Source of the DNA: Candidatus Aenigmatarchaeota archaeon
Lineage (GTDB): Archaea; Aenigmatarchaeota; Aenigmatarchaeia; GW2011-AR5
Reading direction: 5' to 3'
Assembly: GCA_016193585.1 (NCBI GenBank)
Contig: JACPRW010000003.1
Span: forward strand, 62,001 to 126,000
DNA: 64,000 bases
Of the stretch, positions 1 to 64,000 are shown piece after piece; positions within the stretch are counted from its first letter, which is position 1; each line of letters begins with the position of its first letter. Under the pieces are notes generated by a model, which saw nothing but the letters and a program-made list of their open reading frames with translations, was not told the DNA's origin and ran no database searches. The translations under genes were made by a program, and so were the position numbers.

Positions 1-1
1 C

Positions 2-139
2 CAGAACAATACGCTGGCAGACCTTGCACATACAAAAAGCGTTCTGGATTATGAGCCGTCTTTCAGTTCAAGGAACGGCATTGCGAAGTACGTTGAATGG
101 CTTGAGGAACAAAGGAGCGTGTCGGAGGTGGTCTTATGA
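2..139 (+). CDS. NAD-dependent sugar epimerase/dehydratase, C-terminal fragment (truncated by window start)
   Basis: Open frame QNNTLADLAHTKSVLDYEPSFSSRNGIAKYVEWLEEQ... ending at TGA; typical SDR epimerase C-terminus. Confidence 0.6.
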   Translation, partial: QNNTLADLAHTKSVLDYEPSFSSRNGIAKYVEWLEEQRSVSEVVL

Positions 140-1225
140 AGGTGGCAATCCTTCATGATTACTTTCGATAAGCGGGGCGGTGGCGAGAAGGTGGCACTGG
201 CGCTGGCTAAAGCCTTCGATGCGGACATTTACACAGGTTTCGTCAATTACGAAAGCACGTATGAAGAAGTGAGAGATGCGTCGGTTGTCGAGATAGCCAC
301 GGATATGCGCATACGCGGACTGAGGACGCTGGTGCTGTTGCATAAGTTCGGAAAACTGGTTCTCAGGGAGTACGATGCTTATATTTTCTCAGGAACGAAC
401 TGCATCACGGCGAATGAAAAGAACAGGCCGTGTGTCTGGTACTGCCACACGCCTGCACGGCACCTCTACGACCTGCATGACTGGTTCATGTCCCGCGCCG
501 GATTGACGGGCAGGGTCCTTCTGAAAGCTCTCTGCAGGTACCAGAAGCCCACCGACCAGCGGCATGCCTCCCGCTTCGACGCAATTGCCGCGAATTCGCG
601 CAACGTGAAGCGAAGAATCAGCGAATACTACGGCACAGAAGCCGGGAAGAAAACGTCTGTCGTGTACCCGCCGGTGGACACCGGGAACTTCAGGTGGGCA
701 GGGCAGGGCGATTTCTACGTGTCGATGGGCAGGCTGGACAAGCTGAAACGGGTCGACCTCATCGTGGAAGCGTTCAGGAACATGCCGGAAAAGGAGTTGA
801 AAATAGTGTCGTCAGGTCCTGAACTGAACGCCATCAGGAAGCTTGCGCAGGGCTGCGAAAACATAGAGGTCGTCGGCTACGTGGACGAGCACACGCTTCG
901 GTACCTGCTTGGACGATGCATCGCCTCGATTTACGTTCCCGTGCACGAGGACTTCGGGCTTTCGGCAGCCGAATCGCTCGCGGCAGGGAAGCCCTGCATC
1001 GCCGCCGGCGAGGGCGGACTGCAGGAAATTGTCGATAATGGGAAAACGGGTCTGCTCATTGACGCAACTCCAGAATCTATCAAGGACGCCGTCACTGCCC
1101 TCGGCAGGAAGCGCGCCGGGCGGATGAGGAAGGCGTGCGAAACAAAAGCGAAGCTCTTTTCGGAAAAGCGGTTCGTGAAGGGCATGAAGGGAATTGTGGA
1201 AAGGGTGTGTGACAGGGGAACGTAG
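136..1225 (+). CDS. GT4 family glycosyltransferase (apparent +1 nt frameshift near the N-terminus)
   Basis: ORF 155-1225 has a GT4 C-terminal domain (VHEDFGLSAAESLAAGKPCIAAGEGGLQEIV); upstream ATG at 136 encodes MKVAILHDYF in another frame. Confidence 0.85.
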
Positions 1226-1231
1226 ATTGAA

Positions 1232-2086
1232 TTATTTCTGCTTCTGCTGTTTCTTGAACGCCTCGACGGTGTTCTTCAGGAGCATGGCAACGGTCATCGG
1301 CCCGACGCCGCCGGGGACCGGCGTGAGGTATGCTGCCTTTTCCTTCACCGAATGTTGTTCAACGTCACCGGAAACAGAGCCGCCGGAAACGTGTATACCG
1401 ACGTCGATGACTGCAGCGCCCTTTTTCACCATCGAGCCGGTTATCAGGCCGGGCGAACCTGCGGCAGCAACAAGGATATCGGCCTGCCGCGTGTAATAGG
1501 CCAGGTCCTCGGTTTTCGTGTGGCAGACGGTGACCGTCGCGTGCCTGTTGAGCAGCATGTAGGCGAGCGGCCTGCCGACAAGCTTGCTCCTGCCGACGAT
1601 GACCGCATGCCTGCCAGCGATGGGTATTTGTTCCTGTTCCAGCATGTAGACTATTCCCTTCGGTGTGCAGGGCACCGCCTCCTCGTTCCCTGCGGCGAGG
1701 CGGCCGAAACTCGACGGGTGCAGCCCGTCAACGTCCTTGTGATGCGCTATCGCGTCAAGCACGGCTTGCGCGTCGATTGAAGGCGGCAGCGGCAGCTGGA
1801 CGATGATGCCATTGACGCTCTCGTCGCCATTGAGCTCGCGCAGCAATGCCACGACCCCCTCGGTCGTTGCGGTTTCTTTGTGCACCTCTATGGCGCGGAT
1901 GCCAACGGCGGCGCATGCCCTGACTTTATTCCTGATGTAGACGCGCGACGGCGCGTCGTCGCCGACAGAAAGAATGCACAAGCCCGGCGTCGTGCCGGTC
2001 GTAGCGTGCAGCGCGCTGACTTCAGCTGCAATCTGCTTCTGCAGCGCTGCTGCCAGTTTCTTGCCGTCGATGAGTGTGCATGTCAT
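1232..2086 (-). CDS. folD: Bifunctional methylenetetrahydrofolate dehydrogenase/cyclohydrolase
   Basis: NGIIVQLPLP, KDVDGLHP, VIVGRSKLVGRPLAYML, GGVGPMTVAML motifs. Confidence 0.95.
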   Translation of the reverse strand: MTCTLIDGKKLAAALQKQIAAEVSALHATTGTTPGLCILSVGDDAPSRVYIRNKVRACAAVGIRAIEVHKETATTEGVVALLRELNGDESVNGIIVQLPLPPSIDAQAVLDAIAHHKDVDGLHPSSFGRLAAGNEEAVPCTPKGIVYMLEQEQIPIAGRHAVIVGRSKLVGRPLAYMLLNRHATVTVCHTKTEDLAYYTRQADILVAAAGSPGLITGSMVKKGAAVIDVGIHVSGGSVSGDVEQHSVKEKAAYLTPVPGGVGPMTVAMLLKNTVEAFKKQQKQK

Positions 2087-2087
2087 A

Positions 2088-2657
2088 TCAGCGCCTGCAT
2101 TGGATGATAGCTGTTTCGGTAACGATGTACTGCATGGGGGCGTCGTGGTCGTCGGATGGCAGCCGCTCGACGACCTGGACGTCGTATGCCATGCCGACTA
2201 TTGTTGTTTCTTCCGAAAGGCTTTTTAAAAGTCTGTCGTAATAGCCTTTTCCGTAGCCTATGCGCCGGCCGTGGCTGTCAAAAGCGACTCCTGGAACGAT
2301 GATGACGTCGGCGGCGGACGGGATGACAGGACGAAGATGCTCTTGTTTCGGCTCAGGAACATCGAAAGCGCCTTCCACAAGTTCATCAAGGCTCCGCAAT
2401 TCGGAAAGGGCAAGAGTTTCTTTAACGACAACAGGCACGAGCACTGTTTTGCCGCGCTTGAACAGCTCCGGTATGAGCTGTTTTGTGTCGACTTCTGACC
2501 CCTTTGTTACGTAGGTGCAGATCGTTTTCGCGGTGCTTACAAAATCCAAAGAGAGGACGTTTTTGGCTATGGCAAGACTCTTGAGCTCTCGCGAATGAGC
2601 GTCAAGCGCATTCCTTTGCTTGAGTATCAGCTTCCTTAATACCTCTTTCTGCATCAT
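2088..2657 (-). CDS. 5-formyltetrahydrofolate cyclo-ligase family protein
   Basis: VPGVAFDSHGRRIGYGKGYYDRLL motif. Confidence 0.9.
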   Translation of the reverse strand: MMQKEVLRKLILKQRNALDAHSRELKSLAIAKNVLSLDFVSTAKTICTYVTKGSEVDTKQLIPELFKRGKTVLVPVVVKETLALSELRSLDELVEGAFDVPEPKQEHLRPVIPSAADVIIVPGVAFDSHGRRIGYGKGYYDRLLKSLSEETTIVGMAYDVQVVERLPSDDHDAPMQYIVTETAIIQCRR

Positions 2658-2769
2658 ATCGTTCCTTATAGTAAGTTCAGTTGATAATCAGACTTTTTCT
2701 GAACTTGCTATAAAGGAGATTATGTAAATATAAAGTTCACTAATTTACCGAATCGACTATTAGTCTGGA

Positions 2770-4290
2770 TTAATCCTTCAGTATGCGGAGTATGGCGTTT
2801 TTCAGCTGTGCAGGCATCGCTATGTTCGCCGTGAGGAAGCTCCTGAAATCATGCTTCGTTATCACCCTGGAGTATATAATCCATGTGGCATAAAAAAGCC
2901 CCCCGGCGGCGCTTATGAGGACGGCCTCGATAACGGCGTTGTTCATTGCAACGGCTGATTTTGCCCAGAGCATGATGAGCAGCATACCAAGCCCTCCTGC
3001 AAGCGTCAGGACAGCTTTTTTCTTCTCCACGACAAACGGCATTTTCTGGTTGAGGAAATAAGCGCCTAGGGCGACCATAAGGCATGTCGAGATGAGCGTT
3101 GCAGCAGCTGCGCCTTCGATGCCGTACGGCGGCACGAGGAACCAGTTGAGAAGGAAATTTATGGCAAGCACCAGCAATGCTATCATGGTATTGCGGCCCG
3201 GGTGCCCTATCGCCTTGAGGGTGGTAAGGAACAGCGAAGCCATGGCTGTCGGGATCATCGACAGCGCCAGTATAGACAGGGCAGGCGACGCACGCGTAAA
3301 CGTTGCACCGAAGACGGTCGTGAGTATGTCGCCTGAGAACGCTATGAAAATGAGGGAAAACGGCAGCATGAAGGCGAACAGCAGCCTGAGCATCGTTGCC
3401 ATGCCCTTCGCAACCGCATCTGGCTTGTTTTCTTCCCAGAGCGCCGAGATCGATGGATAAAGGACGTTGACAACCGGTGATACGAAAATGAGGAGTAGTG
3501 CCGCAGTTGGCATTGCAGTGCTGTAGAGCCCCACTTCTTCGAGTGTTCTGAACGTGGTGAGCGCAAGTATGTCAACCCTGCTGATGAGCGCAGCAAGGCT
3601 CCCTATCCAGAGTATGCCGCCGAATTTTAGTATCTTCCAGAACAGCTGTTTGTCGAGCACAAACGGCTCCCTGAGGAAGAAGGGGAACTGCCAGAAGAGG
3701 ATGGCTGTAAAGAGCATTCCCATGATAATGGTCGTTATGAGATTTGCCATCGCGACGCCGGCGACTCCGTTGCCGATGAGCAGGTATGTCGTGGCAAAAA
3801 ATACGGAAACCCGCACGAACTCCATCGAGGCGAAAAACTTGAAATGCTGGAGCCCCTGGAAGATATAGGTGTAAACGCCCATGTTAATGATGTTCTCTAT
3901 GAGCACGAGCTGCAGCACGATGGCGGCGCCGGCTGTCTTGAAATAGGCGAGCTCGAAGTAATCGGCAAGCACGAAGACCGAACCGTAGACGATGAGGCTC
4001 AGAATAAGCCTCCAGAAGAATATCATGACAACTGCTGACTTGATCCCGCGGTAGTCGCGCTTTGCATTGAGTTCGGCTATATGCTTCACCAGTGAATCGA
4101 ATGCGCCGAATTCGGTAAGTATGCCTCCCAGAGCCACGAACGCCATGACGCTGTAAAAGAGGCCAAACTCATCTATAGGAAGGGATTTGGAGAGGAATAT
4201 TCTGAATGCATACCCGAGCAGGAAAGAAAGAATGGAGAAGGAAAACGTTACAAGAATTCCTTTTCCGATGACCTCGGCGTAGTTTTTCAT
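2770..4290 (-). CDS. Flippase / oligosaccharide-lipid translocase (MATE/Wzx-like)
   Basis: 506 aa polytopic membrane protein with polysaccharide-biosynthesis-family features, in a glycan cluster. Confidence 0.85.
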   Translation of the reverse strand: MKNYAEVIGKGILVTFSFSILSFLLGYAFRIFLSKSLPIDEFGLFYSVMAFVALGGILTEFGAFDSLVKHIAELNAKRDYRGIKSAVVMIFFWRLILSLIVYGSVFVLADYFELAYFKTAGAAIVLQLVLIENIINMGVYTYIFQGLQHFKFFASMEFVRVSVFFATTYLLIGNGVAGVAMANLITTIIMGMLFTAILFWQFPFFLREPFVLDKQLFWKILKFGGILWIGSLAALISRVDILALTTFRTLEEVGLYSTAMPTAALLLIFVSPVVNVLYPSISALWEENKPDAVAKGMATMLRLLFAFMLPFSLIFIAFSGDILTTVFGATFTRASPALSILALSMIPTAMASLFLTTLKAIGHPGRNTMIALLVLAINFLLNWFLVPPYGIEGAAAATLISTCLMVALGAYFLNQKMPFVVEKKKAVLTLAGGLGMLLIMLWAKSAVAMNNAVIEAVLISAAGGLFYATWIIYSRVITKHDFRSFLTANIAMPAQLKNAILRILKD

Positions 4291-5234
4291 AAACGTATGT
4301 CCCCGTAAATGCCTTTTTTATAACGGGCTTTTATGCCTTCTGATATTCCTTCGAGTTTTGCTTTAATCAACAAAAGGTACATGAAATCTTTCTCGAACAA
4401 AACATAGATGAATAACGCAAGTATTTCCAGAAGCTCCCCTAGGGCGTATTCCGGCAACCCGGAAAAACGTATCAGGTTGTTCTTGAAAACAAAGTACTGG
4501 TGCTGTTTGTAATTGTTATACAGGAAGTCGAACCTGCCCTCCCTGCCTTGGTTCTCTGAATGGTGGACAACTTTTGCGTAAGGATTGTAGAGTATTCTGT
4601 AGCCTTTTTTTCTAAGCCTTACACATACGTCTGTTTCTTCCCTGTGGGAGGTTTTGTCAAACCATGTGTCAAACCCTCTTATAGACAGGAGCGCCTTTTT
4701 CCGGAATGACATTACACTTCCTTTAACATGTTTCGCTTCCGTAATCTTTCCCATGTTCTCTTTGAAGCTGCCAGTAACTCTTCCGCTATTTCTTACATCC
4801 ATTTTCTTGATACGCAGGAAAGGGTTTACATCACGTAGGATAAAATTTTTTGCCTTCTGGAAAACGTTCAGCTTGGCTGGATTTCGTGGATTGTTTTCGT
4901 TGCCGCCTACTGAACCTATCGACTCGCTTGTGTAGCATTCCAGTATTTTACCCACGCAGTCATTTTCTGCTTCTGTATCGTCGTCAAGGAACACTATAAT
5001 TTCGCCGTTACTTTTCATAATTCCCGTGTTTCTTGCGACACATCTTCCCTTTTTCTCCTCTTCGATATAATTTGCCCCGTGTTTCTTGCATATTTCTTTT
5101 GATTTTTCGCTGGGCGTGGATACTACTAATAGTTCAAAATCCTTGTATGTCTGTTTTTTCAGAGACTTTAAGCATCTGTCAAGCGATTCGTGCCTGTCTT
5201 TTGTGCATACAACAACCGATAGTTTGCGCAGCAT
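4287..5234 (-). CDS. GT2 family glycosyltransferase
   Basis: SVVVCTKDRHESLDRCLKSLKKQTY, FLDDDTEAENDC, EETDVCVRL. Confidence 0.9.
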   Translation of the reverse strand: MLRKLSVVVCTKDRHESLDRCLKSLKKQTYKDFELLVVSTPSEKSKEICKKHGANYIEEEKKGRCVARNTGIMKSNGEIIVFLDDDTEAENDCVGKILECYTSESIGSVGGNENNPRNPAKLNVFQKAKNFILRDVNPFLRIKKMDVRNSGRVTGSFKENMGKITEAKHVKGSVMSFRKKALLSIRGFDTWFDKTSHREETDVCVRLRKKGYRILYNPYAKVVHHSENQGREGRFDFLYNNYKQHQYFVFKNNLIRFSGLPEYALGELLEILALFIYVLFEKDFMYLLLIKAKLEGISEGIKARYKKGIYGDIRL

Positions 5235-5284
5235 ACTTAATACAATTTAGAATATTTTAAAAGCCTTCCAACAAATGACTTTCG

Positions 5285-6394
5285 ATGAGGATTCTGTTCG
5301 TTTCTGAATACTATTATCCGGCCGAAATGGGCGGCGCGGAAATAAGCATGAAAATACTAGCTGAAGAACTGGCAAAAAAGCATGAAGTTCACGTACTCAC
5401 GCCAAATTATTATGAATATAAAAACACAGAAACTGTGGAAAACGGGGTAAATATCCGTAGATTTAAAAGCAAAAGACTTTATTTTTTCAGGCAGAGAGGC
5501 ACGTCAAAGGTTGTTTACAGAGCCAACAAAAACCTGTTCGGCTCGCTGATAAAGCTCTATGCGAAATATTCGTCTCATGAATTGGAGAAAAATATAGAAA
5601 AAGCTGAAAATTTTGACGTAATCCATGCGAACAACTTTGAGTCTGCTATCGCCCTTAACAATGCCAAAGCAAAAGGAAGGAAAATAGTGCACCTCAGGGA
5701 TTTCAGGTTGGCGGAAAGTGCGGGAAAATTAAAAAATATAGATTTTTTCATCGCAATAAGCAAGTTCGTCAAAAAGGGGTATGTCAAATGTGGCTTGGAA
5801 GAAGGCAAAATAGGTGTTGTATACAATCCTGTTTCATCTGAAGATGTATCTGATATATCAAAATCCGCGGCAAGGAAAAGGCTTGGGCTAGATTTTAAAA
5901 GAATAGCACTTTTTGTAGGCTCTTTGGTTGAAGAAAAGGGAATAAGAGAAATTCCGAAAATAGCCGGATGCCTGCCTGAATACGATTTTATAATAATAGG
6001 CGAAGGGCCGGAAAAGGATTTCCTTCTGTCAAACAAAACACAAAATATGCACATAACAGGTTTCGTCAGCAAAAGCGAACTAAAGCATTACTACAGAGCC
6101 GCCGATGTACTAGTGGTTCCTTCGAAAGCCGAGCCTTTCGGAAGGGTTGTTATAGAAGGCCAGGCAAACGGCTGCGTTGTGGTAGGGCTGGATAAAGGTG
6201 CCATGAAGGAACTTATAAAAAATGGTAAAAATGGTTTTATCGTAAAGGATGGTGGCTTTGTAAAGCTTATAAAATCTTTGAACAGGCTTAGAAAAGCCCG
6301 AATTGGGGTGAATGCCTCAAGAGCAAAAAATACCTATCAAGCGGATAAAATATCCAAGTGTGTGGAAAAGATATATGAAAAGGTGCTGGTATGA
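5285..6394 (+). CDS. GT4 family glycosyltransferase
   Basis: MRILFVSEYYYPAEMGGAEIS; PSKAEPFGRVVIEGQANGCVVVG. Confidence 0.9.
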   Translation: MRILFVSEYYYPAEMGGAEISMKILAEELAKKHEVHVLTPNYYEYKNTETVENGVNIRRFKSKRLYFFRQRGTSKVVYRANKNLFGSLIKLYAKYSSHELEKNIEKAENFDVIHANNFESAIALNNAKAKGRKIVHLRDFRLAESAGKLKNIDFFIAISKFVKKGYVKCGLEEGKIGVVYNPVSSEDVSDISKSAARKRLGLDFKRIALFVGSLVEEKGIREIPKIAGCLPEYDFIIIGEGPEKDFLLSNKTQNMHITGFVSKSELKHYYRAADVLVVPSKAEPFGRVVIEGQANGCVVVGLDKGAMKELIKNGKNGFIVKDGGFVKLIKSLNRLRKARIGVNASRAKNTYQADKISKCVEKIYEKVLV

Positions 6395-7494
6395 TATCAC
6401 ATTTTGTTTACAAATACCTGCCACTTTCAGAGAGATTTATTTACAACCAAATAAGATATATAAAAAAGTTCAAGACCTCGGTAATTACAACAGATGTCAT
6501 TAATGACAAATTTCCTTTCGACGAAATTCATTCTTTAAGCAGTATGAAATTTCCTTTTAATAGCCTTGAGACCCTAAGATTCAAAATTACGGGCAATTCA
6601 AATTTTTTTGAAAATGCGCTTTCGGACACTTCCCTGATTCATGCACATTTCGGCAACTCATCACTAAAAATTTTGAAAATAGCGAAGAAAAGAAATATAC
6701 CGTTGGTAACTTCCTTTTACGGGAACGACGCTACAAAATATCCAAAAACCAATCCCGGGGTATACAAAGAACTATTCTCTTATAGCAAGGCGTTTCTTGT
6801 TCCTTCTTTCAGCCTGAAGGGCGACATTGAAAAACTGGATTGCCCTTCTGACAGGATAAAAGTTTTGAGGCTGGGAGTTGACGTTAATTTCTTTAGATTC
6901 AAGAAAAGGGAGCATAAAGAAAAAGCCCGCTTTTTATCAGTAGCACGATTCGTAGAGAAGAAAGGCTTGACGTATCTTATAACGGCTTTTTCGAATCTTT
7001 TGGAAGACGGCTACGACGCCGAATTAGTTTTATGCGGAAATGGTCCTCTTAAGGGCCGGCTCGCAAGTCATGCCAGAAACCTCGGGATAAAGGGGAAAGT
7101 GACATTTATCGACAATTTTTCCTCGGAAAATCCAAGAAAAGTCGTTCTGGAAGAAATGTATAAATCTGATGTTATGATTACGCCTAGCGTTACTTCTTCG
7201 GACGGTGACAAGGAATCTTTGAATTTAGTAAACCTGGAAGCTGCGTCAACAGGAATGCCTGTTATATCAACTTTTCATAACGGTATACCGGAAGTCGTGG
7301 AAAACGGCAAAACTGGTATTCTTGTCTCTGAAAAAAGCCATTCAGAACTTTACGAAAAAATGAAACTTTTCATGGAGAATCCAAAATATTTTATGAAACT
7401 TGGGAAAAATGGAGCGCAAAAGGTCAGAAAAGAGTTTACTATAGGAAAGCAAAACAAGGAGCTTGAAAAGGTATATAATGTTTTTGCTAATTAG
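6391..7494 (+). CDS. GT4 family glycosyltransferase (colanic acid WcaL-like)
   Basis: HFVYKYLPLSERFIYNQI, HAHFG, RLGVDVNFF, SVARFVEKKGLTYLITAF. Confidence 0.88.
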   Translation: MISHFVYKYLPLSERFIYNQIRYIKKFKTSVITTDVINDKFPFDEIHSLSSMKFPFNSLETLRFKITGNSNFFENALSDTSLIHAHFGNSSLKILKIAKKRNIPLVTSFYGNDATKYPKTNPGVYKELFSYSKAFLVPSFSLKGDIEKLDCPSDRIKVLRLGVDVNFFRFKKREHKEKARFLSVARFVEKKGLTYLITAFSNLLEDGYDAELVLCGNGPLKGRLASHARNLGIKGKVTFIDNFSSENPRKVVLEEMYKSDVMITPSVTSSDGDKESLNLVNLEAASTGMPVISTFHNGIPEVVENGKTGILVSEKSHSELYEKMKLFMENPKYFMKLGKNGAQKVRKEFTIGKQNKELEKVYNVFAN

Positions 7495-7510
7495 AAATGG
7501 TAATGATTCT

Positions 7511-8206
7511 ATGGAAGTAGTAATACTCTGCGGGGGAAAAGGAATAAGACTTGTCCCGAAAACGATGCATGTCCCAAAACCTATGCTTAACATAGGTGAT
7601 ATGCCGATATTAGAGCATATAATCAGGTTCTTTTCTAAATATGGCCATAATGATTTTATCCTGTGTCTGGGTTATAAAGGAGCCGTTATAAAAGGCTATT
7701 TCAAAGACAAGAAAGAATGGAATATAAAATTTTTAGACACCGGAGAAAACAGCTCTAAGGGTGATAGACTAAGAATTGCAAAGGGTGTCATAAAAGGGGG
7801 GAAATTCTTTGTTGCGTATGGCGATGACCTTTCTGATGTTAACCTTAATAGCGTTATAGATTTCCATAATTCACATAATGGGATTGCCACTCTCACTGCC
7901 ACACGGTTGAAATCCCCGTTTGGTATAATAAATTTTGACGAAAGCCGAAAGGTATTGGATTTTGAAGAAAAACCTATTTTGGATCACTACATAAATGGCG
8001 GGTTCTTTGTTTTTGATAAGAAGATTTTTGACTTTCTTGAAGAAGGGGAAGATATAGAAAAAGATCTTTTCCCCAAATTATCTAAGAAGGATCTTGTATA
8101 CGCCTACAAACACGACGGCTTCTGGGCCTGTATGAATACACATCAGGATAACGTTACACTAAATGAATTATGGAATAAAAAAGAGGCGAAGTGGAAGGTG
8201 TGGTAA
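7511..8206 (+). CDS. Glucose-1-phosphate cytidylyltransferase-like nucleotidyltransferase (RfbF-like)
   Basis: MEVVILCGGKGIRLVPKTMHVPKPMLNIGDMPILEHIIRFFSKYGHNDFILCLGYKG. Confidence 0.8.
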   Translation: MEVVILCGGKGIRLVPKTMHVPKPMLNIGDMPILEHIIRFFSKYGHNDFILCLGYKGAVIKGYFKDKKEWNIKFLDTGENSSKGDRLRIAKGVIKGGKFFVAYGDDLSDVNLNSVIDFHNSHNGIATLTATRLKSPFGIINFDESRKVLDFEEKPILDHYINGGFFVFDKKIFDFLEEGEDIEKDLFPKLSKKDLVYAYKHDGFWACMNTHQDNVTLNELWNKKEAKWKVW

Positions 8207-9178
8207 ATGAAATGGGAAGATAAAAATGTCTTTATAACAGGCGCTAATGGATTTGTCGCGTCTTGGCTTTGTAAATCGGTACTAGAAAAAGGTGCAAATG
8301 TTTTTGCACTCATAAAAGAAGAAATAAATGGTTCCGTTTTTAATTCTCTGTCTAATAAAAATTTAAAAAGGGTTGATGGAAATGTTGAAGATTTCGATTT
8401 AATGAAAAAGTCTATAAAAGAAAACGAGATTGATTATTGCTTGCATTTGGCTGCGCAAACAATAGTAGGAAAAGCGAATAAAGGGCCCCTGGATACTATT
8501 AAAACTAACGTTATGGGAACCACTAACGTTTTGGAAGCGTGCAGGCTGAACGAAATTGAAGGGTTTGTTTTGGCATCTAGCGATAAGGCTTACGGCCCGC
8601 AGGAAACTCTTCCGTATACAGAAGACTCGCCATTAAAGGGGATTTTTCCTTACGATGCCTCGAAGAGTTCAGCTGATATCATAGCTCAAGCTTATTACCA
8701 CACATACGATATGCCTATAGCTATCACTAGATCTGCAAACATATATGGAGGAGGCGACATGAATTTTTCAAGGATAGTTCCGGATACCATCAGGTCTTTG
8801 ATAAAAGGACAGGCGCCTATAATAAGAAGTGATGGGACGCCAGTGAGGCAATACATATACGTGGATGACATAGTTAATGGTTACTTACTAGTCGCTGAAA
8901 ACATTGAAAAGGTAAAGGGGGAACCTTTTAATTTCGGTTCTTCTGATCCTATAACCGTATTGGATTTTGTCAATCTCGTAATATCTATCTACGGTTCTGA
9001 CGTAGAACCTGCCATAGAGGCAAAATCTGGGAAAGGAGAAATACATTCGCAGTATCTTTCCAGCGAAAAGGCCAGGAAATCTCTTAATTGGGCCCCAAAA
9101 GTTAATCTTGATACTGGTATAAAGAAAACCATCGAGTGGTATAAAAATCACTTTGGTAGATTGTATGATGAAGAATAA
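8207..9178 (+). CDS. NAD-dependent epimerase/dehydratase (CDP-glucose 4,6-dehydratase RfbG-like)
   Basis: NVFITGANGFVASWL, SSDKAYGP, YDASKSSADIIAQAYYHTY. Confidence 0.8.
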   Translation: MKWEDKNVFITGANGFVASWLCKSVLEKGANVFALIKEEINGSVFNSLSNKNLKRVDGNVEDFDLMKKSIKENEIDYCLHLAAQTIVGKANKGPLDTIKTNVMGTTNVLEACRLNEIEGFVLASSDKAYGPQETLPYTEDSPLKGIFPYDASKSSADIIAQAYYHTYDMPIAITRSANIYGGGDMNFSRIVPDTIRSLIKGQAPIIRSDGTPVRQYIYVDDIVNGYLLVAENIEKVKGEPFNFGSSDPITVLDFVNLVISIYGSDVEPAIEAKSGKGEIHSQYLSSEKARKSLNWAPKVNLDTGIKKTIEWYKNHFGRLYDEE

Positions 9179-10121
9179 ACGAATCCTTGTTACAGGGGGG
9201 TTGGGGTTTTTAGGTTCTAATATCTGCACAGATTTGTCTAAAAATAATGAAATTTTTATAATCGATAAAAGACAAGATTCTGAAAGTCTTAAAGATTTTG
9301 AAAATGTCAAATTAGTTGTCTTAGACCTTACAGATCAGAAAACGACAAGCGGTGTAATAAAAGAAATAAATCCTGAAATAGTGTATCATTTGGCTGGTTT
9401 TACACTTACTGATAGGAATGAAAAGTTCATTGATGAATCTTTGAACTCTAATATCGTAGGTACTATAAATGTGCTGAAAGGAATTGCCGAAATAGAAGTG
9501 GAAAGTTTTGTATATCCTTCGACTTCTGAAGTTTATGGCACCTTGAACAAACCGCCCTTTGAAGAAAATATGCTCCCGAGACCTTCTTCGCCATATTCTG
9601 CAAGCAAGCTTGCGTGTGAATATTATTGCACGTTGTATAATGATACCTATGGTCTCCCCGCCACTATTTTAAGATTGTTCAATCTTTATGGTCCTTACCA
9701 GGTATCGAATAGGTTCATATCATCCTGCATATTATCATTGATTAAGGGAGAAGAATTCACCATGACTAGAGGGGAGCAAACCAGAGAATTCAACTACGTA
9801 AAAGATATTGTGAATGCATTCGTTCTTGCGAGTTTGAAAAAACCTAACGGGGAGATCATAAACATCGGGTGTGGTGAAGACCACAGAATAATAGATGTTG
9901 CAGAAAAAATTCTTGCTATTACTGGAAACAAAGGGCGTATAGCTCCTACACTTTCTTATAGAAATAATGACATTAAAAGGGTCTTTACCAGTAACTTAAA
10001 AGCGAGAAATCTGCTGGGCTGGAAACCGGAATATAAATTAGAAGAAGGGCTAAGGGAGACTATAAGCTGGTATGAAGAAAAATTGAAGGAAAATAAAAAT
10101 TCAGTTTATTTTTCCAAATGA
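9165..10121 (+). CDS. NAD-dependent sugar epimerase/dehydratase
   Basis: RILVTGGLGFLGSNI, PYSASKLACEYYC. Confidence 0.85.
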   Translation: MMKNKRILVTGGLGFLGSNICTDLSKNNEIFIIDKRQDSESLKDFENVKLVVLDLTDQKTTSGVIKEINPEIVYHLAGFTLTDRNEKFIDESLNSNIVGTINVLKGIAEIEVESFVYPSTSEVYGTLNKPPFEENMLPRPSSPYSASKLACEYYCTLYNDTYGLPATILRLFNLYGPYQVSNRFISSCILSLIKGEEFTMTRGEQTREFNYVKDIVNAFVLASLKKPNGEIINIGCGEDHRIIDVAEKILAITGNKGRIAPTLSYRNNDIKRVFTSNLKARNLLGWKPEYKLEEGLRETISWYEEKLKENKNSVYFSK

Positions 10122-10314
10122 TGAATTTTAATAATCCGTGAGCACTATAGTGAAACCAGAAAATAATGTCGGTTCCTTAGAACCATGCAATTTGTGCGAT
10201 TTCGTGGGGTTTCTATAAACCTCACAAGTTGTCCTGATTACAAGGCAATTGCAAAGCAATCATCGCAATAAAGGGAACATGAAGCGGCAGAAACGATTTA
10301 TGAGCAACTGAACG

Positions 10315-11406
10315 TTACGGAACACTAAGAACGCGCGCTAACTGTTTTGACAAAACCCCGAAATCGTAATATTTTACGGCACGTTTTCTGGCTGCTTTGC
10401 CTAGTTTTTTTCTCATTTTTTCGTCTTCAATCAGTTTTACTATGCACTTTTCAAAGATCGCTATATCAAAATCAGATAAAAGCCCGGCTCTTCCGTTGTC
10501 CATGTATTTTACGCTTTCTCCTGCACGCATGGTGACTATAGCTTTTTCCATTGACATAAACTCCTTGATTTTGCAGGAGCTTCTTGTATAAGACGTGAAG
10601 TCATTACCAAAAGGCACAAGACATATGTCCATTGCGGCAATATAATAAGGCATTTCAGAATACTTTACATAATTTGTAAAAATAAATTTATTCTCTATTC
10701 CATTCTTCTTGGTAAATTTTATGAAGTCGTTAAGACCCGGGCCGAAACCAACTATAATGAATCTTACATTGTTATATTTTTTCAGAATCTGGATAGATAC
10801 CTCTGCTATTTCGCGATAGGCGAAAATTCCTTTATATTTTCCTATGTATCCCGTGACTCCTATAAGAATTTCATTTCTTAGATTGTATTTTTCCCTTATA
10901 ACGTCTCTGTCATATTTTTCCGGGTCAAAGAAATCGGTGTCAACACCATATGGTATGGAGAAAACACTTTTGCCAGAACCTCTTATTTCAGATGTGATTT
11001 TATAGAGTTTATCACTCACTACAACTACTTTGTCCGCAGTTTTTACCGCTAAATATTCGAAATATTTTATGTTCCACGGTTTCGGTTTCTTTTTTGTAAA
11101 ATCTTCAAAAGCATCTCCCCATTCTACAACAAGCTCAACGCCCTTTATTTTTTTAAGCAGTATTGCCGGTAACGAAGAAGCTATAAGGGGAGCAGAAGCG
11201 TAAACGGTGTCGCCGTTTTTAACAGTCATGATGGAACTTATTATGTTTGCCGCTATTGCAGCGAGTTTAAAGAATACATTAGACCATGCTCTTGGCATTA
11301 TTTCTTTTTTTTCAAATCTAAGTCTCTTTGTGAGTTCCTTTATCTGTATAGTTGTAGAGAATTTTTCAGGCAGCCCGTAAATAACAGCCAGCATATTAAT
11401 CATCAT
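10315..11406 (-). CDS. GT4 family glycosyltransferase
   Basis: Conserved IPYGVDTDFFDPEKYDRD...IGVTGYIGKYKGIFAY...CKIKEFMSMEKAIVTM. Confidence 0.85.
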   Translation of the reverse strand: MMINMLAVIYGLPEKFSTTIQIKELTKRLRFEKKEIMPRAWSNVFFKLAAIAANIISSIMTVKNGDTVYASAPLIASSLPAILLKKIKGVELVVEWGDAFEDFTKKKPKPWNIKYFEYLAVKTADKVVVVSDKLYKITSEIRGSGKSVFSIPYGVDTDFFDPEKYDRDVIREKYNLRNEILIGVTGYIGKYKGIFAYREIAEVSIQILKKYNNVRFIIVGFGPGLNDFIKFTKKNGIENKFIFTNYVKYSEMPYYIAAMDICLVPFGNDFTSYTRSSCKIKEFMSMEKAIVTMRAGESVKYMDNGRAGLLSDFDIAIFEKCIVKLIEDEKMRKKLGKAARKRAVKYYDFGVLSKQLARVLSVP

Positions 11407-11421
11407 TTCTTTTTATTCAGT

Positions 11422-12480
11422 TCATGTAATGTAATTGGACGTTTTCCACTTCTTTTTGATAAAGAACAGTAAAACCCCATGAAAATACCCTATAAAATGC
11501 ATCGATTGCCTTAAAATGTCGATTAAAAAATATTTTACGCGAAAATCTCCGGCTATGCTCAAAGAACTAAAAGCTGATATGAAAACAATTGCGGACAACA
11601 AGAATGAAATAATGGCAAAAGATATATTCATGTCAATCGGTAAATAACCTATCGAAACCAAAAGAAGCATGGAGTACAAAAAATCTCTGGAAACCGCCGA
11701 GTATTTTTTTGCTTCTTTGAAACCATGTTTTATCATTATTGAAACGCCGCATTTTAGCCAGAAAATGGCAGAACCTATGCCACGCGAGTAGGACTGCAAT
11801 GCAAAACCTTTGAGCGTTTCTCTGCTTCCATGCCATACCACTTTTGGAACAAATGCTGTTTTATATCCAAGATTACATACTTGTAATTTAATTTGTGCCT
11901 CTTCCCCGGCACCTACATAGGTTTCATCAAACCCCCCGACCCTCTCAATAACATCTTTCCTGTAGGACATATTGCTTGTCCCGCCAGTCGGGGATTCGAA
12001 TCCTCCTATGAAAGTTTTTTTGTCTTCTAACCGACCTCTATAAATTCGATTCATCAAAAGACTGTAGTATTTTATGAAATCATTGTTATCCTGATAAGGC
12101 ATATTTTTTGCGTACCCTCCCACGCCTGCAATATTTTTATCATTATAAAATTTTATGAAAGATTTTATCCAGTCTTTTTCGACAATACAGTCATCATCCG
12201 TAAAAAACACTATTTTTCCTTTGGCATTTTTTATTCCTATATTTCTTCCGTGAGCCTGCCCCAAAGAAAAATCTTTTTTCCTGAACCATCTGAAATTTTT
12301 TCTTCTTCCCTCAAAAATCTTTAGCATTTCTTCTGTCCCGTCTGTAGAACTATGAACAACTATGATTTCGTATTTCTTGGATGGGTAATCCAAATTAAAA
12401 ATAGAGTTTAGAGCTCGCCGCAATAAACCCTTTCTGTTATGGGTAGAAATTACTATGCTTACAAAGGGCGTCCCTTTCAT
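11422..12480 (-). CDS. GT2 family glycosyltransferase with C-terminal TM region
   Basis: FVSIVISTHNRKGLLRRALNSIF, FFTDDDCIVEKDW. Confidence 0.9.
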   Translation of the reverse strand: MKGTPFVSIVISTHNRKGLLRRALNSIFNLDYPSKKYEIIVVHSSTDGTEEMLKIFEGRRKNFRWFRKKDFSLGQAHGRNIGIKNAKGKIVFFTDDDCIVEKDWIKSFIKFYNDKNIAGVGGYAKNMPYQDNNDFIKYYSLLMNRIYRGRLEDKKTFIGGFESPTGGTSNMSYRKDVIERVGGFDETYVGAGEEAQIKLQVCNLGYKTAFVPKVVWHGSRETLKGFALQSYSRGIGSAIFWLKCGVSIMIKHGFKEAKKYSAVSRDFLYSMLLLVSIGYLPIDMNISFAIISFLLSAIVFISAFSSLSIAGDFRVKYFLIDILRQSMHFIGYFHGVLLFFIKKKWKTSNYIT

Positions 12481-12516
12481 TATAATTCACCAATCCTATC
12501 AATAACCACATCTTCT

Positions 12517-12614
12517 TATAGCAGATTGTAATAATAATGGAACTTTATACCACAATCTGCTATAGGGAAAGAACATTGTAAAATGTTCCAAAATCAATGT
12601 TCTTTACTATTATA
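12517..12614 (+). repeat. Two-hairpin palindromic element, family A copy 1
   Basis: tatagcagattgta...cacaatctgctata + agaacattg...caatgttct; near-identical copies at 14385, 44913 and 53515(-). Confidence 0.9.
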
Positions 12615-12747
12615 TACCACCGACTAATTCGAGGAAAGCTTTGCTTTCTTCGAATTTCTCAAAGGATTCCAAGTGAATCCTTTGGAGAAAAGTCGGTGGT
12701 TCCTCAAGGGGCTTGCTCTTTGGGGACTAGAAGATGTGATATTGGTG
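12615..12747. repeat. Three-way-junction inverted repeat with two arms plus distal hairpin (element B)
   Basis: Outer stem accaccgact/agtcggtggt encloses hairpins attcgaggaaagc-ttt-gctttcttcgaat and tctcaaaggattc-caagt-gaatcctttggaga, followed by tcctcaagggg-cttg-ctctttgggga. Confidence 0.75.
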
Positions 12748-12899
12748 TCAAGAGAAAGTTTTTTGTATATGATGAAATGAAAGAGTACGCCAAATCAAGG
12801 GTGTAAAGAGTTTATGAGGTTTAGCTGCCTAATATTTGTGCACCAGAGCACCTTCCAATTACTTTTGGATATAGGGGTGAAATTATTATCAAAAAAACA

Positions 12900-13439
12900 G
12901 TGAAATTGCTTGCTGATGGCTTGGGTTTAATTGTTAAAAGAAAATATCCCCAGCCGTTTGTGAGGGAAATCCTAGACAGGCGCGAGTTAGTAGGGGCTGA
13001 AATAGGTGTGTGGCGAGGTGACAATGCAAAAGCGATGCTGAAAATACTGGATATCAGAAAACTTTACTTGATAGATCCCTATGAGACTTACGATGAATAC
13101 AAAGAAGAAGAAAAAAGTGGGGCGTTCTCTCAAAAAGCGTTGAAAGAAGTGGAAAAAATAATATCTCGTGATAAAAGAGTGGTCTTAATAAGGGAGCGGT
13201 CTGAAAATGCCGTAAATAAAATAATAGAGCCTTTGGATTTTGTTTTCATAGACGGGAACCATGATTATGAATACGTAAAAAAAGACCTTGAAATGTATTA
13301 TCCCCTGGTTAAGAAAGGCGGGTTCATAGCAGGCGACGACATAAGCATTGATGATGTCTCTAAAGCTGTTATAGAATTTTCATTAAAAACTAAACTCAGA
13401 TTGCATGTAAGACATAATAACTTCTTTTTTGTGAAATAA
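12900..13439 (+). CDS. Class I SAM-dependent methyltransferase (Methyltransf_24-like)
   Basis: AEIGVWRGDNAKAML..LYLIDPYETY..DFVFIDGNHDYEYVKKDLEMYYPLVKKGGFIAGDD. Confidence 0.8.
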   Translation: MKLLADGLGLIVKRKYPQPFVREILDRRELVGAEIGVWRGDNAKAMLKILDIRKLYLIDPYETYDEYKEEEKSGAFSQKALKEVEKIISRDKRVVLIRERSENAVNKIIEPLDFVFIDGNHDYEYVKKDLEMYYPLVKKGGFIAGDDISIDDVSKAVIEFSLKTKLRLHVRHNNFFFVK

Positions 13440-14279
13440 TTATCTCTCGATAAGCTTCATCAGAAACAGTTTTATAGAAGATAATACCAAATTCTTTCTG
13501 TTGCTTAAGGACCACTGCCGCAAGAATTTCCTTTCATCTAGATTACTCTCCTTCTGTATATGTTCCCAGTAACTTTTCCTTAGGACATGTTTATACTTCT
13601 TGTAAAAAATTTCCTTCTTTTCCCTGTTTTTTAAGAACTCTTCTAGGGCTTTCTTGTTGTTGAAATATACCCAGTTTGAACTTTGCCCACCTATATGGAC
13701 ACACTTCATTCTTTTGCATGCAATCAGATACCCTTTGCTCCTGGCATTTGTCTCCCAATCAGCGTCGTAGAACCCCAAAGGAAAATTCTTGGCATCAAAA
13801 TGGCATTTTTCCATAACCTCTTTTCTTGTACCCATTACAGTAGTAGACCAGTCGCATATTTTTATATTCCCGTCTACATAACCTAGTTCACCCACGCTCC
13901 TGTCTATGTACTTATCTTCGACTATACCCAATACACCTATCTGCTTATGTTCGCTTAAAATGTCAGTTGCTTTTTCGATCCACCGTTTTTCGAATACTAT
14001 TACGTCATCGTCTACTATGAAGTAGAAATCGTAATTTTTGTGTTTCTTCACTACATTTGTTATTGCAATTGGTATGTTGCACATTATTTCCGATTTGACA
14101 ATATCCACAGCTGGAAACTGCCTGTTCATGCTCTCGAAAAATCTCCTGTTATCTTTAGGACCATTGTAAGCAAGAGCTATCTTGAAGTTCCCGGAATTTT
14201 TCTTGAAAATATATTTTATGTTATCGAATATTTTTTCGTGCTTCCCGACTGTTGTTATGATTATAAGGCTTTTCTGCAT
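13440..14279 (-). CDS. GT2-like glycosyltransferase
   Basis: DFYFIVDDDVIVFEKRW, GFYDADWETNARSKGYLIAC. Confidence 0.8.
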   Translation of the reverse strand: MQKSLIIITTVGKHEKIFDNIKYIFKKNSGNFKIALAYNGPKDNRRFFESMNRQFPAVDIVKSEIMCNIPIAITNVVKKHKNYDFYFIVDDDVIVFEKRWIEKATDILSEHKQIGVLGIVEDKYIDRSVGELGYVDGNIKICDWSTTVMGTRKEVMEKCHFDAKNFPLGFYDADWETNARSKGYLIACKRMKCVHIGGQSSNWVYFNNKKALEEFLKNREKKEIFYKKYKHVLRKSYWEHIQKESNLDERKFLRQWSLSNRKNLVLSSIKLFLMKLIER

Positions 14280-14384
14280 CTGTATCGTGCTCCTTCAAAC
14301 AGTATTTTTTGGTAACTCTTAACCGACTTCCTGCGATAAATAGGTACTCATAATCCCTTAAGCCTTTGGAATTGATTTGTATCT

Positions 14385-14482
14385 TATAGCAGATTGTAAT
14401 AATAATGGAACTTTTAGCTGCAATCTGCTATAGGGAAAGAACATCATAAAATGTTCCAAAATCAATGTTCTTTACTATTATA
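14385..14482 (+). repeat. Two-hairpin palindromic element, family A copy 2
   Basis: tatagcagattgtaataataatggaacttttagctgcaatctgctatagggaaagaacatcataaaatgttccaaaatcaatgttctttactattata. Confidence 0.9.
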
Positions 14483-14531
14483 GTGAAACAAGTATATAGG
14501 TTTTTATAGTTTTTTTGATGGCTTAACAGCT

Positions 14532-15578
14532 ATGCTGGATCTTGCCCGCGTGCGCACGGTTGTCGTCATCAAAGGCTCGAGTATAGGAGACATTATAACC
14601 GGCATCCCCATGCTCCGCAACCTGAGAGCGGCGTTTCCCTCTGCCGTGATAATTCTCGCCTGCAGTTACAAGGGAAAAGGTATTTCCATCGTCAAAAATT
14701 GCCCCTACATTGATGAGCATGTCACCCTTGATTACAAGACCGACGGTATGCTGGTGACTGTAAGAAAAGTTCTCTCCATCAGAAAACGGAAACCAGACAT
14801 CGTCATTAATGGCTTCCCGACAACGGCGAAATCGTCGGTGCTCGCGTGGCTCATAGGCGGCGCACTGAAATTAGGAATAGCGAGCAGGAAAAAGACGGTG
14901 TTGCCGTTCGTTTTCGACCGCATCGTGAAATCGGGAGGGAAAACCGCAGTTGAAGCCGAGGATTCTATCCTTAGAACCCTTGGAATGCCGCACGGCGGCA
15001 CGCATCTTGAGCTGTTTCTCGGAACGAAGGGCGCGAAAAGAGCGCTGGCAAAAAAGCTCGCAAAGTGCGGCATAGGCGCAAAGGACAGGATTGTCGGCTT
15101 CTATTTCGGTAAAAGTGTCGATATCTGCAGGTCATGGAGGAACGAGAAATGGGCTGAGCTCATGGAAACCATGAGGGAAAAACACAGGGTTAAGCTCGTT
15201 TTCATAGGGGGGAACGACAGTGCGCTTCGAGGGAATGCCATAGAAAGGCTCTACAAGCGGAAAGTCTGCAACTTCATCGGCAAGCTGAGGCTGGAGGAAA
15301 CCGCAGCCCTTCTTCAAAGGTGCAGCGTCTTCGTTACTACAAACGCGGGTCCGATGCAGCTTGCCGCGGCGCTGGGGACGCCCATGGTTGCGCTGCACGG
15401 CTCGTCGCTGCCTGAGTGGTACCCTCACGCGAGGAAGGTTGTCAACTTGAGGAACAATGAAATCTGCGCGTATCCGTGCGGCAATGACAGCTACTGCACG
15501 AAATGCCATGGAAGGAGCATCAAGGACATTCCGGTGGCAGACGTGTACAAAGCTGCCAAGAAGGTAGTGGGGTGGTAA
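14532..15578 (+). CDS. GT9 (heptosyltransferase-like) glycosyltransferase
   Basis: VIKGSSIGDIITGIPMLRNLRAAFP; FVTTNAGPMQLAAALGTPMVALHGSSLPEWYPH. Confidence 0.88.
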   Translation: MLDLARVRTVVVIKGSSIGDIITGIPMLRNLRAAFPSAVIILACSYKGKGISIVKNCPYIDEHVTLDYKTDGMLVTVRKVLSIRKRKPDIVINGFPTTAKSSVLAWLIGGALKLGIASRKKTVLPFVFDRIVKSGGKTAVEAEDSILRTLGMPHGGTHLELFLGTKGAKRALAKKLAKCGIGAKDRIVGFYFGKSVDICRSWRNEKWAELMETMREKHRVKLVFIGGNDSALRGNAIERLYKRKVCNFIGKLRLEETAALLQRCSVFVTTNAGPMQLAAALGTPMVALHGSSLPEWYPHARKVVNLRNNEICAYPCGNDSYCTKCHGRSIKDIPVADVYKAAKKVVGW

Positions 15579-15595
15579 TCACCCGTATTTCAGCT

Positions 15596-16402
15596 TGTAT
15601 CACCGCATCTTGAGCCACGAGAGGACGACGCCCTTTATCTGGTTCCTTACGAAATCCCGCAGGAGGTATTTTTCGTGCACGGGCGTGTTGACGCGTTTCA
15701 GTTCTTTTTCCCTGTAGGCATTTGAAAGTGTTTTTATGCTTCTTCAGGTGCATTTCTATCCTGTTCTTTTCGTATATCCAGTCTCTGAGCTTCTCCTTAT
15801 GGTTCATAAAAAGCCATGTTGTGCTCAACCCGCCTATGTGCACATACGTTATCCCGTAGCGTTCTATAAGGAACCCCTTGCATCTGATTGTCGTTTGCCA
15901 GTCTATGTCGTAATGTCCAAGGTAGAATTTTTGAGTCGAAGCCGCATTTCTTCGGGATAGTGCGCCGTGTACACATGATGAGGTCGTCATCAGGTAGGTG
16001 CTTTTTCAGCACGGTGTTGATGGCGAGCGGTATGTTACCGATTGTAGTGGAAACGACTATATCGGCATCCGGGAAGCATTGCTTCATCTTGCTGAAGAAA
16101 GAGTGGTTATCCGGAGGCCCATTGTACGCAAGGGCGATAGTATACTCTGTTGTTTTGTTTTTTTCAGGATATACTGAATGTTATCGGATATAGTGGACCA
16201 ACAAAAGAATACCGACATAGTACTTTTGTTGTCCGCTACACGCGGAAAACAAGGTTTTCCGGTGCACCAAAAAGCTTTGCTTTTTGCGTGTAAGTGAACC
16301 AAGATATAATACCTGATTATTTACTTGGTTCACTATATCTTGCTGTGCTTGCCGACGGTCGTTGTTGAAATTCTAAGTAGAAGCACCAGCGTGGGAAACA
16401 TC
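15596..16402 (-). pseudogene. Decayed paralog of the 13440-14279 glycosyltransferase, with frameshifts, internal deletion and a palindromic element insertion
   Basis: Fragments RISTTTVGKHSK | ISDNIQYILKKT | SFF..KQCFPDADIVVSTTIGNIPLAINTVLKKH | YDIDWQTTIRCKGFLI..VHIGGLSTTWLF align to the intact gene in different frames. Confidence 0.85.
16191..16335 (+). mobile_element. Palindromic element family C copy 1 (hairpin - three-way junction - hairpin), inserted in the GT pseudogene
   Basis: accaacaaaag...cttttgttgt; tacacgc[ggaaaacaaggttttcc][aaaaagctttgcttttt]gcgtgta; agtgaaccaag...cttggttcact; TA on both flanks; second copy at 21137-21275 in reverse. Confidence 0.85.
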
Positions 16403-16552
16403 GTGAACACACGATGCCTCTAGCTGACCTATACACCAACGGGCGTATAGGTATAGGTCTATGCTGATGCTTCTTGTCGAGCATTTCAACAAAGCCCCTC
16501 AATTGGCCACCTAACGTTGGGTGTAATTGTATTTAAAATATCTTCGGTAATA

Positions 16553-16685
16553 GAGGCTTTGTTTAAAAAGCACCCACTACCGCCGAAATGGCTTGGCGCA
16601 CCTACGGTGCGTCGGTTCACGTGACGGTGGCGGGTTACGCGTTAGCAGGCGTCATACTGAAGCCTGCGACTTTTTAAACAAAGCT
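16553..16685 (+). repeat. Long inverted repeat with two internal arms (element G copy 1)
   Basis: Outer stem ctttgtttaaaaag/ctttttaaacaaag; arm 1 acccactaccgcc..gcgcacctacggtgcg..ggtggcgggt; arm 2 gcaggc..agcctgc; related sequence at 36987-37076. Confidence 0.7.
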
Positions 16686-16700
16686 GGCAATAGAAAGCTG

Positions 16701-17159
16701 ATGCGTATGGATTCACCGAAGCTTATCTCTCTTGAGTGGAAAGTAGATGACCGCGGGTATCTGATGCAGCTGTTCAATGCAGATCTCAATGTGAAGCGCG
16801 CGTATGTCGTCGGTAATTATGCAAAAGGGACTATCCGCGGCTTTCACGGCCACATGAAAGAATGGAAATATTTCTGCGTCGTGAAGGGAAGCGTGAAATT
16901 CGTCCTCGTGCAGCATAACGTCAGTGAAGGTGTGGAAGACCCGGAACCGCTCAGGGAAAAGATACATACGTATGTTCTCAGCGACAGGAAACCGTCGATT
17001 TTGGTTATCCCTCCGTGCTACTACAATGGCTGGGTTTCGTTGGAAGAAGGGACGTTGCTCATGGGCATGAGCGACAGGACGCTTGCCGAGAGTATTGACG
17101 ACGATTACCGCATCGACCCGTTCACGTTCGGCGACGTCTGGAGCACCAAGCCCCGGTGA
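16701..17159 (+). CDS. dTDP-4-dehydrorhamnose 3,5-epimerase-like cupin
   Basis: IRGFHGHMKEWKYFCVVKGSVKFVLV..VIPPCYYNGWVSLEEGTLLMGMSD. Confidence 0.75.
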   Translation: MRMDSPKLISLEWKVDDRGYLMQLFNADLNVKRAYVVGNYAKGTIRGFHGHMKEWKYFCVVKGSVKFVLVQHNVSEGVEDPEPLREKIHTYVLSDRKPSILVIPPCYYNGWVSLEEGTLLMGMSDRTLAESIDDDYRIDPFTFGDVWSTKPR

Positions 17160-18151
17160 ATCTGATGAACGTACTGGTCACAGGAGGCGCAGGATATCTG
17201 GGCTCGGTTCTCGTCCCTCAGCTGGTGGCGAAAGGGCACCGTGTCTCGGTCCTTGACAATTTTCTCTACGGCACCGGCTCGCTCGACGAAGTTGCCGGGA
17301 AAATAAAGGTCTTCGACGGCGATATACGGAACATGACAACCGTTGTCAAGGCCATGGCTGATGCTGACGTTGTTATTCATCTTGCTTCCATCGTAGGCGA
17401 CCAAGCTGGCGATCTTGACAGGAAAACCACCATAGAAATCAACTACCTTGCGACGAAAAACATCGCTGAGCTGTGCGAACTGTATGGGAAGAAGCTTATC
17501 TTCGCATCCACCTGCTCGGTGTACGGCGACAGCCAGGAGAAGATGATGCGTGAGGACGAAACGCATGTGTTCGTGCCGCTGAGCCTGTACGGCGAGACAA
17601 AACTGAGATCGGAGAATGCCATAAAAGCGTTCGACGTAGACTATGCGGTATTCAGGATGGGCACGTTGTTCGGCCTTTCTCCCCGCATGCGCTTTGATCT
17701 CGTTATCAATCTGTTCATAGCGAAGTCCCTGAATGCTGAGAAACTTACCGTTTTTGGCGGCCAGCAGTATCGACCATTCATCCACTTGGCAGATGCAGCC
17801 CGTGCATTCGTGATGGGAATCGAGGACGGCTGGAAAGGGACGTTCAACGTCTCCTGGAAGAACTACCGCCTTGTTGATGTGGCGACTGAACTGAAGGAAA
17901 AATTGGGCGCTGAGGTGGAGATTTCAACCGACATAGTCGACAAAAGGAATTACTTTGTCGACACGGGAAAGGTGAGGTCGCTTGGGTTCGAGTCAGAGAA
18001 GGATATAAATTTTGCAGTAGATCAATTGAGATCATTCGGGCATATCCGCGATTACAGGAACCAGAGGTTCAGCAATTTCGGGAGCATATTCGGCGACAAG
18101 GAGAAGCAGCGGAAGATATACACGCTCGGCCCTCTTGGTGAACGTCTATGA
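17156..18151 (+). CDS. NAD-dependent sugar epimerase/dehydratase
   Basis: NVLVTGGAGYLGSVLVPQLVAKGHRVSVLDNFLYG; STCSVYG. Confidence 0.88.
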   Translation: MNLMNVLVTGGAGYLGSVLVPQLVAKGHRVSVLDNFLYGTGSLDEVAGKIKVFDGDIRNMTTVVKAMADADVVIHLASIVGDQAGDLDRKTTIEINYLATKNIAELCELYGKKLIFASTCSVYGDSQEKMMREDETHVFVPLSLYGETKLRSENAIKAFDVDYAVFRMGTLFGLSPRMRFDLVINLFIAKSLNAEKLTVFGGQQYRPFIHLADAARAFVMGIEDGWKGTFNVSWKNYRLVDVATELKEKLGAEVEISTDIVDKRNYFVDTGKVRSLGFESEKDINFAVDQLRSFGHIRDYRNQRFSNFGSIFGDKEKQRKIYTLGPLGERL

Positions 18152-18894
18152 AAGTGCTTATTACGGGATCAACGGGAAGGCTAGGAACAGAAGTTGCAAA
18201 GCTGTTCCCTGATGCATTAACCCCACGAAGGACTGAGCTTGACGCCTCCGATCGGGGCAGCATATACACATACGTGGCGAAAGAAAAGCCCGATGTCATC
18301 ATCCACCTTGCCGCCCTGACCGGCATACCGCCGTGCGAGACGAACAAGGAGCTCGCATGGAGGACAAACGTCGAGGGCACCATGCATCTCATAAATGCAT
18401 GCTACGAAAACAACAAAGGTTGTTATTTCCTCTATATGTCAACGCCATGCGTTATGGACGGGAAGCGTGGCATGTATGTTGAAACGGACATTCCCAATCC
18501 GGAGAATTTCTACGGGCTTACCAAGCTGCTTGGCGAAGTGGTCGTGCTTAACCACGCCCTGAAGAACAGGACTGTGGTGCGCGGCAATTTCGTGCCGAAG
18601 ATGAAATGGCCGCATCCCGGCGCGTTCACCGACCGGTACGGCACCTACCTTTTTGCGCCCGACCTCGCAAAGGCGATACAGGAAGTCGTGGATGCCCGAT
18701 ACACAGGCATGCTGCACCTTGTCGGTCAGGAGCTGCTGAGCATGCACCAGCTCGCTATGCTATGCCCCGATTCGCAGGACGTCAAGCAGATGTCGTACGC
18801 AGAGTACCTGAAGAACGGCGGCTACAGGCTCACGCAGAACATGAGCCTCGATACCATTCACAAGGAGTGGAAGCGTTTCAGAATCAGCAAGTAA
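18148..18894 (+). CDS. RmlD-like NAD(P)-dependent sugar reductase
   Basis: MKVLITGSTGRLGTEVAKLF; DVIIHLAALTGIPPCETNKELAWRTNVEGTMHL. Confidence 0.8.
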   Translation: MKVLITGSTGRLGTEVAKLFPDALTPRRTELDASDRGSIYTYVAKEKPDVIIHLAALTGIPPCETNKELAWRTNVEGTMHLINACYENNKGCYFLYMSTPCVMDGKRGMYVETDIPNPENFYGLTKLLGEVVVLNHALKNRTVVRGNFVPKMKWPHPGAFTDRYGTYLFAPDLAKAIQEVVDARYTGMLHLVGQELLSMHQLAMLCPDSQDVKQMSYAEYLKNGGYRLTQNMSLDTIHKEWKRFRISK

Positions 18895-18897
18895 CTG

Positions 18898-19848
18898 CTA
18901 CTTGTATCCTTTGTACTGCTTGTACCACGCGACGGTTTTGCGTATGCCGTCCTCCAGCCCGACAGCAGGCTCCCACTGGAGCGCTTTCCTGACTTTTGCT
19001 ATGTCAGCGCACGTCTTCGGTGGGTCGCCGGGACTTGCTTCCTCCTCGACGAAATGCTGCTTCTTGCATGTTATGGATGCTATAAGGTTCCGGACGAAAG
19101 AAATGGGCACAGACTTCCCTGAACCTACATTAAAACATCCTTTTTTTATGTTACTATTCATGGCGATTATGTTCGCGTCGACCGCATCGTCGATGTGCAG
19201 GAAGTCGCGTACCGTGTCAACAACGGCGCCGTCGCGCATGTACACAACGGTATCCGTCCCGTCCAGGCAGCTCATGATGTCCCTGAGGATGAGCATGTCG
19301 GGCCTTCCCCATTGACCGTACATGGTGTAGTATCTGAAATTTATCACCGGGATGCCGTAGCAATTCGCGTAGGTTTCGCAGTATTTCTCCGCGGCGAGCT
19401 TCGATGCGCCATAGGGGCTTACAGGATTGAGCTGCGCCTCCTCGCTTGTCGGGAATTCACTGGTTGTTCCGTACACCGCGGATGTCGAGGCGAACAGAAA
19501 TTTTTCAGCATGCGCGATGCTCAGTTCAAGAAGCTTAAGGGTGAAGTTCACGTTGACGTCGTGATACAGAAGTGGCTTTTCGACAGAATCCCTGACGCCG
19601 GCGTACGCGGCGAGGTGGAAAATTATGTCTACATCCATCATGTCGGCTTTCGTGATATCACTGATATCCATCTGCCTGAACGTGAAGTGCCTGTTTTCCT
19701 GCAGCGCTGCGGTGCGCGCCTGCTTGAGTGAAACGTCGTAGTAGTCATTGAGGTTATCTATGCCGATGACATCGTGTCCCTCTTTGAGCAGCCGTTCACA
19801 GAGATTGAAGCCGACGAATCCTGCAGAGCCTGTAACGAGTACCGTCAT
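18898..19848 (-). CDS. NAD-dependent epimerase (UDP-glucuronate 4-epimerase-like)
   Basis: VLVTGSAGFVGFNLCERLLKEGHDVIGIDNLNDYYDVSLKQAR. Confidence 0.85.
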   Translation of the reverse strand: MTVLVTGSAGFVGFNLCERLLKEGHDVIGIDNLNDYYDVSLKQARTAALQENRHFTFRQMDISDITKADMMDVDIIFHLAAYAGVRDSVEKPLLYHDVNVNFTLKLLELSIAHAEKFLFASTSAVYGTTSEFPTSEEAQLNPVSPYGASKLAAEKYCETYANCYGIPVINFRYYTMYGQWGRPDMLILRDIMSCLDGTDTVVYMRDGAVVDTVRDFLHIDDAVDANIIAMNSNIKKGCFNVGSGKSVPISFVRNLIASITCKKQHFVEEEASPGDPPKTCADIAKVRKALQWEPAVGLEDGIRKTVAWYKQYKGYK

Positions 19849-19927
19849 ATGGTCACGCTTTTGGTGGGATGTTTAGTTACGCGTGGATGTTTTTTTAAAG
19901 CTATATTTAGTGTAAATGTTTTGACGC

Positions 19928-21031
19928 GTGATTTCCGTGAACAGCAGGAGAAAATTCAGAGTCGCCATGATTCATTACGGCACCGGCCGCTCCGAGGGCG
20001 GCGCCGAGAATACGGTCAAGGCTGTATCGCGTGAGCTCGTCAAACGTGGCCATGAGGTGTACATCATCACTAATTTCGGGAAGGTACGGATGCCCGATGG
20101 CGTCAATGTCATACGGGTGCCGTATGTCAGAATCCCCCTTTTCAGAAAGCTCGATTATCTTTCCATGATGGTGACTTTTTCCCTTTTTGCGTTCTGCGTC
20201 GCGCTGGTGAAGCGCTGCAACGTGATCCACGTGCAGTTTTACATCGACGGGTTCTTTCCCATCGTGCTTGCAAAGCTGTTCGGCATAAGGACCGTATACA
20301 CGGCGAACGGCATGCTGCTCGAAGAACTGAAGGTCGCGTCGCTTGCCGACGCAATCGGGGTTTATTGCAGGTACCTCAAGGAGCACTATGATTCGCTCGG
20401 TATCAGATGTTACGAGGCGTTCGTCGGCATCGACGAGAACCTCATGAAGCCCGACAGAAAAGCAGGGGAGAAAATGAGGAAAAGGCTCGGCATAGGAAAA
20501 GACGACTTTGTGGTGACGGTTGTAGCAAGGCCCGCTGGGCTCAAGGCCCCGGAGACCCTGTACGATATCGTCAGAAAAACCGACGAAAACATTCATTTTA
20601 TTCTGGTAGGCATAGGAGCGTGGGTGAAGTTTCAGGAGATGAGGAAGCATAGAAAGAACCTTCATACGTTCGGTATCGTCGCCCACGACGAGCTTGCTTC
20701 CTTCTATCGCGCTGCGGACATCTCGATGCACATGGAAACCGTGCCGGGTATCTGCATCACCATTCTTGAATCGATTGCATGCGGGACGCCGGTCATATCG
20801 GCGACGCCTGCAGGCGGGGCACATGAAATAGTCTCCTCGGAAGTCGGCTACAAGATGCCGCTCGACGCGGAGAAGATAGCAGCGCTTATACGCTCCCTGT
20901 CGTCAAAGAAGCGTGTTCTGCGGGCGATGTGCAAGGACGGTTCCGTGTTCCTCGGGAAGAAGGGTTACCTGTGGAGCATCACTGCGCAGCGGTACGAGAA
21001 AATCTATCAAGATATCACCGGTAACCGGTAG
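19928..21031 (+). CDS. GT4 family glycosyltransferase
   Basis: GGAENTVKAVSRELVKRGHEVYIIT; MHMETVPGICITILESIACGTPVISATPAGG. Confidence 0.88.
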   Translation: MISVNSRRKFRVAMIHYGTGRSEGGAENTVKAVSRELVKRGHEVYIITNFGKVRMPDGVNVIRVPYVRIPLFRKLDYLSMMVTFSLFAFCVALVKRCNVIHVQFYIDGFFPIVLAKLFGIRTVYTANGMLLEELKVASLADAIGVYCRYLKEHYDSLGIRCYEAFVGIDENLMKPDRKAGEKMRKRLGIGKDDFVVTVVARPAGLKAPETLYDIVRKTDENIHFILVGIGAWVKFQEMRKHRKNLHTFGIVAHDELASFYRAADISMHMETVPGICITILESIACGTPVISATPAGGAHEIVSSEVGYKMPLDAEKIAALIRSLSSKKRVLRAMCKDGSVFLGKKGYLWSITAQRYEKIYQDITGNR

Positions 21032-21136
21032 TTTATGGTTCTGTTTTTGTACCACAAAGCACATAGAAAGCGAAACTCATGAATACCTTTTAAAGTTTGG
21101 CGTGCTGATTGCTTCTGTCGTGGTATTCTGCATATA

Positions 21137-21275
21137 TAGTGAACCAAGTAAATAATCAGGTATTATATCTTGGTTCACTTACACGCAAAAAGCAAAGCTT
21201 TTTGGTGCACCGGAAAACTTTGTTTTCCGCGTGTAGCGGACAACAAAAGTAATATGTCGGTATTCTTTTGTTGGT
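21137..21275 (-). mobile_element. Palindromic element family C copy 2
   Basis: tagtgaaccaagtaaataatcaggtattatatcttggttcacttacacgc...gcgtgtagcggacaacaaaagtaatatgtcggtattcttttgttggta = reverse complement of the 16191-16335 element. Confidence 0.85.
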
Positions 21276-21335
21276 AGAGGTCTTTGCGTGAACAAGGACT
21301 TTGGTAAAAGTCCTTGTTGCACCGAAGGTGGGGCA
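21276..21335 (+). repeat. Hairpin element D copy 1, abutting the rmlA start
   Basis: acaaggactttggtaaaagtccttgt followed by (g)caccgaaggtggggcat; same module at 57730-57783. Confidence 0.75.
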
Positions 21336-21337
21336 TT

Positions 21338-22417
21338 GTGAAGGGCTTGATACTTGCAGGGGGGCTTGGGAAAAGGCTTCGTCCGTTAACGCACACAGGG
21401 CCAAAGCAGCTCATTCCCATAGCGAACAAACCGGTGCTCCACTACATTGTGGAGGATATTGCCGAAGCCGGCATAGTCGACATCGGAGTTGTAGTCGGCT
21501 ATACAGCAGAACGGATAAATTCTATAAAAGAATCGCTGGGTGACGGCTCAAAATGGGGCGTTAGAATAACGTATATAGAACAGGATGCTCCAAGAGGGCT
21601 GGCACATGCGGTATGGATTTCGAAGGGCTTTATCGGAAACGATGATTTTGTTGTTTATCTGGGGGATAATATTCTGAAAGAAGGAATAGTGAGATTCGTG
21701 GAAGAATTCGAAAAAGGGCGCGCCGACGTTTCGCTCCTGATTTCAAAGCACCAGCATCCGGAGAAATTTGGCATTGTAGAAATAAACGGCGATGAAGTTA
21801 TCGGGGTCGAGGAGAAGCCTGTAAACCCGAAAAGCGATTATGTAATTACGGGCGTATACATTTTCCAGAACTCTGTCTTCGGCTACATAGACGGGTTGAA
21901 GCCTTCCGGGAGGGGCGAACTCGAGCTGACGCATGTCGTACAGAAGGTTATCGAGTCAAAAAAACACTCTGTCGTCTGCCACAAAGTTTCCGGCTGGTGG
22001 GACGATGCCGGCACAGCGGATGACGTTCTCCGTGCGAATCACGTGATACTATCCGATACCGCAAGAAATATCATGGGCCGCATTGAAACCGGAGCTGTAG
22101 TAACCGGAAATGTCGAATTGGGAAAAAACAGCACGATAAAAAGCGGCGCAGTGGTCAGGGGCCCTGTTATAATAGGCGAGAATTGCGTGATAGGCGAGGG
22201 GGCTTACATAGGCCCGTACACGTCCATAGGCGATAACACGATTATAGAAAACGGCGAGATAGATTCTTGCATAATAATGGGCGATTCAAAGATAAATCTT
22301 GGCGGCAAAAAAATGGTTGACAGCCTCATGGGAAGGCGCGTAACTGTATCCTGCAGGCACTCGATCCCGAAAGGCTACAAGTTTATTGTCGGAGAAGACT
22401 CGGAAATTTCCGTTTAA
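21338..22417 (+). CDS. rmlA: Glucose-1-phosphate thymidylyltransferase, long archaeal form with left-handed beta-helix
   Basis: VKGLILAGGLGKRLRPLTHTGPKQLIPIANKPVLHYIVEDI; hexapeptide-repeat C-terminus; GTG start. Confidence 0.9.
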   Translation: MKGLILAGGLGKRLRPLTHTGPKQLIPIANKPVLHYIVEDIAEAGIVDIGVVVGYTAERINSIKESLGDGSKWGVRITYIEQDAPRGLAHAVWISKGFIGNDDFVVYLGDNILKEGIVRFVEEFEKGRADVSLLISKHQHPEKFGIVEINGDEVIGVEEKPVNPKSDYVITGVYIFQNSVFGYIDGLKPSGRGELELTHVVQKVIESKKHSVVCHKVSGWWDDAGTADDVLRANHVILSDTARNIMGRIETGAVVTGNVELGKNSTIKSGAVVRGPVIIGENCVIGEGAYIGPYTSIGDNTIIENGEIDSCIIMGDSKINLGGKKMVDSLMGRRVTVSCRHSIPKGYKFIVGEDSEISV

Positions 22418-22437
22418 AATGAATGTTGCTGATGTCC

Positions 22438-23397
22438 ATGAAAATTCTTGTTACAGGAGGCTGCGGCTTCATAGGAAGCCACTTTATCCGCCGTTTGCTG
22501 ATGGAGGGCAATAACGATAAAATAAAAATCATAAACATGGACAAGCTTACTTACGCCGGGAATCCGAATAACCTTAAAGACGTGAAAAGCGATAAACGCT
22601 ACAAGTTCATTAAAGCCGACATCTGCGGCCGCCGAGCCGTGGAAAAGTGCATGAAAGGGACCGATATAATCGTCCATTTTGCAGCTGAGACTCATGTTGA
22701 CAGGTCTATAATTGACGCTGGTTCCTTTGTAAGGACTGATGTGCTTGGCACGTGTGTGTTGCTTGAATCTGCCAGAAAAGCCGGTGTAGAAAAATTCGTG
22801 CATATATCTACGGATGAAGTTTACGGTTCGGTGGAAAAAGGGAGATTCAGGGAGAATGATGCAGTCATGCCAAACTCCCCCTACGCCGCTAGCAAGGCGG
22901 GCGGCGAGCTTCTTGCAAGATCATATTTTGTCACGCACGGCCTGCCTGTTGTCATTGTCAGAAGCTCGAATAATTACGGTCCCTTCCAGCACCCGGAAAA
23001 GTTCATACCGCATTCCATTACAAACCTTTTGCGCGGCAGAAACATACGGATTTACGGAAACGGTTCCAATATACGGGACTGGCTGTTTGTGAAGGACAAT
23101 TGCGCTGCACTAGAAACGGTGATGAAGAAGGGGAAACCCGGGGAATCCTATAATGTGGGCGGCGGACACGAAAAGACCAATATCGATGCTGCCAGAAAAA
23201 TAGCAGATATAATGGGGATGCGTGACTGTATAGAATTTGTTCGAGACAGAAAAGGTCATGACTTTCGCTACGCCTTGAACTGGAAAAAAACGGCGGCTTT
23301 GGGGTGGAAGCCTGAAACCGGCTTCGATTCGGGTCTTGCCGGAACAGTAAAGTGGTACAGAGAAAATGAATGGTGGTGGAAACCGCTTGTTTCCTGA
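22438..23397 (+). CDS. rmlB: dTDP-glucose 4,6-dehydratase
   Basis: MKILVTGGCGFIGSHFIRRLL; HFAAETHVDRSI; STDEVYGSV; PNSPYAASKAGGELLARSY. Confidence 0.92.
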   Translation: MKILVTGGCGFIGSHFIRRLLMEGNNDKIKIINMDKLTYAGNPNNLKDVKSDKRYKFIKADICGRRAVEKCMKGTDIIVHFAAETHVDRSIIDAGSFVRTDVLGTCVLLESARKAGVEKFVHISTDEVYGSVEKGRFRENDAVMPNSPYAASKAGGELLARSYFVTHGLPVVIVRSSNNYGPFQHPEKFIPHSITNLLRGRNIRIYGNGSNIRDWLFVKDNCAALETVMKKGKPGESYNVGGGHEKTNIDAARKIADIMGMRDCIEFVRDRKGHDFRYALNWKKTAALGWKPETGFDSGLAGTVKWYRENEWWWKPLVS

Positions 23398-23408
23398 AGG
23401 TGATAAGG

Positions 23409-23807
23409 ATGAGCAAAACCCCGTGTAAAATGTTATCGGTGCCCAGCATCAAGGACGAGAGGGGCATTTTGGTATTCGTAGAGGGCGGAAAACATATACC
23501 TTTCCCGATAAAGAGAATTTTTTACATTTACGGCATGCAGAAGAAAAGGGGAGGTCACGCACACAAGAAATGCGAGCAGGTGATCATACCCATCAACGGT
23601 AAATTTGACGTGATTACGGACGATGGAAAAGCCAGGAAGAGGTACAGGCTTGACGACCCCGGCGCCGCGCTCTACGTCCCTCCAAAAATATGGGTAGAAG
23701 TAGAAAACTTTTCCCGGGGGGCTGTTATTCTTGTGCTGTCTTCCGACCTATACAAAGAAAACGATTACATAAGGGATTACATCAGATTCATGGCGAAAGA
23801 AAAGTGA
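23409..23807 (+). CDS. dTDP-4-oxo-6-deoxyglucose 3,4-ketoisomerase (FdtA/QdtA-like cupin)
   Basis: IKRIFYIYGMQKKRGGHAHKKCEQVIIPINGKFDVITDDG..YVPPKIWVEVENFS. Confidence 0.85.
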   Translation: MSKTPCKMLSVPSIKDERGILVFVEGGKHIPFPIKRIFYIYGMQKKRGGHAHKKCEQVIIPINGKFDVITDDGKARKRYRLDDPGAALYVPPKIWVEVENFSRGAVILVLSSDLYKENDYIRDYIRFMAKEK

Positions 23808-23811
23808 GCGT

Positions 23812-24903
23812 ATGATACCCCTGTTTGACCTGAAAAGGCAGTACAAAGGCATACGTAACGAAGTAGAACCGGCTATGAACAGCGTTATGGAGAGCGGCTG
23901 TTTTATTCTCGGCGAGAACGTATCAGTATTCGAGGAGGAATTTGCAAGGTATATAGGAACCAGGCATTGCATCGGCGTGGCTTCCGGAACCGATGCCTTG
24001 ATGATAGCCCTCAGGGCAATAGGCGTAGAAAGAGGGGACGAGGTTATAACGGCGGCAAACACCGCTTCGCCTACAGTAATGGCTATCGTAAATGCAGGTG
24101 CTGTTCCTGTCCTCGTAGATTGCGACAGGTATTTCAATATAAACGTTTCGCAAATCGGGAAAATGATAACAAAAAGGACGAAGGCTATCGTGCCCGTGCA
24201 CCTGTACGGCCAGCCCTGTGATATGCGCGAGCTGCAGGAGATCGTGGAAAAGCACGCGCTCAGCCTCGTGGAAGACGCATGCCAGGCGCACGGCGCATCG
24301 TACGGCAGCAGGAACGTTGGCTCGTTCGGCGTCGGCTGTTTCTCGTTCTACCCGAGCAAGAACCTCGGATGCTACGGCGACGGCGGGGCGATAACGACTG
24401 ACGACGATGAGCTTGCTGAAAAGATGAAGATGCTCCGATTTTACGGCCAGAAAGCCGCTGTGTACCACAGCCTCACCGAAGGCTATAATTCGCGCCTCGA
24501 TGAGATCCATGCCGCAGTTTTGAGGGTTAAGCTGCGGCATCTCGACTCGTGGAATGACGAACGAAGGAAACACGCGAAGCGTTATGATGAGCTCCTCGGC
24601 GGTATCGTGGAAACGCCTCTCCGGAAGGAAGGCCGGAAGCATATATATCATTTGTACGTCGTCATGGCCGAAAGGCGCGATGAGTTGAGGGAATACATCA
24701 AGAGTAACGGTATAGGGACCGGCGTCCACTACCCGTATCCGATACACCGTCAGGAAGCGTTCAGGTCGCTCGGCGGCAGTTTCCCGGTAAGCGAGGCAGA
24801 TGCATCGTCCATCCTTTCGCTGCCCATGTTCCCTGAGCTTCGCGGGGAAGAAATAGAGGAAGTCGCTTCGCGCGTGACGGAGTTCACGAAAATGCATCAA
24901 TAG
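23812..24903 (+). CDS. DegT/DnrJ/EryC1/StrS aminotransferase (FdtB/QdtB-like)
   Basis: MIPLFDLKRQYKGIRNEVEPAMNSVMESG; SFYPSKNLGCYGDGGAITTDD. Confidence 0.92.
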   Translation: MIPLFDLKRQYKGIRNEVEPAMNSVMESGCFILGENVSVFEEEFARYIGTRHCIGVASGTDALMIALRAIGVERGDEVITAANTASPTVMAIVNAGAVPVLVDCDRYFNINVSQIGKMITKRTKAIVPVHLYGQPCDMRELQEIVEKHALSLVEDACQAHGASYGSRNVGSFGVGCFSFYPSKNLGCYGDGGAITTDDDELAEKMKMLRFYGQKAAVYHSLTEGYNSRLDEIHAAVLRVKLRHLDSWNDERRKHAKRYDELLGGIVETPLRKEGRKHIYHLYVVMAERRDELREYIKSNGIGTGVHYPYPIHRQEAFRSLGGSFPVSEADASSILSLPMFPELRGEEIEEVASRVTEFTKMHQ

Positions 24904-25786
24904 TCTTCTTCAGTCCTGCTGCAAGACCCGTGTCAGGCGACCAGCCGAGGAGCTTCTCTGCCTTGGCATAGTCGCCGACGAAATTCCGGACGTCGAAATC
25001 TTTCCGCGGCTTGACGAGCAGCGGCGAGCTTGACGTGCAGAGCTTAACGACCAAAGAGGCGAGTTCAGAGACGCTGGTTCCTTTGCCGGTGGCAAAGTGC
25101 ACGTCTTCTCCGGCAATCTTGTCCGCCTTTTTGTAGGCAAGCGCGATGCCCTTTATCGTATCATGGATGTAGGTGAAGTCAAGAACCTGCGAGCCTTCAT
25201 TGAGCTCCAGCGGCTCGTTGGCGAGCGCCCGCAGCACGAACTTCGGAATGACGCGTTCTCGCAGGTCCCGCGAGCTGCCGTAGACGTTCGAAAACCTGAA
25301 GATAACCGCCTGCACGCCGAAATATCTCCTGTATGAAAGGACGAGCTGCTCCGCGCTCAGCTTTGAGATGCCGTATAGGGAGATTGGGTTTTTCTGGTGA
25401 TTTTCACTGACGGGTATTGAAATCGGCTCTCCGTACACTTCCCTGCTTGAACCGAGAAACAGCGTGGCGTCCGGAGCTTCTGTGCGTATCGCTTCGAGCA
25501 CGCGCGCCGTGCCGAGCGTGTTGGTGTCCATGCATTCAAGTGGCCGTTCCTGCCCCCACGCGACGCGGGAAACGGCTGCGAAGTGGAACACCGTATCAGC
25601 GCCTTTCATCGCAGCCTTTACGTCGCCTGCGTTGCGGATGTCGCCCTGGATTTTCCGGACATCAAGATGACTGGTGTTGCCGGTGAAGCGTGTGTCGAAG
25701 AGTGTCACATCTTCACCCTTTTCCGTGAGCACATCGCAGAGATGGCTCCCGATGAAGCCGTTGCCGCCGGTGATGAGAACGACCAT
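24884..25786 (-). CDS. NAD-dependent sugar epimerase/dehydratase
   Basis: MVVLITGGNGFIGSHLCDVL; SSREVYGEP; ISLYGISKLSAEQLVL. Confidence 0.85.
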   Translation of the reverse strand: MVVLITGGNGFIGSHLCDVLTEKGEDVTLFDTRFTGNTSHLDVRKIQGDIRNAGDVKAAMKGADTVFHFAAVSRVAWGQERPLECMDTNTLGTARVLEAIRTEAPDATLFLGSSREVYGEPISIPVSENHQKNPISLYGISKLSAEQLVLSYRRYFGVQAVIFRFSNVYGSSRDLRERVIPKFVLRALANEPLELNEGSQVLDFTYIHDTIKGIALAYKKADKIAGEDVHFATGKGTSVSELASLVVKLCTSSSPLLVKPRKDFDVRNFVGDYAKAEKLLGWSPDTGLAAGLKKTIDAFS

Positions 25787-25844
25787 GTATATCCTTTCCT
25801 TACTACGATGAAACCAATTTAAACGCTTTCTTTGAAATAGAGGT

Positions 25845-26573
25845 ATGCCCGCGTACAGCCGTGTCGATGAAGCGATGCTGAGGATGATGCCCTCAAACAA
25901 GCTCATTCTTGATGCCGGGTGCGGCGCTGGCACGATAGGCAAATACCTCAAAGAGCGGGGAAATACCGTATACGGGGTCGATTACGACCCTGAAGCGGTG
26001 CAGCTGGCAAGGAAAAACCTCGACAAGGCGGCGTTGTACGACCTCGAGAAAGGCGGCACGCTGCCATTCAGGGAAAAATTCGACATTATTCTGCTGGGCG
26101 GCGTCGTGGAGCACCTCAAGGACCCGGTGACTGCGGTGCGGCGGCTGAAAACGTGCCTCAAGAAAGACGGCATGTTCATCATCACCGTCCCGAACGTGGC
26201 GTGCTGGACGATGCGCCTCAGGCTGATGGCCGGCGATTTCACGTATGCTGAAACAGGCATCCTCGACAGGACGCACCTGCATTTCTACACGCTTAAGACG
26301 TTCAGGCGCTTTTTGAAGGATTGCGGCCTCGAGTCGGTGAAGATGGATATAAACCCGAGCATTTTCAGGGCATTCTATCCGCTCCTGGTGATGCCGTTCT
26401 ACAGGAAGAACGCAAAGGACTCCCATGACGTTCACGCGGCGGTGCTTGATTCGAAATACTACAGAGTGTACAGGTCATACCTGCTGCCGGCAGAGTGCCT
26501 TTTTTCAAAGCTGTGGAAAACGATGTTCGCGTACGAATTCGTCGCCATGGCTAAAATGCGCCACGATTTATAA
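25845..26573 (+). CDS. Class I SAM-dependent methyltransferase
   Basis: LILDAGCGAGTIGKYLKERG; GGVVEHLKDPVTAVRRLKTCLKKDGMFIITVPN. Confidence 0.88.
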   Translation: MPAYSRVDEAMLRMMPSNKLILDAGCGAGTIGKYLKERGNTVYGVDYDPEAVQLARKNLDKAALYDLEKGGTLPFREKFDIILLGGVVEHLKDPVTAVRRLKTCLKKDGMFIITVPNVACWTMRLRLMAGDFTYAETGILDRTHLHFYTLKTFRRFLKDCGLESVKMDINPSIFRAFYPLLVMPFYRKNAKDSHDVHAAVLDSKYYRVYRSYLLPAECLFSKLWKTMFAYEFVAMAKMRHDL

Positions 26574-26595
26574 ATGTACCGGGAAACTAGATACG

Positions 26596-28743
26596 ATGTG
26601 CTTCGGAAATGAGTACGTCCGCGCTTCCTGCATTCTCCTTCTCCTCGGCATCGTCCTCATGAGGGGCATTTTCCATCCCGGGTTCATCCTCGACAGCCCG
26701 TCCTCGGACATGAAGATTGTTTTTCTCGGCAAGGCACAGCTCTTCATCGATGCGGTGCGTCAAGGCACGCTGCCCTTCTGGGATCCGTACATACTCTCAG
26801 GTTATCCGTTCTATGCCGACCCTGAATTCACCATGACGCTGTATCCGCCAAACTTCCTGCTCGCCATAGCCGGAAGCGTTGAAACGCTCAATTACCTGTT
26901 CCTGCTGCATCTGGTGCTTGCCGGCATATGCATGTACGCCTTCTTGCGGTACAGGAAAATTGAGATTATTGCCTCTCTGTTCGGCTCGGTTTCGTATATG
27001 CTCAGCGGCTTCGTTGTGGCGTCGGTATATGCAGGCCATTATACGCAGCTGGTGAGCCTCGCGTACGTGCCGCTGTTTTTCCTGCTTGTTGACAAACTCG
27101 TCGATACCGCGGGCCCGAAATACGCAGCGCTGCTTGCCGTAGCGCTGGCGCTCAACTTCTACGGCGCGCATATGCAGTTTTTCGTGTGGACGGGCATTAT
27201 GTTGTGCCTGTATGCAGGGTATAGGCTTTGGGGGCTCGAAGAAAAAAGCGGGCTATTGAAGCTGTTTGCCGCGGCAGGCGTGCTGTTCACCGGCATGGCG
27301 CTCGTGCAGGTGGTGCCCTATGCTGAGTTCAGAAGCAACGTTGTCGCGTATGACTACGCGTTCTCGTCAGAGCTTTCGTTCACTCCTGTGGAAATGCTGA
27401 AAGGTTTTGTGCCGTTCCTTTTCGGCGCGCCTGAACATTATCTTTTCGTCACCTATTATTGGGAGTCGAGCCTCTACGTAGGTGCCGTGGCGCTCGTCTT
27501 CCTGCTGCTCCTTTTGACGCAGCGTCCGTGGAAAAGGGATACGGTGTTCTTCGTTGCGCTCATGGCGGGAAGCATCGTCCTGTCGTTCGGCAAGTACCTG
27601 CCTTTTTTTGAGATTATATGGAACAAGATTTTCATTCTGAACATGTTCAGGAGCCCTGTCAGGCTCATCTTTATCGCCACGTTCTGCATGTCCGTGCTTG
27701 CTGCGTTCGGGCTTCATTCGTACAGGGGCGGCGGAATGGTGCCCCGCATCCTGCGCGCATCGATGCTGCTCGTGGCACTCATGGCAGCTGCCGGTTTCCT
27801 CTTCAGGTCCCAGCTCGTCCAGATTCTCGGGTATTTCTACCGCAATGTCTTCAGCGAAACGGGTTTTGTCACGGCGCGAACGTTCGATGAGCTGCTGACA
27901 GGGCGGTTCTACCCTGCCCTGAATGAATTTTTCCTTGGAGCGGCGGTGGCGCTGCTGGCGCTTGCGGCGCTCTACGTTGCGGCAAAACATCCGCCAGAAA
28001 AAATGAAGCAGTACGCCCTGGTGCTCCTCGTAGTGGAAGCAGGGTTCATCGCGTCGCTCTTGGTGCGCACAGAAAACCTTGCTGCGATTGTCCCTTCTGA
28101 TGAGCTGACAGAAGGCCTGCCGGCAGGCATGCACAGGGTTTTCAATTACCGCGTGTATGGCGCGGAAAACCACGAGTTCTACGACTATAGAAGCTACAGG
28201 GACGGCGTGTTCAAGGTCGACGGCGACTCGACACTTGTGCTCCAGTATTACGATGCCTATCTGCGGCAGTCTGTCAGTGGCTTAGCGGCGAACAACACGG
28301 CACCGATGCAATCGCTCTCAGTTAGGTATATCATCAGTCCTGTGCGTCTTGCCAACGCGAACCTGACCCTGCTCAAGGAACGGGAAGGGTCTATATTATA
28401 TGAGCTCAGTGACCCGTCGGCGAGGGCTGCATTCTCTCAGGGAACCGGTAAGGCTGTTTTTGAAGGCACACGCCAGAACGAAATGTATGCCGATGTCGAC
28501 GCGCCGGAAGATGGTGAACTCATCGTCAGGGAAACATTCTACCCCGGATGGAAGGCATACTGCAATGGGGCAGAGTTGCCGGTGAGCAGGGAAAATGTAT
28601 TCATGAAAGTAAAGGTGCCGGAGGGAAGCGGCTGTATGTTGAGGATGGTGTTTGAACCCAACAACTTCCGCGTGCTGCTCGCGCTGGCGCTGCTGAGCCT
28701 GTGCGCGTCGCTGGGCATCGTGTACGTCTACCGGAAGGGCTAA
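26596..28743 (+). CDS. YfhO-like multi-TM membrane protein (GT-C type)
   Basis: LPFWDPYILSGYPFYADPEFTMTLYPPNFLLA; C-terminal ETFYPGWKAYCNG. Confidence 0.8.
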   Translation: MCFGNEYVRASCILLLLGIVLMRGIFHPGFILDSPSSDMKIVFLGKAQLFIDAVRQGTLPFWDPYILSGYPFYADPEFTMTLYPPNFLLAIAGSVETLNYLFLLHLVLAGICMYAFLRYRKIEIIASLFGSVSYMLSGFVVASVYAGHYTQLVSLAYVPLFFLLVDKLVDTAGPKYAALLAVALALNFYGAHMQFFVWTGIMLCLYAGYRLWGLEEKSGLLKLFAAAGVLFTGMALVQVVPYAEFRSNVVAYDYAFSSELSFTPVEMLKGFVPFLFGAPEHYLFVTYYWESSLYVGAVALVFLLLLLTQRPWKRDTVFFVALMAGSIVLSFGKYLPFFEIIWNKIFILNMFRSPVRLIFIATFCMSVLAAFGLHSYRGGGMVPRILRASMLLVALMAAAGFLFRSQLVQILGYFYRNVFSETGFVTARTFDELLTGRFYPALNEFFLGAAVALLALAALYVAAKHPPEKMKQYALVLLVVEAGFIASLLVRTENLAAIVPSDELTEGLPAGMHRVFNYRVYGAENHEFYDYRSYRDGVFKVDGDSTLVLQYYDAYLRQSVSGLAANNTAPMQSLSVRYIISPVRLANANLTLLKEREGSILYELSDPSARAAFSQGTGKAVFEGTRQNEMYADVDAPEDGELIVRETFYPGWKAYCNGAELPVSRENVFMKVKVPEGSGCMLRMVFEPNNFRVLLALALLSLCASLGIVYVYRKG

Positions 28744-30012
28744 CTAGTCGAATTTGACTTTGAAGAGCTTCACTTCTCCTCCCCAGCTACCTACCAGCTC
28801 AAATTTGTCGAGCCCTTGTCCATTGAAGAAGTACATTTTGGTGAACATCGAGTTTTGCAGTTCGGGTTGCATGAAAACCACAAGCTGCTGCGTCGGGTCG
28901 ACCCACAGAAGGCCCTTTACTTCGGCATCAGGAGCCGTGATGAGTACTCCCCTACCATCTCTGGTGAAATAGAAGATTTTTTCTACCTTAACAACATGGT
29001 TCCCCTGCTGCAGGAACGCGGAAAGGGTGCTGTTCGCTTCGAATATGACGAATGCCTGGTTCTGACCAAGAGGATACGTGTAGGCTATCGTGTCCTGTGT
29101 CGGCAGCGGCCGTGCCTGGGAAAGCGGCACCATGAGGTATACGTATTTCTGCCCGCTTGACGTGCCCGGGTCCCACGTGGCGAAGTAGCTCCACCACTGG
29201 CTTTTTCCTATGAGGTCGGCGGATGCGATGAAGTACATTTCGTCGCAGTTGTTCCGGTACTTCCTGAGTGTGGCCACAGCCAGCGTTTCGTTGCTCGTCA
29301 GGAGCGCTGAGCTTATGTCCTGTATGCGTGCCGTGGTTATGGTGCCGTTCTTTTCCAGAATAACCCTGTTGATGCCGTTGTCGTGCTTTTCGACACTGAG
29401 TCCCTTGTCCTGCGCGCCGGGGTCCTGTACGGTCATATGGTAGTTCTGGGATCCCCCGTCGAACACGACAGAACGGTGGGCGATGGCGCGGATGAAGTGC
29501 CCCGGGTCCCAGTACGTGGCAACGGTAGCACACTCTTTGGTGTTGTTCCGCATCCAGTTCAGCGCGACGAACCAGTTATCGGAAAGGACTGTTCCCTGGC
29601 CGCGCGAAATGGCTACAGCAGGGCTGTAAAAGAACGAGTAGCAGACCGAGATGATGATGAATAGTACCAGCACTGCCCACGCATAACGCTGCTCGGTTAT
29701 TTTCATGTAGCTGAGCACGAGTGCCACTATGCCGAGGAACGCGAATGCCGCAACCCAGGTGAAAGAAAGCAGCGTGATGTTTTCTGTAGCTACAAGACCG
29801 GTGGAAAACACGCCTGCTAGTATCACGAAGACCGCATTCCTTTCGGCGTCCGGAATGTACTGGCGCGCCAGTGCGATTGCCGCAATGAACACCAGGGACC
29901 CTGCAACCCAGAACGGCATGATGGTGTTCAGCGTGCTGAGCGCAACGATGAGGAGCGCATAGAGCCCGAGCATCGCAATCGGTTTGTTCACGTCATGTTT
30001 CATTCTACTCAC
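28744..30012 (-). CDS. STT3/AglB-like oligosaccharyltransferase, C-terminal half (split gene)
   Basis: ATYWDPGHFIRAIAHRSVVFDGGSQN resembles the WWDxG region; follows and overlaps the N-terminal half. Confidence 0.78.
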   Translation of the reverse strand: MSRMKHDVNKPIAMLGLYALLIVALSTLNTIMPFWVAGSLVFIAAIALARQYIPDAERNAVFVILAGVFSTGLVATENITLLSFTWVAAFAFLGIVALVLSYMKITEQRYAWAVLVLFIIISVCYSFFYSPAVAISRGQGTVLSDNWFVALNWMRNNTKECATVATYWDPGHFIRAIAHRSVVFDGGSQNYHMTVQDPGAQDKGLSVEKHDNGINRVILEKNGTITTARIQDISSALLTSNETLAVATLRKYRNNCDEMYFIASADLIGKSQWWSYFATWDPGTSSGQKYVYLMVPLSQARPLPTQDTIAYTYPLGQNQAFVIFEANSTLSAFLQQGNHVVKVEKIFYFTRDGRGVLITAPDAEVKGLLWVDPTQQLVVFMQPELQNSMFTKMYFFNGQGLDKFELVGSWGGEVKLFKVKFD

Positions 30013-31384
30013 CGAGCGTCTTGTCCTGCCCGAGCGTCATGCGGAGGGCTTTCGAGAGCAGGATTCCTGACCCAAGCGCCATAGGCGCGGCGAAAAGTAT
30101 GGTGAAACGAACGGCAACCAGCGTTGCCAGCAGCGGTCCTACGAACCAAAGGAAGAGTATTATGAATGTCTCAAGGTGCTTCCGCTGCTTCAGGCACGCA
30201 TAGCTGAGGTATATGAGTGCGTAGAACGTGAGCATGTACGGCGAAAGCAGGAGCGGCGCGCCGCTGAGAGGGCTTGTCCTCTGCACGATGTCCTTGATAG
30301 AACCGGATTCCTGCAGCTCGGCGACAGAGACGTACACGTTCGGGAATTCCTTGCCTTCCTCGCTCTTTATCGCCTGGTATTCGAATGGCCCGGTGACGGT
30401 GGTAGTGATGGCTCCGATACCGACGAAATGGTAATCGAGAACGAAGAATGCTGCGAGGATGATGGCGAGTGCCTGGAACTGGTGCACCATTGACATAAAG
30501 GACTGTTTCCCGTTCTTCGCCTGTACTGCATCTATAGCAAGCTTTCCGAGGAGGAAGCCCGTTATGAGCCAGATGGAATACCAGTAGCCCCCCCACACCT
30601 GGTGCCAGACGACAAGGGAAGCGGCGACAAGGACTCCGTATAGAATTCCCATCTTGTCGATGCCCTTGATTTTTTCAAAATGGCGGTAGGTGATGAGGTA
30701 GAGTGTCAGGACGACCAGCGGCACGATGATGACAATGGCGTCGCTGTCAGGGTCGCCTCCCAGGGAACGCGAAACTATGGAAATGTCGAAGAGAATGAAG
30801 AATGCTGCAAGGACGCCTGCTTTCCTGTCATACAGGAGCTTTCCTATGTAGTACATGGGTATCGCTGCAAGGCTGACAAGCAGCGCGGGGAAATAGATGA
30901 GGTATCGCCACAGCTCTAAGGAGGGGATGAACTGACGTGCGGCGAGGTATGAATACGCACCAAGTCGCTGGTACAGATACAGCCCCGAGAGTCCGACGAA
31001 CTTCAGGTCTCCGGCACCATCCCCTCCGTTGTACGATGGAACGAACAGCGGTTCACTCGCAGGCTTGTCGCCGTACTGGATGATGAGCTCCATATCGCGG
31101 TAGAAGGCATAGGAATCAATGTTGCGCAGGTACGGCCAGTTGTAGTCGAGTATCCGTACATGGACGCTGAGGCTCATGATGAAAAGAATCGCGACAACCG
31201 TCCAGTAGCGCTCGAGCGATTTTCTGGTTGCGCTGCTGCGGAGTACCAGAGGGATCGCGGCAAGCATGTTGAGCGCGACGAATGCCAGCATGTCAGCCTT
31301 GAGGTAGAGGAGGATGAAATCAACAATGACGAGAAGGCTGACAAGTCCTGTTGGCCAATGCTGCAGTATGGCTCGCAAATCCAT
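30005..31384 (-). CDS. STT3/AglB-like oligosaccharyltransferase, N-terminal membrane half (split gene)
   Basis: PYLRNIDSYAFYRDM, LGGDPDSDAIVIIVPL, WHQVWGGYWYSIWLITGFLLG; ORF extension upstream of 31384 reads through a hairpin element. Confidence 0.78.
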   Translation of the reverse strand: MDLRAILQHWPTGLVSLLVIVDFILLYLKADMLAFVALNMLAAIPLVLRSSATRKSLERYWTVVAILFIMSLSVHVRILDYNWPYLRNIDSYAFYRDMELIIQYGDKPASEPLFVPSYNGGDGAGDLKFVGLSGLYLYQRLGAYSYLAARQFIPSLELWRYLIYFPALLVSLAAIPMYYIGKLLYDRKAGVLAAFFILFDISIVSRSLGGDPDSDAIVIIVPLVVLTLYLITYRHFEKIKGIDKMGILYGVLVAASLVVWHQVWGGYWYSIWLITGFLLGKLAIDAVQAKNGKQSFMSMVHQFQALAIILAAFFVLDYHFVGIGAITTTVTGPFEYQAIKSEEGKEFPNVYVSVAELQESGSIKDIVQRTSPLSGAPLLLSPYMLTFYALIYLSYACLKQRKHLETFIILFLWFVGPLLATLVAVRFTILFAAPMALGSGILLSKALRMTLGQDKTLGE

Positions 31385-31457
31385 GGGAAAACATCTTCGA
31401 TTGTAGTAGAGAAGCCCTTGTGGAGCTGGTAACGAAATAGGGGTTCTAAAGTTCTTA

Positions 31458-31595
31458 TAGTTAACCAAGTAAAGAATCCGGATATTATATGGTGAATTGC
31501 ACTGGTTATGTCCTGATATTATTTGCAATTCACCTATAGAAAATTGCGCGTTAATACGACATAAGCTGCGCAATTATCTATAACTTGGTTCACTA
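31458..31595 (-). mobile_element. Nested palindromic element: family E module inside a family C terminal hairpin
   Basis: tagttaaccaag...cttggttcacta enclosing ggtgaattgca...tgcaattcacc-tata-gaaaattgcgc...gcgcaattatc. Confidence 0.8.
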
Positions 31596-31600
31596 GCGCT

Positions 31601-32806
31601 CTAGGAGGCAAGTGCCAGAAGCTCGCGCATATCGAAAAGTATTTCCTCGTTTGCATGGCGTATCGTGAATAGTACAAGGAGGACGGCGAACACCATGTAG
31701 AGCGCTTTCAGGTACCTGGCAGCGCGGGCGTTTTTTGACTCGTAGACAGCCATTGCCATAAAGACCGGGAAGATGACAAGGGCGAACCGCGTTATCGCCT
31801 CGAGGGTGCTCGACATTGTCGGCAGCAGGATGCTCGTAAGGATATAGATGGTGTACTCTGGCTTGAGGTGGCGGTAGGAGACGTACGCGAAAAATATCAG
31901 GAGCGCGAGCGTGGAAATGTTGAGGAAGTGGACAAACGCGTGCTGCACGCCCCAGCCGAGCGCGTTGGCCATGGCTCTCGTTTCGAACAGTACCGATTCC
32001 CACGGCAGCGAGATGCGCCTGTGGAAGTCCTCGCTTGCCTGCGTCTTGAACTGCGCGAAGGGGTCACCGGTCAGCTCATGGTGGTAGCCGAGTAGGAGGA
32101 GAAGCCCGAACGGGATGAGGAAAAGGAACAGCGCCTCTTTGCCAATGCGCCGGTAGTTGAAGTCTATGGTCCTGAGGTACATGTAGGCGAGCGGGAAGAA
32201 GATAAGCACGCCCTGCATGCGCGTCAGGCTGAGAAGGAAGCCGAGAACGCCGGCGTGCAGGAACATGTTCCTCTGTGCTGCTATGAAAGCGCCGAGCGAG
32301 AGTGCCAGGAAGACTGATTCGGTGTACATGGCAGTGAAGAAATAGGCAGCAGGAAACATGGAGAGGAAAAAAATGGTTCGATACGCCTTCTGGCCTCCGA
32401 GCTCCTCCTTGGCCAGTACATAGAGCAGCGCTATCGCCGCGACCGACGCGGCGTTTGCTATCAGGAATGCCGCTGTGTAGTAGCCGAGGAAGCTGAAGAG
32501 GCGTATGAGCAGCGGGTAGAACGGATACCATGCATAGTTTCCTGTGCCGTCCATGAACTGGCTGTTGTAGCCGCGCTGCGCGATATCGACGTATGCTGCG
32601 GCGTCGTACTGTGCCCAGGGATTGATGAGCAGGCTCTCCGCGCGCGCCTGGCGGTGGGTCATTTCCAGCGGCAGCAGCACGTGGCTTGCGGAGGCGATGA
32701 CGATGAGCGCCAGCTTGACTGTCAGGAAGAGCGTGAGGGCTTTCACGAAATGCTCGTCCTGCAGGAGCTTCTGCAGCTCATGTGGGTAGCCCATACCAAA
32801 AGCCAT
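31601..32806 (-). CDS. PIG-V-like mannosyltransferase / GT-C membrane glycosyltransferase
   Basis: QYDAAAYVDIAQRGYN, YPFYPLLIRLFSF, FPAAYFFTAMYTESVFLALSLGAF. Confidence 0.78.
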   Translation of the reverse strand: MAFGMGYPHELQKLLQDEHFVKALTLFLTVKLALIVIASASHVLLPLEMTHRQARAESLLINPWAQYDAAAYVDIAQRGYNSQFMDGTGNYAWYPFYPLLIRLFSFLGYYTAAFLIANAASVAAIALLYVLAKEELGGQKAYRTIFFLSMFPAAYFFTAMYTESVFLALSLGAFIAAQRNMFLHAGVLGFLLSLTRMQGVLIFFPLAYMYLRTIDFNYRRIGKEALFLFLIPFGLLLLLGYHHELTGDPFAQFKTQASEDFHRRISLPWESVLFETRAMANALGWGVQHAFVHFLNISTLALLIFFAYVSYRHLKPEYTIYILTSILLPTMSSTLEAITRFALVIFPVFMAMAVYESKNARAARYLKALYMVFAVLLVLFTIRHANEEILFDMRELLALAS

Positions 32807-32863
32807 CTTTGCGGTGAACTTTTTATAATCATCCGAGGAGATGATAGAAGGAGGCTTAGTTCT

Positions 32864-33565
32864 ATGGCGCGCAGCAGCCTTGTCTCGATTATTATCCCGA
32901 CGTACAACGAAAGGGAAAACATCAAGGTCCTGATACCGAGGATTTTTTCAGTCCTGAAAAATGCCGAAATAATCGTGGTCGACGACAATTCACCGGATGG
33001 CACCGCCGATACGGTAAGGCAGCTCGGAAAGACCCGCAGGGTAAAGCTTATTCAGCGGCCGAAAAAGCTTGGCATCGGCTCGGCGTACAAGGATGGTTTC
33101 AGGCAGGCAAAAGGTGATGTTGTTTTCGAGATGGATGCAGACCTGTCGCATGACCCGTCGTCCCTGCCTGATTTTGTCAGGGCCCTGCAGACAAGCGACG
33201 TGGTCGTAGGGTCGCGCTATATCCCAGGCGGACGGATAGAGGGCTGGGGCATCTACAGGAAAGCGGTGAGCATGATAGCAAATATGCTCGCCAGAAAGCT
33301 GTTGCAGTTGCGCGTGCACGACGTTACGTCAGGCTTCAGGGCCTACAGGCGCTCCGCGCTCCGCGTGTTTGGCAAGAAGGAAATACGGTCAGACGGCTAT
33401 TCATTCCAGCTCGAGGTCCTGTACCGCATGGTTTCCGATGGCTGTTCCGTAAGGGAAATCCCTATCGTGTTCAGGGACCGTATAATAGGAAAATCAAAGC
33501 TCGGCAAAATAAAGGAAGTGGTGAACTACCTGCTAACGGTAGCCAGGCTTGCTGCCGGGCGCTAA
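32864..33565 (+). CDS. Dolichol-phosphate mannosyltransferase-like GT2
   Basis: VSIIIPTYNERENIKVLIPRIF, IIVVDDNSPDGTADTV, FEMDADLSHDP. Confidence 0.9.
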   Translation: MARSSLVSIIIPTYNERENIKVLIPRIFSVLKNAEIIVVDDNSPDGTADTVRQLGKTRRVKLIQRPKKLGIGSAYKDGFRQAKGDVVFEMDADLSHDPSSLPDFVRALQTSDVVVGSRYIPGGRIEGWGIYRKAVSMIANMLARKLLQLRVHDVTSGFRAYRRSALRVFGKKEIRSDGYSFQLEVLYRMVSDGCSVREIPIVFRDRIIGKSKLGKIKEVVNYLLTVARLAAGR

Positions 33566-34287
33566 TCGAACTTCCTGTAGTTCCTGATTCCGTGTTTATG
33601 CAGCAGGTATCGCGCAAGATTGGTCAGCGTTCTGGCTCCGTAGATGAATGATTTTTTGACGTCTGCCGACGATGCCTCCTTGAAATAGCGCGTCGGTATT
33701 CCTATTTCCGCGAACCTGAACCCGTGAAGCCGTGCCTGGAACAGGAATTCGCTGTGGAACACGTAATCGTCTGAGTTCAGCTCGAATCGTGATTTTTCAA
33801 GGACTGCCCTGCTGAACGCCATCATGCCGGAATGCATGTCAGTGATGTTCGTCCCCATGCACGCGTTTTCCATGAAGGTGAGTATCCTGTTCCCCACGAA
33901 CCTGAAGAGCGGCATGCCCTTCGCCCTGTCGCCGCGTATCCTTGAGCCGACGACGAAATCAGCTTCGTCTCTGATAAGAGGGGCGATGAGCGCAGGTATC
34001 TTTGATGCGTCGTACTGGTTGTCGGAGTGCAGGAGAACAACGATGTCTGCCCGCGATTTCCTCGCTTCGAGGAAGAGGTTCTTGAGATTGCCGCCATAGC
34101 CCCTGTTCACGTCGTTGAGAAGGACTTTCATTCCGAGCTTTCGTGCAATTTTGACCGTTCTGTCGGTGCTTGCGTTGTCTGAAATGACCACATGATCGCG
34201 GAATTTCGCGGGTATTTCCCGATACGTGTTTTCGATGGTTTTTTCTGAGTTGCGCGCTGGTATGACGATGACGGTCTTCGGTGCCAT
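33562..34287 (-). CDS. GT2 family glycosyltransferase
   Basis: VIVIPARNSEKTIENTYREIP, LLHSDNQYDASKIPALI. Confidence 0.88.
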   Translation of the reverse strand: MAPKTVIVIPARNSEKTIENTYREIPAKFRDHVVISDNASTDRTVKIARKLGMKVLLNDVNRGYGGNLKNLFLEARKSRADIVVLLHSDNQYDASKIPALIAPLIRDEADFVVGSRIRGDRAKGMPLFRFVGNRILTFMENACMGTNITDMHSGMMAFSRAVLEKSRFELNSDDYVFHSEFLFQARLHGFRFAEIGIPTRYFKEASSADVKKSFIYGARTLTNLARYLLHKHGIRNYRKFD

Positions 34288-34376
34288 CAGCTAACCTTTT
34301 AAGGTTACGCTTAAGAAACTAACTGCATAAATCGGCTCCGCCACTACGTGCAAAGCCGAAATCTGGTTGTGATTGC

Positions 34377-34829
34377 ATGGTAATAGAAGGTGTAAAAATA
34401 ATCCCGTTGAAACAGATTCCTGACGAGCGGGGGAAGGTCATGCACATGCTCAAGGTGACTGACCCCCACTTCGAGGAGTTTGGGGAAATCTATTTCTCCG
34501 TTATATATCCTGGCGTGATAAAGGGCTGGCACCTGCACAAAAAAATGACCATCAATTATGCGGTGGTGACGGGCATGATAAAGCTTGTCCTGTACGACCA
34601 GCGGCCGGAGTCGAAGACAAAAGGGGAGTTGATGGAACTGTTCGTCGGCGAGGACAATTACGTGCTCGTCACCGTCCCGCTAGGAGTGGTGAACGGGTTC
34701 AAGGGCGTCGGCACCAAGACTGCGATTGTGGCTAACTGCGCAACGATACCGCACGACCCTGCGGAAATCGTGAGAATGGACCCGTTCAAGAACGACATAC
34801 CTTATGACTGGGGCATCAGGAACTGCTGA
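34377..34829 (+). CDS. dTDP-4-dehydrorhamnose 3,5-epimerase-like cupin
   Basis: DERGKVMHMLKVTDPHFEEFGEIYFSVIYPGVIKGWHLHKKMTINYAVV. Confidence 0.8.
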   Translation: MVIEGVKIIPLKQIPDERGKVMHMLKVTDPHFEEFGEIYFSVIYPGVIKGWHLHKKMTINYAVVTGMIKLVLYDQRPESKTKGELMELFVGEDNYVLVTVPLGVVNGFKGVGTKTAIVANCATIPHDPAEIVRMDPFKNDIPYDWGIRNC

Positions 34830-35712
34830 CGCCCGGCATGTGTTCCCTGAGATAGGTGAGCCCTTCGTCAGCGCCCAGCAGCCTGATTCCTGAGTCCTTT
34901 TCCGCTTTCGTATTGCTGAGCCTGTTGTTGCCGCGCCGTGCAGGAAGGCGCAGCGTTGAGGCGTCCATAGGCCGTACAAGATTCTTGCTGAAGCCGAACG
35001 CCTCCGCTATTTTGAGGGCGAAGTCGTGCCTGCTGAGGAAATCGCTGCCGGCGATGTGGTATGTACCGGTCCTGCCGTCCTCGATGAGCTTGCCGAGCAC
35101 GTCGCAGAAGTTTTCTGCAAGGGTGGGCGAATTGTACCAGTCCGTGATTTCTTTTATTGGCTTGTTGTTCGAGAGCATGGATAGCACCCTCGTTGCCGAA
35201 TTGGCCTTCTGCCATTTTTCCGTCCAGCAGTACGGCTGGTCTGTTCGTGCAATTATGTACGGAAGTCCTGACGATGCAACAATCCGTTCCCCTTCGAGCT
35301 TGGTGAAGCCGTAATAGTTTACCGGATTTGGTACGTCTTCCTCTGCCAGTAGCTTGTGCGGCGAATCAAAGACCGCAGACGTCGAAATAAAGGCAATCGA
35401 ACTCCCCGCTTCCTTGCACGCATCGACGACGTTTTCTGTCCCGCGTATGTTTATTGCGTCGGCGAGCTCCTTGTTCGTTTCGCACATGTCCATGTTCGTG
35501 AGCGCACTCGTATGGATGACGACGTCTGGTTTCGCTTTCCGTATAATGCCGAGCGTTCGCTGGCGGTCGGTGATGTCAAGCGTGAAGCGCCCCGCGCCGC
35601 GTATCGTGCAGTCATGAGTAAGCGTTGTATAGGCAACAGAATGGGCAACGGCGAGCCTTGAGGCGAGCTTGTACCCGAGCATGCCGCTGCCGCCAGTGAC
35701 AAGGACGCGCAT
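34816..35712 (-). CDS. rmlD: dTDP-4-dehydrorhamnose reductase family protein
   Basis: MRVLVTGGSGMLGYKLASRL; DVVIHTSALTNMDMCETNKELADAINIRGTENV. Confidence 0.85.
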   Translation of the reverse strand: MRVLVTGGSGMLGYKLASRLAVAHSVAYTTLTHDCTIRGAGRFTLDITDRQRTLGIIRKAKPDVVIHTSALTNMDMCETNKELADAINIRGTENVVDACKEAGSSIAFISTSAVFDSPHKLLAEEDVPNPVNYYGFTKLEGERIVASSGLPYIIARTDQPYCWTEKWQKANSATRVLSMLSNNKPIKEITDWYNSPTLAENFCDVLGKLIEDGRTGTYHIAGSDFLSRHDFALKIAEAFGFSKNLVRPMDASTLRLPARRGNNRLSNTKAEKDSGIRLLGADEGLTYLREHMPGVSSS

Positions 35713-35760
35713 ATAGACCGATAAGCTTGATACACTTAAATCTTTTACAAGAATTCTATA

Positions 35761-36975
35761 ATGATGCTGTGCAGGATATGCAAATCAGCCAGTCTGCATA
35801 AGTTTCTCTCGTTGGGTCCGATACCGCTTGTCAACAGCCTCCTGAAAACGGAGCAGCTGAACCTGCCGGAGAACTATTTCCCCCTTGACGTTTACTTCTG
35901 TGCCGGCTGCACACTCGTGCAGCTCACGTATGTTGTCCCTCCTGAGACGCTTTTCAGGGACTACGTCTACCTGACGGGCACGTCGAAAACGATGAGGCAG
36001 CACTTCGGCGAGCTTGCGCGTGACATCGAGCAGCGGTTCGGTGTCGAAGGGTCGCTGGTCATCGACATCGGCGGCAATGACGGAACGCTCCTCCACGGCT
36101 TCAGAAAGCCCCGGGTACTGAACGTGGAACCCGCGCGCAACATTGCGCAGATTTCGGAAGCGAACGGCGTCAAATCGTATCCTGAGTTTTTCTCGGAGAA
36201 AACTGCAGGAGATATCCTGGAGAAATTCGGCAAGGCACGTGTCATCATAGGGACAAACGTTTTTGCGCACTGCAACGACATCGACGACTTCGTGAAAGGA
36301 GTTTTGGTTCTTCTCGAGGATGAAGGCGTGTTCGTGGTGGAATTCCCATACCTCGCTGACATGATAAGCCAAAACGAGTTTGACACGATTTACCACGAGC
36401 ACCTGTCATATTTTTCCGTTTCTCCTCTCGTGCGGCACTTCGGCAGGTACGGTCTCGAGATATTCGATGTCCAGAGGTTTGCTGTCCATGGGGGCTCGAT
36501 ACGGCTGTTCGTGAAGAGGAAAGGCGCCCCGCACAGGAGCACGGGGGCTCTTGAAAAAATCCTGAAACTGGAGAACGATATGAAACTGGACGCCTTTGAT
36601 ACGTATCTCGCATTCGCATCGCGCGTCAGGGCGATACGCGAGAAGCTGCTGGCGATGCTCAGGAAGGCGAAGAGCGAGGGGAAGCGGGTTGCCGGATACG
36701 GAGCCCCTGCAAAAGGAAACATCCTCCTGAACTACTGCGGCATCGGCACCGGGCTGCTCGAATACACGGTTGATAAGAACGAGATGAAACAGGGGTTCTT
36801 CACTCCCGGGATGCACATCCCCATCTACGGCCCGGGGAAGCTGATGGAGGACAAGCCTGACTACGTCCTGTTGCTCGCGTGGAATTTCGGGGGCGAAATA
36901 ATGAAACAGGAACAGGGATACCATCTATCAGGAGGCAGATTCATAGTGCCGATACCCGAGCCTTCTGTTGTCTGA
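35761..36975 (+). CDS. C-methyltransferase-like protein with N-terminal zinc motif and C-terminal Methyltransf_14-like domain
   Basis: MLCRICKSASLHKFLSLGPIPLVNSLL..FCAGCTLVQL; IDIGGNDGTLLHGF; GYGAPAKGNILLNYCGI. Confidence 0.9.
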   Translation: MMLCRICKSASLHKFLSLGPIPLVNSLLKTEQLNLPENYFPLDVYFCAGCTLVQLTYVVPPETLFRDYVYLTGTSKTMRQHFGELARDIEQRFGVEGSLVIDIGGNDGTLLHGFRKPRVLNVEPARNIAQISEANGVKSYPEFFSEKTAGDILEKFGKARVIIGTNVFAHCNDIDDFVKGVLVLLEDEGVFVVEFPYLADMISQNEFDTIYHEHLSYFSVSPLVRHFGRYGLEIFDVQRFAVHGGSIRLFVKRKGAPHRSTGALEKILKLENDMKLDAFDTYLAFASRVRAIREKLLAMLRKAKSEGKRVAGYGAPAKGNILLNYCGIGTGLLEYTVDKNEMKQGFFTPGMHIPIYGPGKLMEDKPDYVLLLAWNFGGEIMKQEQGYHLSGGRFIVPIPEPSVV

Positions 36976-36986
36976 CTATGGCTTTG

Positions 36987-37076
36987 TAGCTTTGTTTACA
37001 AAGTACCCATTGCCGCCGCATGGCTTGACGCATCTTCGGCACGTCTTTTCGGGCGACGGTCATGGATGCTTTGTGC
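36987..37076 (+). repeat. Element G copy 2 (diverged/truncated palindromic element)
   Basis: agctttgtttacaaagtacccattgccgccgcatggcttgacgc resembles tttgtttaaaaagcacccactaccgccgaaatggcttggcgc at 16559. Confidence 0.6.
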
Positions 37077-37093
37077 ACAGCAGTGCGGATTGG

Positions 37094-38014
37094 TCATGCC
37101 TCGCTGAGAAGAAGGCGTATGCCCTGTTCCAGGGAAACCTTCGGCGTAAATCCGAACTTTTTGATTTTGCTGATGCCGGCGAGCGTGTGTTCCACGTAGT
37201 TCTTGAGCGGGTTCTGTTTGTACAGTGGCTGTATGTCGGTGCCGAGTGTCTCGTTGATGAGCGCCACGAGTTCATTGAGCGTATATGATGTTCCTGTTCC
37301 TACGTTGAAAACGCCCTCCATAGGCGTCGTCATTGCGAGGATGTTGGCCTCAAGTGCGTCGTTTATGAAAAGAAAGTCCCTTGTTTGCGTGCCGTCGCCG
37401 TAGATGAAGGGCTCTTGCCCCTTCTTCATTGCCCACAGAAACTGGCTTACCAGGTTTGCGTAGCTGCCCTTGTGCGTTTCGTTGAAGCCGTACACGGCAA
37501 AGTACCGCAGCCCTGCGAGCTTCATGCCGTGGGTTCTCCTGAACACGTCGGCGATGAGCTCGCGCACATAGAGGGTGACTTCATACATGGTCTTTGGTTC
37601 TATTTTCTGGTCTTCTGTATAGGGAAGCGGGTTGCCGGAATAAACAGAGCTTGTCGAGGCGTATATCACTTTCTTGACGCCGCTCGCAAGGGACGCATTG
37701 AGGATGTTGGTGAAACCGGTCACGTTGACATCGGTCCAGTCTGCCGGGTCCGGCGCTTTGCCGTCAACGTACATCGGCGCCGAGCTTATGGCCGCGAGAT
37801 GAAAAACATAGTCGAAGCCGCCTTTCATGAAAAGCTCGTGCAGCTTCGGCCTGTCAGTCACGCTGAGCGGAAAGAACGACACTCCTTTGGCGATGTTCTC
37901 TTTCCTTCCGAGGAACAGGTTGTCGATGACGGTGACCTCGTGTCCGCGCTCGCTGAGGGAGTTGGCGAGGCTGCTTCCTATAAATCCCGCGCCGCCGGTC
38001 ACCAGTATACGCAT
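37094..38014 (-). CDS. NAD-dependent sugar epimerase (UDP-glucose 4-epimerase-like)
   Basis: MRILVTGGAGFIGSSLANSLSERGHEVTVIDNLFLGRKENI; ASTSSVYSG. Confidence 0.88.
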   Translation of the reverse strand: MRILVTGGAGFIGSSLANSLSERGHEVTVIDNLFLGRKENIAKGVSFFPLSVTDRPKLHELFMKGGFDYVFHLAAISSAPMYVDGKAPDPADWTDVNVTGFTNILNASLASGVKKVIYASTSSVYSGNPLPYTEDQKIEPKTMYEVTLYVRELIADVFRRTHGMKLAGLRYFAVYGFNETHKGSYANLVSQFLWAMKKGQEPFIYGDGTQTRDFLFINDALEANILAMTTPMEGVFNVGTGTSYTLNELVALINETLGTDIQPLYKQNPLKNYVEHTLAGISKIKKFGFTPKVSLEQGIRLLLSEA

Positions 38015-38066
38015 ACGACCACACTTTTGGCTGAAATCATTTAAAGGTATTTTCGTAAAGTAATGC

Positions 38067-38999
38067 ATGAAGTATAAACTGCTTCTTTTCGCCTTTTCGG
38101 CGCTGCTGCTTGCGGCCATCGTGTGGCTGTCCGATCCGGGAGAGATGACAGGGCATCTTGCCAAGGCGGATTATCGGTATATTCTTCTCGGTTTCGCGGT
38201 TGCAACCGCATCCCTGCTGCTGCGTGTCATGAAATGGAAGGTTCTGCTCAATGATATCGGGTTCGTGCAGCTGTTGCCGGTGCAGCTGCTCGGCATTACG
38301 ATAAGCAACTTCACCCCCGGAAAGGCGGCGGAACCGTTCAAGGCCGTGCTGCTGAAGGCGAAGGAGAAAAGGAGCGTGTCATCGGTGATGCCGTCGATTG
38401 TATGGGAGCGCATCATAGATGTAATAGTCCTCGTCCTCGCGTCGCTCTTCCTTCTTTTTATTGTATCGGAGGAGTTGCTCCTTGCCGCCTATGTAAGCAT
38501 AGGCTTGTTTTCGGTCGTTGTTGTGGCGGCGCTCGTGCTCATGCATAACGAGTCGCTGGGTACGGTCATGTTCAATTTCATGAGAAAATTCCCTTTTTTG
38601 AACAGAGTAGACGGAAGTTTCATAAAAAATTTCTACAGCGAGAAGATACCAACGAAAAACATTCTTGTATCGCTCGCCGTGACCTCTGGTGTTTGGGCGC
38701 TCGACGGGATGGTGCTCTACGTTGCACTCCGCAGCGTGGGTGTTGACGTTGCGCCGGCGTACCTCGTCGGCATTCTTGCCCTTTCTACGCTCATTGGGGT
38801 GATATCGTTTCTGCCGGGTGGTATAGGGAGCTCGGAATTTGTCATGCTCGTGATGCTCGGCCATCTTGGCGTGGAGCAGGCGGTTGCGCTGTCAGGGATA
38901 ATTTTGATGAGGCTGATGACCCTGTGGTACAGCACGCTGCTGGGGTATCTTTCGTTCGTCTATATGACGAGAAAACTCAATATCTCCATTAGGCTCTAG
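38067..38999 (+). CDS. Lysylphosphatidylglycerol synthase TM-region family (AglD/UPF0104-like) membrane protein
   Basis: ISNFTPGKAAEPFKAVLLKAKEKRSVSSVMPSIVWERIIDVIVL; GVISFLPGGIGSSEFVM. Confidence 0.85.
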   Translation: MKYKLLLFAFSALLLAAIVWLSDPGEMTGHLAKADYRYILLGFAVATASLLLRVMKWKVLLNDIGFVQLLPVQLLGITISNFTPGKAAEPFKAVLLKAKEKRSVSSVMPSIVWERIIDVIVLVLASLFLLFIVSEELLLAAYVSIGLFSVVVVAALVLMHNESLGTVMFNFMRKFPFLNRVDGSFIKNFYSEKIPTKNILVSLAVTSGVWALDGMVLYVALRSVGVDVAPAYLVGILALSTLIGVISFLPGGIGSSEFVMLVMLGHLGVEQAVALSGIILMRLMTLWYSTLLGYLSFVYMTRKLNISIRL

Positions 39000-40578
39000 A
39001 TTCTCCGACAAGTTTTTCGATGATGACGCCGAACGCCGGCCTTGCCAGGAGAATTCCGGCAAGCACGCCGATCATCGTGGTGATGGCGAATCCCCGCAGG
39101 AGACCGAAGCCGAGAGTGAGGAGCGGCAGCATCGCTGCTATCATGACGCCGGCGGAGCCGAAAATTATGAAGAATGCATGCTTCAGTTTCTCCCTGAGCG
39201 TTGTCGCACGCTCCTCCTTTCTGAGGCTCTGGTCAATCATGATTATCTGGCTGTCTATGCCCGTGCCAACCGTTGCGATGATGCCCGCGAGCGCGGCGAG
39301 GTCTATGGTCCATCCTATGACGACAGAAGCGCCGAGTATTATGATTACTTCGCTGAGGGACACGATGAGCATAGGCAGGACCAGTTGTATTTTCCTGTAG
39401 CGCGCGAAAACGACGAGCGCAACGCCGCCTGCCGAAAGCATACCGGCGAAAAAGACCGCTCTCAGAAATCCCTCGCCAAGAGTGGGGGAAATGGTGTCGA
39501 TTTGCATGATCTCTACGGCTCCTGGCAGGGCTCCTGACCGCAGTATGGACTGCAGTTTGACGCGTTCCCACACTGCTTCATCGTAGCTTGATGCCCCTCC
39601 GGTCACCAGTATCTCCGTTGCCTGCTGCCCTTTGAGGTTCGCTGCTATGTTGAGCGAATCGATAAGGTTGTCGTCGAGATAAAGCGAAATCGGCTCCTCG
39701 AGGTAATCAATCCTCCGTGGTATGTTGTTGGTGATGAGCGCGAACTTTTTCGCGCCGTGGTCGGATATCTGGAGACTGAACGACCATGTATAGCCGTTAG
39801 CCGTTTTTTCTATCCTCGACCGCTGGGGGTCTGAGAAGACTGCGACGATGTCCTTCCCTGTATAGACGGTGGAAGTGAGGTTGACGACGGGGTCGCTGCT
39901 TCCGACGTAGAACGGGATGTCGTCAAGTACAAACGTTTCTCCTTCGCGCGCAGTGATGCCTGCTTCAGGTATTCTGAGCGAGGAGTCGTCGAGGATAACC
40001 GTGTACGTTCTGTCGAGGACGAGTGAGCCGTTGTTCTGGAGCTTGAGCGGTATTCTTGCTTCAAACTTCCCCTGCTTCTCGAGCAGCTCCTCGAGTTCCT
40101 GCCGCGAGCCGCCTGCAATGGATATCTCGATGTACTCGTTTTCTATCGACCTGAAAACCGATTCCCTGAGCCCGTACACGTTGATTCTTGTCTGCAACGT
40201 GTTGATGGACTGGCTGATGGCGTCCGTCTGGTTGGACGTGACCTTGATAAGCGCCCTCGTGCCGCCCTTGATGTCCAGGCCGAATTTAAGGTTGGACGAT
40301 GCCAGCGGTTCGACATCTATGTCCAGGCTTCCGTTGGCCTGCACGATGCGCTGGCCCTTGCTGGTATCGGCCTTGACGAGTCCGTAGTAGTCGCGGCTGA
40401 CAACCTGTTCTGTTGCATCTTCGCCGTTGATCCGGTAGATGATATCGCCTGCTGCGAACGAGGCATTGGTGCCGGAGTCGGTGACCTGCACGCCCTTTTG
40501 GAATGGATTGGGCGCTATCAGGATAAGCGAGAGGACAACGGCTGCAAGCCATATGAGTATCTTCATGTTCCTAAGCAC
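38989..40578 (-). CDS. secD: Protein-export membrane protein SecD
   Basis: LKFGLDIKGGTRALIKV; AGIIATVGTGIDSQIIMIDQSLRKE. Confidence 0.92.
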   Translation of the reverse strand: MLRNMKILIWLAAVVLSLILIAPNPFQKGVQVTDSGTNASFAAGDIIYRINGEDATEQVVSRDYYGLVKADTSKGQRIVQANGSLDIDVEPLASSNLKFGLDIKGGTRALIKVTSNQTDAISQSINTLQTRINVYGLRESVFRSIENEYIEISIAGGSRQELEELLEKQGKFEARIPLKLQNNGSLVLDRTYTVILDDSSLRIPEAGITAREGETFVLDDIPFYVGSSDPVVNLTSTVYTGKDIVAVFSDPQRSRIEKTANGYTWSFSLQISDHGAKKFALITNNIPRRIDYLEEPISLYLDDNLIDSLNIAANLKGQQATEILVTGGASSYDEAVWERVKLQSILRSGALPGAVEIMQIDTISPTLGEGFLRAVFFAGMLSAGGVALVVFARYRKIQLVLPMLIVSLSEVIIILGASVVIGWTIDLAALAGIIATVGTGIDSQIIMIDQSLRKEERATTLREKLKHAFFIIFGSAGVMIAAMLPLLTLGFGLLRGFAITTMIGVLAGILLARPAFGVIIEKLVGESRA

Positions 40579-41389
40579 GTTTCATCATCCACCATCTGAG
40601 CAATCCGGCATTTGCGAACCACGTCGCCGGAATGTCGACAACAATGCCTATGATGAGCACGAGCGCCATCTGGCTCAGCACAAAAGAACCTGCAAAAAGG
40701 TACATCGCTGACAGCGCAGCAAGCGCCGTCAGGGACATGGTAAGACCCGTTATCATCGAGCTTCGTATCTTCGCATTGGTGTCGCCGCCGTGCCGCAACA
40801 GGTTCGATGTCAGGAGTATGTCGGTGTCAACCGAGTACCCTATGATCATGAGCAGCGCCGCGAGCACCGAGAGTGAGAGCTGTACGCCGAGCATGCTGAG
40901 AACCGCAATGGTGACCACTATGTCCGTTGTCGCGGCCAGTATCACGATTAGGCTGGGGACCGGCGAGCGGAAGAGGATGAAGACGAATACTGACATCGCC
41001 ACGAAAGCCACGAGAAGCGCGATTTGAGCCTGTTTCCAGAAGACCTCGCCGAGCGACGGGCCGAATGTCCGCACCGTGGGCTCTCCCACCAGCACGCCAG
41101 AACTGCGCAGGACGCCGAGCACCTCGTTCTCGTCCTGCTCCGCCGGTATTTCTATGAGCACGCGTCTGCCTTCTGCCGCGGTCCTCACGTGCGCGTAACC
41201 GGGCATATCACCGGCGCCGCCGCGAATTTCCGCTTCGATTATTTTCCCTCCCCGCAGCTCGACGTCGCGTTCGAGAAAGCTTCCCTTTGTCACGACATTG
41301 TGCACAAGCAGGACAGATGCGGCGATGAGGAGCACGAAGGGAACAGCAATGAGCTGTTTCCAGTGCTTCTCGGTGAACGAGAAAATCAT
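40571..41389 (-). CDS. secF: Protein-export membrane protein SecF
   Basis: DVELRGGKIIEAEI; LLMIIGYSVDTDILLTSNLLR; adjacent to secD. Confidence 0.92.
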   Translation of the reverse strand: MIFSFTEKHWKQLIAVPFVLLIAASVLLVHNVVTKGSFLERDVELRGGKIIEAEIRGGAGDMPGYAHVRTAAEGRRVLIEIPAEQDENEVLGVLRSSGVLVGEPTVRTFGPSLGEVFWKQAQIALLVAFVAMSVFVFILFRSPVPSLIVILAATTDIVVTIAVLSMLGVQLSLSVLAALLMIIGYSVDTDILLTSNLLRHGGDTNAKIRSSMITGLTMSLTALAALSAMYLFAGSFVLSQMALVLIIGIVVDIPATWFANAGLLRWWMMKRA

Positions 41390-41463
41390 ACGTATTAACT
41401 TGGAATGAACGTATTAAAGCGCCGGCTGCTCCGTTCCATCTTAAGAATTTTTCTCAGATACAA

Positions 41464-42564
41464 ATGGAAATGCATGACGTTATCATCGTCGGCTCCGGCG
41501 TCGCGGGCGGCTATCTGGCGCAGAAATTGGAGGGCCTTGACGTGCTGGTCGTTGAGAAATCGAAGGATGCCAGCCTGAAGGATTCGGGTATTGTTTCTTC
41601 CAGGTTCTTCGACTTTGTCCGTGTCGGCCGCCTCGTCGAGCACGAAATAACAGAGATGCGTGCAGTCGCGCCGTCCGGGAACTCGTTCTACCTGCGTTCT
41701 GAAAAGCCGTTCGCGTACCTTCTCGACCGGCTGGAGCTGTCGCGTTTCCTTATGAAAGGCGCTGCAAGGAGCGCCGAAATGGCGTTTGAAATGGTGAAGG
41801 ACGTCGAATATTTCAAAAGCCACGTGCACGTGACGACGAATGAGGGTTCGTATGATGCCCGGATGGTTGTCGGTGCAGACGGCGCGCTGTCGAAAGTCCG
41901 GAAAAGCATGGGAATAAGTCCGCCCGGGAAAATGTATGCAGGGATGTTCGTGCGGTCGCAGGAACCTGTGGGGGAGGGGGTGGACGTGTTCTTCAACAAG
42001 TACTATTCTCCCGACTTCTTTTCGTGGACCATTGGGCAGAACAGGGAATACGGGCTGATAACGTCCATCCGGCCTGCTGAATACCTTGACTATTTCCGCG
42101 GCCATCAGGGGCTTCCAGAGGGAACGCTACGTTCGTACCTGGTTCCTGCCGGCTTCACGAGGTCGTATGGCGATAGGGCACTGCTGGTCGGCGAATCATG
42201 CGGGCAGGTGAAGCCCATCAGCGGCGGGGGTATAGTCTTCTCCCTGGTTGCGGCCCGCCACGCCGCGCGCGTTATCAGGGAAGCGTTCGCGAATGACCGT
42301 TTCGATGCGCGCATGCTGGGCAATTACGAGCGCCTGTGGCGCGGCGAGCTGTCGTGGGAAATCAGGCTCCAGCTGCTTGTCAGGAATGCGTACCGATGGC
42401 TCACGAATAAGGATATTGAGAAGCTGTTCAGGGATTTCGGCCCGCGCATCGAGGATGCGAGAGGATTTGACTACGACCACCTGAGCGGCATCGTGTCAGG
42501 GCTGCCGAAATGGAAGCTGATGCAGCATGCGGTCGCCAATGTGCCGTATGTGCTGCGCGGCTGA
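41464..42564 (+). CDS. Geranylgeranyl reductase family FAD-dependent oxidoreductase
   Basis: DVIIVGSGVAGGYLAQKLEGLDVLVVEK; GADGALSKVRKSMG; LLVGESCGQVKPISGGGIVFSLVAAR. Confidence 0.85.
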   Translation: MEMHDVIIVGSGVAGGYLAQKLEGLDVLVVEKSKDASLKDSGIVSSRFFDFVRVGRLVEHEITEMRAVAPSGNSFYLRSEKPFAYLLDRLELSRFLMKGAARSAEMAFEMVKDVEYFKSHVHVTTNEGSYDARMVVGADGALSKVRKSMGISPPGKMYAGMFVRSQEPVGEGVDVFFNKYYSPDFFSWTIGQNREYGLITSIRPAEYLDYFRGHQGLPEGTLRSYLVPAGFTRSYGDRALLVGESCGQVKPISGGGIVFSLVAARHAARVIREAFANDRFDARMLGNYERLWRGELSWEIRLQLLVRNAYRWLTNKDIEKLFRDFGPRIEDARGFDYDHLSGIVSGLPKWKLMQHAVANVPYVLRG

Positions 42565-42894
42565 TCAATCCTCGGTAAGCTCCATGATCGCTTTCGCGAG
42601 GTCGTTGTCGAGTTCCTCAAGCTTCCGCACCACGGTTTCCCTGTCCTTGCCGGTCTTCTCCATGACGAGCTTGATGTCGGTTTCGCTGGAGGATGCGCTT
42701 TCTGATATCTCGCCCGTAATCTGGTAAACTTCTTTCCCGAGCATGTCGGCTATCATTATCTCCGGTTTGGAGATGATTATGTTCCTGTCCTTGCATTTTA
42801 TGATGACCTCTTCGGCATTGACCTCGCGCACATTGAGGTTGAGTTTTTTCATTGCTTCCTGGAGTTTTTTGTCGTTCATCCTTCCGAATCCCAT
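42565..42894 (-). CDS. nac: Archaeal nascent polypeptide-associated complex (alpha-NAC) protein
   Basis: MKKLNLNVREVNAEEVIIKCKDRNIIISKPEIMIADMLGKEVYQITGE; C-terminal UBA-like region. Confidence 0.92.
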   Translation of the reverse strand: MGFGRMNDKKLQEAMKKLNLNVREVNAEEVIIKCKDRNIIISKPEIMIADMLGKEVYQITGEISESASSSETDIKLVMEKTGKDRETVVRKLEELDNDLAKAIMELTED

Positions 42895-42949
42895 GGTATA
42901 CCTTTGCCAGAGGACGATTTAAATACGTCTGGCTCCAAGACTTTTTTGC

Positions 42950-44146
42950 ATGGTTGCAGAGGTACTCTTGTTTCTTGTGCTCGGCGTGGCTGCTGGTGTG
43001 GCGATGGGTATTGTTCCCGGCGTGCACCCGAACATGATAGTGCTTGCCGTTCCCCTCATCGTGTCGATGGGCATCCCGGTTCCGTACGTTATTGTTTTTC
43101 TGGTGGCGCTGGCGGTAACCAACACCTTTGTCGACTTCGTGCCGTCGGTGATGCTTGGCGCGACGGAAGCAGGGAACGAGCTTGCTGCCTTGCCAGGGCA
43201 CAAGATGGTCCTTGAGGGCAGGGGGTACGAGGCGGTGAAGCTCGTGGTTCTTGGCGGCATGGGGTCGTTTGTTCTTTGCATCCTTCTGCTGCCGCTGATT
43301 GCGTTCATCTTCCCGCCGCTGTACGAAGCGGTGCGCGCATACACGCACCTGCTTCTCATGTTCGTTGCGCTGGTCATGATACTCACGGAGAACAGTGCCA
43401 AGAAGAAGTGCATAGCCGCCTTTGTGTTTCTTTTTTCAGGGGTCATAGGATTTGCCGCTGCTCTCGCGCCGGTCAACGGCTCTCTTGCCCTGTTCCCGAT
43501 GCTGTCTGGGTTCTTCGGCACGAGTGTGCTGCTCATGCAGTTGCGGTCCAAAACATCTGTCCCGCAACAAAAGCTCACTGAGTTTTTTGTGTCGAACAGG
43601 ACTCTTACGAGGGGCACGGTGTCAGGGCTGTGTGGGGGCGTCGTCGCCGGCCTGCTGCCTGGCGTCGGGCCGAGCCAAGTGGCGTCTTTGGTAAGCATCG
43701 AGAAAAATGACAAGTCATTCCTGGTGAGCATTGGCGCGCTTGCTGCTGCAAATACGGTCGTCTCGCTTGCCGCCCTGTGGCTTATAGGAAAATCGAGAAG
43801 CGGCGTTGCAGTGGCTGTGGAACAGCTTTCGCCTGTCGGCTTCAGCGAATTCGCGCTCATCATTGCCGCCGCGGCGGCGGCAGGCGGTGCCGCCATCGTT
43901 GTTTCGTTATGGCTGGCGCGAAGGCTTGCGGGCAGTATCGGGAACATCAACTACGCCGCGCTGAATGCAGCTGTCCTTGTGCTGCTCCTGCTGCTTGTCG
44001 TTGCGTTCACCGGGCTGTACGGGCTGCTCCTTGCGGTCATTTGCACGGGATTCGGGATTTTTGTCAGCCTCAGCGGCGTGAAGCGTGGCCTTATGATGGG
44101 TTCGCTCATGCTGCCGGTCATGGTGTTTTACCTTGGGCTGCCGTGA
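42950..44146 (+). CDS. TctA/DUF112-like tripartite transporter membrane protein
   Basis: LGVAAGVAMGIVPGVHPNMIVL..FVPSVMLGATEAGNELAALPGHKMVLEGRGYEAVKL; second half GLLPGVGPSQVASL. Confidence 0.8.
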   Translation: MVAEVLLFLVLGVAAGVAMGIVPGVHPNMIVLAVPLIVSMGIPVPYVIVFLVALAVTNTFVDFVPSVMLGATEAGNELAALPGHKMVLEGRGYEAVKLVVLGGMGSFVLCILLLPLIAFIFPPLYEAVRAYTHLLLMFVALVMILTENSAKKKCIAAFVFLFSGVIGFAAALAPVNGSLALFPMLSGFFGTSVLLMQLRSKTSVPQQKLTEFFVSNRTLTRGTVSGLCGGVVAGLLPGVGPSQVASLVSIEKNDKSFLVSIGALAAANTVVSLAALWLIGKSRSGVAVAVEQLSPVGFSEFALIIAAAAAAGGAAIVVSLWLARRLAGSIGNINYAALNAAVLVLLLLLVVAFTGLYGLLLAVICTGFGIFVSLSGVKRGLMMGSLMLPVMVFYLGLP

Positions 44147-44208
44147 TGGCGGCGGGGAGGAACATTAGGTTTTTAAGGTTTATACATCCTGTATTGGTAG
44201 GTGAACAT

Positions 44209-44385
44209 ATGGCAGAGATGCTCGTTGTAAAAAGCAAAGTTCGTGAACTCGCGAAAAAGAAAAAAATGAACCTGGGCTCTGACGCTGCTGACGCCATCAG
44301 CAAGGAAGTGCACCGCATGGTGGAGCGCGCAGCAGAGCGTGCGAAAGCGAACAGAAGAAGCACAATCAAAGGAAGAGATGTGTGA
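44209..44385 (+). CDS. Small histone-fold (DUF1931-like) protein
   Basis: MAEMLVVKSKVRELAKKKKMNLGSDAADAISKEVHRMVERAAERAKANRRSTIKGRDV. Confidence 0.8.
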   Translation: MAEMLVVKSKVRELAKKKKMNLGSDAADAISKEVHRMVERAAERAKANRRSTIKGRDV

Positions 44386-44483
44386 GATTTTCTTGTTCTT
44401 TTCTTTTCCCTTTACCAGCAGCCAATTCCACGGCAAATCATCCCGCCCGGCGTAATGGCTATATCGAACAAAACATACGCATC

Positions 44484-44532
44484 TATACTGAATGGCATAC
44501 ATTATTGAACATTGTATAGTGTCATTCAGGAT
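44484..44532. repeat. Short imperfect inverted repeat
   Basis: ctgaatg...cattcag with inner ataca...tgtat. Confidence 0.55.
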
Positions 44533-44549
44533 AGGCCAGAGACATTATA

Positions 44550-44658
44550 GTGGATCAACAAAAGAATACCGACATAGTACTTTTGTTGTCCGTTACACGC
44601 GGAAAACAAAGTTTTCCGTGACCAAAAAGCTTTGCTTTTTGCGTGTAAGTGAACCAAG
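44550..44658 (+). mobile_element. Palindromic element family C copy 3, truncated at its 3' hairpin by element E
   Basis: tagtggatcaacaaaagaataccgacatagtacttttgttgtccgttacacgcggaaaacaaagttttcc...gcgtgtaagtgaaccaagatat. Confidence 0.82.
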
Positions 44659-44756
44659 ATATAGATAATTGCGCAGCGTATGTCGTATTAACGCGCAATT
44701 TTCTATAGGTGAATTGCAAATAATATCAGGACATAACCAGTGCAATTCACCATATG
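44659..44756 (+). mobile_element. Palindromic element family E copy 2
   Basis: agataattgcgcagcgtatgtcgtattaacgcgcaattttctataggtgaattgcaaataatatcaggacataaccagtgcaattcacc = reverse complement of the module at about 31489-31583 with ~1 mismatch. Confidence 0.85.
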
Positions 44757-44804
44757 ACAGAAAGATTGGTGAGAAGTACTATTACAGCGGCAGTTAGAAA
44801 TAGT

Positions 44805-44902
44805 GTCAAAGTAGGTTCACGTAATAACCAAACTTTTCACTCGAACCTGCTATACGGTATGTTCTGAATGAAATGTTCACTAATCAACAGAACATAATAA
44901 TT
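44805..44902 (+). repeat. Diverged two-hairpin element (family A-like, type I)
   Basis: agtaggttc...gaacctgct + tatgttctg...cagaacata. Confidence 0.65.
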
Positions 44903-44912
44903 ATCAATCCCT

Positions 44913-45009
44913 TATAGCAGATTGTAATAATAATGGAACTTTTAGCTACAATCTGCTATAGGGAAAGAACATCATAAAATGTTCCAAAATCAATGTTCTT
45001 TACTATTAC
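44913..45009 (+). repeat. Two-hairpin palindromic element, family A copy 3
   Basis: Near-identical to 14385-14482. Confidence 0.9.
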
Positions 45010-45041
45010 ATCGGCAATTCCAGCCAGTCTGGCTTCTGATG

Positions 45042-45233
45042 CTATCCAATATAGCTGTCTTCCGGTGGTATGGCGTCTGCTTGCGCTTCTTTTTGGTCTT
45101 CCTTCTTGCGCCGCTCTTTCTTGATGCGCGCATCGACAGGGCCCAGGTAGCGTGACGTCACTTTCTTTCCCCTGCGTATAGACTCGTAGTAATAGCGTCT
45201 CCCGTTGATGACTTTGATGTGCCTGTTGCCCAT
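45042..45233 (-). CDS. Small conserved basic hypothetical protein
   Basis: MGNRHIKVINGRRYYYESIRRGKKVTSRYLGPVDARIKKERRKK; downstream of polB on the same strand. Confidence 0.7.
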   Translation of the reverse strand: MGNRHIKVINGRRYYYESIRRGKKVTSRYLGPVDARIKKERRKKEDQKEAQADAIPPEDSYIG

Positions 45234-45278
45234 AGCCTAACTTATGCGGTGATGTATTTAAAAAATTTATGAATCCGT

Positions 45279-47966
45279 TCAGTTGCCGATAATTTTTGTT
45301 CCCATCGAACCATGGTAGCTTATAAGAAGGTCCCCGCCGCAGTCGCATGCTCCCGCGAGCGGCATCCGCCGGTAGGATTTGCTGCAGGTTTTGCATACAA
45401 GTCCCTCCCACCCGTTCAGGCTTTGCGGCTGCCTCACGGTGACGTCGATGGTATGCTTCATCTTCCGCTTGGTGCCGGTGAGTATGTCCATGATGTTCGT
45501 CTGCCTGCCGCTGCCGAGTACCTCGCTTCTGCTCACGCCGACGGCGTTGAGAATCCTTTCGATTGGGGGGAGGAGCTGGCTGTAAATATAATACTCCGAA
45601 TCAATGCTGATGTTGTGTTTTCTGACGTACTCGGGGTCTTCTGCGCGCTTCGACAGGAGTTGGTTGCCTTTTATTATGACGAATCCCAGGCGGTCCCCGA
45701 TCTTCACCGGCTCTGAAGGGTTCCTGGTGTTGAGCTTCCGCGCGAGCTCTATGTGCGGCGAGATCCCCTCGTAGCTTTCAAGGCTCCTCGTGATTCCCTT
45801 GACAATCGTCAGCTTTTCAAGCGGGATTTCCCCTTCCTTGAGTTTCTCGAGGACTTCCCTCAGGCTTGTTATAGCTTTCTGTATGTCGCCCTCCTTGAGT
45901 ATTACGTCAATGACGTGTTTTGTCGTTTCCGAGACGAGTGGGCACCAGTCGCGCCGTATGGTTTCTATTCCCTTCATTTCAATGTCGTCCTTCCATACGC
46001 CGCCCTCGAAGACGAATTTCCATCCAGCGTAGCGTTTTTTCGTGAGCACCAGAAACGTCCTGTAAATCTTCTCGAACTCGAGTTCTAGGTATCCCGGTAG
46101 TGCATCGCTTATCTTCCGGGAAATTGTATTCCCGAGTTTGTACGCCTCTTCGGGATTCGTGATGGTGGTCTTCATGAGGAGGCTGTCGGTGTCGCCGTAT
46201 ATGACCTCCACGGGGAAGCTGTCCTCTATCAGCTTTTTCGTCGTTTCGATATTCTGCCTCCCGTACGCTGTTATCGAGTTCGCTACGTCCATCACGTACA
46301 ATCGCGCCCTGACGTAACCGGTGTAACCGTATATCGAGTTCGAGATGTCCTTGAGGGCGAGCTGCCGTGCGTTGAGCATTTTCCGCTTTTCTCCTGTCTC
46401 GCTCTTCATCAGTTTCTTTGCGGCACTGCGGGCATCGAGCAGCTTTGTCAGGACCGACGGCATGATGCCCTCCCGGACTTCCTGCGTGACGAATGACGCG
46501 CCCGACGGGGACGTATGGGACGCGGCTTGTCCGTTCAGTATCAGCGTGTCGGTTGATATGTTGAACGACCTCATGATGCTCGGATACAGGCTGCGGAAAT
46601 CAAGGACAAGTGTGCACCCTTCTGCATGGAGCCCTTTTTTCGGTTCCAGAACCGTCGCTCCTTTGATTCCTATTTTTTCCCGTTCCTTGGTTCTCTGGTT
46701 GACGAGATGCTGGCTTGGTCTGGCCTGCATGACGAAGTTCCGCTTCTTGAATTCGTACATGAGCATCGTTTCCACGCGTGTCGCCTGGCCGCTGAAGCAG
46801 TCCTGGAGCAGCAGCCCCGATATTTTTGACAGCTCAAGGAACTTGTCAAGTAATTCCTTCTTGATGACGAGTTTCAGCGAAAGGTCTGCGTCTTTTCGCG
46901 CATATTCCACCAGATGTGATGTTTCTTCTCTCGCCCCCGCCCATAGTTTTGGTATGTCGCTGTAGACCACGTCAAGTTTCTCCTCGTTGAGCAGTTCCTT
47001 CGCGACTGTGTTGAGGTTGTAACGGTGGAATTTTATCCATGGATCCCGGCGCAGGATTTGGTAAGGATCGACAACCACCCTCCCGGGGAGGCCGCATTCC
47101 TGGAAGAGCCCGATCTTTTTTGCAAATACCGGCTTGTCTTTTACTCTTCCGAATGTCCTTGGCAGGCGGTGGGCGTCCAGCCTGTCGAGTATGTACGGCA
47201 GGTCGAAGGAATTTATGTTGTATCCTGTGACGATATCCGGGTCGTAGGTATCGATGATGGTGAGGAACTCTGCCAGCATTTCCTTTTCGTTCTGGAAGCC
47301 TTTGGTTTCTTTTCCCTGTAGCTGCTTCGCCACCAGGACGAGCGATGTCTGCCCCCGGTACGCCGGCTCGAAAGAGAGCGCTATCATAATGATGGTGTTG
47401 TTTTTCGGGTCCAGCGGCCTTCTCGTGTCTGTGGGGAGGCACTCTATGTCGAGTGCGAGGTATTTCAGCCCTGTGTTTGCTTCGTTCGCTACCGGCGCTA
47501 TGGTTTCGGCATGGTACGCCGGAACCGATACCGTTTTCGTCGGTGCGATGGTGCATTCGGCTTCCACCCAGCCCATGCCGTGGATGTTAAAGTCCACCAT
47601 GAAGCGGTATTTGAACAATATATCTGCCTCGAAGACTTCGTCGCACGATTTGTTTTCTAGGAACGTATCGCGGATGCGCGGGACATCTTGTGGGTTGGTG
47701 AGCGTCAGCTTGAGAAGCGGCGTCGGGGCCTGTTGGTGCCCTATCGGCAGGAATTTCTCTACCTTTTCGGCGCTGACAATCTCCCTGTGCGCCGGCAGTG
47801 CGTCTGCTGTCTTGTCGTTTGGTTTTATGAAGAAGTAGGGGAGGAATTTGTCGTAGAAAACGCAGACGGCGTTTCCGGACGCTGTTTTCCCGAACAGTCT
47901 GATGGTTGGCTTCTTCCCGCCGTTCAGAAAATAATCGACGTCGAGCAGCTGGAAAATCAGTTTCAT
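45279..47966 (-). CDS. polB: B-family DNA polymerase with intact exo and pol motifs and a C-terminal DP2-like zinc ribbon
   Basis: YLALDIECLP, YNINSFD, YARKDADLSL, DFRSLYPSIMRSFN, KDISNSIYGYTGY, YGDTDSLL; C-terminus CKTCSKSYRRMPLAGACDCGG. Confidence 0.95.
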   Translation of the reverse strand: MKLIFQLLDVDYFLNGGKKPTIRLFGKTASGNAVCVFYDKFLPYFFIKPNDKTADALPAHREIVSAEKVEKFLPIGHQQAPTPLLKLTLTNPQDVPRIRDTFLENKSCDEVFEADILFKYRFMVDFNIHGMGWVEAECTIAPTKTVSVPAYHAETIAPVANEANTGLKYLALDIECLPTDTRRPLDPKNNTIIMIALSFEPAYRGQTSLVLVAKQLQGKETKGFQNEKEMLAEFLTIIDTYDPDIVTGYNINSFDLPYILDRLDAHRLPRTFGRVKDKPVFAKKIGLFQECGLPGRVVVDPYQILRRDPWIKFHRYNLNTVAKELLNEEKLDVVYSDIPKLWAGAREETSHLVEYARKDADLSLKLVIKKELLDKFLELSKISGLLLQDCFSGQATRVETMLMYEFKKRNFVMQARPSQHLVNQRTKEREKIGIKGATVLEPKKGLHAEGCTLVLDFRSLYPSIMRSFNISTDTLILNGQAASHTSPSGASFVTQEVREGIMPSVLTKLLDARSAAKKLMKSETGEKRKMLNARQLALKDISNSIYGYTGYVRARLYVMDVANSITAYGRQNIETTKKLIEDSFPVEVIYGDTDSLLMKTTITNPEEAYKLGNTISRKISDALPGYLELEFEKIYRTFLVLTKKRYAGWKFVFEGGVWKDDIEMKGIETIRRDWCPLVSETTKHVIDVILKEGDIQKAITSLREVLEKLKEGEIPLEKLTIVKGITRSLESYEGISPHIELARKLNTRNPSEPVKIGDRLGFVIIKGNQLLSKRAEDPEYVRKHNISIDSEYYIYSQLLPPIERILNAVGVSRSEVLGSGRQTNIMDILTGTKRKMKHTIDVTVRQPQSLNGWEGLVCKTCSKSYRRMPLAGACDCGGDLLISYHGSMGTKIIGN

Positions 47967-49099
47967 ACCTTCACTTCTTTTCCGGTATTTTTAACCGTTT
48001 CCTGGTGCGTTACTGTTGCCTGGAAGATTTCTCTTGACCCGAAGTCGACTATCACCGGTCTGAATGTGCTGAGAAGCGACCCTGAGTTTACGATTGTTAT
48101 TGATTTGTAATTGTAGACGTGCGGCTGGTGTGATTGCCCGTGATGGACGATGTCGGGGACGTCGTCGAGCGTTAGGTAATCCTCGGGGAGTATTGTCGTG
48201 GACCTTCCCATGTATCGTTTCTTCAGTATGTCGGGTGAGAAGTTATGCACCATCAGTACTTTCAGTCCGCCCGCCTCCACGATAGCGGGGTTGGACACAG
48301 AGGTGATGTTTTTGCCGGTGAACGCCCGGGGGAGCTGTGGGTACTCCTCGGCGCGCTCTCCTCCGGGGGAAATGATGACCATCTTGCTTCTGGCGTATGT
48401 GTTGATGAGCGACTCGAGTTTCTGGTAGTCGTCTACCCCGCCTGCAATGAAGAGGTATTGGAAGTCCTGCTGTTCCACCCACCTGAAGAACCGTTCAGTA
48501 TCCTCATTCGGCGCTTCGGTGATGTGCAGGTCCGATACAAAACACCCCTTCCCCCTGCCTGAGGTTGGCTGGCGAAGCGGTATATCCGGATACAGAATCT
48601 GTTTGCCGGCCAGTGTTTTCCCTTCCCACTGCACCCGTGCAGCCACGACGTCGTCAAGCTCTATTTTTTGTTTTTCGTGAAACACAACCTGTATGGTGGT
48701 TGTCATATCCTCGAACTCTATGAGTTGTTTGCCGTCTCGCTCCGCGGCATCCTTGACCATACCTATGATGAAAATCTCCCCGCCTGTCTGTGGTATTTTG
48801 TTCAGGGAAACGAACTCCTTCTGGAGCCTGGTGAGGATGATTCGGGACATCTTTTCATATTTTGATTTGTAGAAGTGCATGAAGTCCTCGGTTGTCACCT
48901 CGGTAGGTTTATGTTCGAGTGATTTGAGTACGCGCGTGCCTGTTGTCTGGACGAAGTCCGATTCATTGAGGACGAGTTTGGTGGTGTGTGGAACCTCGGG
49001 TGAGGTGTTGGCGAGTATTTCAAGCGCTTTTGGTGTTAGTAGTTTGCCTTTTTCGAAGAATTTGAGCACGATTGCATCGTGGTTCATCTCCTCACCCAA
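47963..49099 (-). CDS. DNA polymerase D small subunit (DP1)-like protein with degenerate phosphoesterase site
   Basis: OB-fold region then CFVSDLHI, LFIAGGVDDY, ISPGGERAEEYPQLPRAF, LMVHNFS, DIVHHGQSHQPHVYNYKSITIVNSGSLLSTF. Confidence 0.88.
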   Translation of the reverse strand: MGEEMNHDAIVLKFFEKGKLLTPKALEILANTSPEVPHTTKLVLNESDFVQTTGTRVLKSLEHKPTEVTTEDFMHFYKSKYEKMSRIILTRLQKEFVSLNKIPQTGGEIFIIGMVKDAAERDGKQLIEFEDMTTTIQVVFHEKQKIELDDVVAARVQWEGKTLAGKQILYPDIPLRQPTSGRGKGCFVSDLHITEAPNEDTERFFRWVEQQDFQYLFIAGGVDDYQKLESLINTYARSKMVIISPGGERAEEYPQLPRAFTGKNITSVSNPAIVEAGGLKVLMVHNFSPDILKKRYMGRSTTILPEDYLTLDDVPDIVHHGQSHQPHVYNYKSITIVNSGSLLSTFRPVIVDFGSREIFQATVTHQETVKNTGKEVKV

Positions 49100-50318
49100 A
49101 TTTCGTCACCAATATCTTTCTTGTTTTCTCGCGTACAGGGCCGGATAGGGAAAGGGATATTTCCCTCGTCCTCCCATACCGCCCTTTTGAGATGACACGG
49201 GTCGCTATGACGCCGAGCATGTCGAGTTCGGCTACCAAATCACTTACCCTTCTCTGTGTTAATGGTTTTATATTGGTGGCCGTGCAGATGGTGTTGTAGT
49301 GGTGGAATATATCACCCGAGAGTATCCGCCTGTCAGTCCATTGTGCGTCCTGCTGCTTCTCTGTTTGTGTTATGATGACATGGAGCACGAGTTGTGAATG
49401 TAGTGGTTGTGATTTTATGAGTTCGACTATCCGCTCGAGGTTTATCTTTTCCTCTGCCAAATCCACATGCGTCTCCGTTACGTTGACGTCCCCCATCCGC
49501 TCTGCTATTTCTCCGGCAACGCGGAGCAGGTCCAATGCCCGCCGGGCGTCCCCATGCTCCTGTGCCGCAAGGGCTGCGCACTTGCCAACGGCCTCGTCGA
49601 GTACCACCCCCTCCCCAAAACCGGAGAGCGTGCGTTCAGCCAGGATATCATGGAGTTGTGTGGCGTTGTAGGGTTTGAAAAGTATTTCTTCCTCTCCAAG
49701 TGAAGATTTTACCCGCTGGTCAAGACTGTCCCGGAACGACGCGTTGTTGGTGATGCCGATAATGGTGATTCGGGTATTTTTCAACTCAATATTGATCCGG
49801 GATAGGTTGTAGAGGAACTCGTCGCCTATCTTGTTGATGAGTGTGTCTATTTCATCCAGGATTATGATGAGTGGTTTGTTGGTACTGTCCACCATCTCGA
49901 AAAATCTCCTGTATAAAACGTCTGTTGGCAGCCCTGTGTCAGGAACCCACCCCCCAAGAAGCCGTATGAGTTGTGCGAACAGCCGGTATTCGGTGTCGGC
50001 GACGCGTTTCATTTTACAGTTTATATAGAGTGTTTGTATTTCTTTGTCATTGGCCGCCGCGGCATCTTGTAGTTGTTGGAGGACTGTTTTACAACAGACC
50101 GTCTTGCCGGTGCCACAGGTGCCGTAGACGAAGATGTTGTTGATGGTATACCCCTTGAGCGCTGGAGCCAGGGTAACACTGAGTTGTTGTATCTCTTGTT
50201 CCCGGTGTTTTATTTTTGATGGTATGAAATTTGCGGTGAGTGTGTCTTTGTCTTGGAAGAGTGTTGGTTGTTTGAGATATTGTGAAAAAATTAGATTTTC
50301 CTGTCTACTACCCATCAC
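49092..50318 (-). CDS. cdc6: Orc1/Cdc6 replication initiator
   Basis: FVYGTCGTGKTVCCKTV, LIIILDEIDTL, IGITNNASFRDSLDQRVKSSLGEEEI, HGDARRALDLLRVAGEIAE, winged-helix C-terminus. Confidence 0.95.
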   Translation of the reverse strand: MMGSRQENLIFSQYLKQPTLFQDKDTLTANFIPSKIKHREQEIQQLSVTLAPALKGYTINNIFVYGTCGTGKTVCCKTVLQQLQDAAAANDKEIQTLYINCKMKRVADTEYRLFAQLIRLLGGWVPDTGLPTDVLYRRFFEMVDSTNKPLIIILDEIDTLINKIGDEFLYNLSRINIELKNTRITIIGITNNASFRDSLDQRVKSSLGEEEILFKPYNATQLHDILAERTLSGFGEGVVLDEAVGKCAALAAQEHGDARRALDLLRVAGEIAERMGDVNVTETHVDLAEEKINLERIVELIKSQPLHSQLVLHVIITQTEKQQDAQWTDRRILSGDIFHHYNTICTATNIKPLTQRRVSDLVAELDMLGVIATRVISKGRYGRTREISLSLSGPVREKTRKILVTKFG

Positions 50319-50324
50319 ACCACA

Positions 50325-50550
50325 CCCATCCCCTTATTTCTTTTGGACGGTATATAAACATATCTGCAGTGGAAAGTAAGGTTGGTATTCTATAGGCTTG
50401 ATATGACATACCCCATCGTTTCCTTTGGAGAAGATGTTGTAATGAAAACATATACAGTTACTACATAACACTGTCATAAGAAATGAAACAACGTACGTGT
50501 AGAAATGAAAAATTTCAACACTTCCTGAGGAAAATAGGGGGTGAAGGGAG
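50325..50550. promoter_or_regulatory. Candidate replication origin with ORB-like repeats upstream of orc1/cdc6
   Basis: ORB-like dyads with G-tracts: 50330-50347 (-) tccaaaagaaataagggg; 50411-50431 (-) tctccaaaggaaacgatgggg; 50522-50545 (+) ttcctgaggaaaatagggggtg; weaker cagtggaaagtaagg at 50367. Confidence 0.7.
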
Positions 50551-50563
50551 TGTGGTGAGGAGG

Positions 50564-50968
50564 TCATTGTGGTACGAATTTGAAACCATAGAACAAAATT
50601 CCCGATTCGTCGTTGTCGTGGAGCCTCCTGAAAACAACACGGACAGGTACCCCAACACGAACACTACCCACATCCACATCAATCTGTGCAGTCACTAGGG
50701 GACCTTCCTTCAATTCCACAACCCCAACCACATACGGCGTCTCCCCCTCATACCCAGTTGGGGGGGCATGAATTGTGGTATAAGAAACAACCTTCCCCAC
50801 ACCCGAAAGCGCATGGCTGACCAAACCATCCTTCCCACACGACATACAGAATGTGCGGGGGGGAAAGTGGACGACATCACACCCATCACACCGGCTCCCG
50901 ATGAAATTATACCGGGCCTTGCGCAACCGCCATCCCTGAGGAACGAAACCGCGCACCATATATGTCAC
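50564..50968 (-). CDS. DUF35-type Zn-ribbon/OB-fold protein (acyl-CoA binding partner of the thiolase/HMGCS complex)
   Basis: GSRCDGCDVVHFPPRTFCMSCGKDG; adjacent to thiolase and HMG-CoA synthase. Confidence 0.9.
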   Translation of the reverse strand: MTYMVRGFVPQGWRLRKARYNFIGSRCDGCDVVHFPPRTFCMSCGKDGLVSHALSGVGKVVSYTTIHAPPTGYEGETPYVVGVVELKEGPLVTAQIDVDVGSVRVGVPVRVVFRRLHDNDESGILFYGFKFVPQ

Positions 50969-50974
50969 CTTAAC

Positions 50975-52135
50975 CTACAATTGGTCCAAACCAAGTAAGG
51001 TGGCGACCGCTGTCGCCCCACTACCCCCTACATTGAGCGCTAAACCGTAGTGGGGATTTTTAAGTTGGTTGTGGGATGTACCCCGGAGTTGTTTTGTTAT
51101 ATCAACCACCTGGCGTATTCCTGTTGCGCCCACCGGGTGCCCTATCGCTTTGAGCCCACCCATAGTGTTCGTTGGGATGGTGCCGGTTCTTCTGACTTCA
51201 CCAGCCTCGACAAACATACCACCACCCCCCTTCTGGCAAAATCCAAGGTCTTCTAAGGCAAAAATCTCATTAATCGAGAAACAATCATGGACCTCAAGGA
51301 GGTCGATGGCATCATGCTTCAGGTGGGTTTTCTCAAACACAGCACTACCAACGGCTTTTGTGGCAGCCATCTCTACCAACGAGGCGCGGTCGTGGAGTGC
51401 AACGGTATCAGACGCCTGTTCGCTGGCGAGAAGCCAGACTGGTGTTGGCAACTGCCGGGCTATTCTTTCCGACACGATGACGGCGCATGCGGCGCCGTCG
51501 GTTATTGGAGAGCAGTCCAGTACATGGAGCGGGTCGGCGACGAGTGGGGAGGAGAGTACGTCTTGTATGGTTGTAGTGAAGGGGAACTGGGCATAGGGGT
51601 TCCCAACAGCGTGTTCGTGGTTTATGACCGAGACCATGGCAAGCTGCTCCCGCGTCGTCCCGAAGCGGTGCATGTGCGCCCGCGCCATGAGCGCATAAAT
51701 GCCGGCGAAGGTGAGCCCTATTGACGATTCCCACTCATGGTCTCCTGCAGCCATCAGGGCGGCGTTGACGTCCTGCGTCCTCAAATCAGTCATCTTCTCA
51801 ACACCAAGCGCGGCAACAACGTCGTATGCGCCCGAGGCAACGGCGAGATACGCCTGCCGCAGTGCTGTTGCGCCCGAGGCGCATGCAGCCTCGCAGCGCG
51901 TTGAAGGTATCGGCGCAAGCCCGACCGCATCGGCTACAAGCGCAGCCACATGCTCCTGTTCGGCAAGGAGCCCCGCGCTCATGTTCCCGACGTATAGTGC
52001 CTGGACGCGGGCGCTTTCCAGGTTCGCGTCGGCGACTGCATGCTTGACCGCTTCACCGGCAAGCTGCCTGATTGACTGGTCCCAGTGCTCGCCGAACTTC
52101 GTCTGCCCGACTCCGGCAATTGCAACGTTCTTCAT
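50975..52135 (-). CDS. Acetyl-CoA C-acetyltransferase (archaeal thiolase)
   Basis: STRCEAACASGATALRQAYLAVASGAYDVV; TNTMGGLKAIGHPVGATGIRQV; LALNVGGSGATAVATLL. Confidence 0.93.
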   Translation of the reverse strand: MKNVAIAGVGQTKFGEHWDQSIRQLAGEAVKHAVADANLESARVQALYVGNMSAGLLAEQEHVAALVADAVGLAPIPSTRCEAACASGATALRQAYLAVASGAYDVVAALGVEKMTDLRTQDVNAALMAAGDHEWESSIGLTFAGIYALMARAHMHRFGTTREQLAMVSVINHEHAVGNPYAQFPFTTTIQDVLSSPLVADPLHVLDCSPITDGAACAVIVSERIARQLPTPVWLLASEQASDTVALHDRASLVEMAATKAVGSAVFEKTHLKHDAIDLLEVHDCFSINEIFALEDLGFCQKGGGGMFVEAGEVRRTGTIPTNTMGGLKAIGHPVGATGIRQVVDITKQLRGTSHNQLKNPHYGLALNVGGSGATAVATLLGLDQL

Positions 52136-52144
52136 ACAATCAAC

Positions 52145-52426
52145 TTATACGAGATTGCCATGAGCATAACCACGTACTGACACGTTCCCGAACACTTCCA
52201 TCGCTTCTGCAGCACCGTAACGGAGAAAGCTCGGTGGGTGAGTGGTGGTAAGAGGCACATCGCCCGAGAAGTATAGAATCGTATCATGCTCGCCAATAAA
52301 GTGTGCAACACAACTGAATTTTCCAGACGGCTTGTAACAGAGTACCACCCGTCCGCCACAACAGCGTCCGATACGCGCATGCGCGTCATCGAGCAGGTCG
52401 CCTACAAGGCCGGTTATTTGGTGCAT
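52145..52426 (-). CDS. Small hypothetical protein between thiolase and HMG-CoA synthase
   Basis: 93-aa ORF fitting tightly between operon genes; no recognised domain. Confidence 0.4.
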   Translation of the reverse strand: MHQITGLVGDLLDDAHARIGRCCGGRVVLCYKPSGKFSCVAHFIGEHDTILYFSGDVPLTTTHPPSFLRYGAAEAMEVFGNVSVRGYAHGNLV

Positions 52427-52432
52427 GGTGCA

Positions 52433-53475
52433 TCACTCCCTCAAAAGCTTCCTCATGCGGGCGTATGCAGCGTAATCGACGTACGTCCTGCCGTTGTTTA
52501 TGTAGTGTGCCGTCGGCTGCGCAAGCGGTCGCCGTTCCTTGATGGCGTCAGTGACGACCAGTGAGAGCGAATCGCTGCCGGCACCCGAACCGAATGAGGT
52601 GAGGAGTATCCGCTCGCCGGGTTTGGCGATGTCGAGGATTGCGCACAGCCCGAGCAGGCTCGAGCCCGAGTAGGTATTCCCGATACGGCTTACCACGAGG
52701 CCCGGCAGCAGCTTCTGCTCGTCGAACCCGAGCGTTTTCGCCGCCTGCCGGGGAAACTTGCCGTTGGGCATGTGGAAGACAACATGGTCAAAATCATCCT
52801 GCTGCAACGAGAGTTTTTTCATGAGGCCTTGTGTCGCCGAGACGACGTGGCGGAAATATGCAGGCCTGCCGGTGAAACGTGCGCCGTGGCTCGGATACGC
52901 CTGCCCTTCCCTGCGCCAGAAGTCGGGCGTATCAGTGGTAAACGAGTAGGTGCCTTCGATGGCGGCGAGCGGGTCCCTGCCAATGATGAACGCGCCGCCG
53001 CCGGAAGAAGCAGTATACTCGAGTGCGTCTCCTGGCCGCGCCTGCGACGTGTCAGCGCCGATAGCCATGCCGTAGTCGGTCATGCCGGCTTTCACGAGCG
53101 CGTAGCAGACCTGCATGGCAGCTGTTCCTGCCTTGCACGCGAATTCAAAATCAGCAAGCATCACTTCTGGCGTGATGTCGAGTGCCTCAGCCACGACGGT
53201 TCCCGAGGGCTTGACAACATACGGGTGGCTCTCGCTGCCGACGAACAGCGCGCCGATGCGTTGGGGGTCTATCTGCGCGCGGAGCAGCGCATTTCTGGCA
53301 GCTTCGACGCTTATGGTGATGGTATCCTCGTCGCTGCCGGCAACGCTTTTCTCCTCTACCATGAGGCCGCGCTTGATGGTTTCCGGGTCCTGCCCCCAGA
53401 CACGGGCGATTTCTTCGACAGTGATACGGTAACGAGGGACATAGCATCCGTAACCTACAATACCCACATCATCCA
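52433..53475 (-). CDS. Hydroxymethylglutaryl-CoA synthase
   Basis: [77 protein letters not shown]. Confidence 0.93.
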
Positions 53476-53514
53476 TACATCCACCGGTTGAGATGAATAA
53501 CGCCAGCAAGTATT

Positions 53515-53610
53515 TAATAGTAAAGAACATTGATTTTGGAACATTTTACAATGTTCTTTCCCTATAGCAGATTGTAGTAAAAAGTTCCATTATTATTACA
53601 ATCCGCTATA
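53515..53610 (-). repeat. Two-hairpin palindromic element, family A copy 4 (reverse)
   Basis: taatagtaaagaacattgattttggaacattttacaatgttctttccctatagcagattgtagtaaaaagttccattattattacaatccgctata. Confidence 0.9.
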
Positions 53611-53664
53611 AGAGCAAACGCGGCAGGCAGCGGTTCTATTAAATAAAGCGCTGCAAATATAACT

Positions 53665-54471
53665 ATGGTTCTCGAATCGCTGCTCAATCCCCGGAGCGCC
53701 GCCGGCAAGCAGCTCGACATTCTCGTCGTTTCTGTCATGTACACGTTCATCGCGCTCTTCTTCGCGTACCAGCTGTTTCCCCAGGAATCGTCGCTCCTCA
53801 CCATATCGATGGTGACCATTGTCTTCGTTCCGTTTTTCCAGAAGCTGTTCGAGGAAGACGAGGCGGTAGAGAATTCATGCGCCAAACCCGCAGGAAACCT
53901 TCTCGTGCGGCACAAGGAAACGATGCTCGCCTTCTCGGCATTTTTTCTGGGCGTTGTCGTTGCAACGAGCTTCGCGTACATATTCTTCCCGTCGCACAGC
54001 AGCGCCTTTTCGCTGCAGTCACAGACGCTGAGAAGCATAACTTCAGGCGGGGTTACCGAGGCAGGCGGCTTCGCAAAGTATTTCATAAACAATTCGCAGG
54101 TAATGGTGCTCGTTTTCATATTGTCGGTGGTGTTCGGCGCCGGCGCTATTTTCATTCTCGCATGGAACGCCTCGGTCATCGGCGTGTTCGCCGGCACGCT
54201 CGTCCAGTCGCTTGCGACAAAGGGCATACCGCCAGCCGCGGCATTCGTGTACGGTCTTCCCGTAAGCCTCAGTTCGATAGCGCTCCACGGCGTCCCCGAA
54301 ATCATGGCGTACTTTGTCGCTGGCCTTGCCGGCGGCATACTGTCAGTTGGCATTATACGGGAAAACATACACAGCAATGAGTTCAGGCTCGTGCTCAAGG
54401 ACGCGGTAAAGCTGCTCCTTGTCGCAGAATTTCTCATCGTCTTCGCCGCGTGGCTCGAGGCGTTTTTCTAG
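53665..54471 (+). CDS. SpoIIM-family (stage II sporulation protein M-like) membrane protein
   Basis: FILAWNASVIGVFAGTLVQ..YGLPVSLSSIALHGVPEIMAYFVAGLAGGILSVGI. Confidence 0.85.
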   Translation: MVLESLLNPRSAAGKQLDILVVSVMYTFIALFFAYQLFPQESSLLTISMVTIVFVPFFQKLFEEDEAVENSCAKPAGNLLVRHKETMLAFSAFFLGVVVATSFAYIFFPSHSSAFSLQSQTLRSITSGGVTEAGGFAKYFINNSQVMVLVFILSVVFGAGAIFILAWNASVIGVFAGTLVQSLATKGIPPAAAFVYGLPVSLSSIALHGVPEIMAYFVAGLAGGILSVGIIRENIHSNEFRLVLKDAVKLLLVAEFLIVFAAWLEAFF

Positions 54472-54503
54472 GTTATTTAAAAATTACTACTAATTCTGGG
54501 CTC

Positions 54504-54935
54504 ATGCCGAAGCCGCTGGAAACGAGACAGTTTACATACGAAGAGAAGAAGGAAGTACCTCATTCTAGAATTTGCTATTCGACGAGAAGGCATGTGCCCG
54601 ATGGCTATGCTTGCAGGTCCCCGCCGCCCCGTGAAGCGTTCGGCGTGCCTGTTGATGTGAATGGCTACAAACTGAAATCTCTGGTAAGAAGGCGCAAAGA
54701 AACAGGACAGCGCAAACACCCAAGATTATACGAAGTGTGGCAGTACGTATCCCCGCGAAGTGGCATCAGAAGACATGACCGTAAAAAAAGAGGGCAGACG
54801 CACAACAGAGGAACCCGCCGGGGGTACGCGTCGATAGCAGTCGTCATGGAATTGTATAACGACTTTCAAACTGCGGTGAGAAGAGCAGACGAAATGGTGG
54901 TCACTGGGCAATCAAGACTTCCCGCTGCTTTGTGA
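54504..54935 (+). CDS. Hypothetical basic protein
   Basis: MPKPLETRQFTYEEKKEVPHSRICYSTRRHVPDGYACRSPPPREAFG...; no recognised domain. Confidence 0.5.
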   Translation: MPKPLETRQFTYEEKKEVPHSRICYSTRRHVPDGYACRSPPPREAFGVPVDVNGYKLKSLVRRRKETGQRKHPRLYEVWQYVSPRSGIRRHDRKKRGQTHNRGTRRGYASIAVVMELYNDFQTAVRRADEMVVTGQSRLPAAL

Positions 54936-55054
54936 AAACCTCATTGTGCCCATCCAGCAGGGAAATTGGATTCAGGCCCGTGGCAGCAGTCTTTTACGCC
55001 GAGTACGACGGCATAGAAAGGAGTGATTGGTAATAAAGGCAATCGGCGAGTAAC

Positions 55055-55204
55055 ATGGCACACAGAATCCCGCGCCTCGCGGTAATCGCTGACAAGGAAT
55101 GGCTCAATCTGCGGTCACTGGCCGATTACAGCAGGCGCCATCCTGACGCATTCGAGCTCTGCGGCGTCATTGTTCCCGGCGGCGACGTGGACAGGGAGCG
55201 TTAA
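55055..55204 (+). CDS. Possible 49-aa hypothetical ORF
   Basis: MAHRIPRLAVIADKEWLNLRSLADYSRRHPDAFELCGVIVPGGDVDRER*. Confidence 0.3.
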   Translation: MAHRIPRLAVIADKEWLNLRSLADYSRRHPDAFELCGVIVPGGDVDRER

Positions 55205-55342
55205 GAAAAGCTTATGACATATGGACCGGAGAAGCGTTAAGGAAACCACTTGATCGTGAGCTTGGAAGAACTGTTGCAGGCGCAGGCTGATTCTTTTCCT
55301 TGAACACCAAAAGCCAATCGAATCTGATGATTATCTTCGAAA

Positions 55343-55531
55343 TATAGATAACTGCATAATGTGCGTGGCATATTATTAGCAGTTATAGCTCTACAAGGAA
55401 AGAAACAGGATACGAGGAGAATCGAAGATTCTCCTGTACAGGTGGATTCATGGAATCCACCTTGTATTACTTCCTTGTGAGCTATAGGTGAACCCAGAAA
55501 TCATATCAGATTCTTTTCTGGGTTCACTATA
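55343..55531. repeat. Palindromic element F: hairpin - three-way junction with two arms - hairpin
   Basis: agataactgc..gcagttat; agctctacaaggaa[aggagaatcgaagattctcct][ggtggattcatggaatccacc]ttccttgtgagct; gtgaacccagaaa..ttttctgggttcac. Confidence 0.8.
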
Positions 55532-55537
55532 TCTGAA

Positions 55538-56788
55538 TTAACGCCTTTTCCCGAGCAGTTCCTTTGCCCTTGACACAGAAACGTTCTTTTCAGAAGCCAT
55601 GCGCTTCGCAATCTTTTCTATCTGCTTGCCACTCGCTCCTGCAAGCACCGCGATGTTCTTGGCATGCAATGACATGTGCCCCTTTTGTATCCCCTCGGAC
55701 GCAAGCGCGCGAAGGGCAGCAAAATTCTGGGCAAGTCCGACAGTTGCCATCACCTGCGCCAGTTCCTGCGCTGTTTGTACACCAAGTATCTTGAGCGATA
55801 GTTTGGCTATGGGATGCGTCCGTATCGTGCCGCCGATGATGCCGGAGGCAATAGGCAGCTCAATGCTCCCTATGAGGTCGCCCTTGTCGTTGGTCTCGTA
55901 GTTCGTGAGCGAGTGGTAGCCGCCGATGGAAGCATAGCTGTGCGCGCCGGCTTCGAGCGCCCGGAAATCGTTGCCTGTTGCAATGGCCACGGCATCAATG
56001 CCGTTCATGATGCCCTTGTTGTGCGTCGTGCACCGGTACTGGTCGGCTTCGGCGAACGCGTACGCGTCGAGGATGCCGTCAATGACGTCTGCACCGAGAA
56101 TGTCTTTGCTCCACACAGCTCTCGCCCGCGCGAGCCTCCGCGTCGCAAGGTTGGAAATTATCCGCAGCCGCACTGTGCCGCCGGTGAGTTCCTCCAGATA
56201 CGGCGATACTGCCTCGCACATGGTATTGACGGCGTTGGCGCCCATCGCATCGCGGACGTCGACGAGCAGCTGCACGACCATCATGTCCCCGCGCTTCGTC
56301 TTCAGCACGCGCGCGCCGATGTCCCTGATGCCGCCGCCCAGCCTGACCATTACGGAGTCCTGCCTGTTGGCTATATCCATGATTTCCCCCCTCTTTTCCG
56401 CAACGAGCTTCGCTGCAGCTTGTGCGTCGGGCACGCGCACGAGCTGTACCTGTCCTATCATCACTGGCTCGTCGCTTGATGCGGTAAAGCCCCCGGCATG
56501 CCGCGCAAGCTTGGCGGCGTGCGACGCGGCGGCAACAACAGACGGCTCTTCGATGGCCATAGGCACAAGGTAGTCTTTCCCGTTGACAAGGAAGTTGGTG
56601 GCGATGCCTATTGGCAGCTGCGTCGTCCCCACCACGTTTTCGGAAATCATTTCGGCAGTCCGGATTCCGAGCGCCGAGTTGTGGCCGAGGAGCCTGACCT
56701 CTTCGTTACTGAGTTTTGCGAACTTCTTGAGGAACTGCAGGCGTTTCCCATGGGGCAGCTCATAAAACCCCCTGATAGAAGACTTCAT
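55538..56788 (-). CDS. Hydroxymethylglutaryl-CoA reductase, class II-like
   Basis: MAIEEPSVVAAASHAAKLAR; VDVRDAMGANAVNTMCEAVSPYLEELTGG; TTHNKGIMNGIDAVAIATGNDFRALEAGAH; GGTIRTHP. Confidence 0.92.
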   Translation of the reverse strand: MKSSIRGFYELPHGKRLQFLKKFAKLSNEEVRLLGHNSALGIRTAEMISENVVGTTQLPIGIATNFLVNGKDYLVPMAIEEPSVVAAASHAAKLARHAGGFTASSDEPVMIGQVQLVRVPDAQAAAKLVAEKRGEIMDIANRQDSVMVRLGGGIRDIGARVLKTKRGDMMVVQLLVDVRDAMGANAVNTMCEAVSPYLEELTGGTVRLRIISNLATRRLARARAVWSKDILGADVIDGILDAYAFAEADQYRCTTHNKGIMNGIDAVAIATGNDFRALEAGAHSYASIGGYHSLTNYETNDKGDLIGSIELPIASGIIGGTIRTHPIAKLSLKILGVQTAQELAQVMATVGLAQNFAALRALASEGIQKGHMSLHAKNIAVLAGASGKQIEKIAKRMASEKNVSVSRAKELLGKRR

Positions 56789-56879
56789 CGGTACAACTTA
56801 GAAAAAAGCGCTTTTAAGGTTGAGGAGGCGGGGAGAGGGGCGGCGGGTAGTTTAAATAACTTTTCAAGAAACATACCGC

Positions 56880-57128
56880 ATGGGCGAATTCAGCAGCAGG
56901 CATTATTACAAAACCAGTCTTATACCAGGACTCCCTGCATTCGACGGACATCTGTACGTCTTGGGGAAGGTAACCGATGGTGGGGTTGTCCTCTACAGTG
57001 ACGGCGGCGATAGAATCTATGTCAACAGAAGAGACGCAGAAGCCGCCCAGCGTCGGGCAATAAGGGACCATTTCGTAGGACCGGGAGGCCGTGAAACCAT
57101 ACAGGTGCTTCGGCTCAGAATCGATTAA
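56880..57128 (+). CDS. Small hypothetical protein
   Basis: 82-aa ORF between divergent HMGR and hjc; no recognised domain. Confidence 0.45.
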   Translation: MGEFSSRHYYKTSLIPGLPAFDGHLYVLGKVTDGGVVLYSDGGDRIYVNRRDAEAAQRRAIRDHFVGPGGRETIQVLRLRID

Positions 57129-57499
57129 ATCGCCTCTATCCCGATTGCCTTCTCGTGGAGGAATTTCTTCCCCACATTGCCGTTGTTGCCGACGACGTCG
57201 TTGAGGTTGAGGAAAAACCAGCCTTTTCTTGAAACTTTCCACGCCACGTACGCCTTGGCTCCGGCCTTCTCTTCCCATTCCCTGAGTTCGTCCAGTTGTT
57301 CGGGAGGCACGGTGAATGCGCCTGCACGCGACTTGCACTCGATGACAATGAGCCTGCCGCCCTTTGCCGCGATGATGTCAGGTGAGGCAAGATTTATTCT
57401 TCCTGAACGCGGCGTACGGACAACCATGTAGCCCATGTGAGCCAGAATATGCACAAGCTGCCTTTCTCCAGCGTAGCCTTTTCTATATGCGTGCACCAT
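57125..57499 (-). CDS. hjc: Holliday junction resolvase Hjc
   Basis: GYAGERQLVHILAHMGYMVVRTPRSGRINLASPDIIAAKGGRLIVIECKSRAG. Confidence 0.92.
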   Translation of the reverse strand: MVHAYRKGYAGERQLVHILAHMGYMVVRTPRSGRINLASPDIIAAKGGRLIVIECKSRAGAFTVPPEQLDELREWEEKAGAKAYVAWKVSRKGWFFLNLNDVVGNNGNVGKKFLHEKAIGIEAI

Positions 57500-57544
57500 T
57501 GTCGGATCCCCAAATCTTTATATGACACCGCAAGAAAATAAGCT

Positions 57545-57783
57545 TATAGTAGCGGCAAACGTCGTAATAGGGGATACCATGAAGAGCAGAGCTCTTCGGG
57601 GTGCTCAAAAACAAAAGGGTTTTTGGCATGCCAAAGAAGCTGGGCTTCTTTGAGCATGGCAGAAAGCCGATGCTTTCTGAGAGCGACGCAGCATAATATG
57701 GGATGCGACACAACAAAGACCAAAGGTCTTTGTGTGTACAAGGACTTTATCAAAAGTCCTTGTTACACCAAAGGTGGGGCATG
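57545..57783 (+). repeat. Array of at least five short hairpins including element D copy 2
   Basis: gaagagc-aga-gctcttc; caaaaac..ggtttttg; caaagaagc-tgg-gcttctttg; cagaaagc-cgat-gctttctg; caaagacc-aaa-ggtctttg; acaaggact..agtccttgt. Confidence 0.75.
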
Positions 57784-57788
57784 GGTAT

Positions 57789-58238
57789 ATGGAGACAGTT
57801 GTCGACAATTTCTTTTCCAGGAAAATACTGCTCGAAACAAAGGATATCTACGGCGCCGCACTCGAGCTGGTGTTTGTGCTCGATTCGTTCGGCAAGTCGC
57901 AGTTCACGCAAAACACCTTCGAAACCGACGGGCCAAGGAAAAAGTCAAAGGTCGCAGCGGCCCTCGTCAAGCGCTTCGACAAGCACTCCTCGCTGGCGAT
58001 GTCAGTGAAAATCACCGGCGAATCGAACGGCATCGGCTATATCGAGGTCATGATAAACGCCGATTTCCAGATGGTTTTCCCGCTCGAAGAGGGTATCGTC
58101 TACAACACGTTCATGAATTACTACGCAGGCAGTATCTCGCACGTTTTCAGGGAAATGGCGGAGCAGCGGGCGAAGGAAATCTACGATGCGCTGGAGCAGA
58201 AGGCGAAAGAACTGCGGCAGCGCCAGCCGATGAGCTAG
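57789..58238 (+). CDS. Conserved hypothetical protein upstream of dnaG
   Basis: METVVDNFFSRKILLETKDIYGAALELVFVLDSFG...; ORF-track start at 57732 reads through hairpin D. Confidence 0.65.
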   Translation: METVVDNFFSRKILLETKDIYGAALELVFVLDSFGKSQFTQNTFETDGPRKKSKVAAALVKRFDKHSSLAMSVKITGESNGIGYIEVMINADFQMVFPLEEGIVYNTFMNYYAGSISHVFREMAEQRAKEIYDALEQKAKELRQRQPMS

Positions 58239-58383
58239 GTTTAAGAACATTTCCATTACAAAGTTATTAAAAAAGGCAGAGAATGGTTATTGTTTCATGT
58301 TTATACGGTGGTCACCGTGAGTATACACGTACCCGATTGCGTGCAATAAACCTATTTCTGCCGTTGATACGGAGGTGTTGTCA

Positions 58384-59559
58384 ATGGCCAAGTTGGCCCA
58401 GAATTTCGCGAAATACTTAATCCATGCACGGCTCAATGCCAAGGGCGTTGTCGAGAGACCCGATATCATCGGGGCTATTTTCGGCCAGACCGAGGGGCTG
58501 CTCGGCCAGGATCTGGACCTGCGCGAGTTGCAGAGGACCGGGAGAATCGGCCGCATCGAGGTGGATGTCAAGACGTCGAAGGGAAAGGCGTATGCAGAGA
58601 TAACCATTCCGTCGAGCCTGGATGCGAGCGAGACCTCGCTCCTTGCCGCCTCGCTCGAGACCATCGACAAGGTGGGTCCTTGTGACGCTGAAATAGAAAT
58701 AGGCAAAGTGGAGGATGTGCGGACGCAGAAGCGCCGCTACGTTATCGACCGCGCGAAAGATATACTCAAGTCCATGATGGACGAGGATGTGATGCCGGAT
58801 TCGCAGAAGTTGTCGGAGATGATAAAGGAGGCGGTGCGCTCGTGGGAGGTTTCAAATTACCACGGGCTCAGCTGCGGGCCGGATATCCTTGATGCCGACG
58901 AAATCATCGTCGTCGAAGGGCGCGCCGATGTCATCACCCTGCTCAAAAACGGCATACGCAATGTTATTGCAATCGAAGGCAGCAAGATACCTGAGCCGGT
59001 CGTCGAGATGACGAAACAAAAGACGACGACCGCATTTCTTGACGGCGACCGCGGCGGCGACCTCGACCTGAAAAAGCTGCTCGCCCTCGGCGACATCGAC
59101 TTTGTTGCGAGGGCCGAGAAGGGGAAAGAGGTCGAAGAGCTTACGAAGAAGCAGATATTCAAGTCGCTGCGGGAGCGGATCCCTGTCGACCAGCTGTCCG
59201 ATAAGCGGCACGAAGAGCCCGAGGAACCGCGCCAGGAAGAGCCCGTTGACGAGGAGAAGAAGAAGTTCCTCGGCTCGCTGCTCGAGGACCTGGTAGGCAC
59301 GCGTGCCGCCTATTTTGTCGATAGGAACCTGCAGATACTGAGCAAGGTCCCCATAAGCGAAATCAGCAGCCTCATCGGAGACTATCAGAATATCTACGCG
59401 ATAGTGTTCGACGGCAAGATAAACCAGGCGATTGTCGACATGGCATTGCAGAAGAAAGTCGTGTTCCTCGTGGGAGCCGATTACAAGGAGCACATCAGTC
59501 CGGGGTCGGTGAAGATATTCGTGATGAAGGATTTCGAGCCGCGAGGGCCGCCGGCGTAG
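58384..59559 (+). CDS. dnaG: Archaeal DnaG-like primase
   Basis: LIHARLNAKGVVERPDIIGAIFGQTEGLLGQDLDLRELQRTGRIGRIEV; toprim IVVEGRADVITLLKNGIRNVIAIEG, AFLDGDRGGD. Confidence 0.95.
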   Translation: MAKLAQNFAKYLIHARLNAKGVVERPDIIGAIFGQTEGLLGQDLDLRELQRTGRIGRIEVDVKTSKGKAYAEITIPSSLDASETSLLAASLETIDKVGPCDAEIEIGKVEDVRTQKRRYVIDRAKDILKSMMDEDVMPDSQKLSEMIKEAVRSWEVSNYHGLSCGPDILDADEIIVVEGRADVITLLKNGIRNVIAIEGSKIPEPVVEMTKQKTTTAFLDGDRGGDLDLKKLLALGDIDFVARAEKGKEVEELTKKQIFKSLRERIPVDQLSDKRHEEPEEPRQEEPVDEEKKKFLGSLLEDLVGTRAAYFVDRNLQILSKVPISEISSLIGDYQNIYAIVFDGKINQAIVDMALQKKVVFLVGADYKEHISPGSVKIFVMKDFEPRGPPA

Positions 59560-59595
59560 CTGAGCGCGTGCAGTACGTCATCTGCCCAGACTTGG

Positions 59596-59739
59596 CTAAT
59601 CATCCAGCATCACAGGCCTTTGTGAAGCGTACTTCTTGACGTAGACGATGTCCCCGCATTTTTCGCATTGTACTTCAACAAATCGGCCCAGTTCAAGGTT
59701 CGAGCTCATTTGTTTTCCGCAGCAAACAGGTAGTTCCAT
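59596..59739 (-). CDS. 47-aa zinc-ribbon protein (below the ORF-track cutoff)
   Basis: MELPVCCGKQMSSNLELGRFVEVQCEKCGDIVYVKKYASQRPVMLDD*. Confidence 0.7.
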   Translation of the reverse strand: MELPVCCGKQMSSNLELGRFVEVQCEKCGDIVYVKKYASQRPVMLDD

Positions 59740-60071
59740 ATTTTATATCACCTCTTTTAACAATTAAACAACAATCGATACACGTTGTATATACCTGAGA
59801 AAAGAACTGTTGGTCATCTTCGGAAGAGAATCATCCCAAATCAGCGCTTCATTGTCAACGCTGTAGGGGAGATATAGTGTACGCTAAAGCAGTTGGTAAT
59901 GGTACATTCCTGTATCCAGTCAAACGTTTTCAATTTCATACTAAAAATGAAATATCCCTTAAACTATTTAAGGGGAAACTGGGATATTTTTCCCACCACC
60001 GGAAGGCTTTAAAGCATAAGAGACATGATGTCAGATGTGCATAATTAAAATGCAAATTATTCGTGATATTC

Positions 60072-60626
60072 ATGAGGCTTCCCGAACTCTCGATGATAAA
60101 GAAACTGCGCAAGCAGATAGGAGTCAACCAGACCGAGCTGGCGAAAGCGGCAGGCGTCTCACAGTCTCTGGTCGCGCGCATTGAGCTCAGCAGGGTCGAT
60201 CCGAGCTACTCGAACACGCGCAACATATTCCTCGCGCTCGAGAGGCTGGGAAAGGGAAAGATACGCATGGCTAAGGATATCATGAGCAGGAAAATACTCT
60301 GCGCAAAGCCGAATACCGCCGTGAAAGAGGCGGTATCCCTGATGAGGCGGAAAAATGTGTCGCAGCTGCCCGTCCTTGATGACGACCTGCTCGTCGGTTC
60401 GGTATCAGAAAAGACGATTCTCGACCTCGTCACGAATGGCGGCATCGAAAATGTCTCCCTGACCGCGGTCAAGGAGATAATGGAAGAGCCGTTCCCGGTT
60501 ATAGACGAGAATGCGACGCTATCAGTCGTTTCGCTTCTTCTCGAGTATAATTCGGCTATTGTGGTAACAGAGAAAGGGAAGCCGAAGGGCATTGTAACGA
60601 AGTCAGACCTGTTGAAGCTGATGTAA
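60072..60626 (+). CDS. HTH (Xre-like) plus tandem CBS-domain transcriptional regulator
   Basis: LRKQIGVNQTELAKAAGVSQSLVARIELSRVDPSYSNTRNIFLALERL then two CBS motifs. Confidence 0.9.
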   Translation: MRLPELSMIKKLRKQIGVNQTELAKAAGVSQSLVARIELSRVDPSYSNTRNIFLALERLGKGKIRMAKDIMSRKILCAKPNTAVKEAVSLMRRKNVSQLPVLDDDLLVGSVSEKTILDLVTNGGIENVSLTAVKEIMEEPFPVIDENATLSVVSLLLEYNSAIVVTEKGKPKGIVTKSDLLKLM

Positions 60627-60655
60627 CGTAAATATAGTCACCATAACTGATCTAT

Positions 60656-61927
60656 ATGAAGATTCTTCGAACAATGGACGTATTTGTTCCCGGCGGGATG
60701 CCACAACATACCTATATTCAAAGAAAGCAAGGAAATCTTGAGGAACGTCTTCATTCAACCCAAAATAACTTGTGTAAACTTGTGACTGTAACGGGAGGTA
60801 CAAAATCAGGAAAAACGGTCTTAGTCAATAAAGTTTTTCCTAAAACAACCTCCATATGGGTTGATGGGGGTCATGTAAAAATTGAAGATGACATTTGGAA
60901 TAGTGTACTCGAACAAATAGGGGGGCGTACACAGATCGAGACTCACTCTAAAGAAAGCACGCGTTCTACTGATGGCAAACTCTTTGAAGGCAAAGGAGAA
61001 GTTCCCTTTGTATTTAAGGGAGGTATGGAAGTAAATGAAAGTATTTCAAAGGAGACCGAACGTGAACGTGTCGAGGGACTATCATTCAGTCCCCGTGCGG
61101 CAGCGGTTTCACAGATTCGAAAAAGTAAGAAGTCTCTGATAATCGATGACTTCCACTACCTTGATAGACATGTTCAAGGTGACGTTATCCGAGCACTAAA
61201 ACCTTTGATTTTTGATGGGATACCTGTTATCATAATCGCCATTCCACATAGGCGTTATGATGCTGTAAAAGTTGAACGAGAAATGACTGGTAGAATAGAA
61301 TCGATAGACATCCTTCCTTGGGGCACGGATGAGCTGATAGCTATCCCCAATGAAGGCTTCCCACTACTAAATATAGGAATAGATAATAAGCTGTGCATAA
61401 AACTGGCAGAAGAAGCTTACGGCAGCCCTTATATAATGCAAGAGTTTTGTCGACAATTAGCATCAGATAAGGTAGAAAAAACGTCAGAACGAAAAATTAC
61501 TATTCCGAGCATTCAAAATAATCTTTTTATTAAGGTAGCTGAAGGAACAGGAAAAGTTGTATTCGATAAATTGGCCAAAGGACCACGTCAAAGAGCAGAT
61601 AGAAAACAAAGGACGTTAAAAACAGGAGGAACTGTAGATATTTATCAGGCCACATTACTTGCAATGGCACAATTACTTCAGGAGGAACCAAGCCTTCAAA
61701 CTATTGAATACGAGAAACTGCGATTAGCTATACGGAATCTTCTTCTAAAAGATAGTGTTCCACAAGCTCAGGAAATAACGAGAGTTCTCAAAGAAATGGA
61801 AGAAATAGCTTCGAAGGACGAATCGTCAATCCCGGTTATAGATTTGGAGGCGGATGAGAGAAAAATTCACATAACAGATCCATTTTTTGCATTCTACTTA
61901 AAATGGGGAGTACCATTAAAGAAATAA
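60656..61927 (+). CDS. P-loop ATPase (AAA/STAND-like), probable horizontally acquired gene
   Basis: LVTVTGGTKSGKTVLVNKVFPKT Walker A; SLIIDDFHYLDRHVQGDVIRALKPL Walker B; AT-rich compared with neighbours. Confidence 0.75.
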   Translation: MKILRTMDVFVPGGMPQHTYIQRKQGNLEERLHSTQNNLCKLVTVTGGTKSGKTVLVNKVFPKTTSIWVDGGHVKIEDDIWNSVLEQIGGRTQIETHSKESTRSTDGKLFEGKGEVPFVFKGGMEVNESISKETERERVEGLSFSPRAAAVSQIRKSKKSLIIDDFHYLDRHVQGDVIRALKPLIFDGIPVIIIAIPHRRYDAVKVEREMTGRIESIDILPWGTDELIAIPNEGFPLLNIGIDNKLCIKLAEEAYGSPYIMQEFCRQLASDKVEKTSERKITIPSIQNNLFIKVAEGTGKVVFDKLAKGPRQRADRKQRTLKTGGTVDIYQATLLAMAQLLQEEPSLQTIEYEKLRLAIRNLLLKDSVPQAQEITRVLKEMEEIASKDESSIPVIDLEADERKIHITDPFFAFYLKWGVPLKK

Positions 61928-61959
61928 TTACATTCACTTTATTCAAGGAAAAGATTCTT

Positions 61960-63303
61960 GTGATAACGAAAGATGTTTCCCATATCTTCCGCAGCTACGA
62001 CATACGCGGCATCTACGGGAAAGATATAGACGAGGATATGATGTGCCGCATCGGCGGCGCGTTCGCTGCATGCGTTCCCGGGGAGCGTGTTGTTGTCGCG
62101 CGCGATGCGCGGGTGTCGAGTCCCTTGCTGCAACGTGCGTTCATGAAAGGCTTGGCCGGCAAGACGGCAGTTGACGCCGGCACGGTGCCACTTGGCGCTG
62201 GCATGTTCCATGCATGGGAAAACAAAATGCCATTCGCATATGTCACCGCTTCACATTTGCCGAGGGAATGGAACGGGGTGAAATTCTTCCATGAAACCGG
62301 AGCCGGCTTTTCGCAGGCTGAAAATGAGCGCATCCGCGATACGTTCCTCGAAACCCCCCCTGCCGCACATGCAGCAGTTGCACGTGCCCTCCATACCGGA
62401 GTCCTGTCAGCGTATGCCGAATTCCTCCTCGGCAAGCTGCACGCCAGGCGCACATTGTCTGTAGCGCTCGATCCGGGAAATGGCTGTGCCGGGCTCATTG
62501 TGGGTGATATGTTCAGAAGCGCAGGCTTCGGCACAGTCGTGGTCAATGAGCGCGTAGATGGCGGCTTCCCGGGGCGAACCCCGGAACCAAACAAGGACCC
62601 GCTTGTGGCACTTAAGGAAGCGGTAAAAGATGCCGGCGCCGCTCTCGGCATCGCGTACGACGGCGACGGCGACCGCATGGTGCTGGTAGACGACAGACTG
62701 CGGATACTCGCACCGGAACGCACCGCGTATTTCATCCTCACCGGGTTGCTGGAGCGTGAGCAAGGCCCCCTTATCGCGAACGTCGAGTGCACGCGGACCA
62801 TCGACGACATCGGGAAGAAGTTTGGTAGGCAAGTAATCCGCGTGCCGGTTGGCCACACGTTCCTTGTCGAAGCGGCGCAGGCGAACAGCGCTGCGTTCGG
62901 CGTGGAGACGTCAGGACATTATGTCATACCTTCGCTCGTGCCATTCGACGACGCACTCGCGGTCAGCCTGTACGCCGCGTGCATGCTATCGGCTCGCGAC
63001 GAGCAGTTGTCAGCAATCGTTGATGCAATACCGGACATCCCGTTCAAGCGGCTTGAGGTTCCGTGCAAAGACGATGCGGAGAAGTTCGGTATTGTTGGCA
63101 AATTGAGGCAGCAACTCGCACGTCAGTACAAATCAGTCAACACGATGGACGGTGTCCGCGTCGATTTCCCCGACGGCTGGGTGCTCATCCGCGCCTCGAA
63201 TACGTCACCCGTTATCCGCCTCAGTATCGAAGGAAGAACGCCCGGCATCATCAGGCGGCTCGAGTCACAGTTTAAAGAACAGATTCATGCGATGCTTGGC
63301 TAG
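61960..63303 (+). CDS. Phosphomannomutase/phosphoglucomutase family protein
   Basis: FRSYDIRGIYGKDID; VTASHLPREWNGVKF; AYDGDGDRMVLVD; VETSGHYVIP; RASNTSPVIRLSIEG. Confidence 0.9.
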   Translation: MITKDVSHIFRSYDIRGIYGKDIDEDMMCRIGGAFAACVPGERVVVARDARVSSPLLQRAFMKGLAGKTAVDAGTVPLGAGMFHAWENKMPFAYVTASHLPREWNGVKFFHETGAGFSQAENERIRDTFLETPPAAHAAVARALHTGVLSAYAEFLLGKLHARRTLSVALDPGNGCAGLIVGDMFRSAGFGTVVVNERVDGGFPGRTPEPNKDPLVALKEAVKDAGAALGIAYDGDGDRMVLVDDRLRILAPERTAYFILTGLLEREQGPLIANVECTRTIDDIGKKFGRQVIRVPVGHTFLVEAAQANSAAFGVETSGHYVIPSLVPFDDALAVSLYAACMLSARDEQLSAIVDAIPDIPFKRLEVPCKDDAEKFGIVGKLRQQLARQYKSVNTMDGVRVDFPDGWVLIRASNTSPVIRLSIEGRTPGIIRRLESQFKEQIHAMLG

Positions 63304-64000
63304 CGTTTCATGAACGTGCGCGCCTTGCTGAGCGAGTCCTTGTCGCCGATATCGAACCAGTTGTTCTCAAATATGTACGCGTAGACAGCCTCCCTCTTGT
63401 GCAGCCACTGGAGAAAGAAACCTGGCGCGTCCTTGTGGTTGCCCTCGCTCAGGTATTCCCCAAAGTAGTGGAGCGACGCCCTGGGGAAAAGATAGCAACC
63501 GGTGCTGGCGAGCGTTGAGGCGGGTTCCTGTGGCTTTTCGACAAAATCAACGACACGCTGCGTCCCGTCCACTTTGAGTATGCCGTACAGCCGTGCCTTG
63601 GAGCGGTCCTTGAGGTCGAACGCCGCAACAACAGGGTGCTTCTTTTTCCTGAAGCATTCGACAAAATCAGCCACATCGAAACCGATAAGGTTGTCCCCTG
63701 CTATAATCATGCAGTCGTCCTGTATGCGCTGTGTTGAGAGCACGTAGTGGACGCCGCCTATGGCACCGAGCTTCTCTTCTTCTCGACGGGAATCCTCGAT
63801 TATTATGTGTACGGGCTTGTCAAAGTGGTATTTCGCCTTCCACGAGGTATAATCGCGCTCAAACCGGGCATTGGTGGAAACAAGGACGCTGTCGATACCC
63901 TTGATAGTTTCCAGTTTCTCCAGTATGTAGTTGATAACAGGTTTCCCGCCGACCTCAAGAAGGGGTTTCGAGACGCTGAGCGTCATCGGCCAGAGGCGCT
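63300..64000 (-). CDS. Sugar-phosphate nucleotidyltransferase, truncated at window end
   Basis: RLWPMTLSVSKPLLEVGGKPVINYILEKLETI; reading frame open to the edge. Confidence 0.88.
   Translation of the reverse strand, partial: RLWPMTLSVSKPLLEVGGKPVINYILEKLETIKGIDSVLVSTNARFERDYTSWKAKYHFDKPVHIIIEDSRREEEKLGAIGGVHYVLSTQRIQDDCMIIAGDNLIGFDVADFVECFRKKKHPVVAAFDLKDRSKARLYGILKVDGTQRVVDFVEKPQEPASTLASTGCYLFPRASLHYFGEYLSEGNHKDAPGFFLQWLHKREAVYAYIFENNWFDIGDKDSLSKARTFMKR

Follow-up and report, generated by a model that had tools for sequence, protein, structure and literature searches.

A conserved orc1–DP1–polB locus of Aenigmatarchaeota and its possible role as source of a two-subunit family B replicase

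Organization of the locus and its conservation in the phylum

The window (the entire stretch of 64,000 nucleotides that was analyzed) belongs to a metagenome-assembled genome (MAG) of 1.17 Mb that is distributed over 10 contigs and 90.75% complete. It contains the genes of an Orc1/Cdc6 initiator, a homolog of the PolD small subunit DP1, and a family B DNA polymerase (PolB), which are accompanied by ORB-like elements (Table 1). Most of the 80 named relatives listed carry the title Aenigmatarchaeota, and a few are labelled as Micrarchaeota, Nanoarchaeota, or DPANN; the nearest ones include the GW2011_AR5 lineage. The head-to-tail arrangement of the three genes on the minus strand, which had been predicted from the open reading frames, is borne out by profile matches and coordinates. 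The overlaps of 4–8 nt that were part of the same prediction are secure only in one case: the 4-nt overlap between the DP1-like gene and polB (47963–47966) is firm, whereas the 8-nt overlap between orc1 and the DP1-like gene (49092–49099) hinges on a TTG start of the latter, and if translation began at the next ATG (49087), the two genes would be separated by 4 nt instead. The left edge of the operon, originally placed at 45042, had to be corrected to the end of polB because the region downstream is occupied by a separate ORF of 63 aa. A further 14 loci of family f1 have this ORF next to polB, but it had no match in the other families sampled (tblastn of the relatives' loci) and no Pfam family above the cut-off.

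Table 1. Coordinates of the genes, motifs, and repeats at the locus (positions in the window)
Feature	Position	Strand	Description
orc1/cdc6	49092–50318	minus	Initiator, 408 aa; PRK00411 (NCBIfam) E = 5e-139, Cdc6_C E = 9e-24
DP1-like small subunit	47963–49099	minus	378 aa; PRK04036 E = 1e-40
polB	45279–47966	minus	Family B DNA polymerase, 895 aa; PF00136 E = 2e-113, TIGR00592 E = 3e-120
Zn knuckle tail of PolB	45333–45395	minus	C858-C861-C874-C876, residues 858–878, CKTCSKSYRRMPLAGACDCGG
PIP-like motif of PolB, Q822-TNIMDIL829	45480–45503	minus	Just behind the thumb, ahead of the flexible linker
ORB-like element 1, TCCAAAGGAAACGATGGGG	50411–50429	minus	~110 nt upstream of orc1
ORB-like element 2, TCCAAAAGAAATAAGGGG	about 50329–50347	minus	Direct repeat, 82 nt from element 1
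63-aa basic ORF, MGNRHIKVINGRRYYYESIRRGKKVTSRYLGPVD...	45042–45233	minus	Downstream of polB

The ORB-like repeats predicted to lie near the operon are real. Both are located upstream of orc1, and the second is a one-mismatch copy of the first; the two matches in the window compare with 0.05 expected, and two matches were obtained in none of 100 shuffles. The ORB core (TCCANANGAAA) is enriched throughout the phylum, with 109 matches in 57 of the 76 orc1-upstream regions of relatives versus 0.7 in shuffled sequences. The proposed location at a replication origin is supported by the presence of orc1 and the ORB-like elements but not by the GC skew, which shows no clear extremum at the locus, neither in the 346-kb contig nor in 20 samples of the single-contig chromosome of genome G096. 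The orc1-upstream regions also contain a palindrome (TAACANTGTTA), which may be an origin or promoter element; it is present in 50 copies in 44 of the 76 regions versus 14 copies in the remaining ~1.18 Mb of the same loci. The window holds only a variant of this palindrome (TGACAGTGTTATG).

Gene order was compared in a sample of 121 regions from relatives, which documents that the arrangement is conserved across the phylum and not unique to one assembly. Wherever orc1 and DP1 were both found (85 loci), the two genes share a strand and orc1 comes first. A head-to-tail polB downstream of DP1 is present in 75 of 100 loci, 63 of which have a gap of at most 200 nt; since loci of the same family are not independent, these counts represent conservation rather than independent events. 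The convergent orientation of polB and DP1 in 21 loci, chiefly in families f28, f30, and f31, implies that co-transcription is not universal. In families f17 and f18, DP1 is still joined to polB, and orc1 was not found beside them. The gene set occurs in about 25 families. In the trees of PolB and of DP1 alike, many of these families are monophyletic, and the DP1 tree supports the order that comprises families f1–f6 as a clade. A linkage of cdc6 and DP1 is an established archaeal synteny (PMC2643942), and the operon of Pyrococcus furiosus holds orc1, DP1, and DP2 (PMC4148896), which places PolB in the slot of DP2. One single-contig genome (G120) contains two copies of orc1–DP1 (loci L149 and L150), of which only one is near polB; the Orc1 ORF of the second copy comprises only 163 aa.

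The zinc knuckle of PolB and the active site of the DP1-like protein

The exonuclease and polymerase motifs of the window PolB are intact (DIE, NINSFD, YARKD, DFRSLYPSI, and YGDTDS). The best fold in the PDB for its AlphaFold model (pLDDT 89) is the catalytic subunit of Pol delta, followed by PolB of Thermococcales. The best profile model is TIGR00592, and the sequence profile gives nearly equal scores to KOD-type PolB (599 bits) and Pol delta (591 bits). Residue Q822, with which the PIP-like motif begins, is conserved in all 101 PolB homologs, and hydrophobic residues are present at positions +3, +6, and +7 in 73 of them (column-based counts); a regular expression for PIP boxes matched only 48 of 103 sequences. 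Because the PolBs of family f32 terminate at the equivalent place in QxxLxxF-type motifs, the motif of the window PolB is read as a retained PIP box that would putatively bind PCNA. At five loci of relatives (L069, L071, L073, L077, and L089), polB encodes proteins of 1309–1390 aa with large insertions; the one in L069 interrupts motif C (YGD/TDS) and has HN at its end, which would be typical of an intein.

The C-terminal tail of PolB, which had been described as DP2-like in the original prediction, indeed matches DP2 profiles and contains a DP1-docking knuckle of the Zn-III type. All four cysteines of the knuckle are present in each of the 100 untruncated homologs outside f32, whereas the six PolBs of f32 that could be read to their end stop at 771–783 aa and lack the tail. 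Residues 857–887 match the C-terminal zinc region of DP2 (PRK04023, E = 3e-4; TIGR00354, E = 4e-3 to 4e-4), and the match to TIGR00354 is confined to model positions 1015–1047. Although such matches are short and individually weak in the source genome (E about 4e-4), they are strong in relatives, with E values as low as 1e-9. The window knuckle (CKTCSKSYRRMPLAGACD-C) and a DP2 segment of Pyrococcus horikoshii (CVKCNTKFRRPPLDGKCPIC) are identical at 9 of 20 positions, and a synthetic peptide from this region of the P. horikoshii protein has been reported to bind DP1 (PMC4187176). In PolD, the OB and phosphoesterase domains of DP1 are separated by an acidic groove that accommodates the knuckle (PMC6355029). 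Together, the matches show the 20-residue knuckle of PolB to be a sequence homolog of Zn-III of DP2, and the analogy with PolD predicts that it binds the DP1-like protein. Not all tails share the RR pair of the docking loop, which was seen in only 59 of 100. In the structural model, the C terminus consists of a low-confidence linker followed by short strands only, with a single C4 motif.

The DP1-like protein is composed of an N-terminal domain, an OB fold, and a phosphoesterase fold. Its AlphaFold model (pLDDT 91) is most similar to PolD DP1, followed by the B-subunits of Pol delta, epsilon, alpha, and zeta. The inactivation of this homolog, already suspected in the original prediction, is confirmed by the retention of only four of the eight catalytic residues, with changes in motif II (D to G), motif III (GNHD to GGER), and motif V (GHxH to GQSH). 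A full active site (8/8) is present in none of the 88 DP1s tested outside f32 but in all eight DP1s recovered from f32, and the number of catalytic residues left in the decayed DP1s of different genomes ranges from zero to seven. The metal ligands decay while several non-catalytic residues stay (D131 in 105/105, E130 in 101/105, R295 in 101/105, and Y331 in 98/105 sequences). The fold and probably the docking surface at the putative groove are under selection, whereas the nuclease is not.

Replicase inventory and the contrast with family f32

The MAG contains PCNA, a single DP1-like gene, and a single polB. The DP2 profile PF03833, which was positive in three control archaea, has no match in the MAG, and TIGR00354 matches nothing except the tail of the window PolB. 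With one PolB and no DP2, the window PolB is the only candidate for a family B or D replicase in the assembly. The same picture emerges from a survey of 160 genomes of Aenigmatarchaeota, in which PolB was detected in 154 and DP1 in 143 genomes: a full DP2 is encoded by 10 of the 11 genomes of family f32 but by none of the 149 genomes of the other families, including the 39 that are at least 90% complete. The incompleteness of MAGs bears on single genomes, not on this phylum-wide pattern. A canonical DP1/DP2 pair elsewhere, which would have spoken against the original prediction, is contradicted by these results, and a DP2 hidden in the genome or the phylum was rejected except in f32. Members of f32 combine the possession of DP2 with an intact active site of DP1 and a tail-less PolB, indicating that the tail, the loss of DP2, and the decay of DP1 go together.

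Two observations concern the inventory of individual relatives. Seven genomes (G030, G034, G045, G052, G053, G135, and G145) encode a second PolB of ~820 aa, which is 31–34% identical over a match that does not extend into the Zn tail. Relatives of the source genome may therefore divide the work between polymerases differently. In one genome of family f17 (G044; 96% complete), neither PolB nor DP1 was detectable, possibly because of a binning error.

Outside the phylum, the closest cores that the searches detected are those of PolBs from eight viral contigs of IMG/VR (L315–L322), with identities of 34–37%. They reach 769–872 bits against the profile of the tailed PolBs, whereas the chromosomal PolBs of f32 reach only 406–434 bits, in agreement with the suggestion of Kazlauskas et al. 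(2020; PMC7544198) that the enzyme came from viruses. The viral homologs share a similar core and, in most cases, a PIP-like end with the window PolB but differ in having neither a Zn tail nor a detectable DP1 nearby. That the ancestral PolB core was derived from a virus is likely, and the scores are compatible with transfer in either direction.

Interpretation and comparison with known systems

The preferred explanation, with a probability of roughly 0.85, is that the locus encodes the sole replicase of this archaeon, a two-subunit holoenzyme of PolB and the DP1-like protein that would be produced together with the initiator. The absence of DP2, the conserved arrangement of the genes, and the DP2 docking knuckle on PolB support the holoenzyme envisaged in the original prediction, in which the binding of the two subunits is the predicted element. 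PolB, with its intact motifs, would supply both synthesis and 3′–5′ proofreading, and the conserved PIP-like motif following the thumb would engage PCNA. The flexible linker would carry the Zn knuckle, which may dock at the junction of the OB and phosphoesterase domains of the DP1-like protein, as it does in PolD. The latter, whose nuclease site is lost as in the B-subunits of eukaryotes, would then act as a structural or recruitment subunit and possibly link the polymerase to Orc1 at the origin.

The alternative that fares best, although improbable, is that the DP1-like protein serves as an origin factor, an adaptor for initiation or loading that acts with Orc1 and is no longer a polymerase subunit, leaving PolB to function alone. 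The linkage of orc1 and DP1 (85/85) is tighter than the head-to-tail linkage of DP1 and polB (75/100), polB is convergent in f28, f30, and f31, and an interaction of Cdc6 and DP1 has been proposed for euryarchaea (PMC2643942). However, a lone PolB would not need a knuckle, whose cysteines are kept in 100 of 100 homologs but are absent from the f32 PolBs that coexist with DP2, and it is PolB rather than orc1 that stays with DP1 in f17 and f18. A recent lateral acquisition of the operon or a viral insertion in the source genome is very unlikely; despite the high scores of the viral PolBs relative to those of f32, the viral relatives have neither the tail nor a detectable neighboring DP1, and the gene set spans about 25 families with many monophyletic groups in the PolB and DP1 trees, including the supported clade of f1–f6. 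That DP2 lies in the missing part of the 90.75% complete assembly of 10 contigs and that the locus encodes an accessory polymerase for repair, with a normal PolD elsewhere, can hardly be true, given the lack of DP2 in all 149 genomes outside f32, the positive searches in f32 and the three control archaea, and the decayed active sites in 88 of 88 DP1s.

For the phylum at large, the PolB:DP1 holoenzyme leads to a broader scenario that is reasonably probable, if less so than the reading of the locus itself: nearly all Aenigmatarchaeota would replicate with a heterodimer of PolB and DP1 that formed in situ when a probably viral-type PolB, equipped with no more than the 20-residue knuckle of DP2, entered the DP2 slot of an orc1–DP1–DP2 operon, and f32 would preserve the PolD state. 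In the ancestor of most Aenigmatarchaeota, a virus-related PolB may have gained the knuckle of DP2 and taken its place beside DP1; DP2 would have been lost and the nuclease of DP1 would have decayed, with the order of events being unrooted. If this scenario is true, the phylum would represent a natural version, independent or ancestral, of the switch from PolD to a eukaryotic-type replicase, in which intermediate stages of DP1 decay (zero to seven of eight residues) are still visible.

The loss of DP2 in most Aenigmarchaeota, their inactive DP1, and the PolB group B6-aenigma1 have been described by Kazlauskas et al. (2020), who proposed that DP2 was replaced by B6-aenigma1 PolB (PMC7544198). 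The window PolB shares with this group the phylum, a single C4 motif most similar to Zn-III of DP2, the absence of DP2, and the inactive DP1. The core of B6-aenigma1 is placed in the Delta-like clade of PolBs; for the window PolB, the best fold points to Pol delta, and KOD-type PolB and Pol delta have nearly equal profile scores. The enzyme pair is in substance the same and the idea is not new; new are the operon in the DP2 slot, the contrast with f32, the match to the DP1-binding peptide, the PIP-like motif, the ORB elements, and the phylum-wide counts. The words operon, gene neighborhood, and PCNA are absent from the main text of PMC7544198, and in the part of the literature that was searched, no later work on the pair of PolB and inactive DP1 was found.

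The locus resembles PolD in its DP1 homolog, its gene order, and the docking knuckle (CxxC...RRxPLxGxC.C), which here resides on PolB instead of DP2. It differs from PolD in that the catalytic subunit is a family B enzyme rather than the two-barrel DP2, which is missing from the genome together with its helical bundle, and in that proofreading resides in PolB, with DP1 being inactive. With the eukaryotic Pol delta, epsilon, and alpha, it has in common the combination of a PolB catalytic subunit with an inactivated B-subunit of the DP1 family. In the eukaryotic enzymes, the B-subunit is bound by the C terminus of the A-subunit, and here the C-terminal metal knuckle would be expected to make the contact. 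The term eukaryote-like, used in the original prediction, applies to this overall architecture but not to the details of the tail: eukaryotic holoenzymes possess a CysA/CysB pair and a helical bundle, whereas the window PolB has a flexible linker that ends in one C4 knuckle, with no helical bundle, no second metal site, and no Fe-S site. No further subunits were found.

Eukaryotic replicases resemble a PolB core joined to remnants of PolD. Living Aenigmatarchaeota show the same combination of PolB and PolD remnants, and PolD itself persists in one related family. This raises the questions of whether moving one short zinc knuckle is enough for PolB to take over DP1 and whether the nuclease of DP1 decayed only after the transfer of the knuckle, for which the survey supplies defined sequences that allow a direct test.

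Follow-up and report, generated by a model that had tools for sequence, protein, structure and literature searches.

A DP1-like protein of Aenigmatarchaeota, encoded beside a zinc-tailed family B DNA polymerase, is probably a non-catalytic polymerase subunit

Introduction

The replicative polymerases of eukaryotes pair a B-family catalytic subunit with a DP1-derived partner that is no longer catalytically active. In a 64,000-nucleotide stretch of Aenigmatarchaeota DNA (referred to here as the window) a gene for a DP1-like protein lies directly upstream of a B-family polymerase (PolB) gene, and the locus raises the question of whether this protein is still an enzyme of the PolD kind or has become a part of something else. 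The main text of Kazlauskas et al. 2020 (PMC7544198) describes DP2 as mostly absent from Aenigmarchaeota and DP1 as inactive, reports one or two DP2-like C-terminal metal motifs in the Aenigmarchaeota PolBs of group B6, and relates the arrangement to the origin of eukaryotic polymerases. We describe here the DP1-like protein, its neighbors, and its relatives across the phylum.

The DP1-like gene and its product

The gene belongs to a set of three co-directional genes, with cdc6 upstream and polB downstream:

49092..50318, minus strand: Cdc6/Orc1 initiator gene, first in the cdc6 - DP1-like - polB set
47963..49087, minus strand: DP1-like small subunit, apparently catalytically inactivated (374 aa), assigned by homology, alignment and fold model
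45279..47966, minus strand: B-family DNA polymerase, 895 aa, with polymerase and exonuclease motifs intact, assigned by motifs and Pfam

The DP1-like open reading frame spans 47963-49099 on the minus strand and is the single gene in that region, the plus strand having stops throughout. It opens at TTG 49099, within the 3' end of cdc6, and its stop is overlapped by the start of polB by four bases (ATGA). The start is probably ATG 49087, because GGTGAGGAG lies upstream and the position agrees with the ortholog start consensus MxKxxIV; the product would then have 374 aa, and not the 378 aa first given, although the protein is indeed short relative to the full-length DP1s (450–500 aa) of the sister family f11. 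Residues are numbered here from TTG 49099.

The protein is a DP1 homologue by sequence and by fold. It matches the NCBIfam model for the DNA polymerase II small subunit (E 1.1e-40, though far under the family cut-off) and the DP1 structures 5ihe/6hmf in the PDB (E ~1e-9), and an AlphaFold2 model using 28 related sequences is confident (mean pLDDT 90.3), with an OB fold and a calcineurin-like phosphoesterase domain. Foldseek places Pyrococcus abyssi DP1 first (E 3.7e-24; DP1 entries 9f2a/6hmf at E 1e-24 to 1e-23) and, next in rank, the B-subunits of human and yeast Pol epsilon, delta, zeta and alpha, which accords with the resemblance to inactivated eukaryotic B-subunits proposed from the sequence. 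The Pfam model DNA_pol_E_B (PF04042) gives no match to the window protein despite detecting control archaea, so PF04042 alone would miss it. A contig search with the single protein also returned no matches, and a 30-sequence alignment recovered the relatives.

The neighboring PolB and its zinc tail

Pfam recognizes both the exonuclease and the polymerase domain of PolB, and the motifs DIE, NxxxFD, YxxxD, DxxSLYPS and YGDTDS are at their expected places. Human Pol delta is its top-scoring solved structure (1e-104), on a par with Pyrococcus PolB, and its best NCBIfam match is TIGR00592 pol2. An AlphaFold2 model of PolB made without an alignment was discarded (pLDDT 32). The protein continues beyond the polymerase fold:

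45282..45515, minus strand: C-terminal extension past the polymerase fold, PolB residues 818-895 (78 residues)
45339..45395, minus strand: single C4 zinc motif CKTCSKSYRRMPLAGACDC in the tail, PolB residues 858-876, matching DP2 Zn-III

The 78-residue tail terminates in a CKTCSKSYRRMPLAGACDCGG motif, and the four cysteines of the C4 motif recur among PolB tails of the class. A profile built from 18 such tails has DP2 residues 1120-1157 as its top match in the whole PDB (E 5e-10), and the window PolB alone matches the NCBIfam DP2 model at residues 857-887 (E 3e-4). The PolBs of family f11, whose genomes keep PolD, have no such tail. In P. abyssi the DP2 Zn-III, with KxRRxP, sits in the groove that the OB domain of DP1 forms with its phosphoesterase domain, and a 20-residue Zn-III peptide of P. 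horikoshii binds DP1 with nanomolar affinity (PMC6355029). We infer from these likenesses that PolB and the DP1-like protein bind each other physically.

Two further features of PolBs in the phylum may be recorded. The RR of the docking zinc motif is lost at L065, L067, L078, L080 and L083 and at L069, L077 and L084 (e.g. YSASPL, YVVAPL), which tells against a uniform docking role; these are distant families whose DP1-like protein is also without recognizable phosphoesterase motifs, and co-evolution of the interface between PolB tail and DP1-like protein is possible on this pattern. At five loci (L037, L038, L042, L043 and L075) the PolB reading frames reach ~1320-1400 aa through 400-500 extra residues inserted at about query positions 550-610, in the polymerase domain; these large insertions are probably inteins.

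DP1, DP2 and other polymerases across the phylum

We surveyed 160 species of Aenigmatarchaeota; the close relatives of the window genome also carry the name Candidatus Aenigmatarchaeota, and include archaeon GW2011_AR5. The catalytic domain of DP2 occurs in ten of the 160 species, all in family f11, and its N-terminal domain has the same distribution in a sample of 60. Genes for DP1 or a DP1-like protein are far more widespread (140/160), with scores at or near the cut-off for full-length DP1 in f11 only. At one f11 locus (L072, G048:C21) the full-length DP1 reading frame has 858 codons (4684-7257, minus strand), with an intein-like insertion directly after the GD of motif II, and the DP2 reading frame of that genome is also oversized (1466 aa).

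In the window assembly and its order neither the N-terminal nor the catalytic domain of DP2 was found, the window genome being 90.75% complete, such that absence of DP2 from this one assembly is not absolute. A search of the same genome for a second, intact DP1, suggested with the original prediction, found none, the only other match having E 0.056; bacterial PolIII alpha (DnaE/PolC) was not found in it, and exactly one PolB was detected. On this inventory, PolB and the DP1-like protein probably form the main or only replicase of the organism.

Gene order

Of the DP1-like genes at 52 loci, 49 have cdc6 as their immediate upstream neighbor and 38 have polB immediately downstream, with both neighbors present in 35; some of the missing neighbors are contig ends. 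Since linkage to cdc6 is the tighter of the two, gene order does not prove PolB to be the partner. The f11 DP1 loci that were examined have no cdc6 neighbor. In Thermococcales and several other Euryarchaeota cdc6 adjoins DP1, and P. abyssi has the three genes cdc6, DP1 and DP2 grouped (PMC2643942); the simplest reading of the Aenigmatarchaeota arrangement would be that PolB took the place of DP2 next to DP1.

The prevalence of cdc6 also bears on a different account, in which the chief task of the DP1-like protein is to assist Cdc6 at the origin, where it would be an OB-fold loader or recruiter instead of a stoichiometric subunit of the polymerase. Recruitment of PolD by Cdc6 through DP1 has been proposed from gene order (PMC2643942), which lends this account some appeal. 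We regard it as improbable, however, because PolB here carries the zinc motif by which DP2 docks onto DP1, a motif absent from the PolBs of f11, the family that keeps DP2 and with it PolD. An origin role is moreover compatible with a role as polymerase subunit, and a polymerase subunit is what we take the protein to be.

The surroundings of the set include several other features. Beside cdc6 a search for an origin-like repeat gave one 10-base direct repeat only, and there is no clear turn in GC skew. Directly upstream of cdc6 (50564-53530, minus strand) are genes resembling, as judged by eye, those for a zinc/OB-fold acyl-CoA-associated protein, thiolase and HMG-CoA synthase, suggesting an archaeal thiolase/HMG-CoA synthase cluster. 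Glycosyltransferase, epimerase and flippase genes at 2770-12480, together with a G+C of ~0.37 over 4000-14000 relative to ~0.52 elsewhere, suggest a horizontally acquired cell-surface polysaccharide island. In one relative (G018; loci L088 and L089) two different cdc6-DP1-like-polB sets occur on separate contigs of a single MAG; one closely matches the set of G014/GW2011_AR5, the contamination of G018 is 5%, and the two sets may reflect strain mixing.

The active site of the DP1-like protein

As reference for the catalytic residues we used the full-length f11 DP1s, which have all eight of them and align with P. abyssi DP1 (5ihe) at E 6e-63. The seven metal ligands of DP1 have been catalogued, with H451 as the proton donor (PMC4996933). 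Alignment of the window protein gives the following motifs:

48524..48535, minus strand: motif I, SDLH, metal-ligand Asp and His both present
48437..48445, minus strand: motif II, AGG (canonical AGD), metal-ligand Asp gone
48353..48370, minus strand: motif III, SPGGER (canonical PGNHD), ligand Asn replaced by Gly and proton-donor His by Glu (role of the His from the literature)
48239..48253, minus strand: motif IV, MVHNF, His present
48128..48148, minus strand: motif V, VHHGQSH (canonical GHxH), first His replaced by Gln, second His present

Four of the eight catalytic positions are thus kept, namely D190 and H192 (SDLH), H285 (motif IV) and H324 (the last His, in GQSH), and the places of the expected Asp, Asn, His and His are taken by G221, G247, E248 and Q322. 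The window copy lacks the intact set of seven metal ligands and proton-donor His, with three of the ligands and the counterpart of H451 missing. The original prediction, that the phosphoesterase active site had been lost, named the same residues (the Asp of GD, the Asn and His of GNHD, and the first His of GHxH), and the comparison with the 5ihe-like f11 DP1s bears it out. A P. abyssi H451A variant served as the exonuclease-deficient form of DP1 (PMC6355029), and the nuclease activity of the DP1-like protein appears, on these residues, to have been lost.

Decay of the site among relatives

The replacements extend to sister genomes, and the motif III pair is affected in every copy of the same order: none of the 31 has Asn and His together. 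The proton-donor His is missing in 29 of them, and the two copies that have His at the donor position both have the Asn replaced, one of these alignments being doubtful. In a tree built without the catalytic columns the DP1-like proteins form one clade relative to f11 DP1 (support 100/100), on which the remaining catalytic positions have been lost in differing lineages, with 3 to 9 changes each. These losses exceed chance, because no order copy (n=31) has both motif III residues and because losses recur independently on the tree. Single in-frame stops inside the matches of several relatives were set aside as apparent 3'-end overrun, the re-cut reading frames being of normal length.

Only the motif I Asp, among the eight catalytic columns, exceeds the 80th percentile of conservation; most of the eight are conserved no more than ordinary columns, and the two motif III positions rank with the least conserved of all. 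The proteins share ~45% identity across the order, and 13 columns are invariant in 30 sequences, including S98, E130, D131, P174, P271, K294, R295, P315, D316, Y331 and K332. At three loci (L002, L048 and L051) the proton donor is the sole loss and all seven metal ligands are present. Because several relatives retain all seven ligands and lack the proton donor only, residual metal binding within the DP1-like family is likely. In other orders the matches to the DP1 model usually break off at about profile position 220-230, ahead of the phosphoesterase motifs. The alignments as a whole describe a graded decay of the enzyme site, in which the fold, or its OB part, is retained.

The ligands that persist, four positions in the window copy and the full seven in some relatives, could suggest that nuclease or phosphatase activity persists, through compensating residues or a changed mechanism. 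This is very unlikely, as the window copy has lost three of seven ligands along with the proton donor, the H451A change alone makes P. abyssi DP1 exonuclease-deficient (PMC6355029), the lost positions vary between relatives with no conserved substitute, and in families beyond the order the resemblance to the DP1 model mostly ends short of the phosphoesterase motifs. That the gene is a functionless decaying relic or an assembly artefact is hardly credible, for although its catalytic residues are being progressively lost, such genes occur throughout most of the phylum (140 of 160 species), are held at ~45% identity with 13 invariant columns, and here overlap polB by four bases and encode a confident single fold.

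Discussion

We consider it highly probable that the DP1-like protein derives from DP1 and serves the adjacent PolB as a B-subunit without catalytic function, forming with it a two-subunit replicase that lacks DP2. In the scheme that we favor, catalytic DP2 would have been replaced, in an ancestor of most Aenigmatarchaeota, by a PolB bearing a DP2-like Zn-III at its C terminus; DP1 would have stayed, docking onto the zinc motif of PolB by its OB/phosphoesterase groove, and its catalytic residues would have decayed stepwise. The DP1 nuclease would have become dispensable because PolB brings its own exonuclease domain. PolB would then perform both polymerization and proofreading, and the DP1-like protein would supply structure, perhaps with DNA contact by its OB fold and perhaps with a tie to Cdc6 at origins, where linkage to cdc6 may help bring the polymerase pair.

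A more specific version of this history has, in our judgment, a little better than an even chance of being right. DP2 would have been exchanged for PolB in place, within an ancestral cdc6-DP1-DP2 cluster, giving a eukaryote-like two-subunit PolB that is the sole replicase of most of the phylum, with each stage of loss preserved among relatives. Read in this way from the alignments, the stages would be an intact PolD (in one family), loss of the proton donor only, loss of several ligands, and phosphoesterase motifs beyond recognition (in further families).

The window protein shares fold, domain order and sequence homology with the DP1 of P. abyssi PolD (5ihe, 6hmf), but the latter is an active exonuclease with DP2, whereas here catalytic residues are lost and DP2 is absent. 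It is also reminiscent of the B-subunits of eukaryotic Pol alpha, delta, epsilon and zeta, which have a DP1-derived OB fold and an inactivated phosphoesterase domain, as predicted here, and a PolB partner with a C-terminal metal module that docks them. The differences are that eukaryotic PolB tails have two metal motifs and the window PolB one C4 motif, that catalytic residues here are lost only in part, and that one polymerase, with a link to cdc6, stands in place of several.

Within the archaea, the window case fits the account in the main text of Kazlauskas et al. 2020 (PMC7544198), by which the principle is already published for the phylum. The lineage is Aenigmatarchaeota, the DP1 is apparently inactive and DP2 is missing, as in the B6-aenigma system described there, and the PolB has one DP2-like metal motif at its C terminus, as has the B6-aenigma1 PolB, to whose group B6 it may belong. 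The same text reports a PolB of group B10 with DP1 in Heimdallarchaeota B3/LC3, similarly with a C-terminal metal motif and a DP1 homologue, although that PolB is of a different group, the lineage is unrelated, and some of its DP1s may still be active. That main text mentions no operon or neighborhood, and neither it nor our literature searches yielded the cdc6–DP1-like–polB order, the graded residue-by-residue decay, or the phylum-wide pattern in which DP2 and zinc-tailed PolB exclude each other; presence and absence are here followed across 160 species. The operon, the stepwise decay and the phylum-wide mutual exclusion are thus apparently new.

Aenigmatarchaeota appear to share the architecture of eukaryotic polymerases in one simple polymerase, and the sister family f11 retains the original PolD. 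The transition from PolD to PolB thereby becomes testable with small proteins from known genomes, and bears on the origin of the eukaryotic architecture.
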